NCBI GenBank assembly: GCA_006503475.1
Contig: RSEH01000182.1
Location: 1-64,000 of the forward strand
DNA: 64,000 bases
From: Stentor roeselii
Taxonomy: Eukaryota > Ciliophora > Heterotrichea > Heterotrichida > Stentoridae
Reading direction: 5' to 3'
Shown here: positions 1-64,000 of the stretch, in pieces
How the letters are laid out: each line of letters begins with the position of its first letter
How positions within the stretch are numbered: the stretch's first letter is position 1
Made by a program: the position numbers and the translations under genes
Notes under the pieces: model-generated
Told to the model about the DNA's origin: nothing
The model's input: only the letters and a program-made list of their open reading frames with translations
Databases searched by the model: none

Positions 1-890
1 ACTTTAGGAAATATACTTAAATGTCTATAAATAATTTTCCATATTAGATTCCTATATATAAATTTATTATATTTGTAGAAATTTAGAAGGTATCTATTTG
101 TAATTTTATATGTGTTCCAGTATTTTTTGCTTTTTCGCTATTAGCGTAGAGCAATACTAGTGTGATTATTTATGTTTTGATTATTTGATCATTTTTTTGT
201 CTTAAAGTAGTTCAGCTTTTCTTATATCTTCATCATTGGGATTTCTTCGTTTTATCTTTCTAACTAGGAATTATTTTAGTCAAAAGAAATTCTTCAGTAT
301 ACTTTAACAACACTGGTAATTGTATTTTGTGATTATTCATCCTAGTATTGTTTAATAATTTCTATTTCTATGGATAGCACACTCTTTTAAGGCTTTATTC
401 TTTGTGCTAAGTTTGAAAATCTTAATTTCATCATAGCCTCAACTTTAAATTCCTCGAATGAATTTCTTTAGGTTGTCAATTTTCGAAATTTTTCATGAAT
501 TTAAATCGATTATAACGAATTTCATATCAGAATTGTTTAAGAGTCAATTATCCGTGTTTTTGAAGCTTTTTTTAATTAAAATTACTTGTGATTCTTTCAT
601 ATATATTCTATTGATATATGGTATTTCAAAATCAAACAAATCATATAATAATAGCTCACTTTAATGATAACCGAATATTACATAGCTATAAATAATGATA
701 TTGCTAATTATCTTTAATATTAAAAGCTCTTCGAAACTAATCTTTATTCATTTTAAGGATATAGATCATGTAATCAACATAAACAAAGAAAGAGCCACAA
801 GAGGGGCCGATTTTCCACTAAAAGGATTATATATGAATGCAAGTAGTGATATTCCTTAGAAGATTTTATACAATACCTCTAAATATACAG
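1..890. other. AT-rich intergenic stretch, no gene recognised
   Basis: I see no supported gene here. The longest open frame (458-664, plus strand, 68 codons) is low-complexity Phe/Ile/Ser-rich, typical of chance frames in AT-rich DNA, and has no recognisable motif. No tRNA-like or other structured RNA was recognised. The left edge may contain the 5' or 3' flank of a gene outside the window. Confidence 0.5.
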
Positions 891-1622
891 TTAATAGTTA
901 TCAGTTTGACTAAAAGATCTAACATTTTGTAAGTTTTTAATACTTTCCAGCGTCCTGACCTCTAAATTTTTAGTATCCGATATCTTCTGAAGCATTTCAG
1001 CTTCAATCCTAGCCATTTCGATTTTTTCATTTACCATCCTTAAATAATCATTTTTATGTTCCTGAATAGTTTTCAAGTATTCCTCCCTCAGTAAATTGCG
1101 ATGATCCAAGAAACTTTTCGACCTCTGACTAACAAGTTTCATTTTATTTTCCTTGCTCAAGCTCGCATTTTGATACCTCTGAGTATGAACAATATCCAAA
1201 TACTTCTTAAACATATCATTGTTCTGCTTTTTCTGTCTTTTGACTTCTAAAGCAAGGCTAAGTTTCGAGTTTGCCAGGTCCTGATTAGCTTTCCTCATTT
1301 TTTCCTTTTCCTTTCTTTTCAAGTCATTTAGTTTCATTCTGAGATCTTCTTCGTCTTGACTTCTTCTTTCCTTCAGTCTTTGTTTTTCCATTAAAAACGA
1401 GAGATGCCTTTCTTTTTGCCTTAAAAGTTCTTCAGCACGTTTTTGCATCAGTTCGTGTTTTCGTTTAGCGTTTATTTCTTCTTGAATTAGTTTACTTAAA
1501 CGGTTTTTAAGCATTGTGTGCTCTGTCAAAGCTTTTTTTCTTTCATCGTAGGCCTGGAACATCTCGACCCCCACCATTGAGTTGAACAGTGAGTTGTCGA
1601 GTGAGTTTCTAGCAGGGTTCAT
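891..1622 (-). CDS. Coiled-coil protein, unknown function
   Basis: A 243-residue protein starting at an ATG at 1620-1622 and ending with TAA. From about residue 25 to 230 it is almost entirely charged helix, rich in Lys, Glu, Arg, Gln and Leu (for example RKHELMQKRAEELLRQKER), so a long alpha-helical coiled coil is visible, resembling the trichohyalin/plectin-like segments of many ciliate cytoskeletal proteins. No catalytic motif, signal peptide or membrane span is seen. The short N-terminus before the coil (MNPARNSLDNSLFN) is polar. The NEK kinase gene lies upstream on the same strand. A basal-body or cortical fibre role would fit the composition, but nothing in the sequence proves it. The frame is surely coding, given its amphipathic regularity; the function is unknown. 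Confidence 0.75.
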   Translation of the reverse strand: MNPARNSLDNSLFNSMVGVEMFQAYDERKKALTEHTMLKNRLSKLIQEEINAKRKHELMQKRAEELLRQKERHLSFLMEKQRLKERRSQDEEDLRMKLNDLKRKEKEKMRKANQDLANSKLSLALEVKRQKKQNNDMFKKYLDIVHTQRYQNASLSKENKMKLVSQRSKSFLDHRNLLREEYLKTIQEHKNDYLRMVNEKIEMARIEAEMLQKISDTKNLEVRTLESIKNLQNVRSFSQTDNY

Positions 1623-1945
1623 AATGTTAGATTATAAGTAAAGACTTTAATATCTAAAGATTTTCTTGTTTTAATATTCTGTGATTTTTTATTATCTAAT
1701 ATTGATAAGAAGAAATTATTGGAAGAGGCTTTTTTAGAGTTAACACCTTTAGTTAACCCTGAAATTTCATAATTATAATTTTCTTTCAATTTCCAAGAAA
1801 ATCAACATTTCTTCCAATATCCAAATTATAATTTTCTTTCAATTTCCAAGAAAACCAACATTTTTCCAATATCCAAACAACTTATTACCTTCAAAATTCA
1901 AAAAAATCCATAACTAAAAACTTTATAATCCTTCCTTATCCTTAA
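1623..1945. other. Intergenic spacer between two minus-strand genes
   Basis: A 323-bp spacer between the end of the NEK kinase gene and the start of the coiled-coil gene. It should carry the promoter of the latter. It contains a 53-bp tandem duplication (listed separately) and is otherwise AT-rich without open frames. Confidence 0.6.
1772..1877. repeat. Tandem direct repeat, two units of about 53 bp
   Basis: Two adjacent near-identical copies, 1772-1824 and 1825 to about 1877. Each begins ATTATAATTTTCTTTCAATT and ends CCAATATCCAAA. They differ by about two substitutions and a 1-base indel. The repeat lies in the spacer upstream of the coiled-coil gene and downstream of the NEK gene. It looks like a recent local duplication; no coding content. 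Confidence 0.9.
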
Positions 1946-3304
1946 TTATTTATAATAAGAGTCCTCACAAACAATCATCTGGTAAATCAAAGGAATAAAT
2001 TTCACGTTTTGTCCTCCAACAATCACATGAAGCTGCTGCGACTCATCATCACTATCAGGCTGCTACATAACCGATACCGTTAAAAACGAATAAGCCCTCA
2101 AAAACCTATCAATTCCCAGATGTTGTTCCAAGTAACACCTAAGCAGCTCAATCCTACAAAATGCTGAGTCTCCTTCATTGACCCCAGGCAGTGGGCATCC
2201 TTCAGGAGTTAAAAAATTTGCCTTTACCCTTTGACTTTCATTTTCCTCGAAGTAGTCGTCATCATCTTGTTTCTTCTCTTCCAGGCACTGTTTAAGTTCA
2301 TTTACAATTTCTTCATACTCAATTTTCTCTTCTTTTGCGAAAATCTTCAAATTTTCACTTTCCGAGTCTCTTCTTTTAAGTCTTTCCGCTTCAGGTTTAT
2401 CACGAATAATATTATCTTCTTTAAGTTCTTCTCTTTTTACCTCTTGTATAGACTTTGATATGAAATTTCCTCCAAATTCATGTTTTGCAACAGTTTGACT
2501 TAAAAGTTGAGAAATTCTCGAATTAAGAAAATCTTTTTCCAGGATTTTCTTAACTGAAGGTCTTTTCGAGGCTTCTTTTTGCAGCATCTCATCGATTAAA
2601 TCACGAAGGTTCTGAGAGTAACAAGAAGGAATACTAGGGTAAACTCCTCTCAATATTTTAACGACAAGTCCTTTCATCGAACTTGCATCGAAAGCATGTC
2701 TGAGAGTGACCATCTCATAAAGAATGCATCCAAGACTCCAAATATCTGATTTCTGATTATAAGGCTTTTCCTGACATATCTCAGGTGAGAGGTAATAAGG
2801 TGTTCCAATGGCAGTTTGTGCACAGTCATAAGTATGCTGCAAAACTCGAGAAATTCCGAAATCTCCTATTTTTACTTCTCCCTTCGACGTTAAAAACACG
2901 TTCTGAGTCTTCAAGTCTCGATGAAGAATCTTTCTGTCATGCATGTGCTTGATTGCAAGACAGATCTGAACAAACCAGTCAAGAATCTGGTTCTCAGGAA
3001 AACCTTTTCCTACTTGTTTTTGTTTCGCGATCTTTGAGTACATGTCGCCTCCGTCTGCGTAGTCCATTACGATGCATAAGCATCGCTTTTCCATGAAACT
3101 TTCTCGATATGTCACAATGTAAGGATGCCGCATTGACTTCAAAACGTGAACTTCGTTTAAAGCTTCTTCTTTTTGTTTTCTTTCCATTCTAGACACGTCG
3201 ATTATTTTCATGATGTACTGTTTTCGGTCGGAGAGACTGTGGACTAGCAATGCGTGGCCGAAGCTCCCTTTGCCTACTACTTTGATTTTTCGGTATCTGT
3301 CCAT
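1946..3304 (-). CDS. NIMA-related (NEK) serine/threonine kinase
   Basis: A protein kinase of 447 residues after removing one 15-nt intron (2063-2077, GTATCGGTTATGTAG on the coding strand). The kinase domain covers about residues 4-260: glycine loop GKGSFG (11-16), ATP-anchoring Lys33 in YIMKII, catalytic HRD (128-130), DFG (148-150), and activation segment ending GTPYYLSPE. These features and the Leu-rich Lys/Glu tail are typical of NEK kinases, which control cilia length, basal bodies and mitosis. Without the intron the frame would stop at SVM. With it the protein continues ...FLTQPDSDDES... and ends IPLIYQMIVCEDSYYK, closely matching the C-terminal LIYQL..CED module common in ciliate NEKs. 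The final stop is TAA. The start is an ATG at the beginning of the kinase domain. It is divergent to the small gene at 3577, with 272 bp between them. Confidence 0.93.
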
Positions 3305-3576
3305 TATTTAAAATTTTCTTTTTCATCTTTTGTACCGCGTTTATAGGAGATGGTTAGAAAGGTGCATATCTGGGTAGTTTGAGAATTTTAATCAAGCAAT
3401 TTTCAGATAAGGACTTTTTAATTATTTAAAGAACCAGAATGCAAAAGACCTTTTAATAAAATTTTTGAAGTAAATTTTTATTAAAACTACTCAAATTCAA
3501 CAAATTCTCATCAAAAGTCATCAAACTTCATAAATTCTATTGAACAGATAATAAACATTGAAAGTATAATTTGAAC

Positions 3577-3924
3577 ATGAATTCCCAGAAGCGGAAAAAA
3601 ACCTTTAGTTTCGGCGACACTCAGCCACAGTCAGAATGGGACGAAATCGAGAAAAGAATTGAAAACCTCAGTCAAAAAGTCCTCAAAGAAACCAAACTCA
3701 AAGCCAAATCACACTCATCTCGAAAAAGACTCAAGCCCTTCCCAGAGCGCGGTCTTCATTCAACCGAAAAAAGACGAGTTGATCTCTTCATCAAAAGTGA
3801 AAATTACGTGAGCGGTTTGATAAAAATCGTAAAAAAACACTGTTCAAAGAACATAAACTTAAAAAAAGACATCGAAAGTTTAAACATGCAGTTCATCTCA
3901 CAAAATGTAAATAAAATTAACTAG
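3577..3924 (+). CDS. Small basic protein, unknown function
   Basis: A 115-residue polar protein beginning MNSQKRKKTFSFGDTQPQSE. A reading frame extends two codons further upstream (TTG), but the first ATG at 3577 is the sensible start. Lys and Arg are abundant, with a short helical stretch (WDEIEKRIENLSQKVLKETK) and an RKRLKPF basic patch that could be a nuclear signal. No family is recognised. It sits between the divergent NEK gene and the ABC transporter (60 bp downstream). The even coding composition and compact fit between neighbours support a real gene. Confidence 0.6.
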   Translation: MNSQKRKKTFSFGDTQPQSEWDEIEKRIENLSQKVLKETKLKAKSHSSRKRLKPFPERGLHSTEKRRVDLFIKSENYVSGLIKIVKKHCSKNINLKKDIESLNMQFISQNVNKIN

Positions 3925-3984
3925 TTGTAACATTTCAACTAAATCGTGAAAAATGAATCTAAACATGATGTCATTGTTGCATAA

Positions 3985-6900
3985 ATGGTCGATTTCCCTT
4001 TAGACACAACTAACTTCTTCAGTTCAATGTTCTTTGGGTGGATCTTCAAACCTGCTCTTCTTTACAAACGTTTTCCTCCTGAGTTCTCTTCATTGTTCGA
4101 AATTCCGAAAAGTCTTGAGATTGACGAATTGTTGGAAAGTTTGAAAAATGAATGGGAAAAGGAACAGAAAAAGCCTAATGGGAAATTTAGAAGAGCAATT
4201 TTAAGAATTATTGGAAGGAATTACTTTTTTTTATCGGGTATCGTTTGTATTAGTCAGCTTTCGAATTTACTGATCGCTGTTTTAATTAAGTACTGTATTG
4301 ACTACCTTCAAGAACCCTCAGCGCCTACATATAAAGGAGCTTTACTTACAGTGGCTTTGATTGCTGTTTCAATTGGAGCAGTCATTACCAGAAGCTATGC
4401 ACAACATCGTGTTTTTCTACTGATAGGTAGAATAAAAGCTGTGATTACGAGAATTGTTACTGAAAAAGTGCTTAATATTAATAACTCTGTGATTTCAGAT
4501 GAATCTACTCGTGGAAAAATAGTGAATACTATAAGTACAGATATGGAACTTTTAGAACTTGCGAATTTCACCATCTTCTTATGGAGTTCTCCACTAATCA
4601 TAATCGGATCAGTGGTAATCGCTTACTTTTACTTCGGTCCAGTAGGAATAATCGGAATCGGTCTATCCGCCCTACACATCCCTCTAATAAACTTCCTCGG
4701 AAAACAGATGTCAAAATACCGTTTTTTCGCAAATAAATTCGGCGACAGCCGAATAAAACTAATAGAAAACCTGATAGAAAGTATAAAAATCATGAAACTT
4801 TACGCATGGGAACTTCCTTTAATGACATCAGTATTCGAGAAGCGTCACAGCGAAGTAGTTCAAAAGCAAAAGATCTCAAACATCAACATAATCCTGATAG
4901 TAATAAGCGTGGCAGGTTTAGGCTTCGTTCTTTTTTTCACTCTTTGGATTCACGTGAGTCTCGGAAACTCTTTCACAGCAGGTCAAGTTTTTCTTTTAGT
5001 AACAATTTACTACTCAGCGCACATTACTTTGGCCTATTTAAACTCCACAGCATTGGCAACCCTTTACGTCTTTTTCGGCGTCGTTGACCGAATAGGCGAC
5101 ATTCTCTCTTTAAAAGAATTCAACAACGTCATTTCTGAAGCCCCTCCAAACATGTCGTTAATGATGATGGACGCGAGTATCTCTTGGAGAGAAGAAGAAA
5201 AAGCAGTGGATTTAGATAATTCTTCAAGAGCTCTTAAAAGATCGAAGTCGGTTTATAAGGAGTGCCTTGTTGACCTCACTTTAGCCTGTAGTCCTGGAGA
5301 GCTTATTATTTTAGCCGGACCTGTTGGATCTGGAAAAAGTTCACTTTTGATGAGCGTTCTTGGAGAAATGAATGTTTCGAATGGGGTTATTAAGAAGTTT
5401 GGAAGTGTTGCTTTTGCCTCTGAAGAACCTTGGATTGTTCCTGGGACTATCAGGGAGAATATTTTGATGGAAAGGGAAGTGGATGAAGAACTTTATGTCA
5501 ATACTATTAATTCTTGTTGTCTTATTAAGGACTTTGAAGGTATGAAAGATGCTGATAGGACTATGGTCGGGGATAAAGGATTTACTCTTAGTGGAGGGCA
5601 ACGGGCTAGGATTTCTCTTGCTAGAGCGGTTTATTCTCAGGCGGATATTTACTTGCTTGATGATCCGCTTAGTGCTGTTGATCCTGAAGTTGCTAGTAAT
5701 ATTTTCAATCAGTGTATTAAGGGACAGTTGAAGGGTAAGACTGTTATCTTGGCTACTCATCAGGTGCAATTTCTATCCAAAGCCAACAAAATCGCAGTGC
5801 TAGATTCAGGTTCCCTTTTATTTTTCGGTAAATACAAGCAACTACAAAAGCGAGAAGACATAAAAGAGATCCTGGGAGACTTCGCCTTCAGCAAGATGCA
5901 AAAAGAAGAGCGTAAAGAAAACGAGGAAGTAAAATCTCAAGAAGTAACCGAAAAGACCCAAATAGTAGGAGAAGAAGCCGCCGATTCCCCAGTAACACTT
6001 CGAACTTACTGGCGTTTTCTAAAGATGGGTTTCGGTACAACTCTAAACATGATCCTTTTTCTCCTTCTCTTCATAATATCCCAAGTGATTTTCCAAAGTA
6101 TCAACTTCTGGGTGTCAATATGGGCGAATGCAGATGATCAAAGTTCAAGTTACTACATTTCAGGAATGGGTATCCTTGTAGCAGTGACTTACTTTTTATA
6201 TGGTCTTCGAACGTCTTTACTTCAAAGAGCTTTGATTCGATCAACAGAAGAACTTCATAATTCTGGATTAAAAGGAGTGACGCTTACGTCTTCTCTTTTT
6301 TTTGACTTGAATCCGACAGGTCGAATAATCAATCGTTTTTCGAAGGACATCGGAGTGATTGACGGGCCTTTACAGTTGTATCTTTACGAGTCAATCGCGA
6401 ATACCTTTCTAGTCCTGGCTTATGTGATTGTCACTATTTTAATCGTCCCGCTGAACCTTACCTTTGTGCCCGTCTGGGTTGTGATGATCGTCTTGCTCTT
6501 CAGGACAGTCTCAGCAACTATCGTCAAATTAAGACGCTTGGAACTAGTCGCTAGAGGTCCTCTGCTGTCAACAGTGGGAAGTGTCATGAACGGCCTTCCG
6601 ACCATTCGCTGTTTAAACCTGCATCAAAAGTTCTTAAAAGACATAAAAAAACACACTGCTCTTCATTTTCGAGCTTATATCACTTTTCATAGTTTTTTAA
6701 GATTTTTACAGTTCTATGCAGACCTGGCAAGTACTTTTGTTATTTGTTTAAACATCATTGTTATTATTTCTCTTAAAGGAAATATAGACCCGGCACTTGC
6801 AGCTTTTTCTCTGTCATCGTCTTCGGCGTTGTCAGGTCTTTCAGCTTTGTGGATAAAGAACTTGGTGGAGATGAGCAGTAGTATGTCTTCAGCTCAGAGA

Positions 6901-7740
6901 GTTTTTGATTACTCGGACATTGCAAAAGAAGGAGAATTTAACAGTCATGAAAAGCTGCAGATCACTGAAGGTAAAGTGAAATTTGATAATGTTTTTATGA
7001 GATATCGGCCAACCCTGCCTTATTCTTTAACCGGCTTGTCTTTCACGGTGAAGCCAGGGGAAAAAGTAGGGATCATTGGAAGGACAGGCGCTGGGAAGTC
7101 GTCGATTTTGCAGGTCATGTTTAGACTTATCAGTCCGGAATCTGGAACTATTTATCTTGATGGAATTGACTACCTCACATTTGGACTTCATGACTTGAGA
7201 AGGCAAATGTCAGTCATTCCTCAGTCAGCGACTTTATTTGCTGCTTCAATTAGAGATAATCTTGACCCTTTTAAGTCTCATTCAGATGAAGAAATTGTTA
7301 AAGTACTTGAAGAAGTTCAGCTGAAAAATCAGGTCTTTGAGTTTGGAGAAGGACTTGATGTTGAGGTTAGAGGAGAAGGACTTAATCTTAGTGCTGGACA
7401 AAAACAACTTCTGTGTCTTGCTAGAGCGATTTTGAGAAAAAATAAAATCATTATGATGGATGAAGCTACTGCTAATGTTGATAATGAAACGGATAGGATT
7501 ATTCAAAATACCGTGAAAAATAGATTTAATGGATGCACTTTGATGATTATTGCTCATCGCATTCGAACCATCATCGAAAGTGACAAAATCCTCGTAGTCG
7601 ACCGTGGTTTCTGCAAAGAATTCGGTAGTCCTCTAAATCTCCTCCAAGAAGAAGACTCCCTTTTCAAGCAAATGATAATCAGCACAGGTCCAGAAGAAAG
7701 CAGATATTTATTCGAGAAGGTGGGTTACAGTTTAGAGTAA
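3985..7740 (+). CDS. ABCC/MRP-type ABC transporter
   Basis: A 1251-residue full ABC exporter with the ABCC (multidrug-resistance-protein) layout lacking the extra N-terminal TMD0: TMD1 (about residues 75-390), NBD1 (400-640), TMD2 (670-960), NBD2 (990-1235). NBD1 has Walker A GPVGSGKSS near residue 444, signature LSGGQRARISLARA and Walker B YLLDDP, with Asp in place of the usual catalytic Glu, as is normal for the degenerate first site of ABCC proteins. NBD2 has GRTGAGKSS near 1032, signature LSAGQKQLLCLARA and Walker B IIMMDEAT with the catalytic Glu. Family members pump organic anions, glutathione conjugates or nucleotides; substrate and membrane cannot be read from sequence. No intron. The stop TAA is followed after 3 nt by the ATG of the ankyrin gene. 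Third-position base use changes abruptly around 5760 and 7560. Confidence 0.95.
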   Translation: MVDFPLDTTNFFSSMFFGWIFKPALLYKRFPPEFSSLFEIPKSLEIDELLESLKNEWEKEQKKPNGKFRRAILRIIGRNYFFLSGIVCISQLSNLLIAVLIKYCIDYLQEPSAPTYKGALLTVALIAVSIGAVITRSYAQHRVFLLIGRIKAVITRIVTEKVLNINNSVISDESTRGKIVNTISTDMELLELANFTIFLWSSPLIIIGSVVIAYFYFGPVGIIGIGLSALHIPLINFLGKQMSKYRFFANKFGDSRIKLIENLIESIKIMKLYAWELPLMTSVFEKRHSEVVQKQKISNINIILIVISVAGLGFVLFFTLWIHVSLGNSFTAGQVFLLVTIYYSAHITLAYLNSTALATLYVFFGVVDRIGDILSLKEFNNVISEAPPNMSLMMMDASISWREEEKAVDLDNSSRALKRSKSVYKECLVDLTLACSPGELIILAGPVGSGKSSLLMSVLGEMNVSNGVIKKFGSVAFASEEPWIVPGTIRENILMEREVDEELYVNTINSCCLIKDFEGMKDADRTMVGDKGFTLSGGQRARISLARAVYSQADIYLLDDPLSAVDPEVASNIFNQCIKGQLKGKTVILATHQVQFLSKANKIAVLDSGSLLFFGKYKQLQKREDIKEILGDFAFSKMQKEERKENEEVKSQEVTEKTQIVGEEAADSPVTLRTYWRFLKMGFGTTLNMILFLLLFIISQVIFQSINFWVSIWANADDQSSSYYISGMGILVAVTYFLYGLRTSLLQRALIRSTEELHNSGLKGVTLTSSLFFDLNPTGRIINRFSKDIGVIDGPLQLYLYESIANTFLVLAYVIVTILIVPLNLTFVPVWVVMIVLLFRTVSATIVKLRRLELVARGPLLSTVGSVMNGLPTIRCLNLHQKFLKDIKKHTALHFRAYITFHSFLRFLQFYADLASTFVICLNIIVIISLKGNIDPALAAFSLSSSSALSGLSALWIKNLVEMSSSMSSAQRVFDYSDIAKEGEFNSHEKLQITEGKVKFDNVFMRYRPTLPYSLTGLSFTVKPGEKVGIIGRTGAGKSSILQVMFRLISPESGTIYLDGIDYLTFGLHDLRRQMSVIPQSATLFAASIRDNLDPFKSHSDEEIVKVLEEVQLKNQVFEFGEGLDVEVRGEGLNLSAGQKQLLCLARAILRKNKIIMMDEATANVDNETDRIIQNTVKNRFNGCTLMIIAHRIRTIIESDKILVVDRGFCKEFGSPLNLLQEEDSLFKQMIISTGPEESRYLFEKVGYSLE

Positions 7741-7743
7741 TTA

Positions 7744-8388
7744 ATGTCTAAACGTTCCAAATGGGTGCTACTCAGAAACGTCTTCAAAGCCATAGTTTTA
7801 TTGAAGACTCCTGAAGTAGAAGGTAAAAACTTAAGTGATCTGTTAGAAGAAATCAAAGCAATTCCCACAGACGAAGTTTATCGTCTTTCAAGAAGCAGGA
7901 CTCGAGACCGCTCTCCATATGTCAGGGCAATAAAGGAACTTCGCAGGCAACAAATCTTTGAAAGCAGTGTTCAACGTGGTGGCCCTGAAGACATTCAGCA
8001 GATTTTAATTGAAATCGAAAACGACCCTTACAAACTTCTAAGAAACCCTGGACATCCCTTCGCTTTGATCAACAAAAGGAACTCTAAAGGACAGACTCCT
8101 CTTTATATCGCTTGTAAAAACGGAAATTTTCAACTTGTTGAACTTTTTTTGAAATTAGAAGCGGATCATGTCCTTACTTCCACTGTTGACGGGGAAGAGG
8201 AAACTTGTCTTGAAGTCGCGATTCGATGGAGACATATCGAAATCGTTAAATTGCTCCTTACAAAGAGTTGGACTGAGAAAGTCATAAAAAAAGCTGAAAG
8301 GATCAGCAGGTTACCGCAGATCAAAGCTTTGTTTAGACCTTATAAGTCGAAAAACAAGCTGATTTTTTGCTGTATGAGTAAAAATTAA
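7744..8388 (+). CDS. Ankyrin-repeat protein
   Basis: A 214-residue protein. Two to three ankyrin repeats occupy about residues 105-180, with the hallmarks GQTPLYIACKNGNFQLVELF and ETCLEVAIRWRHIEIVKLLL. The N-terminal half is charged (RSRTRDRSPYVRAIKELRRQ) and the end is cysteine-containing (IFCCMSKN). No catalytic domain is seen, so a protein-interaction adaptor is the reasonable reading. It begins 3 nt after the ABC transporter stop (TAA TTA ATG), one of the tightest gaps in the window, leaving no room for an independent 5' leader plus upstream 3' UTR. It ends 22 bp before the cyclic-nucleotide-binding gene. Confidence 0.85.
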   Translation: MSKRSKWVLLRNVFKAIVLLKTPEVEGKNLSDLLEEIKAIPTDEVYRLSRSRTRDRSPYVRAIKELRRQQIFESSVQRGGPEDIQQILIEIENDPYKLLRNPGHPFALINKRNSKGQTPLYIACKNGNFQLVELFLKLEADHVLTSTVDGEEETCLEVAIRWRHIEIVKLLLTKSWTEKVIKKAERISRLPQIKALFRPYKSKNKLIFCCMSKN

Positions 8389-8410
8389 CTGTTTTATAGT
8401 TTAATAATTC

Positions 8411-10795
8411 ATGGCTTCTCCTGGAAAAATGCATTCAAGGTACTTACAAAGTTCTGGTAGTCCTGAGATTTTTTCTCATTGTTTAAAGCGAGCTGCTCGT
8501 CCTCAAAGTAGCTTTTCTATTAACAAGCAACAATTGAACAAGTCTTGTTATGACCTTCCTGTTCGCCCTCAGATCATTTCAACTGCTTTTTCTAAAGACT
8601 TGAACTTTAATGACTGTCTGGATTTCACTCAAGCTTGTGAAGTTTATTTCACTGGGAATCATGAAAAAGCTAAATTTTTATTCCTGGAAATTTGCACTCG
8701 ATGTCCTTTCGCTGTCGAAGCACTTCTTAATGCAGCTGTTTGTGAAGTTCATCTAAAAAACTACAGAAAAGCTTTAGAAATACTTGAAAAAGCTGCGAAA
8801 ATCGATAGTTGTAATGAATTCATCTCTTTTAATAAAGCTTTTATCTTTGCTGTTCAAGGGTTTCATGAAAAATGTTTGGAAGAAATTAACTTTATGAAGA
8901 AATTTTCTGATACACTTAGTCAAAAAGTGTCGAAATTAAGAACATTTTCTATTATTAACTGTGGAAAACTTACTCCTCTTGTGAAAAATTCAGAAAAGTC
9001 ATATCGACCTACTTCAAGAAATGAAATTTTCAACTCGAAAGTCGTTTTACTTCAAAAACCTTGCAGAAGTCGCAAAAGTTCTCATTTTTCAAGTAAAGAT
9101 CGCTTTGATTTCGTGACTCTTATGCCGAATCGAGAAAAAATTGCTGTGGTCAACGATAGTTATCGAAACAAGGCTAAAAGTGAATCACCTGAGAAGGTTC
9201 TTCAGAGCTTTAATAATTTGAGTAGTCCTGAAAAAAGCTCAAGAGGCAAAAAAGGTAAAAAATTAAAAAAATTTTCATCAATCAGTAAAATTCATTCAAA
9301 AATTTCTGAATTTCGCCTTCAAAAAAAAGAGTCAAAATTCGATCTTTTAGAGTTTTCCAAGGAAAGTAATAAAAATTACAATAAGTTTAAAGAAAATGAA
9401 GTGAAAACTACTAATGAAAAAGAAGGTCTTTATCAAAAAAATCTTTCTAATCAAAGTTCTCGGAAATTACTGGAAAGTAAAAAAAATGAGAAAGAAAGAG
9501 AAGAAAAGTTTCAAGGAATAAAAAGACAGGTCACTGAGTACTTTGATTATCAACTTAATAATAGTGAATACTCGAAATTTACCTTTGATAGTCAATCCAT
9601 CACTGAACAAGAATTGAAATTTTTGATTAAACAGTTTGAATTGCCTGTGGTTAGAAGGGATTTTGAAAGAATTGATCAGGTTATGCTGAAACTTGACTTT
9701 TTTAAGAAGTATCAGAAAGAAATTCGTATGCCTTTATATGAGTTTTCCGAAATTAAGTTTTTTCTTCCTAATAGTACTGTTTTCAGTCAGGGAGATTTAG
9801 GGGATAATCTTTATGTGATTATCAAAGGTTCTGTTACTGTAATTAAATCGACTGAGGATTTCAGGAACCACCCTGTGGTAGTGAATTCTTTATACTCAGG
9901 ACAGCACTTCGGAGACATCGCATTAATCCACGCATTAAAATCAAATCCCTTTTCAAACCGTTCAGCGACAATAAAAACAAGCGAATCATGTCACTTTTTA
10001 GTAATTCCAAAATTTAAATACCAAGACCTTCTTCTAAACCTACAACTGACATTTCTCCAAGAAAAGACGATTTTCTTATCAAATTTAAAATTTTTCACAG
10101 GAATTGACCCAGCTCTATTGATTCCCTTGGCCTGCAACTTACATTCTAAGACTTTTACCTTAGGCGAAGTGATTTTTTCAAAGGGACAAGTGCCAGAAGG
10201 TATTTTTATTCTTTACAAAGGCCAGGCAAAGCTTGTGACTCAAGGTTATACAAGTCAAAAGCGATTTGCAGGGCCTTTTAGTGCAGCAAGAGCGAATAAA
10301 AAGAACTATCCTCAGTTTGTTTGTAATAATTACGCTGGAGTCAGACAAAAGGTTAAAAGTTGTGGATTTATTGAAGAACTTTATTTGCAAGAAAGTGAAA
10401 ATTTAAGGGAAAAATATGAAAAAAGTAAAAAAGATAGGGTTTCTCATGATCAGGTCTTGGTCAAAGATGAAATTTTGTTTTGTCAGTTGTTTCCTGGGGA
10501 TTACTGCGCTGGAAGAAGTATTCTTTATGAGAATGTTGCACCTAGTGTGTTTTCATTAATTGCTAACTCGCCTATCACGGAAGTACTTGTTTTGACACGG
10601 GGACATTTGTTTTACTTGGCTGAAAAATTCCAACAGGATATGAAAATTGTTCTGAAAAATTCTTATGAAGCTGATTGTCCGAAAGACGTCGACCCCCAAT
10701 TCATGGATGAATTCTTCAGCAAATGGCAGGGTTTCCGTCGAGAAATAATCGAAAACATCCAACAAGTAAACTACATCGAAAGACACAAACCCTAG
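8411..10795 (+). CDS. TPR and tandem cyclic-nucleotide-binding-domain protein
   Basis: A 794-residue soluble protein. Residues about 75-165 form TPR-like helix pairs (AVCEVHLKNYRKALEILEKAAKID). A Lys/Ser-rich linker runs to about 400. Two cyclic-nucleotide-binding (CAP_ED) domains follow. The first (about 440-550) carries VFSQGDLGDNLYVIIKGSV and a good phosphate-binding cassette FGDIALI ... RSATIKT, with the Arg that contacts the cyclic phosphate, so cAMP or cGMP binding is plausible. The second (about 560-740) begins FFTGIDPALLIPLACNL and has VIFSKGQVPEGIFILYKGQA, but its cassette is long and irregular, suggesting loss of ligand binding. There is no kinase or channel domain, so it may be a cyclic-nucleotide-responsive scaffold. 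Single exon, standard stop TAG. Confidence 0.88.
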   Translation: MASPGKMHSRYLQSSGSPEIFSHCLKRAARPQSSFSINKQQLNKSCYDLPVRPQIISTAFSKDLNFNDCLDFTQACEVYFTGNHEKAKFLFLEICTRCPFAVEALLNAAVCEVHLKNYRKALEILEKAAKIDSCNEFISFNKAFIFAVQGFHEKCLEEINFMKKFSDTLSQKVSKLRTFSIINCGKLTPLVKNSEKSYRPTSRNEIFNSKVVLLQKPCRSRKSSHFSSKDRFDFVTLMPNREKIAVVNDSYRNKAKSESPEKVLQSFNNLSSPEKSSRGKKGKKLKKFSSISKIHSKISEFRLQKKESKFDLLEFSKESNKNYNKFKENEVKTTNEKEGLYQKNLSNQSSRKLLESKKNEKEREEKFQGIKRQVTEYFDYQLNNSEYSKFTFDSQSITEQELKFLIKQFELPVVRRDFERIDQVMLKLDFFKKYQKEIRMPLYEFSEIKFFLPNSTVFSQGDLGDNLYVIIKGSVTVIKSTEDFRNHPVVVNSLYSGQHFGDIALIHALKSNPFSNRSATIKTSESCHFLVIPKFKYQDLLLNLQLTFLQEKTIFLSNLKFFTGIDPALLIPLACNLHSKTFTLGEVIFSKGQVPEGIFILYKGQAKLVTQGYTSQKRFAGPFSAARANKKNYPQFVCNNYAGVRQKVKSCGFIEELYLQESENLREKYEKSKKDRVSHDQVLVKDEILFCQLFPGDYCAGRSILYENVAPSVFSLIANSPITEVLVLTRGHLFYLAEKFQQDMKIVLKNSYEADCPKDVDPQFMDEFFSKWQGFRREIIENIQQVNYIERHKP

Positions 10796-10839
10796 CACCT
10801 AACTCCAAATCCATCCTAAACCCAAAAAATCATATAAAA

Positions 10840-11136
10840 ATGGTCCTGGTTTCAAAAATTCTAAGAAGTTCATCAAACCTAGCAGCTCGTTCATTAACTC
10901 CTCTTCCAGCAGGTCATCCAGATGCAAAAAAGCCAGTCTACGTGAACGGAACTCGAGTATTTCCCCCAACAATCGACATAAACGGTAACGTGACCTACTA
11001 CCAAGAGTTCCCAGCAGGGTGGAAGCCTTATTCTTACAACTACATCGGACACGGTTGGCTTGTCGGTTGCCAGATCCTTCTCTGGCTCGGGCTTTACGTA
11101 TACCAAGACTCCTCTCATACCCGGAAGAACTTATAA
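10840..11136 (+). CDS. Small single-pass membrane protein, probably mitochondrial
   Basis: A 98-residue protein starting at ATG 10840; the frame is open further upstream, but that part overlaps the preceding gene. The N-terminus (MVLVSKILRSSSNLAARSL) is rich in Ser, Leu and Arg with no acids, as expected for a mitochondrial presequence. A hydrophobic span (WLVGCQILLWLGLYVYQD) lies near the C-terminus after an aromatic, Pro-rich segment (FPPTIDINGNVTYYQEFPAGW). The layout recalls small accessory subunits of respiratory complexes, but I cannot match a named family. The 44-bp leader is C/A-rich and almost free of G. The SMP gene starts 20 bp downstream. Confidence 0.72.
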   Translation: MVLVSKILRSSSNLAARSLTPLPAGHPDAKKPVYVNGTRVFPPTIDINGNVTYYQEFPAGWKPYSYNYIGHGWLVGCQILLWLGLYVYQDSSHTRKNL

Positions 11137-11156
11137 TACTTAAGCCCTTCTAATAA

Positions 11157-13526
11157 ATGGACTCCTTCTTCAGCAAAGTCGGCATTTTTTTCATGGGAAT
11201 CTTCGTCGCTAAGTTCTTGCCTTCTTTCGTCACTTATCTCCTGGTATTCATTCTTGGAGTGATTTTCACTGCAGGATTTCAGATAATCGCTTATTTTTAC
11301 TATGCTCTTGGAAAAGCTGAAGAGTTTTCTATTGAAGAGCCGGAAACACCTCGAAAAGTTTCTATTGATGTTAAAGAGATTAAACCTGTTCAGACCTCGC
11401 CTCAGAAATTTGAATTGGGAAAGTTTTTAATTAGAAAATTTAGTGTTGTTCAATGTTTTTGCACTTCTGATAAGTTTTCTGCTCTTTTTACTGGAAATGA
11501 CCCGAGTCTTGATGATCTTTTAGCTTATTTTAAAGAAATTTTAAATGCCAAGAGACGTTTTGCGAGTGGGTTGGTGAGAATTGGAGAAGTGAGGATTATA
11601 GAGCAGATAAAAAGTGATAAGTTTATGAAAGTTTGGAAGTTTTTTAGAGGATTTTGTTTGGAAATAGGAAAGTTTCATTTAAATGAATCTGAAAACCTTT
11701 TGGACTCGCTTTCTTTGACAATCAGTAAAAATTCAAAGGAAAATGAAAAAAAAATGAAAGATATAAAAGCTCAAATTCGTCAAGCAGGTGAAAGATTTAA
11801 TGAATTAACTTCAGAAAGTCAAAAAATAATCCCGAAACTTTCAAATCTAACCTCTTCTCTCACAAAGGCAAGTCAAGAGTTCGACGAGGTAAAAAAAGAC
11901 CTGGCAAAATTCGAGACTTTAGTAAAAAAAGAAATGAAACTAAAAAAGATCAACAACGAAATCCAAATCCTAAAAATTCAACTTTCAAAAGTAAATGAAA
12001 GTCTTTCCACAGAATGTAAAAGTTATCTTCCCAAAGCGAATTTAGTCCTTCAAGACTTTTCTTCTATTCAAAAGTCCATCGCAGGTCAATACAAGTCTTT
12101 TATGGAGAACTGGCTTGGCTTCGAGCACAAATTAATAAACTTTTCAATAGAAAAGTTAGAAAAAATCATAATCGAGCCAGAAGAAGAAAGAAAGTCTCTC
12201 CCTCATCCTTCATTAAAGCAAACCATGAGTTTTTTCAAGAAAGCCTTAACAAAAAGTGAAACGACTCACGAGACCCTCTCTTTTTCCAAGATTTTTTCAA
12301 GTTTCACTTCAAACGACTCACAAAACTCCGCTTTTCGCCTTGCCGAAGGAAAAAGTTCGAAACTAGAACTAAAAGTTTCAGAACTCAAGAAATTTTTAAA
12401 CATTATCCAAACAGTTCAAGAAGATTTACAAAAAGACCTATCAAGAGTCGTTGAAAACTGGAAAATTATTCAAAATTACTACATAGAAGATAGTTTATCT
12501 GTTATTTTAAAGCAACTTCGTGAGATGTTCTGTAATAACAGCGAGTTCATCAACGGCTTCGCTGATTGTTTCCAGTTAATTTCTGAGTTCAGTGAAAAAA
12601 TCGAGGATTTCCGACAAGAGTCTTTCGCATTCGAGTCAACTTCTGAAGACCTCCAAAAAGCAGAAGTTCGATATAAAGACTTATCAAAAGACTTTCTCTC
12701 AGTGATTGAAGCAGTCAAATCAAAGACCGTCATTTGTTTCAGAAACTGGTTTCACCGTCTTAAAAATCACTTCGAAACAATAGTTCCTACTTTAGAAGTC
12801 GTAAAAGATCGAGAAGAACCTTTAAGTTTCTCTCATCAAACAAAAGACCACGCAATTCGATGTCCTTATTTTTTAGCAAATTTTCAAGAAACTTTCGACT
12901 CGGCGCTTGTCGCCGAGCCTCAAAAGACAGGAAATCCGGAATCGGCAGTTTGGTTGAATGACTTGTTAAGAACTTTTATTTTTGAATGGAAAAACTCTCC
13001 AAGGTTCATCAAGTACATGTGCAACAAGTTGAAAAAAGGATTTAACAAAGATAACCCGGAGTATATCGGAGAAATTGAAGTGAATAATATTGAAGTCGGA
13101 CATGAAACTCCTGAAATTAAAGACTTGGTCCAGTTAGAAGCTGCTGATGATGAGTTTTTGTATGAATTTGACTTGTGGTTTAGAGGTGATGTCAAGATTG
13201 AACTGGAATTTGAACTCAAGTTTAGTGTTGCTGCTGTTTCGGTTAATGTTAAAGTTGTGCTTAGGTCGTTTTATGCGAAACTTCGGTTTTTTTATGCGAA
13301 GTCTTGCTGTAAACCGAGTTGGTATTCTTTTGTGTCTGAACCGGTTCATCAGATATCACTTGAACCTGTTTTGGGGAAGATGAATAAAATCGCTTTGAAT
13401 AAAATTCCACAGATTAACTCGGTTTTAGTATCTATGTTGGCCAAAAAGATTAGGAAATATGTTTGGCCTCATAAAAGAGCGATTAAAATTTTCAAAGGAC
13501 TTAAGTCGACTGTTCCTTTGAAGTAA
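11157..13526 (+). CDS. Membrane-anchored SMP-domain lipid-transfer protein with F-BAR-like coil
   Basis: A 789-residue protein. Residues 7-48 form a hydrophobic hairpin (FFMGIFVAKFLPSFVTYLL), as in ER-anchored SMP proteins. The C-terminal quarter (about 590-775) looks like a synaptotagmin-like mitochondrial lipid-binding (SMP) domain of the TEX2/Nvj2 type, starting with the signature-like AVWLNDLLRTFIFEW and continuing with amphipathic strands (FDLWFRGDVKIELEFELKF). Between them, residues about 90-340 are helical with an F-BAR-like pattern (AKRRFASGLVRIGE ... KVWKFFRGFCLEIGKFH ... long Lys/Glu coil). The hairpin and SMP assignments are fairly firm; the F-BAR reading is a guess from spacing. 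Expected role: moving lipids at ER contact sites. It converges on the AGPS gene with an 82-bp gap. Confidence 0.72.
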   Translation: MDSFFSKVGIFFMGIFVAKFLPSFVTYLLVFILGVIFTAGFQIIAYFYYALGKAEEFSIEEPETPRKVSIDVKEIKPVQTSPQKFELGKFLIRKFSVVQCFCTSDKFSALFTGNDPSLDDLLAYFKEILNAKRRFASGLVRIGEVRIIEQIKSDKFMKVWKFFRGFCLEIGKFHLNESENLLDSLSLTISKNSKENEKKMKDIKAQIRQAGERFNELTSESQKIIPKLSNLTSSLTKASQEFDEVKKDLAKFETLVKKEMKLKKINNEIQILKIQLSKVNESLSTECKSYLPKANLVLQDFSSIQKSIAGQYKSFMENWLGFEHKLINFSIEKLEKIIIEPEEERKSLPHPSLKQTMSFFKKALTKSETTHETLSFSKIFSSFTSNDSQNSAFRLAEGKSSKLELKVSELKKFLNIIQTVQEDLQKDLSRVVENWKIIQNYYIEDSLSVILKQLREMFCNNSEFINGFADCFQLISEFSEKIEDFRQESFAFESTSEDLQKAEVRYKDLSKDFLSVIEAVKSKTVICFRNWFHRLKNHFETIVPTLEVVKDREEPLSFSHQTKDHAIRCPYFLANFQETFDSALVAEPQKTGNPESAVWLNDLLRTFIFEWKNSPRFIKYMCNKLKKGFNKDNPEYIGEIEVNNIEVGHETPEIKDLVQLEAADDEFLYEFDLWFRGDVKIELEFELKFSVAAVSVNVKVVLRSFYAKLRFFYAKSCCKPSWYSFVSEPVHQISLEPVLGKMNKIALNKIPQINSVLVSMLAKKIRKYVWPHKRAIKIFKGLKSTVPLK

Positions 13527-13608
13527 TTGAATGTAGTTAATTTTTTCATGAGGATGAATGGCTTATTAATAATCCTATTCGAATTCTCACTTCTAAACTA
13601 TTATCTAC

Positions 13609-15402
13609 TTAAATCAAGTTCTGGTTAGCCATAACACCTTTCGGGTCAATAGTTTTTTGCAGTCCTTTCAACATTTCAAGTGCAGGAGTCCCAACAGCTT
13701 TCTTCATAAACGCCTTTCTTAATTTTCCTACTCCATGATGATGAGAAAGACTTCCTCCACATTTCATGATGATCTCTCTTGCATTATCTTCAATTTCCGC
13801 ATAAACTTTGATAGGATCAGGTAGATCCTTAGCAATAAATCCAAAATATATATAAATGCAACACCCAGTATCATAAAGTTGAGTAATTCTCGATGAAATA
13901 AAAGGCTTTTTCTTTACTCCACGTTCATAACAAGCGTTTTCAATTGCAAGCTAATTAAACCTTACAGGGACAGTTTGTAAAAAGTTATCAAGTCCTTCAT
14001 AAGCCACAGAAGCTTCGAAGCTTTCAGCCCAGCAGTAGTAGTCCATGACGAAATCTCTAATGTAAGCAATTGTGAAGGTCAAGAAATAACCGCGTTTACC
14101 ATTTTCAGGACCTGCTCGAAGACCGTTGTATTTTTGAGCTATTGAAAAAACTTGCATTTTTTGCATCTCGATTGTTGATTTTGGACCCTCGAAGACTAAA
14201 GTGCATGCACACATTGTGTCCGGCTTGTAACCTTTTATACGGGTCACGTAAAATTTCTTTGCTGAGTCGAGTAAGTGCTTTAAGGCTGAGTGCTCCTCGA
14301 TTTTAAATGCCATACCGAAACGGAATTGGAAGTTGTCTACGAGACGGATACTTGCGGGTCTTACTTGCTTGATTCCACATTCTTTCATGAACTGAGTCCC
14401 AATTTCAAAACTAGGAAAAACAATAGAATCATAATCCTTACACTCCGGTAGCGACTTAACCTTAATAGTAGCTTGTGTGATAATTCCAAAAAGTCCTTCA
14501 TGTCCCATAATAAAATGATTAACATCCGGTCCAGTCGATATCCTCGGTGCATTACAAGGTTTTTCCCAAGTTCCAATAGGAGTGACAATCCTAACAGTCA
14601 AAACAATATCCTCAATATTCCCATAAACATTCTTCTTCATTCCAGATGCCCTAGTCGATATCCATCCTCCCAAAGTAGAAAATTCAACAGAATCCGGTTC
14701 ATGTCCACAACAAACTCCATATTTATTCAACTCGACTTCCAAGTCTTTCCCAGCGATTCCAGCTTCAACAGTGGCAGTCATCGACTTTAAATTGACTTGC
14801 CTGACATGATTCATTTTGCTCATATCAACAGAAACAATCATCCTAGTCTCGCTAGGGTCAAGCTGAAGAGAATGGGTGACGTTTGTCCCGCCGCCGTAAG
14901 GAACAAGTAAAACATTGTGAGCCTGAGCGATTTCCATCAATTTTTCAACTTCGGACTCTGTTGAAGGGTAGACGACGATGTCCACACAACGGTCGAGTTT
15001 GCTGAACTTCACTGCGTACATCTCTTGCAAGGTGTGACCGTGGGAGTGAAATGAACGCTCTTCGTCCGATTGGGATGAAAAAATATTTGTTGAGGTTAAA
15101 GCGGCTGTAAAATTCGGGTTTTGAACTGCTGGGTCGACTTTGAAGGTTGATTGAACTGTCGCTCGAGATGAAAGGTCGAAGTCTAACTCTTCTAGGAACT
15201 TTGTGAGGTGTGGCAAGACTTTTCCACTCTGCTCGTAACGATTTCCTTCTAGCGTCGCCTGGCCTTTGGAGTTGAACCCGAATTTGGTGTCCGTATACCC
15301 CTAAGTAATAATTACCCACCCATTAGTTTTGAACCAGGTATGTTTCGGCACATGTGCTAAATGGTTGTTCAGAATGCTGAGTCTCGCACCACATCGTTCC
15401 AT
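13609..15402 (-). CDS. AGPS: Alkylglycerone-phosphate synthase (peroxisomal ether-lipid enzyme)
   Basis: Removing two 15-nt introns (15301-15315, GTAATTATTACTTAG; 13951-13965, GTAAGGTTTAATTAG) gives a 587-residue AGPS, which swaps the acyl chain of acyl-DHAP for a fatty alcohol in plasmalogen synthesis. Exon 1 codes MERCGARLSILNNHLAHVPK and holds a perfect PTS2 peroxisome signal, R7-L8-x5-H14-L15. The first junction restores KTNGWGYTDTKFGFN, matching the family's KWNGWGYNDSKF. The FAD_binding_4 region shows VPYGGGTNV and GHEPDSVEFSTLGGWISTRA. After intron 2 the frame restores PLAIENACYERGV and the catalytic His cluster in LSHHHGVGKLRK, ending DPKGVMANQNLI. Human AGPS is 658 residues, so this is slightly short but has all the parts I know. 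The start is 50 bp from the divergent coiled-coil gene at 15453. Confidence 0.97.
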
Positions 15403-15452
15403 TTTATACAACAGGCATAAAAATGACACATTCAATTGCAGTATAATAGAAC

Positions 15453-16547
15453 ATGGTTGACCGAAAAAGAAGTCTAAGACCTTTAGAAACCTTAAAAAAA
15501 CACGAAAGGTCTCAACTTTACGAACAGGTTCATGAAATGGTAAAAAACTTTCGATATGAAAGTCAGGCCATCCGCCTGTTGAACTTCGAACACGACCAAA
15601 GAATATTAGAAGAAAAACTAGAGGAAAAAATCCAGTTTCATAAAGAAAAAACCTCTGAAAATCTGCATGAGTTAGACAAAATCGAAAGAGAAAAAAAGGA
15701 AAAATTCACTGAAACCGACTTGAAAAAGCCTCGAATCGACGAATACGACATGAAAGAAAGCAAAGAAAAAGCAAAAAATTTAAATGAAGAAAAACAAATC
15801 AAGGGAAAAGAAGAAGAAATCAACAAAAAAAAACAAGAAATTGAAGAAAAAAAAAAAGAACTAGAAGCAATCAACCATCAAATTGAGATTTACCAAAATT
15901 TTGAAAGGGTTCTTGAAAGTGTTTATAAAAAATTTGAAGACTACAATGATATCAACGACCTTATAACTCGGTACAGGAAGGTAAAAAACTCAGTCGATAA
16001 CCTAGGAAAGGAATACTCAGAAATTGAGAAAAGAACTCAAAATGAAAAAAATGAATTCAATAAACAAATCAACTTTTATGCTGAAAAAATCGGAAGTCAA
16101 ACAAGCTTGATTCACGACTTGGAAAAGGAAATAAAAAAATTGAAGAAAGAAATCGCTGATGGGCAGAAAAGTCAAGAACAGAACCAAATTTTTGAAATTG
16201 AAATCAAGGCTCAAAGGGCGAAAATTGAACTTACTATTAAGAACTTGAGTAGAAAGGCTGAAAAAACTAAAAGGTCAAAAAAAAAAACTGGAAAAAATAA
16301 TGAGGAAGATAGTAAAGATAAAACGGGAAAGATTGAAACTAAGAAGAGTTTAAATGGGGAAAATGATGTGGAAGACCCTGAAGCTTTGGTTAAGATGCTT
16401 AGGCAGATTGAAGAAAGGTTTGTTGATCTTCGGGCTATTAATAGGGAGATTGACCAGTCAAACAAAGACTCTTTCGGCAGTCCAGAAGATCATCTACAAA
16501 AATCAAAATCCCAAAAAAAAACCCCATCATCTAAAAAAATCGATTAA
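15453..16547 (+). CDS. Long coiled-coil protein, unknown function
   Basis: A 364-residue protein, almost all charged helix: Lys/Glu-rich heptads from about residue 15 to 300 (for example EEINKKKQEIEEKKKELEA), then a Ser/Lys-rich tail ending SKSQKKTPSSKKID. The N-terminus is basic (MVDRKRSLRPLETLKKHER). There is no membrane segment or catalytic motif. The composition resembles structural proteins of ciliate cortex and basal bodies, but this is only by analogy. It is divergent to AGPS (50 bp between starts) and convergent with the thioredoxin-fold gene (6 bp between stops), leaving almost no 3' untranslated space unless transcripts overlap. Confidence 0.8.
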   Translation: MVDRKRSLRPLETLKKHERSQLYEQVHEMVKNFRYESQAIRLLNFEHDQRILEEKLEEKIQFHKEKTSENLHELDKIEREKKEKFTETDLKKPRIDEYDMKESKEKAKNLNEEKQIKGKEEEINKKKQEIEEKKKELEAINHQIEIYQNFERVLESVYKKFEDYNDINDLITRYRKVKNSVDNLGKEYSEIEKRTQNEKNEFNKQINFYAEKIGSQTSLIHDLEKEIKKLKKEIADGQKSQEQNQIFEIEIKAQRAKIELTIKNLSRKAEKTKRSKKKTGKNNEEDSKDKTGKIETKKSLNGENDVEDPEALVKMLRQIEERFVDLRAINREIDQSNKDSFGSPEDHLQKSKSQKKTPSSKKID

Positions 16548-16553
16548 ACCTAA

Positions 16554-18164
16554 TTACGATTTCTCTGCTAATTTCTTGTCAATAAACTCTAAAAAGTTAT
16601 CAACACCCAATCCATTAACTTTCTGTTCATAAACAATGGGTTCCTTATCACCCGGTCTATAAAAATGAAACCTGGGAGTCGCATTCGGTCCTTTAAACCT
16701 CGGGTTTTGATTAGAAACATAATATTTATAAAACCTGCATTTTTCGCTTAATTTCGCAGCTTCTTGGAAAAACTTTTCACTATAAACGCAGGCCGGGCAT
16801 GTTTTCGAGCAATTCATGACAAAAGCGCATCTTTCAGTATCATCTAGAATTTTTTTATTGAAATTTTCGATGTCTAAGATTTCAGCATATTGCTTGACTT
16901 TATAAGGTGAAGACTCTAAATGAACTTCTTCTCGATGTAGGTTTAAAAGTTCTTCTAAAGTCATTTTTTCTTCTAAAGAACTGTTATTGACAACGACTCC
17001 ATTTTTTATGCTGAGAAGTCTTACTTCAATATCTTCATAATGATAAATGCAGAGGTTTTTTATAGGAATTTTGTAAAGATACTCAGGGTACCCGATGATT
17101 GCAGTGATTTCAGGGTTTTTCATCAGAAATGACTCAAGTTTCAATGCGACTATTAAAGACTGTACATCAGCGATGGTCCTTTCTTTATGATTTTGTTTAA
17201 GACTAACAATTAAAACTTCACAGTTTTCCGCTTTTTCCATCTGGTAAAACTTGGACCCATTGACCCAAAGATCTCCAGGGCTGAAAATAGGGAGGATGGA
17301 AGGGTTGATTGACATAAGATTCTTAAAAAGATCATCCCAGTTATTGAACTTTCCTTCTGACGAGTCAAATTCGAACTTATCAAAAAAAAGTTGATTGTCT
17401 AATTGAAACTCATGACCACAAGGACGGAAATATTTATTCAACTTTTCAGTCATGTACTGTTTAATCACTTCAGGGTCTTGATAGTCATTTCTTCTCTTTT
17501 TCGTTGAAAGTAAATTGCGAGGGTCGAGAATTCTCAAGATAATATTTTTCTTGTTGATTCCTAACTCATCAGCAAGTGCTTCATCAGTCACTTTAACAAG
17601 AGTAAAGTAATTTCCCAGGGAAAACGGAATATACTTATGGTAACTTTCTTTGAAGTAAAGGTAAATCGCTGCTTTGTTCAAAAGGTTTTCACTTTCTTTG
17701 TCTTTCACGTGAACTAGAATTAAAGACTTTAAAAAATCGTCGGGTTTTCTTTGTTTCATTAGATTTAAAAGATCTTCTCGTGATGAGACGGTTTTAACTG
17801 GGTTCAAGTAAAAGTTGAACCATTTGTCGAAGTCCATTCCGAGGTTCATGTGAACTGAATGGTAAATTCCTTCGTCGTCTTTTTTCACGAAGGACAGTCC
17901 AGCTGAATTTTTGTCTTTTTCTGGAGAAAAACCGGATTTTTGGATGTCGTAACGAGAAGCGTCGACCACTGGAATGGAGACTTTAGAAATTTTGTTTGAG
18001 TAGTCGTGTTTTTTTATCGGATGGTAGATTAGGAATGTGTCGTTGTCTTCTATCATTTCAGAGTATTTCATGTCGATGTAACCGGTGTACGCTAAATAAC
18101 CAACGCTTGCTGCTGCTGCTGTTTTCAGCATGTACATTGGGGCTTTCCACATTAATATATGCAT
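16554..18164 (-). CDS. Membrane-anchored thioredoxin-fold protein with CPAC site
   Basis: A 536-residue protein. The N-terminus MHILMWKAPMYMLKTAAAASVGYLAY forms a signal anchor or mitochondrial-type leader with a membrane span at about 13-28. The C-terminal about 100 residues look like a thioredoxin domain: AFVMNCSKTCPACVYSEKFF with a CPAC redox pair near residue 455, followed by the cis-Pro-containing strand NATPRFHFYRPG and a closing helix (VDNFLEFIDKKLAEKS). The middle has alternating strands and helices compatible with one or two degenerate thioredoxin-like folds. A disulfide oxidoreductase or sensor in the ER or mitochondrial intermembrane space is possible; PDI usually has CGHC, so CPAC marks a divergent relative. 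An alternative start at Met5 cannot be excluded. The upstream coding strand is C/A-rich. Confidence 0.7.
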   Translation of the reverse strand: MHILMWKAPMYMLKTAAAASVGYLAYTGYIDMKYSEMIEDNDTFLIYHPIKKHDYSNKISKVSIPVVDASRYDIQKSGFSPEKDKNSAGLSFVKKDDEGIYHSVHMNLGMDFDKWFNFYLNPVKTVSSREDLLNLMKQRKPDDFLKSLILVHVKDKESENLLNKAAIYLYFKESYHKYIPFSLGNYFTLVKVTDEALADELGINKKNIILRILDPRNLLSTKKRRNDYQDPEVIKQYMTEKLNKYFRPCGHEFQLDNQLFFDKFEFDSSEGKFNNWDDLFKNLMSINPSILPIFSPGDLWVNGSKFYQMEKAENCEVLIVSLKQNHKERTIADVQSLIVALKLESFLMKNPEITAIIGYPEYLYKIPIKNLCIYHYEDIEVRLLSIKNGVVVNNSSLEEKMTLEELLNLHREEVHLESSPYKVKQYAEILDIENFNKKILDDTERCAFVMNCSKTCPACVYSEKFFQEAAKLSEKCRFYKYYVSNQNPRFKGPNATPRFHFYRPGDKEPIVYEQKVNGLGVDNFLEFIDKKLAEKS

Positions 18165-18638
18165 TTTGGATGGGTAGCTTGGGGGTTTTTTGGGTATTAT
18201 TGAGGGTTGAGGGTTTGGAGGAGGGGGTTGTTGTTTTGTGTCATTGATATCATTTAAAAAGGTAATTCATAGCAGCAGACCTTGAGCCTAGTATCTAAAG
18301 ATTATATAAAAACTATTTTAACTATTCCAGAACTTATCTTCTTTAATCCTAACTATTCGAATCTCAATATCTATCAATAAAATTTTCAGTAATTCATAAT
18401 ACGATGCTTTAATAATCAAACATGATCTAAAAATAATAATAAAACTAAACGACTTTATATAGTAATCCACCATAATTCCATAAATTTAATAGTGACTATA
18501 ATAAACCATTCCAAATCAAAAAAAAATCCAAGCCTCTATCTAACAATATCAACACAATAAACTCCAAAAAAATCCCAAATATTATTTTTATAACCCTAAG
18601 CAAACATTAAAAAATCCCATCAACTAACCTCACTAACA
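18165..18638. other. Intergenic spacer, 474 bp
   Basis: Between the start of the thioredoxin-fold gene and the stop of the LMBRD2-like gene, both minus strand. Positions 18170-18240 are G/T-rich on the plus strand, so C/A-rich on the coding strand just upstream of the thioredoxin gene. Positions 18520-18638 are G-poor on the plus strand. No open frame or structured RNA recognised. Confidence 0.5.
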
Positions 18639-20336
18639 TCAAGCCTTCCTAAACTGTAGATTATTCCTAACATCCTTGCTCATTTCAATTCCTCTATTAT
18701 TCGCAAGAAACTTGCGTTCCCTTTCATTCCGATTCCTAAGAACAATATTTTTCCCATCAGCGACTTTATCGGCAGTGACTTTCGTTCCAAGACTCAAGCT
18801 ATCCATTCCAAGAGCCGACATAAACTTTCCATAAACCTGAAAAAAGTTAAGAAAAGCAAAAACCAGCAAAAGCAACGGAAAAAAAGTTGCAAATTTGCTA
18901 CCAACAAGAGGAACAACATCAATAACCTGCATATATTCAGAGTAAACCGTATTTTTTACTTTCAAGAAAAGAAGAAAGTTGAGACAAAGAGGTGCTGTGA
19001 GCCTTGCAATGAAAAAAGCGCTCCAAACAAGGTTGCTAGGGTCTGTATGATTATTTCCATAAAGTCCGTACCACCCAGAGAGTTTCAAGTTGAAGAGTCC
19101 AAAGTAAGTGCACAAGATGATGTACATCAAAGGGACGACACAGTACAACTGTGTCAAAGTGATCCCATGTGCCGTTTTGAACAATAAGGGAAACACGCCG
19201 ACAGGCGTGTCTAAGAAAATAGTGCATTCCCCTAAAATCACTAAAACACTCAACACGAAAAACACAATAGCAAGGACTTTAAATAACACAGGCTTTGCCC
19301 TTGTAAGCCAAAACCATTCAACTACTTCGATTTGACGTGCAAGGACTCCTGACCTGCTTGACTGAAAGCTAAAAGCGACTCTTTTAAAAGGACTTTCACT
19401 TGCTGAGATCACGTCTTCCAAATCAAAAGCTTTTTGTAAAGACTCATCAAATCGGTACTTGGACCTTTGGTACTCTGAAAGGTGAGACTTTAAAGACTTG
19501 TGAAGTTCAACTAAAGTACTTTCAGTGATCTGGCCTAATTGAGAAGCGGCGTCTCTTGACAAGTGACTTTGCATTGCTCTTTGATGTTCAATCATTTCAA
19601 GTGGGCATAAAGAAAGTACGAAATTTAGATTTTCTTGAAGGTCAGAAGATTTTGGCAGTATGTAAGAAGCAGCGTTTAAAAGTTTGACAGTCTCGTCTAA
19701 AGAGTACTTCACTTCGATCATGTCTTCGCTTAGTCGATGGATGTTCATGTAAAGTGAGGAAAGTTGAGAGGTGTTGTTGCCTGACTTCCAGAATTGTCTG
19801 GGAATCTCGACTATACCGTAGCCTAGAAGAACGATTATCAAAAATAAACCCCAGCAGTTACTTAAAACCATCAAAAATACTGGAGTGCTTTGTAAGGTTA
19901 ACTTGTGGGATATGAATAGATACACTAGACAGATTATGCCTATTGTTCCTGTTATCAAAAAACCACGAATGTGTCTGAATAGAGAACCTTTTAGCTTTGA
20001 TCGCCATTCAAACTCACCGGCCATTTCAAATTCTTGGATTAGGGGTAATACGACCCTATCTAAAACTTACCAGCAAAGGCAAAACACACTCCAATAAACC
20101 AGATGCCACAAAACATTCAAAAATTCCTTTCTCTCTCTAACATCCTGTGACTCCTTCGAAAGGCTAAGAAAGATATCATAAGGAATAAGTACGATAAGTA
20201 CAAAAGCCGAGAAATACCCTAAAAACACAAAAACATAAACATAAACCGGAGTAATTTTCGAAGCATAATGCTGTATAATAAAAATCGTGAACAAAAACAC
20301 GACCAAAACACTGATCCACGTGAACCAGTTGATCAT
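18639..20336 (-). CDS. LMBR1-family multipass membrane protein (LMBRD2-like)
   Basis: Two exons joined across a 15-nt intron (20056-20070, GTAAGTTTTAGATAG) give 560 residues. Exon 1 has three hydrophobic spans (ISVLVVFLFTIFIIQHY, VYVFVFLGYFSAFVLIVLIP, VLWHLVYWSVFCLCW). The splice creates W|VVLPLIQEFEMAGEF, fitting the LMBR1 pattern W..VYW....WLLLP..Q.Y...G.F. Exon 2 adds further spans, a cytoplasmic helical loop (about 155-270) and a C-terminal set of four or more membrane helices. LMBRD2 proteins are linked to GPCR/beta-adrenergic signalling in animals and to lipid or endomembrane trafficking; the role in ciliates is unknown. Human LMBRD2 is about 695 residues, so this is shorter, mainly in the tail. 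The stop is TGA. Start codons of this gene and the next are only 31 bp apart. Confidence 0.9.
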
Positions 20337-20367
20337 TTATATTCCTCAACTATTCTAATCCATACAA

Positions 20368-21915
20368 ATGAGTTTCGCTCCAAAGAAGTCCAACCCGAGT
20401 GGGTCAATGTCCCGATCCAACTCATTCAAAGCTTCGAACCCTCCGACTCCGAAGCCTTCAGCGAAGTCATCATCAAAGCCGATGGCAGTTCGTAAGACTC
20501 CAGACCTGAACGACCCAATAATAAAGCGAATAGCTTTGTTAGAAGACGTGGTATCAAACTTGCAACTTCAACATGACACGTTTTTACCACTTCTTCAAAT
20601 AGTTGATAGAGTCGGTGATGTGCTCAACTTGGAGGAACAAGCGACTTACTTCATCAATTCTGCAAATGAACTTGAAGGACTCATCTCGAAGCAGTCTTTA
20701 AACGCGAGGGACTCAATTGAAAACACGGATAATATCATTATGCCTTCTTCTGTCTCTGAAGGGTCAGGACTCAGTTGTCGTAGTCTTCCAGAAATGCAGA
20801 ACTCTTTGGCTGACATCGAAGCCAGCATTCATTCAATGCTGGCAAAGAGAAAGGTCAACTTGAAGAAACAAGAAGTTCAATGTAAGGAAGAACTTCTTAA
20901 AATCATGCAGGAAATCGATGTTGAACTTCAAGAGGTAAAAAAAGAAGTCATTGACTTGCAAAGTGCATTGGTTTCTAGTGGGTTTAAAGAATTTGATGTA
21001 CTTGATGCGAAAGACCAGGAAATAAGGGGAAGGGTTAAAACTGGAATGAAGTTTATTGAAGTTGCATTGGAAGAACATGCCTTGTATGGAGGTAAAGGTG
21101 GAGATAACTGGCTTTTAGAAGAACTTAGTCATCGGGTTGATGAGGCAGTTAAAGAACTGAATGATTATCTTGATTATAAATATAGACAACTTGAAATTAA
21201 CTTCAAACAACAGTTTCAGTCGTTGAAGAACTCTTTTGATAAGATGAAGGAAGAAACTAGTCAAATTGAAGCAATTAAAAATACGGTTTTAAGGCCGAGT
21301 AAGGAAATTGTACAGCTTAGTGAAAAGTGCAGGAAAAATCTGGAAGTTTTAGAAAATATATTGGCTCATGAGTTTATTGCTATTCAGGATATTTGTATCA
21401 ATCTTAATGAAAATCTTATTGATCTTAATGAAAAGGCGAGAAATCTTGTTAAGGATCTGAAATGTGTTGAGGATGAAGAAAAAATTAAAGTTTTTGCTAA
21501 TGGGAAAGTAGAATTTGAACAGATGATTAAAGGATCTGCTGCTGAAATCAAGACTTTAGTGGAACTTGTGGATAGTTGTAATGTTAGTTGTCGGGCAGAG
21601 CTGTTGCGACTAGACGAAACAATATCCAGAATCGAAAAGTTAAAAACAACCATAGAAAGCACCGGAAGCAAGATAAAAATCGAAGACTTCCGAAGCAAGC
21701 AATTATCAATCCGTTCTAAAATCGAAGAAAACTCCAAAAAAATGGACCAAGAAGTAATCGACCTACAGCTTCGTCTCGAAGGTCTCTGGAAAGGTCTAAA
21801 CCACGAGACATCCCTAGGAATTGAAATGAATCCAAAAGACGAGTCAAACGAAAAGCCTTCTGAATCAGCAGACCAAGAACCTGACGGAATATCTTCAGAA
21901 CCAAAAGAAAACTAG
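20368..21915 (+). CDS. Coiled-coil protein with Ser/Pro-rich N-terminus
   Basis: A 515-residue protein starting MSFAPKKSNPSGSMSRSNSF. The first about 45 residues are Ser/Pro/Lys-rich and probably disordered, a head type also seen in striated-fibre (SF-assemblin-like) proteins. Residues about 50-480 are mostly helix with heptad-like Leu/Ile spacing, and a Glu/Ser-rich tail follows. No enzyme motif or membrane span. It is a structural or adaptor protein by composition; I cannot name a family. Its start lies 31 bp from the divergent LMBRD2-like gene, so the two must share a promoter region. The TFIIF-alpha-like gene follows after 37 bp. Confidence 0.8.
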   Translation: MSFAPKKSNPSGSMSRSNSFKASNPPTPKPSAKSSSKPMAVRKTPDLNDPIIKRIALLEDVVSNLQLQHDTFLPLLQIVDRVGDVLNLEEQATYFINSANELEGLISKQSLNARDSIENTDNIIMPSSVSEGSGLSCRSLPEMQNSLADIEASIHSMLAKRKVNLKKQEVQCKEELLKIMQEIDVELQEVKKEVIDLQSALVSSGFKEFDVLDAKDQEIRGRVKTGMKFIEVALEEHALYGGKGGDNWLLEELSHRVDEAVKELNDYLDYKYRQLEINFKQQFQSLKNSFDKMKEETSQIEAIKNTVLRPSKEIVQLSEKCRKNLEVLENILAHEFIAIQDICINLNENLIDLNEKARNLVKDLKCVEDEEKIKVFANGKVEFEQMIKGSAAEIKTLVELVDSCNVSCRAELLRLDETISRIEKLKTTIESTGSKIKIEDFRSKQLSIRSKIEENSKKMDQEVIDLQLRLEGLWKGLNHETSLGIEMNPKDESNEKPSESADQEPDGISSEPKEN

Positions 21916-21952
21916 TAAAAAATCTAAATATCTTAGTAATAAATTCCTATAA

Positions 21953-22936
21953 ATGAAAAAATATCCTTTTCGAGTCATTCCAAAAGCCTCCGGCAGCGAA
22001 GTAAACATTGCAAGACTTCTTCAACCTATTGACTTCTCTTCAAGCAAAGTCGAAATCGAGGAGGCCAAGACAATCACTGAAGAAAAAAAAGTTGAAGGCC
22101 CTATCAAGAGCTCTGTTCAAGTTTCAAGCAGAAAAATCATGAAAGATGAAAAAATCACGGAGTTTACTTTAAAAGCAAGTAAAAGTGATAAGGTTAAGAC
22201 TTGGCTTGGAAAAAGTGATGAGTCTGGAAAATATGCGATTTTGGTTCATGATGGAAATGAAGTCAAAATTGTACTTGCTGATCATTGGTATAAGTTTTCA
22301 CCTATTTTTCAAGGGGTTAATTTGGGAACTGAAAAATCGGTCGATATTGGACCGGTTAAGAGGCAGAAGGAAGAGGATGAGAGGAATAAGGAAATATTTG
22401 GAGAGGATAGTGAGGAAGATAAGCCAAAGAAGAAAAGACCTGTTAGGACTCGTAATGATGATGATGAATCTGCAAAAGAAGGAATAGATTTCGATGATGA
22501 GTTTACTGATGATGAAGAAGTTCTTGACGATGATGACAAAGAAAAATCAGAAGAGGCTGCAATAAAACACAATTTATCACTAAGTGGAAAAGAAATCCAG
22601 AAGTTTTTGATGACTGACAAAGGTGCAAGCGGCGACGAAAGTGGAAGCTCAAGTGATATCGGACTTAGTGAAGAAGAAAGCGACAAAGAAGGAATCAACA
22701 AGCAAGCCGTTATAAATGAACTTACTCGACTAGGACGATGTAAACTTGGTGAGTTAATTTCAGAATGCAAGAAAAAGTTCAAGAATGAAAACGACATGAT
22801 GCACACTTTATCCAACATCATCAAAGAAGTCGCAGTGATTTCAGGCACTGGTCAAAATGCAGATGTGATGCTTAAAGAAGAGTACAAACGAAGCATGCCT
22901 TCTTTTGGAGTCAGAATTCATTGGTTAGGAGATTAG
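21953..22936 (+). CDS. TFIIF alpha (RAP74)-like general transcription factor
   Basis: A 327-residue nuclear protein with the three-part layout of the large TFIIF subunit, which binds RNA polymerase II at initiation. The N-terminal part (about 60-120) has the beta-barrel signature ending DHWYKFSPIFQ, comparable with HNWYNFTP in RAP74. A middle region is highly acidic with the characteristic IDFDDEFTDDEEVLDDDD, comparable with RAP74 DYDEEFADDEE. The last about 80 residues form a winged-helix-like segment (INKQAVINELTRLGRCKLGEL). It is shorter than human RAP74 (517 residues), mainly in the linker. Recognition rests on these motifs and the order of parts, not on strong overall identity. It converges on the large membrane protein gene with 104 bp between stops. 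Confidence 0.82.
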   Translation: MKKYPFRVIPKASGSEVNIARLLQPIDFSSSKVEIEEAKTITEEKKVEGPIKSSVQVSSRKIMKDEKITEFTLKASKSDKVKTWLGKSDESGKYAILVHDGNEVKIVLADHWYKFSPIFQGVNLGTEKSVDIGPVKRQKEEDERNKEIFGEDSEEDKPKKKRPVRTRNDDDESAKEGIDFDDEFTDDEEVLDDDDKEKSEEAAIKHNLSLSGKEIQKFLMTDKGASGDESGSSSDIGLSEEESDKEGINKQAVINELTRLGRCKLGELISECKKKFKNENDMMHTLSNIIKEVAVISGTGQNADVMLKEEYKRSMPSFGVRIHWLGD

Positions 22937-23040
22937 TGAAGTTTTTATGTTTAGAATAGATAAGATGTTTTCACATATGAATTAAATGATGGTAAAAATT
23001 TATTTTAAAGTCTTATTGAAATAGTAATAATAATCTTTAC

Positions 23041-26000
23041 CTACTCATCATTCACTGAATTTGCAGGGTTTTTCGCAGTCCTTACTTCAGTCTCAGGGAC
23101 CACCTTTGCTCCTTCTTTAAGCTCTCGGCACTTTTTTCTTATTCTACTGACAGCCTTTCCTAAACAGTTGATCCAGTTCAAAACCCAAACAATTCCAATA
23201 AGCGAGACACAGATGTCTCCGATATGATCTGCAAGTTTATCAGAGCCGTTCATCAAACTAACAAAAATTAAGACTAGTACCAGAATAGTGACAGCTTCAT
23301 TTGTCAAGTGAAAAAAATGGTCGTATCGACTTTTGAAGCAATTTGAATATAATATGTAAAATAAGTTCTGATTAAAAGTTACAGATATTGAGAACATGAA
23401 GGAAAAAGAGAAAGAGAGTGATGGCACTTGGATTAAAGTCACACATATTGCTATTGTAAAGCGACGAATGAAGAATATCAGGTAAAATAAGGAGGTTTCG
23501 AAGGATTTTAGATTAAAGTCACTGAAAAATGAGGAATATTTTGTTTCGTAGATGGTGTAGGCTGTTGGGTTTATTATGAAATGTCTTCTGTAGATTATGT
23601 ATAGGAAAATGAAAAGTAGACAAACTTGACCTATCTGAATATTTATTACAATTGTGAAATAACTGACTATAAAATCAATCGCATAAAAAGGTGACTTAAA
23701 ATATCCCAAAGAAATGGAATACAAAGCACACAAATTCATCTCAAAAAACGTTTGTATCCAAAATCTTGTGAAAAGTGAATATTCCATATAATTCTTAATG
23801 AAAATCATAACCTGATAATTATCTATCAAGTATCCAGGCAATTTTTTAAAAGCCATATAAACCGCTGATAAAGTCAAAAAAGATACAAAAATCGGGCCAC
23901 CATTAATCAAAATACTTCTAGTTTTGAATCCATACATCAAAAAAGCTTCTTCAGAATAAATTCCATCATCATGATGAACCCTCTCAAAAATATTAGAAGT
24001 CAACTTCTGGACCCTAAGATTCCTCAAAAATGCAAGTAAATCATCTTCAATCTCCAAGTCAAACAAAGCGATACTCGCATAAATTTCCGCAAAATTCAAG
24101 AAATTAAAAATACAAGAATAGTCATTAGTGATAATACTGACAGCTAAAGAGCCCGCAGCTCCGATAATGACTCCATTTTTCGCAAGGTTTTCCTTTCTTT
24201 TAATTTCATGATGATCTTCAATGATAGCATTTTGAAATAAAGTGATTTCAAGCTGAATATTTTCAAGGTTGTAGCCTTGGATTGACTTGACTGATCCATG
24301 AAAGTAAATAATGATCTTTTGGCTTGAATATAAAATATCTGCTTCTTTGATCGTCAATTTGTACTCTGAACTTGAAATAAATGATAAAGAAAAAGAGAAG
24401 TTTTGTGATAAACTTTTCACTTCAAAGTCAGATTCGCTTAAGTTGGTTTCAAGAGGTCTTGAAAAAATCAAAGTGATCATATTTTTAAAGCTGATTGACG
24501 CTCTTACAAATAACTTTTCTTGTACTGTTGAGCAGAAACATTGAGAAATGTCTGATTTTAAATTATCACAAAAAACTTGTTGTGAATGTGATTCGTTTAA
24601 ACATGTGAAGCAAAGATCTTGGCAGGTCTGACATTCTGATGAAGATTCTGAATCAGATGAACAGTAACAATTGAACTCTGAGTAATTCTGAATGTTTTTG
24701 CATTGTAAACAGTTTTTTCCATCATTGTAAAAGCCTTGGATGCACTGACACTTTTCATTGAGAAGGGTTGAATTTTCATTCGCACAGAGAAGACAATCAG
24801 CTTCTAAAGCCCCGGAACAAGTTTTACAAGAAAGGCTGCAAGGCTCACAAGATGGAGAATTTAAGTAGCTTAGGTAAAAACCATCTAGACACTTGCATTG
24901 ACCTTCACTTAGACTCATTTTACTTGATATGCATGATGTGCAGTTCTCTTCACCTGATCCTGAACAAGTTTTGCATATTTCTGAACATTTTTTGCATTTT
25001 AGTTCTTCTATGTGGAAACCGGATAAACATTTTGAACAGGTTAACTCGATGCACTTTATGCAGGGATTTGGACATTCACAGTCCTGGGTGTTGCTGGGGT
25101 AGGTGTTTTGTGGGCAGAGACAAGTTTCTGAGGAGGAGCAAGTTTCGCACTTTTCAATTTCTGAGCATTCTGAACAGTTTTCTGGGCAGGACTGGCAGAG
25201 GTTGTTTACTAGATTGTAATAAAACCCTTCATTACAACTACATCCGTTTTCTGATGGACTTGAATTGTTTAAAACACATTCAAGACAATTTGAATAACTG
25301 ATGCAAGACAAACAGTCATCATGACATTGAACACAACTCGACGAATCATTAAAAAATCCATAAAGACATTCACATCCAATATCAGAAGCAATTGAGTTCG
25401 GATAATAACATTCATTACATTTCAAGTCTTCCGAGCATGTCTTGCAGTCACTATGACATTGAACACACAGACCACTCGTAGTATCATTAAAATAACCTTC
25501 AATGCATGAGCATCCAACCTGATCAGGTTCCGCATTTGAATCAACACAAGTAATACAAACAAGAGACTGACTACAAGACTCGCAATGTTCATGACAGTTC
25601 TGACAAGAATTCTCATCCAAATAAGTGGAATCAGGACATTTACATCCAACAGTATCAGGAATGGCATTTGTCACCTTGCATGTCAAACACGTTTCAGGTC
25701 CTTCACATGTTGCGCAGTTTGAATGGCATTCTAAACAGGCAGTCGAAGAAGTTCCTATTTCAGTTATATTGTAAAAACCTTCTTTACAGACACATCCTGA
25801 TGGATCTGCTGCCTCTGCGTTTGGGTCTTTACAGGTTTTGCACTTTAAATAGGTTTTACATGAGTCGCACTCAGGGAAACATTTACAGAACTTTAAAGAG
25901 TCGATGAATTCTATTGAGTTAAATTCGCAGTCTAGCTCGTCGAGACATGAGATTTGGTTTGTACAGCCGAAGTTTGAGCAACTACATTGAGTTCCGTTTG

Positions 26001-26811
26001 CACTTTGATCGATGCTTGAAGAGGTTGGCAGACAATAATCAACATTACCAATTAAAATTCCAGGATTACATCCATCTACACAGGTAGAAAAGTAGCAGTT
26101 AACAGTATCCGATGAAAGATAAGTATCAGGATTTTCATACGAGTCAAAAAGCAAAAAATTCCAAAGAAAGTATTTAAAAGTGCTAGTTACATCAAGAAGT
26201 GGGTAAAGAGCCCCAAGTTCCATTTCAAAGATGCTTCCTCCTTCACTGTATTCTTGATTTAATGAGTACTTTGATTTCGTCTTGGCTGATATTCCCACAG
26301 TGCCCTCTTGTCCTTGAACTCGAAACCAAATCAACTCCCAGGATGACTTTGAAAGACTTGCCTGACCTTGGCTTGATAGAGTGAAACTTGTTGGGAAACT
26401 CATTGGAGAAAGCAAGATTTGACAGGGGGATTTGTTTAGAAATATTGTTAGACGGTTTGCTGACCCTTGCTTGATTCGACGAAAGAAGTAAATGTTTGAA
26501 GAGAGGTCTGAGCAATCAAGAGTCATCATTGCCCAGAACATGATGGTTAAGGTTTTGGATAGGGTGATGGGAGTAGAAATAACATCATTTGGTGGAAGTA
26601 AAACCTTTTGTGTGCTATCACTAAAAAATATTCCTCGATCACTTGAAATAACATCTAAATTTGATGTATTCGAATCCTCTCCATTAACAGCATGGTTGAA
26701 GTTTCCAGAGTAATCAAAAAAAATCTGCCCATAATTCCTGGAGTACCGATATTCAACCACCTTCGAAGCCCAAACAACGCAAAAAAATCCCGAAAAAAGG
26801 TAAAAAGCCAT
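23041..26811 (-). CDS. Large cysteine-rich multipass cell-surface protein
   Basis: A 1256-residue single-exon protein. It has a signal peptide (MAFYLFSGFFCVVWA), a LamG/concanavalin-like domain (about 20-230), then a long cysteine-rich ectodomain (about 240-760) of repeated furin-like/growth-factor-receptor modules with the recurring pattern C..C...C..C...GC.C..G(F/Y). A linker with beta-strand character follows, then several membrane helices (about 880-1230, for example VCLLFIFLYIIYRRHF), and a short polar tail. This is the architecture of a large ciliate family of surface proteins of unknown ligand, sometimes annotated as insulin-like growth-factor-binding-domain proteins. It may act in contact sensing or adhesion, but no enzymatic domain shows what it signals. 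The nucleoside hydrolase gene lies 23 bp upstream on the same strand. Confidence 0.88.
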   Translation of the reverse strand: MAFYLFSGFFCVVWASKVVEYRYSRNYGQIFFDYSGNFNHAVNGEDSNTSNLDVISSDRGIFFSDSTQKVLLPPNDVISTPITLSKTLTIMFWAMMTLDCSDLSSNIYFFRRIKQGSANRLTIFLNKSPCQILLSPMSFPTSFTLSSQGQASLSKSSWELIWFRVQGQEGTVGISAKTKSKYSLNQEYSEGGSIFEMELGALYPLLDVTSTFKYFLWNFLLFDSYENPDTYLSSDTVNCYFSTCVDGCNPGILIGNVDYCLPTSSSIDQSANGTQCSCSNFGCTNQISCLDELDCEFNSIEFIDSLKFCKCFPECDSCKTYLKCKTCKDPNAEAADPSGCVCKEGFYNITEIGTSSTACLECHSNCATCEGPETCLTCKVTNAIPDTVGCKCPDSTYLDENSCQNCHEHCESCSQSLVCITCVDSNAEPDQVGCSCIEGYFNDTTSGLCVQCHSDCKTCSEDLKCNECYYPNSIASDIGCECLYGFFNDSSSCVQCHDDCLSCISYSNCLECVLNNSSPSENGCSCNEGFYYNLVNNLCQSCPENCSECSEIEKCETCSSSETCLCPQNTYPSNTQDCECPNPCIKCIELTCSKCLSGFHIEELKCKKCSEICKTCSGSGEENCTSCISSKMSLSEGQCKCLDGFYLSYLNSPSCEPCSLSCKTCSGALEADCLLCANENSTLLNEKCQCIQGFYNDGKNCLQCKNIQNYSEFNCYCSSDSESSSECQTCQDLCFTCLNESHSQQVFCDNLKSDISQCFCSTVQEKLFVRASISFKNMITLIFSRPLETNLSESDFEVKSLSQNFSFSLSFISSSEYKLTIKEADILYSSQKIIIYFHGSVKSIQGYNLENIQLEITLFQNAIIEDHHEIKRKENLAKNGVIIGAAGSLAVSIITNDYSCIFNFLNFAEIYASIALFDLEIEDDLLAFLRNLRVQKLTSNIFERVHHDDGIYSEEAFLMYGFKTRSILINGGPIFVSFLTLSAVYMAFKKLPGYLIDNYQVMIFIKNYMEYSLFTRFWIQTFFEMNLCALYSISLGYFKSPFYAIDFIVSYFTIVINIQIGQVCLLFIFLYIIYRRHFIINPTAYTIYETKYSSFFSDFNLKSFETSLFYLIFFIRRFTIAICVTLIQVPSLSFSFSFMFSISVTFNQNLFYILYSNCFKSRYDHFFHLTNEAVTILVLVLIFVSLMNGSDKLADHIGDICVSLIGIVWVLNWINCLGKAVSRIRKKCRELKEGAKVVPETEVRTAKNPANSVNDE

Positions 26812-26834
26812 TCAAAATAATATCCCAAAAAAAA

Positions 26835-27740
26835 CTAATCCTTAATAAGTTCAATAATCATTTGTTTAAACCTCTCAGCATCAACCCTTCTAATAATTTT
26901 CATTCGTTTCAAGCTGGAATCTCTTAAACTGATTTCATCTCTCATGATCACAGTGTGACCTCTGGAGTACTTTCCATACAACTCAACGACTACCGGGTAT
27001 TCATCAACTTCTAAAGCAATGCTCGGGTCAATAGCGACAGCGGCGGCGACACCATCACAGAAGGCAGTCATGTTATTTCCGATTTCCCAGAAAAACTTCG
27101 ATCTAGGCCCGCCTTCTTTAAATATTTCGAAAAACTCTTTTGAAAGACTTATTTCTTGTCGATTTGTAGATTCCCAAGGAGTCATTATCAGGTGAGGACA
27201 TCTTTCGAATACTATCGCTGCTGCTTCTGGGTCTGTGAATATGTTGAACTCTGCGAGAGTTGTTATGTTTCCTATTGCTTCTAAGGTTCCTCCCATTATT
27301 TCAACACGGCTGAAGGAGAGACTTTGGTCTATGCAAAATGCCAGAGCTAAGTTGGTGAGAGGGCCGAGACACATTATGTTTATGCCTGGGGTTTCTAAAG
27401 CCAATCGAACAATAGCATTCGCTGCAGTTTCATTTGAGGTACTTCTACCAAAGTCTTCTATTTCCAAATGCGTACTCCAGTATCCATTAAGCCCGTCTTC
27501 GCCGTGGTACTCAGGGCAATAACAATTCTGATTAAGAATAGGCCTTTTAGCTCCTCGATAGATAGGAATATCCTTTCCACAAACCCTAAGAATTTCCTTC
27601 ACATTCCTAAAAACATTATCCTCACAAGTATTCCCAGAAACAGTGGTGATAGCAACAACCTCTAATTTCGAAGCTAAAGCAAGCATGATAGCTCCAGCAT
27701 CATCAACACCAGCATCAGTGTCTATGATCCACTTATTCAT
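26835..27740 (-). CDS. Inosine-uridine preferring nucleoside hydrolase
   Basis: A 301-residue member of the IUNH family, which cleaves the N-glycosidic bond of ribonucleosides to give free base and ribose in purine and pyrimidine salvage. The N-terminal calcium-binding signature is intact: IIDTDAGVDDAGAIMLAL (Asp residues at 7-14). Further family marks are ITTVSGNT, the IMCLGPLTNLALA motif, GNITTLAEFNIFTDPEAAAIVF (family N.F.DPEAA) and the late active-site segment FCDGVAAAVAIDP, which corresponds to HD.....A..DP with Cys-Asp instead of His-Asp. That His is an active-site residue in classical IUNH enzymes, so specificity may be altered. Length is normal (about 310). No signal peptide, so cytosolic. 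Divergent to the PUB-like gene with 109 bp between starts. Confidence 0.93.
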   Translation of the reverse strand: MNKWIIDTDAGVDDAGAIMLALASKLEVVAITTVSGNTCEDNVFRNVKEILRVCGKDIPIYRGAKRPILNQNCYCPEYHGEDGLNGYWSTHLEIEDFGRSTSNETAANAIVRLALETPGINIMCLGPLTNLALAFCIDQSLSFSRVEIMGGTLEAIGNITTLAEFNIFTDPEAAAIVFERCPHLIMTPWESTNRQEISLSKEFFEIFKEGGPRSKFFWEIGNNMTAFCDGVAAAVAIDPSIALEVDEYPVVVELYGKYSRGHTVIMRDEISLRDSSLKRMKIIRRVDAERFKQMIIELIKD

Positions 27741-27849
27741 TACAAATAACTTTTAAAAAAAAACAGCTATAAATTACCTTAAATTCCTTTAATTTAGAAA
27801 ATTTTTTCTAATATGATTTTCTAATTCAGGTATAAATCATCCATTATTT

Positions 27850-28347
27850 ATGGGCTGTGGCAGTACTCGTTCGAATTCATCACCTAAAATGAACCTTTCA
27901 ACAACTCTTTCAAAAACAGATATTTCTTCTTCTATATACTCGCAAGCCTCTCTTAGAAGGAAAAGTTACATCGTTCCAAGGGCTTCCAAAGACTTTTGGG
28001 GAACCAACCCGTATTACGTCGTCAGTAACAGACTCAATCATTTGAGTTATGAGGTTAAAAGTCCTTTTGAATTTCAAAAGATTTTAACCAGCATCAAAAG
28101 GATTTTAAATGAAACTGCGGAAGACTTTGAGGATGAAAAAATCGTTAAAGTTGATGATTTTGCTGTTAAGTGGATTGGAAAATATGAAAATTCGGTAATG
28201 CTTTTGAAAAGTATCGGGTTTGATGTGGAAGGGAAATGTTTAAAAGTCATTAGAGATGTTTCTAGGATGCATCTTTTGAATAGGGTCAAGGAAATCTCGT
28301 ATTTTTTCAGAAAAACTAGTGAATTGGGTAGTCTGGCGATTAGTTAA
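27850..28347 (+). CDS. Putatively myristoylated PUB-domain-like protein
   Basis: A 165-residue protein starting MGCGSTRSNSSPK: Gly2 and Cys3 with Ser near position 6 form a credible N-myristoylation plus palmitoylation signal, suggesting membrane tethering. After a Ser-rich stretch, residues about 75-140 resemble a PUB/PUG domain: FQKILTSIKRILNETAEDF ... KIVKVDDFAVKWIGKYENSV followed by LLKSIGFDVEG. PUB domains bind the C-terminus of the p97/Cdc48 ATPase. The helix pattern and the closing LL..(I/L)GF motif are the basis; identity is modest, so this is a tentative domain call. Nothing else in the neighbourhood points to p97. Confidence 0.6.
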   Translation: MGCGSTRSNSSPKMNLSTTLSKTDISSSIYSQASLRRKSYIVPRASKDFWGTNPYYVVSNRLNHLSYEVKSPFEFQKILTSIKRILNETAEDFEDEKIVKVDDFAVKWIGKYENSVMLLKSIGFDVEGKCLKVIRDVSRMHLLNRVKEISYFFRKTSELGSLAIS

Positions 28348-28734
28348 ATTAAGTAATATATGGTGGAAAATATTTTTACTAGATGGAGTTCAATGAATGG
28401 AGTAGATCATTGAGAATTGATATAAATTGCAGGGATTTTTGATCTGAGGATATATAAAAAAATTTTGATATCTATTTACAGTAGAATTTTATTCACTTAA
28501 TAACTCTCCAGGAATATACATAAAAAGAATATAAATGAATTCATCAAATCCATTTCTCCCTAATAATCATTCCAAAGCTCCAATCAAAACCACCTAAAAC
28601 CCTTAAACCTCCCAAAAACCCACCCAAATCAACCAATAAAAAAATCCTCCCAAAAAAAAATCCCAAAAAACAGCCAAAATCCAACAATGCAATAAAACGG
28701 ATATGGTTTCCTAAACATCACAATAATAAATACA
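28348..28734. promoter_or_regulatory. Copine upstream region with strongly G-depleted C/A tract
   Basis: A 387-bp gap between the PUB-like gene and the copine gene. From about 28560 to 28690 the plus (coding) strand is nearly pure A, C and T, with only two or three G residues and many CCCAAA or CCTCC runs. Such G-poor leaders recur upstream of other genes here. No open frame. A promoter or leader role is inferred from position only. Confidence 0.45.
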
Positions 28735-30699
28735 ATGGTCGAGCATTCATCTCACCACAGCAGCAAAGTAGAGTTATTCCTATCGGCAAAGCAGCTAAAA
28801 GACCGAGACGCCTTCACCAAAAGTGACCCATACTGCGTGATATTCTCCGAGTCTTCCCCATCTCACTTCACCGAGCTTTCTAGAACCGAAGTAAAAAAAG
28901 ACGACTTGAATCCAGTCTGGTCGACATCATTAGTTCTCGACTACCACTTCGAATTAGCAGTCCACTTGAAGTTCCAGGTCCTTGACCACGACGAGTCCAA
29001 GCCAGACGACCTCGGCTCAGTCTTAGTGAGTCTTGGCGACCTGGTTGCGAAAGGAACCTCTTCACTATCATTGCCAAGTGGAGGTCAGTTGATAGTCCGA
29101 GTTCAACAGTTCAACTTTTCAAGAGAAGCTTTTGTGTTTCACTTACGAGGTCTTCATCTTGACAAGAAAGACACTTTTGGAAAGTCAGACCCTTTCTTCC
29201 TCGTCTATCGACATGTCCATGATAATGAATGGGCTGAAGTGTATAAAAGTGAATATGTTCCTGATACTCTTGACCCTGTTTGGAAGCCTTTTGAGTTGAG
29301 GGAACAGGTGTTGTGTAACAGTGACAGAAATCGTCCTATTAAATTTGAAGTTTTTGACTGGGATAGGAACTCTGACCCGGAGTTGATTGGAGTTCATCAG
29401 ACCAACTTGGCACAGTTGTTGGCACCTGGATATCGATTCCACTTGAAACACCCTAAGAAGGATAAACCTTCTGGAGAACTGGAAATTACTCAGGTCGTTG
29501 TTAAGAGATATCTCACTTTTATTGACTATCTCTGGGCCGGAGTTCATATTTCTTTAAGTGTTGCTATTGACTTCACTGCTAGTAATAAAGAACCAAGTGA
29601 TCCTCATAGTTTGCATAGAATTGCGAATAACTTCTGGAATGATTATCAACAAGCTATTTGGGAAGTTGGAGGAATTTTACAGGCTTATGATGCTGATCAT
29701 CTTTATCCTGTTTTTGGATTTGGTGGATGTCCGAGACAAGGAGAACCCACTAGTCATTGTTTCCCGTTGACTGGAAATATCGCGAATCCTTACGTTCATA
29801 AAGTTGAAGGAGTACTCGATGTATATTCCTCAGCTTTAAAAGTAGTAGAGTTATCAGGTCCAACTCATTTCCACCACATCATAAACCAAACAATATCCGT
29901 GGCAAAAACGACTCCTCCTCACTCTCAATACTACATCCTTCTGATCCTAACCGACGGAGCCATCATGGACATGCAAGAGACAATCGACAGCATCGTGACC
30001 GCCTCTCACTTGCCGATCAGCATAATCATCATAGGCATCGGCGATGCTGTATTCGACAGCATGGTCACTTTAGACGCTGATAAAAAACGTCTAAAAGACT
30101 CTCATGGAAAAGAAGCCGCCAGAGACATTGTCCAGTTCGTGTCTTTCAAGAAGTTCGGAGGCAATGCAATCCGACTTACCACTGAAGTCCTTCGAGAAAT
30201 ACCTCATCAACTGACTGAATTTATGAGGATTATTAATTATGTACCTGAGGCTCAGACTATCATTCAGAAGAGGGATGAAGTCAAAGTTGTCGTCAGTCAG
30301 GAAGAGGAGGCACATCATCGGCATAGACATCACCATCAAGATGGCACCGTCACCGTAACAGAAACCCATTCTAAAGGCGAAGAACATAAAGTTGAAGCTG
30401 TTGTGCATATAGAAGGAAGCTCAGAACATCATCATCGTCATAGACACCACCACAACGATGGCACGGTCACCGTAACAGAAACCCAATCAAAAGGTGAAGA
30501 ACATAAGGCTGAAACCGTTGTTGAAGTAGAAGGAAGCTCAGAGCATCATCATCGCCATCGACATCATCATCGTGATGGATCAGTTACTGTTACTGAATCA
30601 ACTACTCATGAAGGATCAACTGAAAAGAAGGAAGGTGAAGTGAAGGAAGGTGAAGAATACCATCATCATAGACACCATCACCACACTCATGACTCTTAA
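28735..30699 (+). CDS. Copine with histidine-rich repeat tail
   Basis: A 654-residue copine: two C2 domains (about 7-130 and 135-265) and a copine-type vWA domain (about 280-500). The C2 loops keep calcium-binding Asp residues (KDRDAFTKSDPYC with LDHDESKPDD; KKDTFGKSDPFF with FDWDRNSD). The vWA part contains FTASNKEPSDPHSLH and YYILLILTDGAIMDMQET, both typical for copines, which dock on membranes in response to calcium. Beyond the usual end (about residue 525) is an unusual tail of three tandem 39-residue units, HHHRHRHHHxDGTVTVTE followed by SKGEEHK and an acidic linker, ending in another His cluster. Total length exceeds typical copines (about 540-560) by roughly the tail. The tail could bind zinc, copper or nickel, or sense pH. 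Single exon. Confidence 0.96.
   Translation: MVEHSSHHSSKVELFLSAKQLKDRDAFTKSDPYCVIFSESSPSHFTELSRTEVKKDDLNPVWSTSLVLDYHFELAVHLKFQVLDHDESKPDDLGSVLVSLGDLVAKGTSSLSLPSGGQLIVRVQQFNFSREAFVFHLRGLHLDKKDTFGKSDPFFLVYRHVHDNEWAEVYKSEYVPDTLDPVWKPFELREQVLCNSDRNRPIKFEVFDWDRNSDPELIGVHQTNLAQLLAPGYRFHLKHPKKDKPSGELEITQVVVKRYLTFIDYLWAGVHISLSVAIDFTASNKEPSDPHSLHRIANNFWNDYQQAIWEVGGILQAYDADHLYPVFGFGGCPRQGEPTSHCFPLTGNIANPYVHKVEGVLDVYSSALKVVELSGPTHFHHIINQTISVAKTTPPHSQYYILLILTDGAIMDMQETIDSIVTASHLPISIIIIGIGDAVFDSMVTLDADKKRLKDSHGKEAARDIVQFVSFKKFGGNAIRLTTEVLREIPHQLTEFMRIINYVPEAQTIIQKRDEVKVVVSQEEEAHHRHRHHHQDGTVTVTETHSKGEEHKVEAVVHIEGSSEHHHRHRHHHNDGTVTVTETQSKGEEHKAETVVEVEGSSEHHHRHRHHHRDGSVTVTESTTHEGSTEKKEGEVKEGEEYHHHRHHHHTHDS
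30310..30610 (+). repeat. Tandem 117-bp coding repeat (His-rich copine tail)
   Basis: Three in-frame units of 117 bp (39 codons) start near 30310, 30427 and 30544. Each opens with CAT/CAC-rich codons for a nine-residue His/Arg block and continues with the TVTVTE block. Units 1 and 2 are close copies; unit 3 diverges in its second half. The exact codon phase shows duplication within the gene. Confidence 0.9.
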
Positions 30700-32132
30700 T
30701 TAACTAGTCGCCTAGATAGAATCTTTGAATTCCTTCTTTAAAAAATAAGTTCCAAATTCATGAACTTTTAAATTAATGTCTTGTATAAATATTGATTTTA
30801 CCTAGATTCACTTCGATAGCTACTCTTTGTTCTTTCGCATCGGTACAATTAGATTCGAATCCAAAACCAGAAGACTTTCATTTTTCAGATCAGCTGACTT
30901 TCAACCAATAGAATTAAATTTATTGATATTAGATTGAATTTCAATATTCTTCAAGAAACTTAAGCTCTTAAATCAGTGGTTTTACCAGTTTCAATTCAAA
31001 AGTCACGTTAAATAAACTTTGTATATATTTTTAGGAGAATCTTGTTTTTCATAGGTACTTTACAAAAAAACAATGACATCAAAGGTTTATTCGCAAGGCC
31101 TTTCAAAAAAAAGCCTTCAGCCATGGCCTTTTGATCCTTATGACAATTTTGATGTTGAGAGAATTTCATGCTTTCCTCTGCACATAATATTCCTAATAAA
31201 AGCACCAAGGGCTAAACCTTTTCTTTCCTATATCTGTCACAGCTATCAATCCTTATCATTATGTTGATTTTACATACTGATTTCCTTAGCACCTTTAAAA
31301 GTTGATTTAATATCATTAAATATTTAAAAGAGACCAAAGGTCTAGATAATTCAATAATAAGGCGTTGCAAGTTTTAAAAGATTTCCGTTCACATCCTATT
31401 TCAATCAAAAAAATCAAAAATCCTAAGAAAAACAATAAAATCTTTAGTCTTCTCACATAGCCAGTCTCAAAAATGAAAAAAGCCAGATAAGTCTCCCTAC
31501 ATCCACGACTCAAAAGCTGTCATCAGTAATATATAACTAAAAAAAGACCACGCTAAATCAAGATATGCTAATTCGTCCAGTCATCCAAAACTTTTGACTG
31601 CCCTTCACGGCAGGTATCGAGTTAGAAGACTCCAAAGATAACTGCTCTGCAAAAAGTGAATCTTGTTCAAAGAAGTCATGAATTTCGTGCTTGACCGAAA
31701 GATGTACTTGTCTCTTTCACCTTAGAAGCCCTTGAAGACTTGGGCTGGTTCCGACCATTATCATCCTGCTTGGGGTTGATTAAAGGAAAGAAATTGATAT
31801 CTAAAAATATACCAAGTATTTATTGTTTATATAAATCTTTTCACCTTAAAGCAGCACAGAATTTCTTATAACATAAAAATCTTGCGTATATCGAGTCTTT
31901 CGAGGTTGCAAAAAATATTTTAATTTTATAGGGAAAGATCTACACTTAAATAGAATTCAAATAATCTCCTGCATGAAATAATTGCGTCGTATACCCGTTG
32001 ATAAGACAGGGATTATATAATCGCGATAAAATCTAGAATTTATTTAAAATCCTTTGAATAATATCACATTAGCGCCTTGTTTAAAACTTATACTAAGTAC
32101 TCCATTTTAGTTTAAAACGGATTCTAATAATA
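30700..32132. other. Long intergenic region with possible gene relics
   Basis: A 1.43-kb stretch without a convincing gene. Short frames at 31008-31208 (minus), 31073-31267 (plus) and 31316-31513 (minus) have no motif and overlap one another. A GC-richer part at 31558-31815 contains coding-like minus-strand text broken between frames (listed separately). The rest is AT-rich. No tRNA or other structured RNA was recognised. Confidence 0.5.
31558..31815 (-). pseudogene. Possible relic of an unknown coding sequence
   Basis: On the minus strand, one frame reads INPKQDDNGRNQPKSSRASK ... SFGQARNS and then stops, while the next frame continues with coding-like text HDFFEQDSLFAEQLSLESSN ... FWMTGRISIS before a stop. 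The switch occurs near 31680, and there is no 15-nt GT...TAG intron there to explain it. Composition (Ser, Lys and Gln-rich, higher GC than flanks) resembles local coding DNA. It could be a decayed gene, a terminal exon missing its partner, or chance. No family recognised. Confidence 0.28.
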
Positions 32133-34664
32133 ATGCCTTATACACTAAAATTCCTTCCAAGCGTCTTGGTCATCCTAGCGACCTTATCCTTTCTTGTCTT
32201 ACTTTCCCTGGTCTCAGTTTCGAATCAAGACCAGCAAATCCAAGAATCCTCTCCAGGGCCTTCAGTCCCTCAAAAAGATCAGAAAGTTTACATCCTCGAA
32301 AAAGGTTTCGAGGTAGAATTGAAATTAGATGAAACATTTCACCCATGGAAAGACGAAGAACCCGTATTCGCGGGAGTGTCTTCACAGTTGCTATTCCTCG
32401 AAGCGTCAATAACCGACAACCTGACTGAATGCATTCCGATCGGCTTCGGTTACACAAAAGAAGAATCAGACAAACTCTTCGATCCTCTGGCTTCTTACCC
32501 TGACTGTTCATTAGAAACTCCATCTTCAATAAAGATAGAAGGTTCGAAACTGATGAAAACATGTGAAAACATGCATTACTCTTTAGGAAAACCGCCAAAT
32601 GAAGAAATGTTTGGCAGAGTCTCTTATGACTTGAAATGGACTCCAATGACTACTGATTTCATTGAAACAGGAAATCGAGAATATGTTTTCATTAAATGTG
32701 GAGAAAAACGAGAAGCTGCTGTTTTTTTGAAAAGAAATGAAAAAGCTGCACAAAGGGCTAAACAATTAACTGAGGATCATCGAAAAGCTTTAGGAGTTCA
32801 GGGAAAACATCGGCCTTTAACTGTTTTTATGATGGTTTTTGACTCGGTTTCAAGGAGGCATATGTATAGAAGCTTTCCAAGGACTATGGAGTTCTTGAAT
32901 GCGTCGCTTAGTTATGGCGAGTACTCTAATCATTTCTCGGCTTATGACTTTTTGATTAATCATGCACATGGAGAAAATACTATTCCGAATATGGTTCCTT
33001 ATTTGTTTGGGTATAGCTTCAAGTATCATAAACAGAGACTTGGAAATAGAACTCATCTTAATCCTGAGGACTCTGAATTTTTCTTGAATATTCAGAAGGA
33101 TTCTATTTGGAAACAGTTTGAAAAAATGGGGTTTATGACTATGTTTGGATTTGATATCATTTGGGACTTCTTGGTCCCTGCAGTAGGAAGAGTAATAAAG
33201 ACCGACCACGTTTTCACCAACTTCTGGAAAGGTGCAAGTAAAGTATTCGGAACAGACAACTACATAAACGAGCAATGTTGTTTCGGAAGCCACGATTCGC
33301 ACCACTACATGCTCCAATACGCATCTTCCTACCTAAAAGAATACGAAGGTATAAACCGTTTCGGTTACGTTCACATCACAACAGCCCACGAGAAATCCGG
33401 CACAATAATAAAAACCGTCGACGACGACCTTCTCGACTTCATGAAAGACCTTCTTCACTTCTACAATAGTCGAAACGAAGACTTAGTCTTCATCATGGCA
33501 GGTGATCACGGGAAACATGTAAGTGAAACTGACTTCGTCAAGCCAGGCTGGCTTGAAAACTTCCTTCCAGGGCAAATCGTGATCACCAACAAAGACCTGA
33601 TGAGAAGACTCGGCTCTGATTCAGTTTTTCGAATCAATACTCAAAGACTCGTCACTCGGCCTGATTGGCATCTGACTTTGAAGCACTTGTCTTTAGCGCC
33701 TTATGGAAAACTCAGTGCTAAAAGTGGAATTTATAATCATTGGAAGACTTTAACCGACTCGGACTTCGCAGTTTCTTTGTTGCTTCAGCAGGTCTCTAGT
33801 CTTCGCACTTGTCAAGATATGGACATTGAGGAGTACTTTTGTGTATGTGCGCCTTATGAAGAGATTCCTGCTGAGGACGTGAATAGTGACCCTTATATAA
33901 AGCATCTGGTTAATTATGGATTTGAATCAACGATTAACTCACCTAAACATGAACTTTGTAGAAAACTTAGCTTTAAACAAATCACTTATGCTGCTGTTAG
34001 AGATTTAGCAGAAGGGTTGAAAATTTATAGACTTAGACTGACTGTTAATGAAAATCCGGATGTTGTTATTGAAATGTATGCAAGTGTCTTCCTTGGTATG
34101 TATGAAAGTAAGTTTAGAAAAATTGATTATGGAGGAATGTCGGTGAAAAATCTTCCTGGAAATTTGAAACAAGCTGAAAAAATGCAACTTTTGAAAATTG
34201 TTAGAATTGATGAATATGCCGGGTTTATGGAAGAATTTTCGGTTGCTTTGCAACAGAAACCTACTTTTTGTGTACCTTTCATGCCTGGAGAACTAGGCGT
34301 GAAACACTTGGAAAATCAAGAAATGACTGATACTATTGAAAAAATTACACAGGATATTGTTGTTAGGGTCGCGGAAGAAGGGAATAGTTGTTTTGAAGAA
34401 TGTAGAAAATTTGAACAGATTTGTCAACCTTGGGCTGTTCAACTGTTGAGTAATCCTGAAGTTTTTAAAAAGAGTTGGACTAGAATGGAAAATGTTAGAG
34501 TTTTGAAAGGAAGAAATCAAGAAAGTATTGATTTTAAGAAATTTCAAGAAAATTATTCGGATTTTCTGGGAATGAAAAATGATACGATTTATTATTCAAG
34601 CTCGAAACCAACTTGTCACACAAAAATATCTTCTGGGCTGTTGTTTTGTCCTTGCAAGGCTTAA
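32133..34664 (+). CDS. DUF229 family protein (alkaline-phosphatase/sulfatase fold), membrane-anchored
   Basis: An 843-residue protein with a signal anchor near the N-terminus (SVLVILATLSFLVLLSLVSV), giving a type II membrane layout with a lumenal or extracellular body. The DUF229 domain (about 225-560) shows VFMMVFDSVSRRHMYRSFPRTM, HGENTIPNMVPYLFGY, WKQFEKMGFMTMFGFD and the metal-site motif IMAGDHGKH near residue 454. This places it in the alkaline phosphatase superfamily, whose members carry two metal ions; the substrate of DUF229 proteins is unknown. A C-terminal region of about 270 residues with paired cysteines follows (CVCAPYEE, CFEECRKFEQICQPW). No intron. Isolated by large AT-rich gaps on both sides. 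Confidence 0.9.
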   Translation: MPYTLKFLPSVLVILATLSFLVLLSLVSVSNQDQQIQESSPGPSVPQKDQKVYILEKGFEVELKLDETFHPWKDEEPVFAGVSSQLLFLEASITDNLTECIPIGFGYTKEESDKLFDPLASYPDCSLETPSSIKIEGSKLMKTCENMHYSLGKPPNEEMFGRVSYDLKWTPMTTDFIETGNREYVFIKCGEKREAAVFLKRNEKAAQRAKQLTEDHRKALGVQGKHRPLTVFMMVFDSVSRRHMYRSFPRTMEFLNASLSYGEYSNHFSAYDFLINHAHGENTIPNMVPYLFGYSFKYHKQRLGNRTHLNPEDSEFFLNIQKDSIWKQFEKMGFMTMFGFDIIWDFLVPAVGRVIKTDHVFTNFWKGASKVFGTDNYINEQCCFGSHDSHHYMLQYASSYLKEYEGINRFGYVHITTAHEKSGTIIKTVDDDLLDFMKDLLHFYNSRNEDLVFIMAGDHGKHVSETDFVKPGWLENFLPGQIVITNKDLMRRLGSDSVFRINTQRLVTRPDWHLTLKHLSLAPYGKLSAKSGIYNHWKTLTDSDFAVSLLLQQVSSLRTCQDMDIEEYFCVCAPYEEIPAEDVNSDPYIKHLVNYGFESTINSPKHELCRKLSFKQITYAAVRDLAEGLKIYRLRLTVNENPDVVIEMYASVFLGMYESKFRKIDYGGMSVKNLPGNLKQAEKMQLLKIVRIDEYAGFMEEFSVALQQKPTFCVPFMPGELGVKHLENQEMTDTIEKITQDIVVRVAEEGNSCFEECRKFEQICQPWAVQLLSNPEVFKKSWTRMENVRVLKGRNQESIDFKKFQENYSDFLGMKNDTIYYSSSKPTCHTKISSGLLFCPCKA

Positions 34665-35441
34665 GTTCTAGATAATAATTTTATTTATAAGTTTTTAGGT
34701 TGGGTTGTTGATTGGTTTCTTCTGGGAGAAAATATTTTGAGATAATTATAAGGTTCGTTACGAATACTTTAAAGGTAGATTACTTGATAAATATAATATG
34801 GTTTTCCCAATAATTTGTTACAGAGTACCTAAAAATTGAATAAGTATTTGATATAATCTGACATATTCCTAAAATTAAAACTTAGCTAGTATTTAAAGAA
34901 TTACTATAAAAGTCCTAGATGATTGATAAGTGGGATTATTTTTTATAGATTAATATCTCATTTAAAGATGCGTATTCTCTTTTCTAGGTAGTACAAAAAC
35001 TTATTAAATTTGAATGATATCTTGATTTTACTATATAAAGCTTGTTTCTACAAAAATATGATAGATACTTAGGTATTAAATAGAAAATTTCTGCTAAAGA
35101 CGATTGAAATAGGTATGAATGAATAATCCTTATTATTAAAATTAAAAATACATAAAGGAATATATTATTATATAAAGAAATCTTTTAAATAGACCCCTTT
35201 AGATAAGAATATTTTATTATACTTTAATGATTATAGGTGAAGCTGTGCTCTCATCAAATCACTTACAAAAAAAGTAACTATAAACATCTAAAACAATTGA
35301 TATTCCAAAATATTAATCTAAATTAAAAATCCATTTTTCAGAAATAACCAAAGAAATAAAAACTTAAGAGACCTTCCTTAATTATATATCCTCAAAATAC
35401 GACAACTAATATCAATTGAAAATAAACCTCTTCATTCAAAC
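34665..35441. other. AT-rich intergenic region, nothing recognised
   Basis: A 777-bp gap between the convergent DUF229 gene and the WD40-channel gene. It is very AT-rich, with many stops in all frames and no structured-RNA signature that I can see. Confidence 0.55.
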
Positions 35442-38400
35442 CTAATTATTACTAGCTAAAAATGTCATAATCCTGTCAATCCCACTTTGAATTCCACTGA
35501 TTTTTCCATCAAGTTCCATAACCTTCTGATTAATTTCATTATGACTACAATCAACTTTCCTCCCAAGTGCATCAATTTTAAGGTCAAAATCAGTCTGAGT
35601 CAATTTAAGAATTTCCAAAACATTTTCATTTCCAGCAGGACTATTCATAATCTTAACTAAATTTTCCTGAACAGGTAATATTTTTTCCTCAATAAACTGT
35701 TGAGTTTCAATAATCTTTTCATTAATTTTTTCCCCAAACCTATTCTGATTTTCAGAGAAGACCTGAGTAACTTTTTCTATTTTTTTTTCCATATAAATCA
35801 TCCTCCCTTCCCAAGACTCTTGCATTCCAGCAGAAGCGAAAGATTTCATAACATGCATGAAAAAGTTCGAGTTTATTTCCCTATTCCAAAACATCATCTG
35901 TTGTATTTCCAGACTAAGAATTGCTTTTTCTTTATAGTCAATGATATTTTTTTCTACTTGGAACTGGTCATGTGAGTCTCCAAGAATAGAGACTAATAAA
36001 TTTAGCATCACGATTACATTGATCATTGTCGCGATTATATAAACTGCTTTGAGTAAAGCTGGAGCCTCTTCAGTCATGTCGTAGCTGCCGAAGTTTAACT
36101 TGTAGGGAGTCATCCATAGTGTTTCGAATGTTACTGAAATAGCCTTTCCGTCGCTTACCATCACCATTGAACCGAAGGTGATTATTGCGTAGCTTAACAT
36201 TATTACGAAGAATTTTGTGTCGCTTACTGAACGGAGGATTAAACGCACGTAGTAACGAGTACCGTCGAATAAACGAAAAGCTGTCAGTCCTCGTAAGAAG
36301 TTTGTGAAAATTACTAACCATAGTAAAGGTCGCCATGATATACTGAAAATTATCCATGTAAAAGTTGAGAGGATTCTTAGCATGTCGAATATGTTCCAGG
36401 TGTCTGTGAAGTATTCGAACTTTTGGATTGCGATTTGGATTCCTTCCCAAGCAACCAATAGTATATTAATCAAAACAAAAATTGAAACATAAAACCAATT
36501 ATCACTATTCTTATCACCATCAGGTCCCGATTCATCAATCAACACAAGTATCAAAGCAATATTAACAAAAAGTAATAAAGAATACCCAATAGTCCAGTAC
36601 TTAACTCTATTCCATTGAAATTGAATATAATTCTGAATAATTTCAGTTTCAAAGATCTGACTGTCAGAGCATTCAAGAATCGAATTCAACAAGTTAATGA
36701 CTTCTGAAGATCCTACCTGAGAAGGAAGTTCAAACAGACTAAAATCAAACTGAATTGGAATTTCTTCTAAATGCTCTTCATCTTTTTGCTCTTCATTTAA
36801 TAAAGATGGAGTTTCATTCAAACTTGGAAGAAAAGTTGAACTGAACTGAATCCTTGGCAAGGAAACGGAAAGTTTAGAAAAAAAAACTGGACTTGTTTGA
36901 ATCATCACGTTTAAGAAGTCTTTTAAATGAACTGAAGAGTTTGAAATTATCATTGTAAAATCGTGTCGAAGAGAGTAAATCGAACTGAAACATTCAAGTT
37001 GTTTTGATTCTTCTATTGATTTGCAGAGGTAGTTTAAAATTAAATCTGCACAGTTTTGGTGCTTTTTTATTATTGCGTAGTATATCGGGGATCTACTGAA
37101 TCGATCAGGCCGGATCAGAGTAGGTTGAGTCAACAAGTTTTCAATAATATCATCCCTTCCATTAAAGCAAAGTACATGAAGAATAGTGAATTTATATTGA
37201 GTAAAAGAAACTTGACTCACTGTTTTAGACATAAAAGAATACTCATCACTTCTAATATTTTCATAAATATTGTAAAAAACTAATTTATCCTGACAATAAG
37301 GATCAAAAGTATTCTTAATACTCCAATTTTCCCTTTCCACATTCTTCAAAATAGTATTCAAAGTTCTATTACTAGTATAATAATTCTTAAAATCCCAAAG
37401 TTTCAAGGCCTGATCAGCTGATCCAGTCAACAAATAATTATTTCCCATGATAGCAAGTGAAGTGATACTATCAGAATGAGCTCTAAATGAAAATTCAACA
37501 CATTTTTCTTTTAAATCCCAAATCTTAACCAAACAATCATCACCTCCACTGATAAGTCTTTCCTGATCCTCACTTTCACAGATCGCGACAACTTTTCCAG
37601 TATGTCCAAACAAGAAAAAATTTTCATTCCCATAAAGAAAATCCCAAATCTTAATCGAAGAATCTTCCGACCCAGTCGCTAAAAGTGTTTCATTTCTTAT
37701 CAAAGCAGAGCAAATCACAGGTCCTTTATGATTTTTCATCACTTTCAATTCAGACCTTTCAGCAATATCCCAAATTTTAATAGTTTTATCAAATGACGTG
37801 CTGATTATCCAGTTATTTTGAGAGAAAAGTAATAAACTTTGTATTGCTCTACGATGTCCACTCAAAGTGAACTTTAAACGTTCTTTATCTTTCCACTGAG
37901 GAGATTCTGAAGGTAGTCCAGAAATATCCCAAATCTTGATACTTGAGTCTAAACCGCCACTTATTCCAATATTAAGGTCTTGAGTCACTTCTACCGCACT
38001 AATCGAATTTGTATGACCCGGCAAGCCACAGCTGATATTTTTCTCCAAGTCAAAAACAATGAAATTTTTATCTCCTCCTCCAGCGACCATGACAGTTCCA
38101 TTAGAATGAACCCTTAAATCACTGATAAAAGTATTAGAAACAACGAAGTATTTACAAAATTTGTTGGTAAGAGCATCATAAACACAAACACTCCCGTTGG
38201 ACATGCCAATATAAAAAAAATCATGAAACCTTCGAATCACGTAGGCTGTGGCCGAAGGCCACAGCATGACAGTCTTTTGACGACATGTTTCAATGTCCCA
38301 TAATGTTAAACTCTTGTCACTTGCTGCAATTAATAAAGAGTCACTGCATAACTCAATTGCTCCGAAAATATTAAAACTCGCTGCAATGCAAGAGGCTTTT

Positions 38401-41400
38401 AAAGTAAAATCATGAACGTTCCATAGTTTAAATGTTCGGTCATATGAAGCACTCACTAGAAATTCACCTGATTTTATAAAGGTTAAACATGATATTTCTT
38501 TTGAATGGCCTGGAAGAGTCTTTTGAGGCTTTCTTGATGATAGGTCCCAAATGGTTATTGAAGAATCTTGACAACCGGAGGCTAGATGGGATGAGGATGG
38601 GTTGAAAGCTAGAGATGATATCGGCGATTTTGAACCTGGAAGGGAAAATTTTTCTTCCATTTTGGACAGGTCCCAGAATTTTATGGTTTTGTCGAAGGAA
38701 CAGCTTATTAATGTTATAGGGTCTGCGATGACTAGAGAACATACTGAACTTGTATGGCCTAAAAGTTCATTTATTAAATTTCCTGAATGAAAGTCCCAAA
38801 TCTTAATTGTCTTGTCCCATGAAGCACTTATCAAAATATCATCAAGAAAGACAAGTGCCTTAACAAGATCCCCGTGTCCTTGAAGAGACTTTAAAAATAT
38901 TCTCATCTGAAAGTTCCAAATTTTAATGCTTTTGTCCTTACCAGCACTAGCAATAAGTTGATACTTGTCACTAAAAGCTAGTGCTCGAATCGCTTCCTGA
39001 TGCTCCTGAAATTTCATCAACAAGCCACCAGAGGTATTCCAGACAATCAACCAACCATCCTCAGTTCCAGCAATAATAAGTCTTTTCTCAGCATCTGTGC
39101 AAATTGCCAGAACTGAAGAGTTAACTCCTACAAACTTTGCCCTTTCGCACATGTTTTTAATATTCCAAAGCTTGATACTTGAATCAGCCGATGCGCTGAT
39201 GACATATTTGCCATTAGGACTAAAGAGCACTGATTTGATAACTTCTCTCAAATGTCCTTCTAAGGTTAGTACTCGATGACTGTCTTCTAAGTTAAAGATA
39301 TGGATTTTGTTGTAGTCGTTCCAAACTGCAAGCTTTTGACTTGGGTGGATATCGATGCAGTTTGCTGCATAGACTATGTTTTGGAAGGTGTTTTCTAGTT
39401 TTTTGTTTGTTAAGGACCAAATTTTTATTGATTTATCCGCTGATACTGAAAAAATTCGCCCTCCTACTACTTTTATTTGGTTTATTATTCCTGTATGTCC
39501 GAGAAACTGATGTTCTATTCTTTTAAATGTGATTGACCACATTTTAATCTTGTCATTATTCGCAGAAATTAAAAACAGTGAATCATCTGTAAAAGCCAAA
39601 GAGCTCACAACACCAGTCTCAGGAAACGAAACAACAAGTTTTTTCGAACTAGTACTCCAAAGTTTAATCTCACCATCCGAGCTGCCTGTAACAAAATTAG
39701 AGTCATCAGGAGATAATTCAAGACATTTGATATCTTTGGTGTGTGCCTTATCACAAGAATCTTCTTGTTTGCTATTCACATTAAAAAAGCGAACTTCTCC
39801 GAATTCGTGACCAGTGATGATAGTTTTTTTATCTTTTGTTAAGCTAAAGCAAAAAATTTTTCCATAAATCGTATTCACTGTTTTCAGTGGTGACTTTGAG
39901 TTTAATATCCAGAGTCTTATTGATTTATCTTTAGATGCGGAAAAGAAGTGTTTAGGATTTGTTGATAAGACCAGAGAGTGAATAGTTCCTGAATGTCCTT
40001 CAAAAATAGTACAGCATTTTTTAGTCTGCAGGTCGAACGAAAGTATTTTTGAGTCTTGCATCCCTGCCAAAAGGTAAGCATCATCATAAGAAATTTCAAT
40101 AGAATAAATCATAGTAGCAGTCTTTATAACAGAAACCTCAGACCCCGTTGTAAAATTAGTAATAATAATCGACCTACACTGAGTTGCAACTAACACCCAT
40201 TTTTTCGATTCTAAAACCTTAACTGCATTAAGATAATCCGAAAACTTTTTCCTAAACTGCGAAACTCTTGAAGCAGCCTCCCAAACTTCAACCTCTCCAC
40301 CCAAGCTGCAAGCTGCAAAAAAAATCTCATTTTTCGACTTACAAGTATCAACAACTGGAAATAGAAATTCTTTAACCACATTAAAATTTTCCATTCTCAA
40401 AGTATCCCAAATAACCAAAGTCTTATCATTTGAACTACTCATCAAGAAGCTATTAACAAAAAGTAACGAAGTGATTTTTTCCCGATGATAATTCAATGAA
40501 AGTACCACCTCTCTCGATGAAAAACTCCAGATCTTAACCTGAAAATCAGCAGAAGCAGAAGCAGCGAGTTCATTTTTCAAATCACTAGCAATACACGTGA
40601 CTTCCTTCTGATGAAACGAGAGAGTTTCAAGTAACTCAGCTTTATCCGTATTCCAAATTCTTATAAGTGAGTCAGAGTATCCAGCAACGATATTATTTTT
40701 CAATGCAAGGGCGATACACAGTACTTCAGGAAGTCCAAAAGTAATGACTTGATTTTTTTTCTCAATGTCCCAGACCTTGAGAGTTGAGTCACTCGAGGCA
40801 CTGACGAGGTAGTCGCCACAACTGGAGACTTTTATCATGTTGACTTCTGACTGATGTCCGAAAAGTGTGCAGTAGTCTTTCCTGCTCACTGTGTTGAAGA
40901 CTTTTATTGTCTTGTCGCTGAGACCTGTTATGATTTTCTGAAGGTCGCTTGTGGCACAAACCGCCAGGGTGGTGTTCGGATAGTAAGTCAGGCCGTAAAC
41001 CTTCTTTTCCAAGCTTAGGTCCCAGATAGTCATGTAAAAAGCATCAGAACAAGTTAAAAGCAACTTTGAGTCATCAGCGAGTTTTAAAGATTTCACACCT
41101 CTTGAGTCTGTTAAATGACATTTTAATGTCCAATCTTCTTGATTCCAAACTTTTATTGAAACTCCTGCAGATGAGGCAAGGAAAACCTGGTCGATATCTA
41201 GACAAGTCACACTTTCATTGAAAATTTCTAAGATTTTCTCGTTTTTCTTATCAGATATCTCGAATAACCGAAGACTCTTATCAGAGCATCCGGAGATTAA
41301 GTACTTTAAATCATTTGAAATCTGGATTGAATTCACTGCAGAAGGCATTTCGATGTTTTGAATTAAAATTCCTTCTATTGTCCATTGTTTTATCAACTTG

Positions 41401-41846
41401 TCGTCTGAACAGCTGAAGATTTGGTCAGAACCTAAGAAAAGTGCAGAGTTGACTTTTTCACTGTGGCCTGTAAAGGTTCTGATTAGGGATCTACTTGCAA
41501 AGTCCCAAAGTTTTAAAGTCGTGTCAGATGATGAGCTCAGAAACATGGAATTTTCTTGGTTGAAGGAAAGACTTAACACGTCTGCGCTGTGGGACTTTAA
41601 AGTTTGAACTAGCTTTAGATCTGTCAGGTCCCAGATTATGATGGACTTGTCGGTGGAACCACTTAAAAGTGAATGGTCGTCGGAGGATAAGGCGAAACAG
41701 AGGATGGAACCTGAATGGGACTTTAATTCACCTTTTATTTCGATTAACTCTCTTTGGAGAACTTCAAAGTCCTTGGGTTCAGGATTTGGATTCCCGTTTT
41801 GAGCTTCAAGAAGCTTTAAGGTTAGATCTGAACCTGTTGAAACCAT
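35442..41846 (-). CDS. Giant WD40-ankyrin-TRP-like cation channel fusion
   Basis: A single uninterrupted frame of 2134 residues. Residues about 45-1485 hold roughly 35 WD40 repeats, counted by the closing strand (for example DKSIIIWDL, DSSIKLWNI, DKTIKIWDF) at about 41-residue spacing; 35 would fill five seven-bladed propellers. Residues about 1545-1625 contain an ankyrin-like segment (FTILHVLCFNGRDDIIENLL). From about 1745 to 1965 come six membrane helices in the ion-transport pattern: S1 GYSLLLFVNIALILVLI, S2 YVSIFVLINILLVAWEG, S4 LLWLVIFTNFLRGLTAFRLF without a regular Arg ladder, S5, a re-entrant pore TLWMTPYKLNFGSYD, and S6 VIVMLNLLVSILGDSHDQF, as in TRP channels (LLNLLIA.MGDT). A coiled coil follows (1970-2134). 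Predicted: a weakly voltage-dependent, probably tetrameric cation channel with a huge cytosolic WD40 scaffold. Confidence 0.92.
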   Translation of the reverse strand: MVSTGSDLTLKLLEAQNGNPNPEPKDFEVLQRELIEIKGELKSHSGSILCFALSSDDHSLLSGSTDKSIIIWDLTDLKLVQTLKSHSADVLSLSFNQENSMFLSSSSDTTLKLWDFASRSLIRTFTGHSEKVNSALFLGSDQIFSCSDDKLIKQWTIEGILIQNIEMPSAVNSIQISNDLKYLISGCSDKSLRLFEISDKKNEKILEIFNESVTCLDIDQVFLASSAGVSIKVWNQEDWTLKCHLTDSRGVKSLKLADDSKLLLTCSDAFYMTIWDLSLEKKVYGLTYYPNTTLAVCATSDLQKIITGLSDKTIKVFNTVSRKDYCTLFGHQSEVNMIKVSSCGDYLVSASSDSTLKVWDIEKKNQVITFGLPEVLCIALALKNNIVAGYSDSLIRIWNTDKAELLETLSFHQKEVTCIASDLKNELAASASADFQVKIWSFSSREVVLSLNYHREKITSLLFVNSFLMSSSNDKTLVIWDTLRMENFNVVKEFLFPVVDTCKSKNEIFFAACSLGGEVEVWEAASRVSQFRKKFSDYLNAVKVLESKKWVLVATQCRSIIITNFTTGSEVSVIKTATMIYSIEISYDDAYLLAGMQDSKILSFDLQTKKCCTIFEGHSGTIHSLVLSTNPKHFFSASKDKSIRLWILNSKSPLKTVNTIYGKIFCFSLTKDKKTIITGHEFGEVRFFNVNSKQEDSCDKAHTKDIKCLELSPDDSNFVTGSSDGEIKLWSTSSKKLVVSFPETGVVSSLAFTDDSLFLISANNDKIKMWSITFKRIEHQFLGHTGIINQIKVVGGRIFSVSADKSIKIWSLTNKKLENTFQNIVYAANCIDIHPSQKLAVWNDYNKIHIFNLEDSHRVLTLEGHLREVIKSVLFSPNGKYVISASADSSIKLWNIKNMCERAKFVGVNSSVLAICTDAEKRLIIAGTEDGWLIVWNTSGGLLMKFQEHQEAIRALAFSDKYQLIASAGKDKSIKIWNFQMRIFLKSLQGHGDLVKALVFLDDILISASWDKTIKIWDFHSGNLINELLGHTSSVCSLVIADPITLISCSFDKTIKFWDLSKMEEKFSLPGSKSPISSLAFNPSSSHLASGCQDSSITIWDLSSRKPQKTLPGHSKEISCLTFIKSGEFLVSASYDRTFKLWNVHDFTLKASCIAASFNIFGAIELCSDSLLIAASDKSLTLWDIETCRQKTVMLWPSATAYVIRRFHDFFYIGMSNGSVCVYDALTNKFCKYFVVSNTFISDLRVHSNGTVMVAGGGDKNFIVFDLEKNISCGLPGHTNSISAVEVTQDLNIGISGGLDSSIKIWDISGLPSESPQWKDKERLKFTLSGHRRAIQSLLLFSQNNWIISTSFDKTIKIWDIAERSELKVMKNHKGPVICSALIRNETLLATGSEDSSIKIWDFLYGNENFFLFGHTGKVVAICESEDQERLISGGDDCLVKIWDLKEKCVEFSFRAHSDSITSLAIMGNNYLLTGSADQALKLWDFKNYYTSNRTLNTILKNVERENWSIKNTFDPYCQDKLVFYNIYENIRSDEYSFMSKTVSQVSFTQYKFTILHVLCFNGRDDIIENLLTQPTLIRPDRFSRSPIYYAIIKKHQNCADLILNYLCKSIEESKQLECFSSIYSLRHDFTMIISNSSVHLKDFLNVMIQTSPVFFSKLSVSLPRIQFSSTFLPSLNETPSLLNEEQKDEEHLEEIPIQFDFSLFELPSQVGSSEVINLLNSILECSDSQIFETEIIQNYIQFQWNRVKYWTIGYSLLLFVNIALILVLIDESGPDGDKNSDNWFYVSIFVLINILLVAWEGIQIAIQKFEYFTDTWNIFDMLRILSTFTWIIFSISWRPLLWLVIFTNFLRGLTAFRLFDGTRYYVRLILRSVSDTKFFVIMLSYAIITFGSMVMVSDGKAISVTFETLWMTPYKLNFGSYDMTEEAPALLKAVYIIATMINVIVMLNLLVSILGDSHDQFQVEKNIIDYKEKAILSLEIQQMMFWNREINSNFFMHVMKSFASAGMQESWEGRMIYMEKKIEKVTQVFSENQNRFGEKINEKIIETQQFIEEKILPVQENLVKIMNSPAGNENVLEILKLTQTDFDLKIDALGRKVDCSHNEINQKVMELDGKISGIQSGIDRIMTFLASNN

Positions 41847-42099
41847 TTATATGATGGTTTAAGAATTAGGGAATAAATAATTTTGAATCTAGAGATGGGT
41901 TTTTATGTTTTTATATGAAGGTGATAATTTACCCCTAATATTTTTTTAAAACCTAAAACTATCTTAAATATTAGATGTCGGTACTTATCCAACTCTTAAT
42001 TCTTCCAATCATCAATCAATTTCAAAGATTAAATGATAGACTCATAAAATCTAATAATTTTAAAAATACAAATCTCTTCAAAATGAACCATTTTATAAA

Positions 42100-43011
42100 A
42101 TGAAACTAGAAGACTTACGAAACAACTGCTTCCTTGAAATAATCGAGTTTCTCACCTTTTCAGAAATAGCGAGTCTCCGAGTAATCTGCAAGTTCTTTCA
42201 GAAATTAATATCAAACAACTATCAATTTATTCAAAACCTGCTCTCATCAAGATACCTGATCGAAAATTCTGAAAACTTGAGAAACTGGGACGAAATCTCT
42301 GAAAAGATAAAAAAAGGATTAGACTCAAACACAATCGAGTATTTTTACCCTTATTACACCAACGGAGGGACTTATCATAATTATTCTGCTTATTTCATTC
42401 AAAATATTCTCAATGGTCGTGTTTACTGCACAACTGAAAAGAACAATATTCTTGTGAAGTACGGTTTCACGAGAAGCGAACCAATGCCTGAAACAGATCC
42501 ATTAGATCATAAAATATCAGACACCGAATTCTGCATAAAAAGCATCGAAGACTCGATGGATATTGACTGGAAAAATATTTCATTTATACATTCGGTCAAA
42601 ATAAGCATTCCTATACATGGCTTCACTTGCCCTGTTTCCACCTTGATGGTATTCAGTAGTATTGAAAAAGAAGACCTTGGAATGATCAAGTTATTTTATA
42701 ATACTTTTGATGTTGATCAAGTTGTTCATATCGCGAATTCTTTGAACTTGAATCCAATTGTTGATAGTTCGGATAGTCGTACTAAAGTTACTTTTGATAG
42801 ACGTGAACTTGGACTAGCTCCTTTGATGTGGGTCAAAGTGAAAAGTGTTTATACTAGACAAGAACATTACTTTTCGGAAAAACTGCAGAAAAGTCGATTC
42901 GCGAGATACTTTTATTTGCTTTTAATTGAGGCTGAGAATCTTGGAAGCGATTTTAATATTGACTGTGGCGAAGTTATTCCTGTATTCAAATTGATTAGAA
43001 TCAAGAATTAG
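42100..43011 (+). CDS. F-box-like protein, unknown target
   Basis: A 303-residue protein. Residues about 8-45 fit an F-box: CFLEIIEFLTFSEIASLRVICKFFQKLI, with the usual LxxLxxx..LR.VCK.F pattern, suggesting a substrate adaptor of an SCF ubiquitin ligase. The rest (about 60-303) is a mixed domain that I do not recognise, with GFTCPVSTLMVF and a conserved-looking C-terminus CGEVIPVFKLIRI. No intron; ATG preceded by TTTATAAA. Two decayed relatives lie downstream on the same strand (43988-44600 and 46520-46985), so this is the surviving copy of a small local family, and the C-terminal domain must have duplicated together with the F-box. Confidence 0.8.
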   Translation: MKLEDLRNNCFLEIIEFLTFSEIASLRVICKFFQKLISNNYQFIQNLLSSRYLIENSENLRNWDEISEKIKKGLDSNTIEYFYPYYTNGGTYHNYSAYFIQNILNGRVYCTTEKNNILVKYGFTRSEPMPETDPLDHKISDTEFCIKSIEDSMDIDWKNISFIHSVKISIPIHGFTCPVSTLMVFSSIEKEDLGMIKLFYNTFDVDQVVHIANSLNLNPIVDSSDSRTKVTFDRRELGLAPLMWVKVKSVYTRQEHYFSEKLQKSRFARYFYLLLIEAENLGSDFNIDCGEVIPVFKLIRIKN

Positions 43012-43987
43012 ATTTAGAGATAGAATATAGTTAAAAATAGTTAAAAATGCTGTATGATGGATGCTGAGGAATTTTTCAAGGATTAACAATAATTTTGTTG
43101 ACTCATCGAAAATTTAACCTATTGTTTGATAATCATTTAATATATTAAAAATATTCTTTATCTTAATCATAAGATCCAAGCAGATCTGAATGAGTACGTG
43201 GAGATGTTTCTGAGGTTTACCTTTTAAGTAATATTTTTTCGTCCTTGAAATTTTTACCCAAGCATTCGAGTATTTCTTTTTCAAAGATTTAAGATCTTTA
43301 AATAAATTTAATTCTTGTGGTGAATTCGTAAAGACATTTTAACTCTATCAAAAATTCACTTGCTTCTAAAAGAATTTTTCAGAAGAGTATTACATTAAAG
43401 ACTCAGCTATTAAGTGCTAAAATAATAAATATAATCGAGTTTGAACTTAAAGAGGCAGAATCAACTTTTCTTCACAAATAAAAATCAAAGATTTAGACCA
43501 ATTGTCTAACAAAAGGGAGAGAAGGAAAAGAATAAAACAAAAAAACTACAAAAAGAGAGCTGTGACTAATTGGAAGCGGGCCTTATGAAAATCCCTAATA
43601 AAAAGGTAAAGTTTATACCATAACCAAAATGCATTGAGAAATTGACTAAATCCAATAATTAGGAATTTTCTTTTTGTTTTCTTATATGCTCGATATATAA
43701 TTTTGCAACTTTATGTTTTATCTTATAATTAGAGTACCTAATCAACAATCCCCTTAAATTGCATTAAAGGTAATAAATTATAATACTATATATATAAAAG
43801 ATTTTTCAAACTTAAAATTACACTGATTTTGTATAAATTCAGCTTATTTGTTAATTATCATCTAAATCTTGTTAATATCTTATAAATCTTTTTCTATTCC
43901 TAAACCTTACCCAGATTTAAGTATTTCAACAAAAAAAACTGCGGAAATATTGAATCCTTATAAATCCCTATTAGTTAATAAAAAAAT
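43012..43987. other. AT-rich intergenic region
   Basis: A 976-bp stretch between the F-box gene and its first decayed copy. No open frame of note, no recognisable relic and no structured RNA seen. An A/G-rich patch occurs at about 43505-43560. Confidence 0.5.
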
Positions 43988-44600
43988 TTTTAGAGCTTGA
44001 AAACAATATCTTGCTTGATGTCCTTGAGTTTCTTATCTTTGCAGAAACACTCAGTAAGAAAAATCTAGAAATGTTCTTGTCAAGCACTTTTGTACCAACA
44101 ATAAATATGCACCTGTTCATCCCTTAAGTAAATGAGTATCGAAAATGTTTATTATATTGATAACATTGAAGCGTATATAGTACTCTAATAAACGAAATAC
44201 CAGTTATTCAGTCAATTAAAATTAATGCACCTTTTCCTTCTTGTTTTTCTTGCCCTGTTTCTTCTTGACAGTTTTTAGCAGTGCTGAAAAAAAGAGAGCT
44301 TGATTTAATAAAACTATTTTATGATGCTGCTAATATTTAAAAGTTATCGAAATTGCAATAATTATGAAATTTAACCCGATTGCTGATAGCTCAAATAATC
44401 TTATTGAGTTACTTTTTGTAGAAGAACCTGGAAATAGCTTTTTGTTGTGGGTTATACTGAATTGTACTTTTAATAGACAAATCATAAATATTTGGAGAAA
44501 ATGCAGAAAGTCTTTCGATATTTAATACCAAAAGAAATAAATAAGAAAGCGATTTAAACCTCACAACAAAAGTTTCTCTAAACTGATAATTGAAGTTTTA
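43988..44600 (+). pseudogene. Decayed copy of the F-box gene (copy 1)
   Basis: Collinear nucleotide and protein similarity to the gene at 42100-43011 across most of its length. The opening LENNILLDVLEFLIFAETLS matches the F-box; 44240-44330 matches the FTCPVSTLMVFSSIEKEDLG region; 44345-44580 matches the NPIVDSS ... LMWV ... EKLQKSR part. The reading frame is broken by several stops and length changes and there is a shortened middle. All changes are scattered, as in an old unselected duplicate of a host gene. Same strand and order as the parent, so a tandem duplication is likely. Confidence 0.82.
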
Positions 44601-45577
44601 CTTCTCTTGAAATCTCTCCTAAAAAGCCTCTTAATCACAAAATCGTGAATTCAATAGTCAGATTTAGGGCATCACGATGAAAAGCCTTGAATTACCACAA
44701 AAGTAAGTAAACTCTTTAACTTTTTCAGCCGATTCTCAATTCCTCATGACTAGCATAAAAACAAGACTTTAATATTATAAGATTTGATCACGAAGCATCG
44801 ATTCGAGTTATTCATGCAATCAAATGCAAAGCAAGCCCTCATTCAACTAAGATTCAATTCAACCAATATCGCGAAGTTCAAACCAAGAACTGATCATTTG
44901 GAGAAAGAATCCCAAATTTTTTAAATCGAATCTTGGTTGTTAATTGGCATTTGGTTGACTTAAGCTGGGATTTTAGTTCTTTTCTATTTTCGAGTAATTC
45001 CTATAGCGCTGCCATAACTGCCAGGCTTTAAATTTAATGGATGCTGTGAATTGTTCGTCTTTCAGGGCATTCAATCAGTATCTTCTGTTCAATTCGTTTA
45101 AGCAGATTATATGTGGTTTTAGAAAAATATGAGTAAAATTCATAATTCAGAAACTGCAAAATTTTAATTGAAGACAATTAGATGAGCATTTAGAATTAGC
45201 AAGCATGATTTTGTTAACATCAATGAAAAGATATGGGTTGTGAAAATGAAGAAGGAATCATGATTTGGAACTTTGAGATTGGATGACTTTAAAATTTTTT
45301 CAAGATCTACTGAGTAAAGAACTTGCTAGGGCGAAATCATTTATTTGAGAAAACTACAGAGGATAATTTTACCATCATAAAGTTTCGAAAAGCCTATATC
45401 AAAAAAGAAGTTAATCAATCGCACCTGGAGCAAGTAAATATTTTCAAAACTATAAATATATCAATATGTTGAAATAACATTTATTTGCTTAAAACTTTTC
45501 ATTCCTGGACAGGGTATCAAAACATTAGAAAGCATTTGCCAGTCAATCCCATATTAAATCTTCAAAAAGAATCCTTC
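44601..45577. other. Intergenic region upstream of RNase P RNA
   Basis: About 1 kb without a supported gene. Two overlapping coding-like plus-strand frames of about 40 codons lie around 44785-44925 and may be relics, but neither shows a motif. The last 30-80 bases should hold the RNA polymerase III promoter of the RNase P RNA gene. Confidence 0.45.
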
Positions 45578-45583
45578 TATAAA
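45578..45583 (+). promoter_or_regulatory. TATA box of the RNase P RNA gene
   Basis: TATAAA lies 28 nt upstream of the predicted RNA 5' end (45606), the spacing expected of external (type 3) RNA polymerase III promoters, which drive RNase P RNA in many eukaryotes. The matching upstream proximal element cannot be recognised without other snRNA promoters from this species. Confidence 0.65.
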
Positions 45584-45605
45584 CACTTTCCTCACCCTCT
45601 TAATT

Positions 45606-45823
45606 GGTCAAGTCCAAGTTTGCGCCTAGATAAGCACTAAAAGCGAAAGCTCTTTATCTGGGAAGGTCTGAGGTGCCCGTCATCCGAGAGGAAATACACG
45701 AGAGTGTAGAGATGGTCAACAGAAACAAACCAGCAATGTGTTGAAAGGGCCATTAGGCATGCAGCTAAGTCCAATGCGCAAAGGCTTTAAGCTAACTCAA
45801 TTCAGACTACTCTGGATTTGACC
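45606..45823 (+). ncRNA. RNase P RNA
   Basis: A 218-nt RNA that forms the catalytic core of the tRNA 5'-processing enzyme. CR-I GGGAAGGTCTGAG (45660-45672) and CR-V CAATTCAGACTACTCT (45798-45813) match human RNase P RNA almost exactly and pair to form P4 (GGTCTG with CAGACU). CR-IV AACAGAAACAAACCAGC near 45718-45734 matches human AACAGACUCACGGCCAGC. The ends pair as P1: GGTCAAGTCCA (45606-45616) with TGGATTTGACC (45813-45823), 11 bp including one G-U; that helix shares base 45813 with the CR-V block. P2 is TTTGCGC (45619-45625) with GCGCAAA (45776-45782), and P3 is the AGATAA...TTATCT hairpin before CR-I. TATA lies 28 nt upstream and TTTT follows directly. RNase MRP RNA is excluded by the RNase P-type CR-I and CR-V. 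The parvulin ATG is 10 nt downstream. Confidence 0.96.
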
Positions 45824-45827
45824 TTTT
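45824..45827 (+). terminator. RNA polymerase III TTTT terminator
   Basis: TTTT immediately after the 3' strand of the P1 helix of the RNase P RNA. A run of four T on the coding strand is the standard RNA polymerase III stop signal. It lies 6 nt before the parvulin start codon. Confidence 0.75.
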
Positions 45828-45833
45828 CCATAA

Positions 45834-46232
45834 ATGCCGAAAGGAAAAGCAAAAAAAGGCAAAGGAAACCAACCCGAAGAAGAAGAGAAAAAAGGGCCAA
45901 CAAAGTTGAAAGCTTGCAAGTAACATCTAAATAGTTTCGTAAAAGCCCGACATATTCTCTGTGAAAAGCAATCTAAAGCTTTAGAAGCCTTGGGCTTGTT
46001 AAGGGCTTCTTCTGGAAACAGACCCAGTCCTGCTGAATTCGGAAGAATCGCTGAACAGTTCTCAGAATGCTCAAGTGCGAAAAGAGGAGGAGATCTTGGA
46101 TGGTTCCCCAGGGGAAAAATGATTGGAGCCTTTCAGGATGTCGCTTTTGGACTTGAACCTGGCAATATGAGTGATGTTTTTAGAACTGGAGAAGGGTATC
46201 ATATTGTTTTGGTTGAAGGTAGAAGGGCTTAG
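45834..46232 (+). CDS. PIN4: Parvulin-type peptidyl-prolyl isomerase (PIN4/Par14-like)
   Basis: Splicing a 15-nt intron (45920-45934, GTAACATCTAAATAG) gives a 127-residue protein, very close to human Par14 (131). Exon 1 codes the basic N-terminal tail MPKGKAKKGKGNQPEEEEKK, as in Par14, which uses it for DNA or pre-ribosome binding. The junction restores the first strand of the domain, CNFVKARHILCEKQSKALEA (family VKVRHILCEKHGK). The rest shows FGRIAEQFSECSSAKRGGDL, WFPRGKMIGAFQDVAF and GYHIVLVEGRRA, all family-typical. No WW domain, so it is PIN4-like rather than PIN1-like. Parvulins of this group catalyse prolyl cis-trans isomerisation and act in ribosome biogenesis. The ATG is 10 nt after the RNase P RNA. 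Confidence 0.96.
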
Positions 46233-46519
46233 GTAGATAATAGCACAGTTGAGATGAAATGAATGTAGAAGGTGGTGGAATTTATTTTGGAAAAGTTTGG
46301 GTTTTGATTTAGCAGGGTTTAGAGTTTGGTGGTTTTGGGTTAAGTGGAGTTTTTTGAGGAGGTTATGATGATTGAGAGATTGAAGAATGTTTAAGATTAT
46401 TTGGATTATATAAGTTTAATTTCGATAAAAGGAAAGAATTAAAGACTATAATCAATTCTCTTGTATTAAAAATTATCGAATTAGACCAAGTTTTTACAGA
46501 GCTTTTCTAGGACTCGTTT
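46233..46519. other. G/T-rich 3' flank of the parvulin gene
   Basis: From about 46250 to 46390 the plus strand is G/T/A-rich and almost free of C, the reverse of the C/A-rich leaders seen before genes. No open frame. Confidence 0.4.
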
Positions 46520-46985
46520 TATTAAATTTGAGAAATAATTGTTTCCTTGAAATATAAGAATTTTTTAATTTTCAGATATCGAAACCTTCGAAAAACTTGC
46601 AGGTTGCTTCAATCCCTAATGTGTATTAACCACGAAGTAATGAATGTTTATTTTATAACAGATTTTTATAGAGAACACAGAAGATTTATATAAAATGGAC
46701 TAACTATGCGATGAAATAATACCTCATAAGACTGTTAATCATTTGAGAATTTTTATCTATTTTATGGCTTATGAAAGTTACTTTTGATAGAAAAGTACAG
46801 GCATGTCTTCGTTGTTGTAATCAAGGTAAATACATATTTCAATAGGAGAAAGTGGAATTTCTGGGAAAGCTAAAAAAGCAGATTCTCAAGGTATTTTATT
46901 TCTTTTAATTGAAGCGCAAAGTACTTTTAATAATATTGATTTTGGAGAAGTCACTCCTGTGTTTAATTGATTAGAATAAAGGAAT
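46520..46985 (+). pseudogene. Decayed copy of the F-box gene (copy 2)
   Basis: The 5' part (46524-46620) aligns with the F-box region of the gene at 42100 (LRNNCFLEI, then a stop, then EFFNFQ...). The 3' part (46775-46985) aligns with its KVTFDR segment and its C-terminus (NNIDFGEVTPVFN compared with DFNIDCGEVIPVFK). About half of the parent's middle is missing and several stops interrupt the frame. Same orientation as the parent and copy 1; the RNase P RNA and parvulin genes lie between the two decayed copies. Confidence 0.8.
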
Positions 46986-47218
46986 GAAAAATGATTAATA
47001 GAGATTAACTGATAAATTTAGTATTTCACTATTTTTAAACCAAATTTGAAGTAATAAGTTTATCTGATATTAAATCTTATTCTTTTAATCCTAATTAGTA
47101 TGGGTCTATTGGATATAACTTATTTTTTATAAGGCTATAAAGACTTTTAACGAATTAAGATTAATACTCAGTAATTCAAAAATTTATCTTATTAAAGGTC
47201 TAATCTAGATAAAATACA

Positions 47219-47773
47219 TTAAAATCTCAAGGATCCTGCTTTTTTCAAAGAATTTTGCAACGAGTTTTTCTCTATCACAATTAATTGTTTGAAAGACTCT
47301 CGAGAATTGAAAATCGAGGAGCATTCAAAATTACTATAAATCTTCTCATAACTTGATTCGAGGTCTTGAGGATTCAAACTTGGTGTAAGTGACAATGGAT
47401 GAGATAGGGAATCTCTTGAATTGAAAAAATCTGGAGTCTTAGCAAAGTATTTTCGACCTAAACACGAATGGCCGACTGTTTCAAATACCTCTGCTCTTTT
47501 CGAAGTGAAACCTGTTTGGGAAGTCTCTTCATTATCTAAAGATTTCAATGATTTTGAAAAAATCACAGAATTATCAAGAGTCTCACCAATAATCTCCTGA
47601 AATGGAAGATCTTGATCACCTTTATTTGATTTAACCTTAACCGATATAAACCTAGGTTCTAATTTCAAGTGATTTCTATTAAAATTTGATTTAAATTCAA
47701 AAAAATCATCAGTTTGAGTCGAATTTTCTTTTACCTCCAGATTTCCTTTACACTTTTTACATTCTCTATACAT
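47219..47773 (-). CDS. Small polar protein with CxxC motif, unknown function
   Basis: A 184-residue protein beginning MYRECKKCKGNLEVKENSTQ. An open frame continues upstream only through non-ATG codons, so ATG 47771-47773 is chosen. The CKKCKG pair near the N-terminus could be half of a metal site. The rest is Ser/Asn/Phe-rich with no domain (SKRAEVFETVGHSCLGRKYF), probably largely disordered. It is divergent to the SAXO gene (150 bp between starts). Even codon pattern supports a real gene; the function is unknown. Confidence 0.6.
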   Translation of the reverse strand: MYRECKKCKGNLEVKENSTQTDDFFEFKSNFNRNHLKLEPRFISVKVKSNKGDQDLPFQEIIGETLDNSVIFSKSLKSLDNEETSQTGFTSKRAEVFETVGHSCLGRKYFAKTPDFFNSRDSLSHPLSLTPSLNPQDLESSYEKIYSNFECSSIFNSRESFKQLIVIEKNSLQNSLKKAGSLRF

Positions 47774-47923
47774 GATAATTATGATCACATATAAATTTTC
47801 ATTAAATATAAAACTCCCTAACCAAAAACCTTATTATCCAAATAATCCAACTCTAAACAAAACTCTCAAAAAAAAAATCCTTCCTTCTTAACCCTCACCA
47901 GTTCTTTTAAACCCCTATAAAAA

Positions 47924-48727
47924 ATGTCAGAATCTTGCAAACTTCTCGATTTACCTCCAGTAGGCGAGATGGACCACAGCATCGGAATCTGTTACTGTCA
48001 GTTCTGCACATGTGGACATCACAAATGCCCAGGAGACCCAATGAAATCTCGTAGTTACCTTCCCTCCTCCCTTCGTTCTCTCTACAAAAACGATTTCACA
48101 AAGAAGTCACGAATAATCTCAGAGTACTCTAAACTTAGGCCAGTCCCAAGAGACAACGCATTAAGTTCCCCTCACAACCGAATGGACTTAAAAACAATAA
48201 ACCAGCAGGACTTTGTGCGATTTGACAACACATCTAAAACCCCTTCAGCGAAATTTGAAAAAGAAAGTCACAGTGGCGTGTTGAAGTTTTCAGGAATGTC
48301 TCAATATCAGTCTGAATTTCCTAATTGGGGCCATTACGAGTTCATCAGCATGAAAAGTCCTCGAACTATGATCGCGAATAGTTCAGTTAAACTTGACTCG
48401 ACTACGACTTATAAGCAGAATTTTGGAAAAAATTACTCTTCTCAGCCTAATTTGAGTAGAAGGAAAGTACAGATTAGCAACCCTCTTACTCTTGGAAGTA
48501 CTTTTTTTCCACAGACTACTAATGAAGCTACTTATAAAGCTTTTCAAAGACATCATTTCCCTGAACGAGCGGAAAATAAAGCCTTTGGAATCACGCCGTT
48601 GGTGACTGTTCCGGATAATTTCAAGTCGATGTATAGTTCGGAATTTTCACCCAAGGGGGCTCCTGTAGTGATTCAGAAGAAAAGAGACTCAATTTTGCAT
48701 CCTAACAATGTTTCTCTTAATCAGTAG
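47924..48727 (+). CDS. SAXO/STOP-family axonemal microtubule-stabilising protein
   Basis: A 267-residue protein with the hallmarks of the SAXO (FAM154) family: an N-terminal Cys cluster, ICYCQFCTCGHHKCPGD, corresponding to the family's CxxCxCGxHxCP element, followed by repeated Mn-like modules with the pattern S..Y...F and PR or P.F segments (SQYQSEFPNWGHYEF, STTTYKQNFGKN, NEATYKAFQRHHFP, FKSMYSSEFSPKG). SAXO proteins lie inside or along ciliary doublet microtubules and basal bodies and stabilise them. No intron. The leader is C/A-rich, ending CCTATAAAAA before the ATG. The tubulin-modifying TTLL gene follows on the same strand after 262 bp. Confidence 0.88.
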   Translation: MSESCKLLDLPPVGEMDHSIGICYCQFCTCGHHKCPGDPMKSRSYLPSSLRSLYKNDFTKKSRIISEYSKLRPVPRDNALSSPHNRMDLKTINQQDFVRFDNTSKTPSAKFEKESHSGVLKFSGMSQYQSEFPNWGHYEFISMKSPRTMIANSSVKLDSTTTYKQNFGKNYSSQPNLSRRKVQISNPLTLGSTFFPQTTNEATYKAFQRHHFPERAENKAFGITPLVTVPDNFKSMYSSEFSPKGAPVVIQKKRDSILHPNNVSLNQ

Positions 48728-48989
48728 GTATTATTATGAGTTGAGAGATAAGGACTTTTGTTGGAAGGATTAATGTGGTTTATTAAAGGATTGTCAAGAT
48801 TTATTAAAGGTTTATTTAAATAGCTTTAAGGTGGAATTAATTTATTAAAGCTACAAAGTTTCTAAAGTTCAAAATCATTCTTCCTAATGTAAAAACCTAC
48901 TAAATTCATCCATAAATAAAAACTTTCAGTTCTATCATTGTAACTGATAACATTATCTCTATCTTCAATGTTTTCATAATAATAAATTG

Positions 48990-50759
48990 ATGTCTTATGA
49001 TAAACAAGCCACTCTAACCCCAACGCGAAAACAAATGAAAAAACTCATAATAAACACATTCAATACTCAATACGAAATCATCACAGAAATCGCGAAATCC
49101 TTCAACTGGCGCATTAAACTCACAGAAGACGAAGAAGATGAATCCGATGTTTACTGGGTGGACTTCGCTGTTCAACCAGAGCGTTTCTGCAAACTAAAGC
49201 CTTACCAAAAAATCAACCATTTTCCCAACATGCACGAACTAGCCCGAAAGAACTTCTTAGCAAAAAACCTGAACAAAATGAAGAAACTTTTTCCTAACGA
49301 ATACGATTTTTACCCTAAAACTTGGCTTTACCCTGCAGAACTTCCTGCTTTAAAGTTAAACCACACGAATAAAGCTGTTTATATCGTGAAACCTGAAGCT
49401 TCTTGTCAAGGTAAAGGCATTTTTCTCACTCGAAACCTGGAAGGTTTCGAGGAAAACGAAAGATATGTCATTCAAGAGTACTTGAAAAATCCTTTATTGA
49501 TTGATGGGCTTAAATTTGACCTTCGTATTTATGTTTTAGTTGCTGGATGTGATCCACTTAAGATTTTTATTCATAAGGAAGGACTTGCGCGGTTCGCTAC
49601 AGACGAGTACTTCCCTCCAACGCCCAGTAATTTTTCTAATCCTTGCATGCATCTGACGAACTACGCGATAAACAAGACAAGTGAAAACTTTATATTTAAC
49701 CATGACAGTTCCTTGGACAACGTCGGGCACAAGCAAAGTCTACAAGCAGCTTTTGCAAAAATAGAAAAAAAAGGCTTTTCAGTTGAAAAGCTTTGGAAGG
49801 ATATAAAAGGAATTGTAGTGAAAACAATAGCTTCAGTGCAACCTTCGTTGTCACATGTTTATAAAGCTTGTCAACCTGATGACCCTTACAATGGAATGTG
49901 TTTTGAGTTACTGGGGTATGACATTATTCTTGATGAGACTGGAAAACCTTGGCTTCTTGAAGTGAACCATTCTCCTAGTTTCAACATTGACAGCCCTTTA
50001 GACCTGAAAATCAAGCAAAAAGTCATTTCAGACGCGTTGATTCTGATGAACATTCACCCAGACAGCAGAAAAGAATACGAAGAAAGGAAAAAAAAGCAAA
50101 TCTTACTTAGAACCCTCGCTCATAACAAAGCTCAAGAAAAAGAAAATAAAATTCAAGATATTCGCAATGCCCAGATGAGAAGAGCCTTATGGGAAAGCAC
50201 GCATTTAGGAGGGTTTGAAGTCGTTTTTCCAGATATTGAGGGAAAGTTCGAGGTTTTCATTCAAGCTTCACAGAAAATCTGGGTCGAGTCCACTGGTGGA
50301 AGATTGCCGAGTAAGGACAGGCCTCATACGCAGGAGTCGATTCATAAGTCGATTCAAAAGAGATCTCCTCAGAATATTAATGAAGTCTTTAATAGGCTTT
50401 ATAATACGAAAAAGACTAAAGTGGAACCTCCACCTATTGCACCTTGTTTTCAGCTTGATGAAGCTTTTCGAACACAGTACTTTAAAAATGAGTCACCTTA
50501 TAGCTTTATTGAACTTGTCGTTCCTGCCAAAAGTCATGAAAAAGCTAGGTTTAAAAGCATGCCGAAAAAAAGAATTGCGCTGAATAACCACTTGGATGAT
50601 ATCTTGAAGGAAAGGAGGAATTGGGATGTCAGTAAGAAAAAAATGAATTATAATGAAACTCCTTTACAGATATGCTCGGTTTTAACGGATGAGAAGATTT
50701 TAGGGGATCATAAAAAGGATAAAATTCTTCAACAATTGGTTATGAGGAAGATTTTTTAA
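48990..50759 (+). CDS. Tubulin tyrosine ligase-like glutamylase
   Basis: A 589-residue TTLL-family enzyme; the chosen start is ATG 48990, one codon inside the longest frame, which opens with TTG. The ATP-grasp core (about 125-350) shows YIVKPEASCQGKGIF, VIQEYLKNPLLIDGLKFDLR, NPCMHLTNYAINKTSENF and CFELLGYDIILDETGKPWLL followed by EVNHSPSFNIDSPLD. These are marks of the TTLL6/TTLL13/TTLL4/TTLL11 glutamylases, with the EVN.SPS Glu-Asn pair that binds the metals. A basic helical segment follows (about 360-400: EERKKKQILLRTLAHNKAQE), like the cationic microtubule-binding region in this subgroup. It adds glutamate side chains to tubulin tails, especially in axonemes. Placement next to SAXO suits a ciliary role. 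Single exon. Confidence 0.94.
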   Translation: MSYDKQATLTPTRKQMKKLIINTFNTQYEIITEIAKSFNWRIKLTEDEEDESDVYWVDFAVQPERFCKLKPYQKINHFPNMHELARKNFLAKNLNKMKKLFPNEYDFYPKTWLYPAELPALKLNHTNKAVYIVKPEASCQGKGIFLTRNLEGFEENERYVIQEYLKNPLLIDGLKFDLRIYVLVAGCDPLKIFIHKEGLARFATDEYFPPTPSNFSNPCMHLTNYAINKTSENFIFNHDSSLDNVGHKQSLQAAFAKIEKKGFSVEKLWKDIKGIVVKTIASVQPSLSHVYKACQPDDPYNGMCFELLGYDIILDETGKPWLLEVNHSPSFNIDSPLDLKIKQKVISDALILMNIHPDSRKEYEERKKKQILLRTLAHNKAQEKENKIQDIRNAQMRRALWESTHLGGFEVVFPDIEGKFEVFIQASQKIWVESTGGRLPSKDRPHTQESIHKSIQKRSPQNINEVFNRLYNTKKTKVEPPPIAPCFQLDEAFRTQYFKNESPYSFIELVVPAKSHEKARFKSMPKKRIALNNHLDDILKERRNWDVSKKKMNYNETPLQICSVLTDEKILGDHKKDKILQQLVMRKIF

Positions 50760-50841
50760 TGTAAAATAAACCTGTGGTCTCTCTAAAACTCCAGCAATCC
50801 CAAAGAAAGCCAAAAATCTCTAAAACAATAAATAATCCTAT

Positions 50842-51753
50842 CTATATCTTCGGACTAGCCTGAGCAAAAGCAAGTACTTTTCCAATAGTCTCATTATTGG
50901 TCTTAGGGTAGTCATTATTTCCATTAAAATCATTGATTTTAGCCCATTCCCTCCTCAAGTCCTCAGGAGTGACTTTCCCCTTCAAAAAGCTTCCTTCAGC
51001 CCTTTGCCACCTAAGCCTTGTATACCATCCTCCAGCAGCTTCAAAAAGTCCTCCATTTTCCTTGCAGCTTTCATGACTTAAATAAACCACAAGTGGAACA
51101 ATTTTCTCAGGCACCAGAAGTTCTTGAATATCAGGAGGAAACAAGTCTCTAGTCATCCTAGACGTAGCAATAGGAACAATAGAATTCGCGAAAATTCCAT
51201 ATTTTTCTCCTTCCCTAGCCAAAACATTAGTAAACCCAACGATTCCCATCTTAGCCGCTCCATAATTTGCCTGTCCGAAGTTGCCATAGACTCCAGATCC
51301 ACTTGAAGTGTTGACGATTCGACCGTATTTATTATCTCTCATGTACTTCCAAGCTGCCCTCGTCACACTAAAGGCGCCTCTCAGGTGGACTGCCATTATC
51401 TGGTCCCATTCCTTAGTCGTCATCTTCAACATCGAGACGTCTCGAAGAATGCCTGCATTGTTGATGACCACGTCGACTTTGCCGAAGGCTTTTACTGCTG
51501 TTTCGATGATGGCCTCGCCGTTTTCCACTGAGTCGTAGTTCGAAACTGCTTCTGAGCCGAGTTTTTTTATTTGTTCAACTACCTCATCGGCGGCCTTTGA
51601 GGACTTGCCTTCGCCGACTACTGAACCTCCCAAATCGTTGACTACGACTTTGGCGCCTCTTCGGGCGAATTCCATTGCGTAGGCTTTGCCGATTCCGCTT
51701 CCTGCTCCTGTAACGACGACGACTTTCCCATCAAATCTTAGTGATTCAGACAT
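50842..51753 (-). CDS. Short-chain dehydrogenase, peroxisomal multifunctional enzyme type 2 (HSD17B4) dehydrogenase-like
   Basis: A 303-residue SDR matching the N-terminal (3R)-hydroxyacyl-CoA dehydrogenase part of HSD17B4/Fox2: VVVTGAGSGIGKAYAMEFA (glycine motif 15-22), VVVNDLGG, NNAGILRD (98 on), catalytic Ser near 150, Tyr164 and Lys168 in ANYGAAKMG, and the subfamily-typical IVPIATSRMT and FEAAGGWYTRLRWQRAEG. The normal enzyme continues into a hydratase and often an SCP2 domain; here the frame stops after the dehydrogenase at ASPKI, so it is a stand-alone dehydrogenase. The final PKI fits only a relaxed PTS1 tripeptide, so peroxisomal location is possible but not proven. It would act in beta-oxidation. 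No intron. Convergent with the TTLL gene (82 bp). Confidence 0.93.
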   Translation of the reverse strand: MSESLRFDGKVVVVTGAGSGIGKAYAMEFARRGAKVVVNDLGGSVVGEGKSSKAADEVVEQIKKLGSEAVSNYDSVENGEAIIETAVKAFGKVDVVINNAGILRDVSMLKMTTKEWDQIMAVHLRGAFSVTRAAWKYMRDNKYGRIVNTSSGSGVYGNFGQANYGAAKMGIVGFTNVLAREGEKYGIFANSIVPIATSRMTRDLFPPDIQELLVPEKIVPLVVYLSHESCKENGGLFEAAGGWYTRLRWQRAEGSFLKGKVTPEDLRREWAKINDFNGNNDYPKTNNETIGKVLAFAQASPKI

Positions 51754-51866
51754 TTTTATCGGTCACATGATTCAACACGTCACTAAGTTGATATTTTTGT
51801 ATTTAAAGTAGAATTGGGGATTTTAGGGATGGGTTTGAAGTGGTCGGAAAGGGTTTGAGGGTTAAG

Positions 51867-54665
51867 TTATACAAATAAGAGTTTTCGTAGTTCTTCGAAT
51901 CCTTGGTTTAGGTTTGTTTGAATTGATATTATTGTGTGGCCTCCTCTGTTTAGGAAATCGATCAGCTCTTCGGGCGCGGAATCATCGAACATCATGAAGG
52001 CTAGCTTTATTTCTCCTAGTTCTTCATCGATGTCTTGAAGTCTTCCTGGACCTAGACAGTCATGGAGAGCTTTACAAAAGATGACTAATGTATTGTCAAG
52101 TGAGTTTTTTGGAAACTTTTGGATTGCCTGAAGGACGACATCATAAACATGGTTTCTATTGAGACTCAAAATAATGCTACTAATAAGATTTTCAATATCA
52201 AGTCCAGGATAATCCCTTTCAATACATTCCATCCAATACTTACTATCAATATTTTCAGTAATCGCTCCAAAATTCTCAATCTGAGACTGAACCTCATCTC
52301 CAACAAACCCAACAATTAACTCATTAATATTCTGTTCCGCAAATACATCATAACAAAGACAAAAAATAGTCGATTTTTTTTTACTCTGACTTTTTTCATA
52401 AAGATTCAACAAAAAAGGTTCATCATGAATAAGTTTAAATTTCGAAAAGATCTGATACAAGTTCTCAACCGAATTTTTCCTAATCTCAGGGTCATACCAA
52501 GTGCCTTGTTCAACAGCCATGGTAAAATAAAGTGCGGCTTCATGAAACCTTTCATTTTCCTTATAAATCAAGGCCCGTCGATAGAAAAACGTCTGCCTCA
52601 AGATGTCTTTCTCGAAGCTGATTCCACTGACTTGAAAGTAAAGCTTTCGACTATCAGAGTCCTTTACCTTCAAACTAAGCCTTTTAAGGCGAGTCACATC
52701 AATATCAACAGTCAATCCTTTCGCATTAAACTTTGCCTGCTCAGTGAGTTCAGGTGTGAGTTTCGAGAGTTCTTCATAAACAACATCTAAAAGTTCTAAA
52801 GCTGTATGAAAATACTGCAACTTGTGATAAACATAAGAAATATCTAGAATAACTTTCAACATATTGATATAGTTATTCGAAGACGAGATGTAATGTTGCA
52901 GAGCTTTCGTCTGTAACTCAAGAATCGACTTCCACTCAGCCCTGAGTTCAAAAGCCGAGTCAAGACTACTTTCCAAAGACAACTGTTTCGCCAGGTAAAG
53001 CTGTTGAATTCTTTCAGTGATGTTAAAAACAATGCTGGTTTTTTCCACATCCCAATTTTGTGACTCTTTTCCTGTTTTAATTTTAAGAAGACGTCTTTCT
53101 TCAAATGTCAGTTTTGTTTCAGCATGTTCCTGCGCAATCACTTCATTGTAAAGTGCTTCCATCTCGCTGAGTGACTCGCGGTACATGTCGATGGCCTTGT
53201 CGTAGTCCTGGTCTTCGAGGTGCAGGTTTCCGATGAGGTTTTTCGTGATTGCGATTCCTTTGTTGTTCTTGATGGTCATGAACAAATTACAGACTTCTCT
53301 CAAGTTTTCAAGTCTTTGTCGCTTGTTCGGGTGAAGAAGAAAGCGAGGGTCGAGAAGTTGTTCAATGGTTTCAAGGATGAGGAGGTACTTGTCAATGTCG
53401 TTGACTTCCTTGTTGTACTTCATTCTAGGGATCTTTGTAGTGAGGCCTCGTAAGTAGTTCTCGATGGTGATGAGAGGGTTGGTTATTCTCACTGTTATTG
53501 AACTTGAAATGAAGCAAGTTATGAGTAGTCCTAATAGTGTGAAGAGAATGAATATTGACACTTGGATTGAGGTGATTAGGTAAATCTTGTCGAAAAAACT
53601 GATGAAGTCTTTTAAGGCTAAGGAGTAGTTTATGCCTGTTATGCAAAGTAAGGAAGTGGTTTTGTTGTCTTCGAATTTTATCAGTGAATATGATCCGAGG
53701 TACTCGCTGTTAAGACCTTCGACATCTAGGTACTCGTCTGATGAGTTCAACTGAAAAAGCAACTGGTCTTCAAAGGTTTTCGATATTTCTATGTCTGAAT
53801 CTCGCAAGAGTTCTGAGATGTTTGAACCGAAAATTTCATCTAAAGGTCCTTGGCTACTGTCGTAAACTTTTTCAGTGCTTTTATCTGACATGAAGTAAAA
53901 ATAATCATCTAGTCCTGAATCTTCACTTGAGAAGTAGTTGTTTTCTTGGAAGATGGTTATAGAGAAATTTTCACTTTTCATGAAAAAACTTAGGTTATAT
54001 TGAAAGTACATTGAAAAGTTCTGGTAAACCTGGCAAGATTCACAGTTGTAGATATGAAGACATCGAGAATCATAAACTTTATTAGAGCAAGGGTCAGATG
54101 TTTTAATATAATTCATATCTCCTCCTGGAAATCTGAACTCGTACCCATTATCCAAAAGTATTCCCATTTGTTTTTCTCTGTTTTTGTTATAAGCTTTTAA
54201 AAAAACCAGAAAAAGGTCAAGTTCTTCTGAATTTTCTAAAGTTTTAAACTGCTGTTCATTGTAAGGACCCATCATTAGCAGTGAATCTTGGTACTTTGAT
54301 GGATTTTTTAGATATGTACTTAGTTCTACTTTTGATGGAGATGTCAGGTTTGATGACTTTTTTATTTGGCCTGAAGAGATTTGATAGAATAACTCGGTTA
54401 GGAAGGCGGAGTCTTGGTAGTTCTAGGTAATTTTTACGTTGAAGACTTGAGAAGAGTATCGCTCTGATCTTACTTGAGAAAGCTTTAACAGGTGGTCATG
54501 CTCACGGTCTTCTAGGGTTTGTTTCACATCGTTTATCCAGGAAACTAGTCTTGTGTAGAGAATTGTTAGAGTTAGGATTGAGCAGAGAAGAATTCCTATT
54601 ATTAGTGGACATATTGTTATGCTTTTTAGTCTTCTACCGATGCGACGGATGTGCTTGTTGCTCAT
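51867..54665 (-). CDS. Membrane sensor with Cache-like ectodomain, HAMP-like region and TPRs
   Basis: Two exons joined over a 15-nt intron (54423-54437, GTAAAAATTACCTAG) give 927 residues. Exon 1 codes a basic start and a membrane helix (ITICPLIIGILLCSILTLTILY, about 16-38). A Cache-like extracytoplasmic region (about 45-350) with several Cys (CLHIYNCESCQVY) follows, then a second membrane helix (SIQVSIFILFTLLGLLITCF, about 360-383) and a HAMP-like stretch (ITVRITNPLITIENYL). The cytosolic part has TPR-like repeats (about 450-730; IAITKNLIGNLHLEDQDYDK) and a C-terminal alpha/beta domain (about 770-927; NTLVIFCKALHDCLG, KLAFMMFDDSAPEE), perhaps a degenerate vWA. The layout is that of a receptor without a kinase or cyclase output. 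Join evidence: frame and hydrophobic exon 1 fit exactly, with no alternative start. Confidence 0.8.
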
Positions 54666-55050
54666 ATTTATGATGAGTTTATGATGAATTAATGAAGATG
54701 TTTATTTTAGGTTTAGTGATATTCTGGTAGGATTGTTAATGATTTGTTATTGATTCTTGAGAAATTATTATTATATTGAATAATCATTTAGGTTTACTTT
54801 TTTATTTTTACTTGGAATTTCTGTTCAATTTCTATTAGATTTATATTAAAAGATTAATTTCTATATAAATTGACATTTATATATACCCAACTATAACAGA
54901 GTTTGTAAGAAATTATAAATACCCCTTATCATTTTCATTTTATAATCAATTTCGTTATAAAGTCGAAAGATTCTTGGTATTAGGCTACTTGATTCTGTAA
55001 TAAGTCTTTCATCATCTCATAATACTCATTGATTAAAATTATCTTCCTAA
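54666..55050. other. AT-rich intergenic spacer
   Basis: A 385-bp gap between the TPR gene and the sensor gene, both minus strand; it should contain the sensor promoter. The sensor ATG is preceded on the coding strand by ATCATAAAT. Nothing else recognised. Confidence 0.5.
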
Positions 55051-56273
55051 CTATATCGTCCAAACCGGCACATGTAAATAAAAACTTCTTTCACACCATT
55101 CAGGTAAATTCTTAGCCATGACCCTAGCTCGATCCTCAATCTCAAGATGATTCCCTCCATTAATTTTAACAACAGTAGCAAGTTGCTCAAGTGCGAGAAC
55201 TTCTCCAAAAGATCGACTCTAATCATTTCTTACTCCTTTAAACAACTCAACCGCACTTCTAAGTAAACTTTCAGCATGTTTCAAGTCGCCCTTAGCCTTC
55301 AAAACGATTCCAGTCAATGCCATGACCCTTGCAATATTCTGTTGATCAAGATCTTCATAAAACTTGAAAGCAAGTTGAAGCCACTTCAACCCTTTCTACT
55401 TACTTTTACATCAGGTTCAAGTAATTCCAAATAAACTTCAGCAATATTAGTCAAACTCAATCCAGTGAGTTTATTTTTAAACCCAAGTCCAGATTCTAAA
55501 GTATAAACATCAGGAAACCCTTCAAACAACTGAATCGCCTTCTGTAAATTTGCAATAGTTTCAGAAAAATCAAGAGTCGCCTTTTTAAACTCTTCCTGTT
55601 CACTTCCAGTTAAAGTTTCAAATTCATTTCCTTCAAATTTCCTGAGATGCATCCATTGAGTGGTTCCTAAATTATGATAAACAAAACATGAGTTGCCTTC
55701 TGGGTTCATTTTTAAACATTCAATAAAACTTGCTTTTGCTTTATTAAAATCTTTTCCTTGCAAAGCCAGGGCAGTCTACATAAAACGAACCGCATAAAAA
55801 AATTTCACATTTTTTTGAGTTTCTTTTTTGAGCCCTGTCCAGAGAGAAGGACTTTGCAAGATTTCCCCGAGTTTTACAGCTTTCAAGATATTGCTGGCGA
55901 GGTATTGTTTATAAAGAGTTTGATAAGAAAACTCGAGTTGATCTCGGTATATCTGAGAGTTGACTTGATAATTATGTACTACTTTTTCTAAAGTCTCTTC
56001 ACATTTTGAGTACTTTCCTTGTGCACGTTGAGTGATTGCGATTCTTTGAAGTACAAAGTTATGACTTGGTTCAAGAGCTTGTCCTGAATTTTCAATGATT
56101 TTTGAGCATTTTTCAAGTTCTTTTTCAGCTTCAGCCCATTCTTTCTGAACAATAAAGTCCATAGCTCTTGAATATTCTTTTAAACTTTCAGCGGCTTCGG
56201 CTCCGAGGACTGACTCAGGAGTCTTTTCTTGGACGTTTATGACTTTTGAGAATCGTCTGAGCATTCGAAACAT
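55051..56273 (-). CDS. TPR-repeat protein with three tiny introns
   Basis: Four exons make 392 residues. Introns: 55776-55790 (15 nt, GTTCGTTTTATGTAG), 55396-55409 (14 nt, GTAAAAGTAAGTAG) and 55219-55233 (15 nt, GTAAGAAATGATTAG). Splicing restores helical TPR-like text at each junction: FYAV...A|TALALQGKDFNKAKASF, LELLEPD|KGLKWLQLAFKFYEDLD and AVELFKG|SRSFGEVLALEQLATV. Repeats span about residues 30-370 (EWAEAEKELEKCSKIIENSG; ALTGIVLKAKGDLKHAESLL). The stop is TAG after VPVWTI. The spliced length is a multiple of three only if the middle intron is 14 nt. The overall layout recalls TTC19-like or tetratricopeptide adaptor proteins, but no partner can be named. The ATG lies 6 nt after the stop of the upstream coiled-coil gene. 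Confidence 0.85.
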
Positions 56274-56279
56274 TTATTA

Positions 56280-58730
56280 CTAATTAACTAAGGACTTACT
56301 TGATGTCCAGCTTTGGTTCGATGAAGTTTCTTGGTTTTTAGGTCTTCTAGTTTTGCGCTTTACTGGAAATGAAGGGAAAGACTTGGGGTCGTGTTTGAAG
56401 GTCTCGAGAACTTTACTGAAATCGCTGTGAAAAGAGTAAAAAAGATGAGAGGCTTGAGTTTTTAATGAAGTGTGCATTGAACGTGTGTTCACCACAACTG
56501 AAACTAATGATTTTTTTAGATTTTTTGATTTGGATTTGATGTGCTTGTATTTGTTTTGAAGTAACTCGATTTCTTTCAGGCATCTTTCAACGACTGAGGA
56601 GAGTTCTTCGTTGATTTTGTCTTTTTCTTCTAGACTTTGACGGAATTTTTCGAGTTTTTTGTTTGCTCGGTCGTGTTTTCTTGTAAGACTTTCGAGGTCT
56701 TTGTTGAAAAATTCAGTTGGAAGGGTTTCTTTTGGCTTTTCAGGGTTTTTTGTGGTTTCCTCGCGAATTATTTCATTTTCCTTTTTGAGTTCTTTGACCT
56801 TTGCAGTGAGTTCCATTCTTTTCTGCTCCAAGTTCCAGTTACGAACTTCCAGATCTTTTATAAGAGAGTCTTTATTCTCTATTTCCATTGAAAGTATTTG
56901 AATTTTTTCAGTCATTTCTTCAGTTTTCGAGTTTTCTTCTGAATTTTTTTTTATTAGTTGAAGTTCAGCGTCTTTAACACGAGCTTCATATCCTTCAAGT
57001 GCATTTTTGTACATTTTTATGTTTTTATCAAAAGAACTGTGCTTTGAGGTCAGGTCTTGATTTTCCGCTTTGAGTTGATCGATGAGGTCCTGCTGTCCTC
57101 TTAGTTTATCTTCCATTGTTTGGAAGACAAGAGTGATTTCTTGTCTTTTTAACAAGTTTTGCTGGTTTTCTGCAGTGATTTTCTCGTACTCGTAAAAAAC
57201 CTTTTCATTGGTTTTTTTCAGTTGTTTTACTTCAGACTCGAGTTGGGAAAGTTTTATTTTAAACTCGTTGTTTTGACTTACAAGCTGAGATTTTTCGTTG
57301 TTTCTTGTTTGGATTTCTTTGAAGACTTTCTCGATTTTTTGACTGAGTTCGTCGTTTTCAGTGGAAAATCCTTTTAATTTAGACCTGGCCTCGTCGAGGT
57401 TGTTGACGAGTTTTAAGTTCTCTGAAGTGATTTTATTGATTTCTTTCATGTACATCCTCTCCTTGCTCTCCATATCAAGGATTTTTTTTTTCATGGAAAC
57501 CTGAACAAGTTTCGCTTTTTTTACCCAAAGTTTCAAAGTTTCAAGTTTTTCCTGATTTTCTTCAAGTTGACCCAAAACAGGAATTTTGAAGTTTTTATCG
57601 AATTTTGCTAACACCTTAGAAATTTTTCCAGGTAAAATTCGAATAAGTTCAAAATTCGCAGCAACTGAAAGTCTAGGAGACAAGAGTGGAGAAACAACTT
57701 CTCTTCTAAACTCTCCACTTTCCATCAGGGTGTTATTTTCATTGATTTTTACCTCCAAAGCCTCTCGAATGACGAGTTTCTGATTTTCAGTCCTAAGTCT
57801 TTCAATTTCTTCATAAAGTCCACAGTTCTCCCTTTCAAGTAATTCAAGTTTATTACGATAAGGATTCGCTTCTTGCAGATGTTTATGCAGTTCTTCAATC
57901 GAATCTTCAAAAAACTGAAGTTTTTCAAAAAAAACCTCAAAAGTTTTCTTAGACTGATAAACATTTGCTACTTTTTCAAAGAACTCTTTCGATTCCGCTA
58001 ATGTTTTCACAGCACTCGCCAAATACTTCGACAACTGAAAGCCTTCATCAAGCTTTTCAGTAAGATACTGCTTGTCATGTATGATATCTTTATAATTGCT
58101 TTGCAAGTTGAACAGGTCTGACTGACTTGAAATCAAAGAATGTCGAAGTGATTTAGTAAAAGTCGTAATTCCTGAAAGTTTAAATTCGAGATGTGCAAGT
58201 CGCGAGTTGACTGTTTCAAGAAGCCCGAAAATGAAAGATTTTATTTTTTCTTCGAAGTTTTCGAGTTTGCTTTGGATTTCGCTGAGATGTGACTGGAAAA
58301 ACCTAACGTGCTGTTTGAGGACTGAGACCAGGTTGTGCTCGAGCAGGTCGATGGAGTGGAATGAGTCTTTCTGTGACTCTTCTAAACGACTTGCTAGGAA
58401 CCAGTTCTCGCTTTCAAGGTCTTTGTTCTCTTGCATCACCTGGTCTACTAAAGAAGATAGCGACATTGATGAGATCTCTTTGACCAGCGCTGAAACGTTG
58501 AAGACTGCTTTGGAAGTTGATGGCTCTAGGCTGATGTTTAGGACTTCTGATACTTCTTTGCTTCTTCTTGTGTACTCTTTCCAGGCTTTGTCTGAGACTT
58601 GAAGATTCAGCTTTAAACGACCAGAATTGCCGGAAAAGGAGTCGTTGTTGGATGATCTTTGGTCTAAACTTTGACTTTTTTCGAGGTTGGTTATGGGCAA
58701 GGGTTTCTGACAGTAGTTAAATGTGGCCAT
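56280..58730 (-). CDS. Long coiled-coil protein, probably cytoskeletal
   Basis: An 816-residue protein. After a Ser-rich N-terminus (MATFNYCQKPLPITNLEKSQ) nearly all of residues 75-770 is predicted coiled coil with heptad Leu/Ile and Glu/Lys/Gln patterns (ELLERENCGLYEEIERLRTE, KELKKENEIIREETTK). The C-terminal about 60 residues are Ser/Lys-rich and basic (PVKRKTRRPKNQETSS). No motor, kinase or membrane motif. It resembles centrosomal or basal-body linker proteins in general form only. It lies upstream of the TPR gene on the same strand with a 6-nt gap (TAG TTATTA... on the genome, stop at 56280-56282), so the two may share a transcript or have overlapping UTRs. Confidence 0.85.
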   Translation of the reverse strand: MATFNYCQKPLPITNLEKSQSLDQRSSNNDSFSGNSGRLKLNLQVSDKAWKEYTRRSKEVSEVLNISLEPSTSKAVFNVSALVKEISSMSLSSLVDQVMQENKDLESENWFLASRLEESQKDSFHSIDLLEHNLVSVLKQHVRFFQSHLSEIQSKLENFEEKIKSFIFGLLETVNSRLAHLEFKLSGITTFTKSLRHSLISSQSDLFNLQSNYKDIIHDKQYLTEKLDEGFQLSKYLASAVKTLAESKEFFEKVANVYQSKKTFEVFFEKLQFFEDSIEELHKHLQEANPYRNKLELLERENCGLYEEIERLRTENQKLVIREALEVKINENNTLMESGEFRREVVSPLLSPRLSVAANFELIRILPGKISKVLAKFDKNFKIPVLGQLEENQEKLETLKLWVKKAKLVQVSMKKKILDMESKERMYMKEINKITSENLKLVNNLDEARSKLKGFSTENDELSQKIEKVFKEIQTRNNEKSQLVSQNNEFKIKLSQLESEVKQLKKTNEKVFYEYEKITAENQQNLLKRQEITLVFQTMEDKLRGQQDLIDQLKAENQDLTSKHSSFDKNIKMYKNALEGYEARVKDAELQLIKKNSEENSKTEEMTEKIQILSMEIENKDSLIKDLEVRNWNLEQKRMELTAKVKELKKENEIIREETTKNPEKPKETLPTEFFNKDLESLTRKHDRANKKLEKFRQSLEEKDKINEELSSVVERCLKEIELLQNKYKHIKSKSKNLKKSLVSVVVNTRSMHTSLKTQASHLFYSFHSDFSKVLETFKHDPKSFPSFPVKRKTRRPKNQETSSNQSWTSSKSLVN

Positions 58731-59895
58731 CTTGTAATTATTTTAGATTTTTTTTATCCTGCACTGGCTTTTAGAGACTGATTGAAAATTTAGGTAATTC
58801 AATGAGAGGGACTATACAATCCTATATAAAATATATCATCTTACATATATTGAAAATAAAGTGAAAAGCAAAGAATCTTATGGATGATGTCTGAGTGTTT
58901 TATTCTAGGTTAATTTATTCAAATTCCTACGCAAGAAGTTAAAATATTAGTTTTTTTCTATGTGGAAATTCCAAGGTATATTTATATCTCTAATCCATAC
59001 TCTAACCTTAGATTTGATTAGATGTCGTTGAATGACTAAAGAAAATTTATTTAGATTATTCAAAGACTTCAACGAATTTTTCGATCTTAAACTTTACAAA
59101 TTCAGAACATCTATTTTTTTCGAATTTTCAAATAAAAATCCAGATAAACCTTAAATATTTCTTAATATTAAAATGAAGATTGATCAATATACTATCGATG
59201 ACTCTAAAAAAAAATTCTAAACAGACAGAAGTTTTGAAAAATGCTGGAATATTAGGAATCTGGCTTGAAGGTGAATATGATGTGGAATATTTTAAATCAT
59301 GGTATGGTTTCTTAATTTCAATATTACAAATATGCCAATTTTCTCTTTTTATTATTACGGGATAAAATTATATTGTATGATACTGATGAATATGCGATAT
59401 TAATTATTTACGACTTAGTCGCTGTCATAATTGAAGAAATATATTGGCGGACATTCTTGAATTGCTATTTTTCTTTACTGTATCAGTTAACACCAATGAT
59501 GGAACCATAGAACTAGTATAAATATGATAATATGTATTTATTACGGAAGATATGACAGTGAAAATCGTTATAAAAACAATAAAACTTTATAATCTTATAA
59601 GATTGTCGTGAAATTTTAAGATCTTAATAATATTTCCTTTCAAATAAAACGTTTTAAAATTAATCTCTGAATGCTCAATAAATCCCATTTGATATTCAGG
59701 CTGCTATTACGAAACTGATTGAAAGAGCTTCACTTTCAATAAAATCTTAAGAATTGATTTAAAGTAGTGTTGTCAGCCTGTAAAGCCATTTGGTCTGGAA
59801 ATTATCTAAGTGATCATAGTAAGGCTAATGCGCTAGGCCCTATATGCAATTCAAAATTTACGATTTACTCTTTAACTTCAAAAGTTCATTTATAA
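58731..59895. other. Intergenic region with one possible gene relic
   Basis: A 1.17-kb gap. The central part (59173-59512) has coding-like text broken between frames (listed separately). A slightly GC-richer patch at about 59765-59855 shows no clear RNA family. The last bases (TTCATTTATAA before the carrier ATG) match the local start-site pattern. Confidence 0.5.
59173..59512 (+). pseudogene. Possible relic of a membrane-protein gene
   Basis: Two successive plus-strand frames look coding: one reads KQTEVLKNAGILGIWLEGEY and a hydrophobic span GFLISILQICQFSLFIITG to a stop near 59363. The next, in another frame, reads RDKIILYDTDEYAILIIYDL and EEIYWRTFLNCYFSLLYQLT to a stop at 59510. An A-run near 59203-59212 also separates a short opening frame (MKIDQYTIDDSKKKF). 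No 15-nt intron explains the shifts. It may be a decayed host gene for a multipass protein or a gene with sequence errors; no family recognised. Confidence 0.35.
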
Positions 59896-60717
59896 ATGGA
59901 CAATCCTTTTGTTAGAGGTTCAGTTTCAGGACTGGTGACTTGCACCCTTGTGCAGCCCTTCGACGTGATAAAAACGAACATAATAACAGTAAACAAAGAG
60001 TTCTCGATTTTTCAGTCGTTTCAGTACGTTCATCAAAAGTACGGGCCGCAGGGCTTTTGGAGAGGAATGAGACCTGCGGGGTACAAGGCCATTATTGGCT
60101 CTGGTATGAGTTTTAGCTTATTCGAGACTTTTAAGGCTCTTGTGCCGCCTTCCAGTACTGGCTTCGCCTCTAACAGCCTTGTTGCTTTGGTATCCCGTGG
60201 AGTATGCATTACGGCCATGGCTCCTTTAAGCATCTTGAAGGTCAGGATGGAAGCTCCTCAGGTTGCTGGGTATAAAACTGTCTTTGAAGGATTTCAAAGC
60301 ATTTATATCAATGAAGGAATCAGAGGATTTTACCAGGGACTTGGCTCTTGTTTGATGAGGGATCTACCGTTTTCTGGACTTGCTTATGGACTTTATGAAA
60401 AGTTCTATGAATTATCCTCGGAGAGATATGGGACTAGTATTTGGATCAGAGCCATATGTGGAGGGGTTGCTGGGTTCACTGCTACTCTTTTGACACAACC
60501 TTTCGATGTGATTAAAACAAGACAACAATTCAGAAAGATTGGAGATCATCAGAATTTTGAATATAAAAATCTTTTAGATGCCTTGATAAAGATTTATCAA
60601 CAGGAAGGAATTAAAGGATTCACTATTGGACTGAATATTCGACTTGTTGAACGGTCTACTGCTTTTGCTATCGTTTGGTTTATTTACGAACGGCTAAAGT
60701 CCTTTTCACACACTTAG
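59896..60717 (+). CDS. Mitochondrial carrier, SLC25A38-like (glycine transporter)
   Basis: A 273-residue mitochondrial carrier family protein with three tandem repeats of about 90 residues and the PxDxxK-type signatures QPFDVIKT (repeat 1), APLSILKV (repeat 2, altered) and QPFDVIKT (repeat 3). The second-repeat combination SRGVCITAMAPLSILKVRME followed by GYKTVFEGFQSIYINEGIRG and GLGSCLMRDLPFSGLAYGLY closely parallels SLC25A38/Hem25 (SPITVIKTRYE ... LLRDAPFSGIY), the carrier that imports glycine for haem synthesis. Six membrane helices are expected, in the inner membrane. Length is normal. The glycine assignment rests on these motifs and is an inference. ATG preceded by TTTATAA. Confidence 0.88.
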   Translation: MDNPFVRGSVSGLVTCTLVQPFDVIKTNIITVNKEFSIFQSFQYVHQKYGPQGFWRGMRPAGYKAIIGSGMSFSLFETFKALVPPSSTGFASNSLVALVSRGVCITAMAPLSILKVRMEAPQVAGYKTVFEGFQSIYINEGIRGFYQGLGSCLMRDLPFSGLAYGLYEKFYELSSERYGTSIWIRAICGGVAGFTATLLTQPFDVIKTRQQFRKIGDHQNFEYKNLLDALIKIYQQEGIKGFTIGLNIRLVERSTAFAIVWFIYERLKSFSHT

Positions 60718-60766
60718 CCTTCATGTAAATTAGTTAGTTAGTCGAGGATTATTCAATAATTTTTTC

Positions 60767-61648
60767 ATGGAAGAAGGGAAAAAACCTGAAAGCGAAAAAA
60801 TTTTGATGTTGAAAATTTCTCATTTAAAAGAAGAGCTTAAAGAAAAGGCTGAAGTGATCCAAAACTACGAAACCCAATTCAAAAAGTTATACGAAGACTT
60901 CAACTACAACGTCGAACTGATCTACGAGCGAGATCGCGACATCGAAGTTCTAAACGAAAAACTCTCAGAGTCCTCATCACTCCTCCTAAAAAAAGACTCA
61001 GAAATCCAAGACTTAAAAGTACAACTAGGGCGGCTAAAAGACCTAGAGCAAGAAAACTATTTGTTAAACAAGAAACTCGACGCTTTCCTAAGTGAACGGT
61101 CAGAAAAACATTTAAACTTCAAGCCAGAGCTGCGAGCTCCACGTCTTGACTACAAAAACCTATTAAAAGACAACCGCCTCTCCGGTAAAAAAATCGGTTA
61201 TCTTCACAACCACCACCAAATCGAAAAGCCAGGATTTTTAAGGTCCGAAAACAGTTTAGACCAAAGTTCGAACCCGATAAACGACTTGAATTTCGACTTA
61301 GAAGCTCGAATAAAAGCCTTAGAAGTAGAAAATTCAGTGAAAGAGCGAAAAAGTGCAAGTTTATCTAATTCTAAAGTTCATGATAACTCACTTGAACTGG
61401 ACTCTGATGTTGTCGACGCACGGCAGAAAGTGAAAAAGCAAGAAAAAGAAATCTCTGAGTTGATTCGTAGTCTTCAGGTCTACAAAAAACAAAATGACTT
61501 GACAAGCCGGTCAAAGCTGAAAGTTTATGACGACCAAATCGTTGCTTTGAATGAAGATATCAAAAGACTGAAAAAAGAAGAAGTGGATGATAAAAAATAT
61601 CGACAAATGGTCAGGCCGCGGTCGTCAGCTGACAAGAGATTTGGCTGA
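60767..61648 (+). CDS. Coiled-coil protein with CCDC57-like N-terminus
   Basis: A 293-residue protein. Residues about 12-110 are coiled coil and contain ETQFKKLYEDFNYNVELIYE followed by RDRDIEVLNEKL. This resembles the LQEDFVYNLQVLEERDLELERY element near the N-terminus of animal CCDC57, a centriolar and ciliary protein. A polar middle (about 125-195; LDYKNLLKDNRLSGKKIGYL) and a second coil (about 195-285) follow, ending SADKRFG. A basal-body or ciliary protein is the best guess, from that one motif. The stop is TGA. Closely packed: 49 bp after the carrier and 26 bp before the RING-like gene. Confidence 0.7.
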   Translation: MEEGKKPESEKILMLKISHLKEELKEKAEVIQNYETQFKKLYEDFNYNVELIYERDRDIEVLNEKLSESSSLLLKKDSEIQDLKVQLGRLKDLEQENYLLNKKLDAFLSERSEKHLNFKPELRAPRLDYKNLLKDNRLSGKKIGYLHNHHQIEKPGFLRSENSLDQSSNPINDLNFDLEARIKALEVENSVKERKSASLSNSKVHDNSLELDSDVVDARQKVKKQEKEISELIRSLQVYKKQNDLTSRSKLKVYDDQIVALNEDIKRLKKEEVDDKKYRQMVRPRSSADKRFG

Positions 61649-61674
61649 GTGATTATTTATCCTATATAATAAAT

Positions 61675-62640
61675 ATGAAGATTTATATTCCCTTTGCTGC
61701 TTATGTTGTTAACAACCATTTTGACCAGCAAGACTTGATCTATCTTCTCGGCAGGGTTTTCGTCAAAATGCGGCGAAAAAAAACAGAAGTTTTTCACATT
61801 GTTCATGAAAATATCAGTGTTCGGCCTACAAAAGACGCACGTCTTAAGTTCAAAATTAAAGGAATTCAAAAACAAGAGGAAGAAATAGTTGAAAGTGAGA
61901 AAATCTTCCCTTTCTGTGATTTTATTGTTAGTGTTATTTATAAGAACTCGACTTATTCACTTGAAGAGATGTATCAGATGTTTTTTGAGGATTTATATGT
62001 AATCAAGGAATTGAAGAACTTGGTCAAACATTCTTATCTTCCTGGATCGCTTTATTCTTTTAAGATGTTTGCTTCGAGGATCTTTGAGCTTAACTTGAAA
62101 ATCGAGGAGCCGAACATTTTTATGTATGATTTGCTTATTGATGACGGAGTTTTGTTTGAAGATCACTCTGAGAATAAGAAAAAAAGGGTCAGTCTGGAGA
62201 TTTGCTGTTGTTGTCGAGGAGTTAATCTTGAACCGATGTACTTTTTAAGTGAATGTGAATGCTTTATACATAAAAATTGCTTTGAAAATGAAATCATTGA
62301 GTTTATTGAAGACTTTGAGATTAATAAGGAGAAGGGAGATAAGAAAATTCATTGTAACAATCCGCAGAACCATCTTAGTATTGAGGACTTGAAGGTCATG
62401 GTTGAGATAGAAAAAGGGAAGTTTACTTTAAGTCCTAATATCATCTTGATGATCGAGTTTTACTTTTTAAACCCTCTGGAAGATGTGAGTCATTTTTGTA
62501 ACTGTAACAAAGAACATAAAAAAGTAAGACATGATACGAAACGGCCTTATTTTCTTTGTAATCAGATTTGCTCGTTTTGTGGAACTAAACACATTTCTCA
62601 ATGTTCTAAGTTTTCTAAAAGTTTAAACTGGTCTTTATAG
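61675..62640 (+). CDS. Divergent RING/RBR-like zinc-finger protein
   Basis: A 321-residue protein. The N-terminal half has no clear domain. From about residue 175 it has a cysteine-rich segment, ICCCCRGVNLEPMYFLSECE then CFIHKNCFENEI, spaced like a RING or RBR RING1 (C-x2-C ... C-x-H-x2-C). A later set follows, HFCNCNKEHKKVRHDTKRPY and FLCNQICSFCGTKHISQC, resembling an IBR-type C..C...C..C.....H...C cluster. Ciliates have many RBR-type ubiquitin ligases; this one would be a shortened, divergent member. A RING2 catalytic Cys is not obvious, so ligase activity is uncertain. ATG preceded by TATATAATAAAT. Confidence 0.6.
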   Translation: MKIYIPFAAYVVNNHFDQQDLIYLLGRVFVKMRRKKTEVFHIVHENISVRPTKDARLKFKIKGIQKQEEEIVESEKIFPFCDFIVSVIYKNSTYSLEEMYQMFFEDLYVIKELKNLVKHSYLPGSLYSFKMFASRIFELNLKIEEPNIFMYDLLIDDGVLFEDHSENKKKRVSLEICCCCRGVNLEPMYFLSECECFIHKNCFENEIIEFIEDFEINKEKGDKKIHCNNPQNHLSIEDLKVMVEIEKGKFTLSPNIILMIEFYFLNPLEDVSHFCNCNKEHKKVRHDTKRPYFLCNQICSFCGTKHISQCSKFSKSLNWSL

Positions 62641-62651
62641 TTTGATTATAA

Positions 62652-63716
62652 ATGTTTCTGATTTTTAAGTTTTTATTTGCTCAGGCATCCATCACTATAG
62701 GAACAAATCCAACCAGTGTGACAATAGGATCTACATTAACCTCACTAAGTTGGAGTTTAGGTGTTTCTGCTACTTACGACTGCACTTTAAATTCTTACAA
62801 TGGTGAATTGAAGTTCGCTGATTTTTCTTTAGTATCTACCAAACAAGAATCCTACGTAGTCGGTACTTATTACAAATCCCTTCGTTTCGGAGGTTCTCAA
62901 TCCGAAATAAACTCATTTCTCGCTGCTTCAAATGTTGAGTACAGGCCACAGAACTACTACATAAATTCATCAGATACTATAAATCTAGCTTCAACTGATT
63001 ATTTAGAGCTAGTTTGCGGTGACGGAACAAATACCTACCAATCCGAGTACATCATAGGTATAAATTCCGCATCAGTATCAGGCTGGATCCCTTTATGCAC
63101 AGCTGGAACTGAATGCACATCAGGACAAGGCCAGTGCAACCCATTAGACGGTACATGTGACTGTTTCTACCCTTATTACGGGTCTAATTGTGAAAATATT
63201 GACTGTGGCTGGTGTCATAACGGAGGAACTTGCACCATTACTACTGGAATATGCAGTTGTCCTACTGGGTACTACGGTGATAACTGTGAATACGCCTATT
63301 GCCCTAAAGGCTCATCATCAACTAGTTGCAGCACCAACGGGTATTGTGATATCTTCAGTGGAGTTTGCATGTGCTATGAAGGGTACTATGGAGAATCTTG
63401 CAATAGGAAAAAGTGCCTCAATGACTGCAATAGTAATGGAGTTTGTAACTCAGCTAGTGGCGCTTGCACTTGCTATTCTACTTATTATGGAACTGACTGC
63501 GCTTATAGAAAGTGCCCTCGAGACTGTGGAGCTTATGGAGGATGTAACTTGTTAACTGGAGAATGCAATTGTTATGGAAGTTTTTCTGAGAAAGATTGCA
63601 TGTTTTCTAGTTGTTCTAATGACTGTAGTTCTCATGGAGTCTGCAATTACTACTCAGGGATTTGTGATTGTGATACTGGGTATGCTGGAGTTGACTGTTC
63701 TTTAGTCCAATCTTAG
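62652..63716 (+). CDS. Secreted EGF-like repeat protein
   Basis: A 354-residue protein with a short signal peptide (MFLIFKFLFAQA). A beta-rich, Cys-poor N-terminal domain (about 15-160) is followed by about seven consecutive EGF-like/tenascin-type modules (about 165-350) with the pattern C...C...G.C.....G.C.C..(Y/F)YG..C (for example CGWCHNGGTCTITTGICSCP; CLNDCNSNGVCNSASGACTC). It ends SLVQS without a membrane span or clear GPI site, so a secreted or matrix protein is most likely. Heterotrichs make lorica and surface material, but the partner is unknown. Starts 11 bp after the RING-like gene. Confidence 0.85.
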   Translation: MFLIFKFLFAQASITIGTNPTSVTIGSTLTSLSWSLGVSATYDCTLNSYNGELKFADFSLVSTKQESYVVGTYYKSLRFGGSQSEINSFLAASNVEYRPQNYYINSSDTINLASTDYLELVCGDGTNTYQSEYIIGINSASVSGWIPLCTAGTECTSGQGQCNPLDGTCDCFYPYYGSNCENIDCGWCHNGGTCTITTGICSCPTGYYGDNCEYAYCPKGSSSTSCSTNGYCDIFSGVCMCYEGYYGESCNRKKCLNDCNSNGVCNSASGACTCYSTYYGTDCAYRKCPRDCGAYGGCNLLTGECNCYGSFSEKDCMFSSCSNDCSSHGVCNYYSGICDCDTGYAGVDCSLVQS

Positions 63717-63910
63717 GTTTTAGAATTAGTTTAAAAACATTGAAAAACGTTAAATTATCAGGATTTTACTTAAATTCTACTACTGTCCTAAATTAATAAT
63801 TAGATTTTACATTTAATATAAACTTAATATTTAGTCATTCTAAACCTCTTAAAATCTCTCAAGACCTGAAAATTTTACTCTTCCAGTCTCTTTGACCCTG
63901 GATAATAAAT

Positions 63911-64000
63911 ATGTCTGATGAAATGCACACTGAATTAGTTGAAGAAACCTTACTGATCCCAAAACCAAAGCCAAAACAATCCTGTTGCAGGTCATTTGCA
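63911..64000 (+). CDS. Start of a gene cut by the window edge
   Basis: ATG at 63911 opens a frame that runs to the window end: MSDEMHTELVEETLLIPKPK, then PKQSCCRSFA. It is preceded by GATAATAAAT, the local start-site pattern. The Lys/Pro stretch followed by SCCRSF may lead into a membrane-proximal or acylated region. Too short to classify. Confidence 0.6.
   Translation, partial: MSDEMHTELVEETLLIPKPKPKQSCCRSFA

Follow-up and report, generated by a model that had tools for sequence, protein, structure and literature searches.

A single gene of the ciliate Stentor roeselii encodes 35 WD40 repeats, an ankyrin-like piece that falls below the profile threshold, and an ion-transport domain in one polypeptide chain. 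The gene lies in a 64,000-nucleotide stretch of contig RSEH01000182.1, which we refer to as the window. We read its product, with moderate confidence, as one subunit of a TRP-like cation channel in which a very large WD40 scaffold on the cytosolic side provides anchorage to partners in the cortex or cilia. As a rule, separate adaptors link ion channels to scaffold proteins. Here, the scaffold, ∼1490 residues long, is part of the same polypeptide as the channel. This is an uncommon design among ion channels, and through it ion flow could be coupled to the internal scaffold.

One reading frame on the minus strand

The single open reading frame (ORF) spans positions 35442–41846 and is read from 41846 to 35442, giving 2134 amino acids plus a stop. 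This minus-strand frame is free of TAA, TAG, and TGA up to its terminal stop, and the plus-strand reading of the same interval is full of stops. An earlier note on this DNA had described one uninterrupted 2134-codon frame here, a description that proves exact in coordinates and length and applies to the minus strand. Given the frame, the chance of 2134 open codons under the single-base composition of the window is log10 P ∼ −68, and the codon score along the ORF is positive in 20 of 22 scoring windows of at most 100 codons.

The architecture could be an artifact in which two genes were joined by a chimeric contig, and the GC content does dip to 0.30–0.31 around residues 1401–1750, compared to 0.34–0.42 over most of the repeat array. 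The frame is, however, equally GC-poor toward its C terminus (0.305–0.314), and the codon score stays at 0.10–0.18 in the four scoring windows that cover residues 1401–1800, showing that the coding signal spans the WD40/channel junction. Neither the ORF nor the window as a whole contains any Ns, and a stop-free in-frame junction, although possible by chance, needs a lucky join. We regard such a chimera as very improbable. An additional N-terminal exon was also rejected because stops interrupt all three minus-strand frames upstream of 41846 and the next ORF of at least 200 amino acids beyond that position, which begins at 42100, is encoded by the opposite strand; only a tiny exon could still lie there.

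A tRNA scan found no tRNA genes in the window. In a neighboring gene, we note a candidate 15-nt GT-AG intron with an A at position 10, the removal of which lengthens that frame from 421 to 530 amino acids. The introns of Stentor coeruleus are reported to be 15–16 nt long, and the stop-free frame and the 15-nt candidate match the standard code and the intron length of that species (PMC9505925). Both features support the earlier note's guess that the DNA comes from a ciliate.

The WD40 array

The WD40 array is beyond doubt. Thirty-five full repeats occupy residues 36–1487 (positions 37386–41741, minus strand), as counted with a profile made from the protein's own repeats and anchored by eye, and as supported by Pfam and a split-half test; a half repeat beginning with MVSTGSDLTLKLLE was recognized by eye at residues 1–15 (41802–41846, minus strand). 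The Pfam WD40 family (PF00400) scores 548.8 bits against a cutoff of 27, with 23 stretches passing individually. In the split-half test, 31 of the 35 held-out repeats were recovered at E < 0.01 (15/17 and 16/18) and four failed, while none of 35 shuffled repeats reached this level. The repeat anchors are spaced 39–43 residues apart in 33 of 35 cases, the other two being 59 and 53, which bears out the earlier proposal of about 35 repeats at 41-residue spacing. Because the repeats average only 20% identity to one another, we read the array as old rather than recently expanded.

At E ≤ 1e-20, 373 distinct sequences in the PDB match the array, the best among the 60 listed being 2ymu (1.1e-92), with Apaf-1 also matched. 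The WDR3, TEP1, and EML profiles are among the WD40 families matched in the 25 of 55 Pfam families listed. An EML/EMAP identity suggested by the EML propeller profiles was rejected because matches to many profiles of this kind are to be expected of any WD40 array. EMAP-like microtubule binders are marked by a HELP motif, and no HELP family appears among the 25 of 55 Pfam families listed for the protein or among those listed for residues 1480–2134.

The same note had grouped the repeats into five seven-bladed propellers, which turned out to be arithmetic only, and its tetramer with 20 propellers is likewise conjectural. There is no seven-fold super-period in the array (p = 0.88), and a best-diagonal test over offsets 1–33 gives p = 0.83. 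The super-period p values for 5, 6, 7, 8, and 9 are 0.945, 0.07, 0.88, 0.005, and 0.57, respectively, and the lowest among 28 single offsets is 0.0085, at offset 24. The period-8 signal was treated as chance because it is one of the 5 periods and 28 offsets examined and the best-diagonal p is 0.83. A single-sequence AlphaFold model of residues 855–1500 has a pLDDT of 37.6, too low to interpret, and is uninformative on the number of propellers.

The membrane segment and its affinities

Residues 1755–1965 (positions 35952–36584, minus strand) match the Pfam family Ion_trans (PF00520) with 31.5 bits (E = 1.3e-7), or 33.3 bits on a shorter piece, over a curated cutoff of 25. The channel call was to fall if a profile search returned no ion-transport domain; the search returned one. 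The proposed six membrane helices fared less well in part: the hydropathy profile has five peaks above 1.6, and since the third spans the S3–S4 boundary, these two helices are merged and were placed by eye. A single-sequence AlphaFold model of residues 1490–2134 shows helices in a fitting order, but at a pLDDT of 40.8 the model cannot be trusted. With helix limits set by eye, the S4–S5 linker carries 5 basic and 2 acidic residues and the S1–S2 loop, of ∼14 residues, 1 basic and 5 acidic residues; by the positive-inside rule, these charges predict that both termini are cytosolic.

A putative pore helix and filter, TLWMTPYKLNFGSYD, lies at residues 1909–1923 (36078–36122, minus strand), where it aligns with the pore region of Inactive, a TRPV channel (E = 0.018), and a putative S6 containing MLNLLVSILGDS was placed by hydropathy and PDB alignment at residues 1931–1958 (35973–36056, minus strand). 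The filter reads GSYD compared to GDYN in Inactive, which leaves ion selectivity doubtful and counts against a TRP-like channel. The protein could also be pictured as a WD40 scaffold anchored in the membrane by a channel domain that has lost conduction: the filter has no acidic residue where Inactive has the D of GDYN, and the Ion_trans score is modest. That score is nevertheless above the cutoff, and the segment retains a stretch that resembles a pore helix, has an acidic residue two positions further along, and keeps a hydrophobic S6 of regular pattern, so that we consider a pseudo-channel improbable.

The segments on either side of the membrane part were likewise taken up from the earlier description. 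The ankyrin-like segment at residues 1551–1606 (37029–37196, minus strand) is weakly supported and is the weakest part of the architecture: Ank_2 matches over 56 residues with an E value of 1.7e-4, and its 22.6 bits stay under the cutoff of 27.3. For the coiled coil proposed to follow the channel, there is a coiled-coil-like heptad segment at residues 2096–2132 (35451–35561, minus strand) whose best window scores 0.85 (p = 0.004 against 500 shuffles of residues 1991–2134, by a crude score of our own). An order of ankyrin, six-transmembrane part, and coil is that of several TRP families, and here an ankyrin-like segment, six predicted helices, and a putative coil follow one another.

The TRP-like label itself survives as a lead. 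In its favor, the nearest solved sequences are mostly TRPV: 7 of the 10 PDB matches listed for the channel part belong to this family, although TRPV6 constructs account for six of these (E = 0.61–0.73), with Inactive as the seventh. On the other side, the best match (Inactive) reaches no better than E = 0.018, with all others worse, and no TRP-box pattern was found. The non-TRP matches among the 10 listed are two voltage-sensor phosphatases (E = 0.048 and 0.058) and one designed binder, and the S6 of NompC was matched weakly in the PDB (E = 0.026). The TRP box that follows S6 in TRPC/V/M/N channels is of the WKFxR type; the pattern W[KR][FLIVAM].[RK] has no match in the whole protein, although a diverged box would escape it. 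No TRP-specific Pfam family is listed for residues 1480–2134 up to E = 10, a range in which the HMMER filters drop most matches above ∼0.1, and NCBIfam returned 0 families for the same residues.

Voltage-gated cation channels carry a basic residue at every third position of S4, whereas S4 here, as placed by eye, has 1 basic residue in 17 and the arginines over S4 and the S4–S5 linker, FLRGLTAFRLFDGTRYYVRLILR, are 6, 6, 4, and 4 positions apart. Polycystins and mucolipins (TRPP/TRPML) have a large extracytosolic S1–S2 domain in place of the short loop found by eye in this protein, and PKD_channel is absent from the 6 Pfam families listed for residues 1480–2134.

A proposed channel with a built-in scaffold and its known counterparts

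In the model that we favor, each chain is one subunit of a TRP-like cation channel, very probably a tetramer. S1–S6 would be formed by residues ∼1752–1958, the pore would lie between S5 and S6, and assembly would be aided by the C-terminal coil. The N-terminal 1490 residues would form a chain of cytosolic WD40 propellers that serves as a docking scaffold, fixing the channel in place at the cortex or cilia and collecting regulators beside the pore, while the ankyrin-like linker may relay the binding state or load to the gate. Tetrameric assembly, cation conduction, and the cytosolic side of the scaffold we infer from knowledge of the family; the identity of the partners and gating by binding or force are guesses. 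If the channel conducts, it would be a naturally occurring example of a gate coupled to propellers, and the gene could be targeted by knock-down in a ciliate for which physiology has already described a mechanoreceptor and habituation.

The last point invites a stronger reading, in which the WD40 chain would be attached to cortical microtubules or myonemes and pull or push the gate, as is proposed for the ankyrin domain of NompC, making the protein a mechanoreceptor candidate in a contractile ciliate. A WD40 propeller is a stiff disc and does not behave as a spring, which speaks against force gating of this kind, and the HELP family is not among the matches listed, themselves part of the total. 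The great length of the N-terminus in front of a TRP-like pore and the weak likeness to the NompC S6 noted above are in keeping with it, as are the tether model of NompC (PMC8186909) and the mechanoreceptor channel known physiologically in Stentor (cited in PMC7935092). A further precedent is ELP-1, an EMAP-like WD40 protein that associates with microtubules in Caenorhabditis elegans, is expressed in mechanoreceptor neurons, and whose lowering reduces touch sensitivity (PMC2642796); it shows that WD40 proteins can take part in mechanotransmission, though it sets no example for a WD40–channel fusion, and it speaks for the scaffolded-channel model as well. We judge force gating unlikely, and a mechanosensing role is an attractive guess. 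No gene for the Stentor mechanoreceptor is named in the literature matches listed from a narrow search, and a true tether would give a molecular handle on this receptor and on habituation. We give little credence to the boldest form of the idea, that this is the first recognized channel class with about five WD40 propellers as a cytoskeletal tether replacing the ankyrin spring, and that its current in a heterotrich ciliate serves mechanoreception or is coupled to contraction.

The scaffolded-channel model is compatible with a plainer account, to which we give slightly better than even chances: the fusion is real, and the protein is an ordinary member of a TRP-like family widespread in ciliates, neither peculiar to this species nor taken up in the literature. 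Ciliate database entries that may combine WD40 and ion-transport domains would favor it. Also in its favor, the MIC-enriched proteins tabulated for Oxytricha include 26 with WD40/YVTN, 6 with "Transient receptor potential cation channel subfamily V", 5 with "Ion transport domain", 5 with "Quinoprotein alcohol dehydrogenase-like", and 4 with ankyrin annotations (PMC9958989). The table counts domains, not architectures, and therefore does not demonstrate their co-occurrence in one protein. Our searches with the channel part (568 amino acids) covered collections uninformative on ciliates: in viral contigs, no match to any pattern was found, and in prokaryote genome contigs, 16 stretches fit a pattern and tblastn returned no relatives. 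A WD40–TRP fusion is not described among the open-licence literature matches listed, from a search far from exhaustive. If the architecture is common in ciliates, it would represent a channel family that animal-centered surveys may miss.

Known systems resemble the proposed scaffolded channel in part. Ciliate polycystin (PKD2) is a six-transmembrane cation channel, as is predicted here, but has a large S1–S2 domain where this protein has a loop of ∼14 residues by eye, and PKD_channel is not among the families listed. Pkd2 has been studied in Paramecium (PMC6627415). TRPV channels (Inactive, 9nvn; TRPV6, 5iwk) share the pore and S6 pattern, MLNLLVSILGDSH here compared to MLNLLIAMMGDTH in TRPV6, at E values of 0.018 to 0.73. 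As placed by eye, the short S1–S2 loop of the TRPV layout is also shared, as is an ankyrin-like stretch before the membrane part, but that stretch is far shorter here and below the cutoff, and our protein is without the TRP-box pattern and has 35 preceding WD40 repeats. The multi-propeller proteins (2ymu, Apaf-1, WDR3, TEP1, and EML) have WD40 repeats in common with it; none of them is known to carry an ion channel or as many repeats. Although there is no significant sequence match to NompC (TRPN, 5vkq) and its 28 ankyrin domains (PMC4494053) stand where WD40 repeats stand here, the two are alike in that a very long cytosolic repeat array precedes a TRP-like pore.

The long frame and its surroundings

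The open reading frame at 35442-41846 has exactly the coordinates and the 2134-codon length claimed in the earlier note. It lies on the minus strand, where translation meets no stop before the frame end; the plus-strand translation contains many. For one given frame of this length to be open by chance, log10 P is about -68 under the window's single-base composition, and there are no Ns in the window. The window's 26 other ORFs of at least 200 aa served to train a codon-usage score, which was taken over 22 consecutive windows of 100 codons (the last shorter) and is above zero in 20 of them. The negative values are -0.024 (residues 601-700) and -0.003 (residues 1801-1900, within the channel part), and shifting the frame by one base gives -0.10. 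Because the score stays positive over residues 1401-1800 (0.10 to 0.18 in four windows), the WD40 and channel parts both look coding, and no gene boundary is seen between them. GC drops to 0.30-0.31 over residues 1401-1750, from 0.34-0.42 across most of the WD40 part, as a chimeric contig joining the two parts might produce; however, GC is equally low (0.305-0.314) at the C-terminal end of the same frame, which, with the codon-usage score over the junction, makes such a chimera highly improbable.

The 27 window ORFs of at least 200 aa stop at TAG (15), TAA (10) or TGA (2), and since all three are used and none occurs within the long frame before its end, the standard genetic code fits. Scanning for 15-17 nt GT-AG stretches whose excision lengthens an ORF gave five candidate introns in four ORFs. 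One, the 15-nt GT-AG stretch GTAAGGTTTAATTAG at 13965 in a FAD-linked oxidase (13951-15216, minus strand), would on excision add 109 residues (421 to 530 aa). The code and this candidate, with A at position 10, fit Stentor or a close relative: for Stentor coeruleus the standard code is reported, together with introns 15-16 nt long; in those of 15 nt the branch A falls mostly at position 10 (PMC9505925). Elsewhere in the window, a nuclear RNase P RNA (RF00009, 45608-45821, plus strand; 87.5 bits, gathering score 28) sits in a region, 43011 to 47924, free of ORFs of at least 200 aa. The 1256-aa ORF at 23041-26811 (minus) has no Pfam match at E 0.001, and the 794-aa ORF at 8411-10795 (plus) matches only a cyclic-nucleotide-binding domain at that threshold, and no channel family. 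A copine (28735-30699, plus) has a tail at its C-terminus with about three His-rich repeats patterned HHHRHRHHHxDGTVTVTE, and a ciliate-like protein at 62652-63716 (plus) has Teneurin-type EGF repeats (88.6 bits, cut-off 65).

The WD40 array

A profile built from the protein's own repeats, anchored by eye, matched 35 WD40 repeats, bearing out the count of about 35 made by eye. As such a profile is circular, we trained on half of the repeats and scored the other half: 15/17 and 16/18 held-out repeats scored at E<0.01, against 0/35 shuffled repeats. The Pfam WD40 profile scores 548.8 bits and 23 stretches pass it singly; 373 distinct PDB sequences match the array at E<=1e-20, the best among the 60 listed being 2ymu, a WD-40 repeat protein. 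Anchors lie 39-43 residues apart in 33 of 35 intervals; the two outliers measure 59 residues, following an N-terminal half repeat, and 53 residues, just ahead of repeat 32. The half repeat, MVSTGSDLTLKLLE, which opens the protein, is a minor oddity and not obviously the remnant of a missed upstream exon, because an in-frame stop directly precedes the frame and minus-strand frames upstream are interrupted by stops.

Arithmetically, 35 repeats make five times seven, which would allow the five seven-bladed propellers proposed in the earlier note. Among repeats 1-35 (37386-41741, minus), whose mean identity is 20%, no seven-fold period in similarity was found (p=0.88), and a best-diagonal test gave no significant block duplication (p=0.83). 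Weak period-8 similarity (p=0.005) was put down to chance, being one of several tests and without backing from the diagonal test. An AlphaFold model of residues 855-1500, built without relatives, was uninformative (pLDDT 37.6). Longer gaps are absent between the repeats, which would be in keeping with a closely packed chain.

The ankyrin-like linker and the channel part

The Ank_2 match to residues 1551-1606 has E 1.7e-4, yet its 22.6 bits fall short of the 27.3-bit cut-off, so "ankyrin-like" is the fitting term for this segment. The expected ion-transport domain was recovered by profile: Ion_trans (PF00520) matches residues 1755-1965 with 31.5 bits, and a shorter piece of the protein with 33.3, against a cut-off of 25. 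Hydropathy gives five strong peaks, the third of which spans S3 and S4; we placed these two helices by eye, and loop, linker and charge figures depend on that placing. So placed, the S1-S2 loop is acidic and 14 residues long, the S4-S5 linker is basic, and 1 of 17 S4 residues is basic, a pattern that is evidence against both a voltage sensor and a polycystin. With these by-eye helices, the charges and the order of parts are consistent with the usual TRP layout. Where the earlier note has its coiled coil, a heptad segment closes the chain (crude score, p=0.004).

In PDB searches no match is significant alone. The putative pore TLWMTPYKLNFGSYD and S6 align with the TRPV channel Inactive (E 0.018), and S6 also aligns with six TRPV6 constructs (E 0.61-0.73). 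Two voltage-sensor phosphatases align over S1-S3 (E 0.048 and 0.058), and the remaining one of the ten matches listed for the channel part is a designed binder. The TRP-box pattern has no match in the protein. For these reasons the domain appears to be a six-helix channel that we call "TRP-like", the earlier wording, and assign to no subfamily.

Proposed working and relatives

The reading with the strongest support makes the protein a channel subunit that bears its own scaffold. The WD40 chain would lie in the cytosol as a docking platform, the short linker would join it to the pore, and the C-terminal coil would serve assembly; the steps from scaffold to gate we infer. No description of a WD40-TRP fusion was found among the papers listed by the literature searches. 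Databases may contain similar ciliate entries. The protein probably belongs to a ciliate family left undiscussed in those papers, and a proteome table for Oxytricha, with WD40, TRPV-type, ion-transport and ankyrin domains counted separately in one protein set (PMC9958989), counts against the uniqueness of the fusion.

NompC, a TRPN channel with an ankyrin array, resembles the protein through a weak S6 match obtained with a longer query (PDB, E 0.026, not significant alone). By analogy with NompC, the WD40 chain might act as a mechanical tether, which is attractive because ELP-1, a WD40 protein of C. elegans, associates with microtubules and is required for normal touch sensitivity (PMC2642796), and because Stentor has a mechanoreceptor defined by physiology, according to a title cited in PMC7935092.
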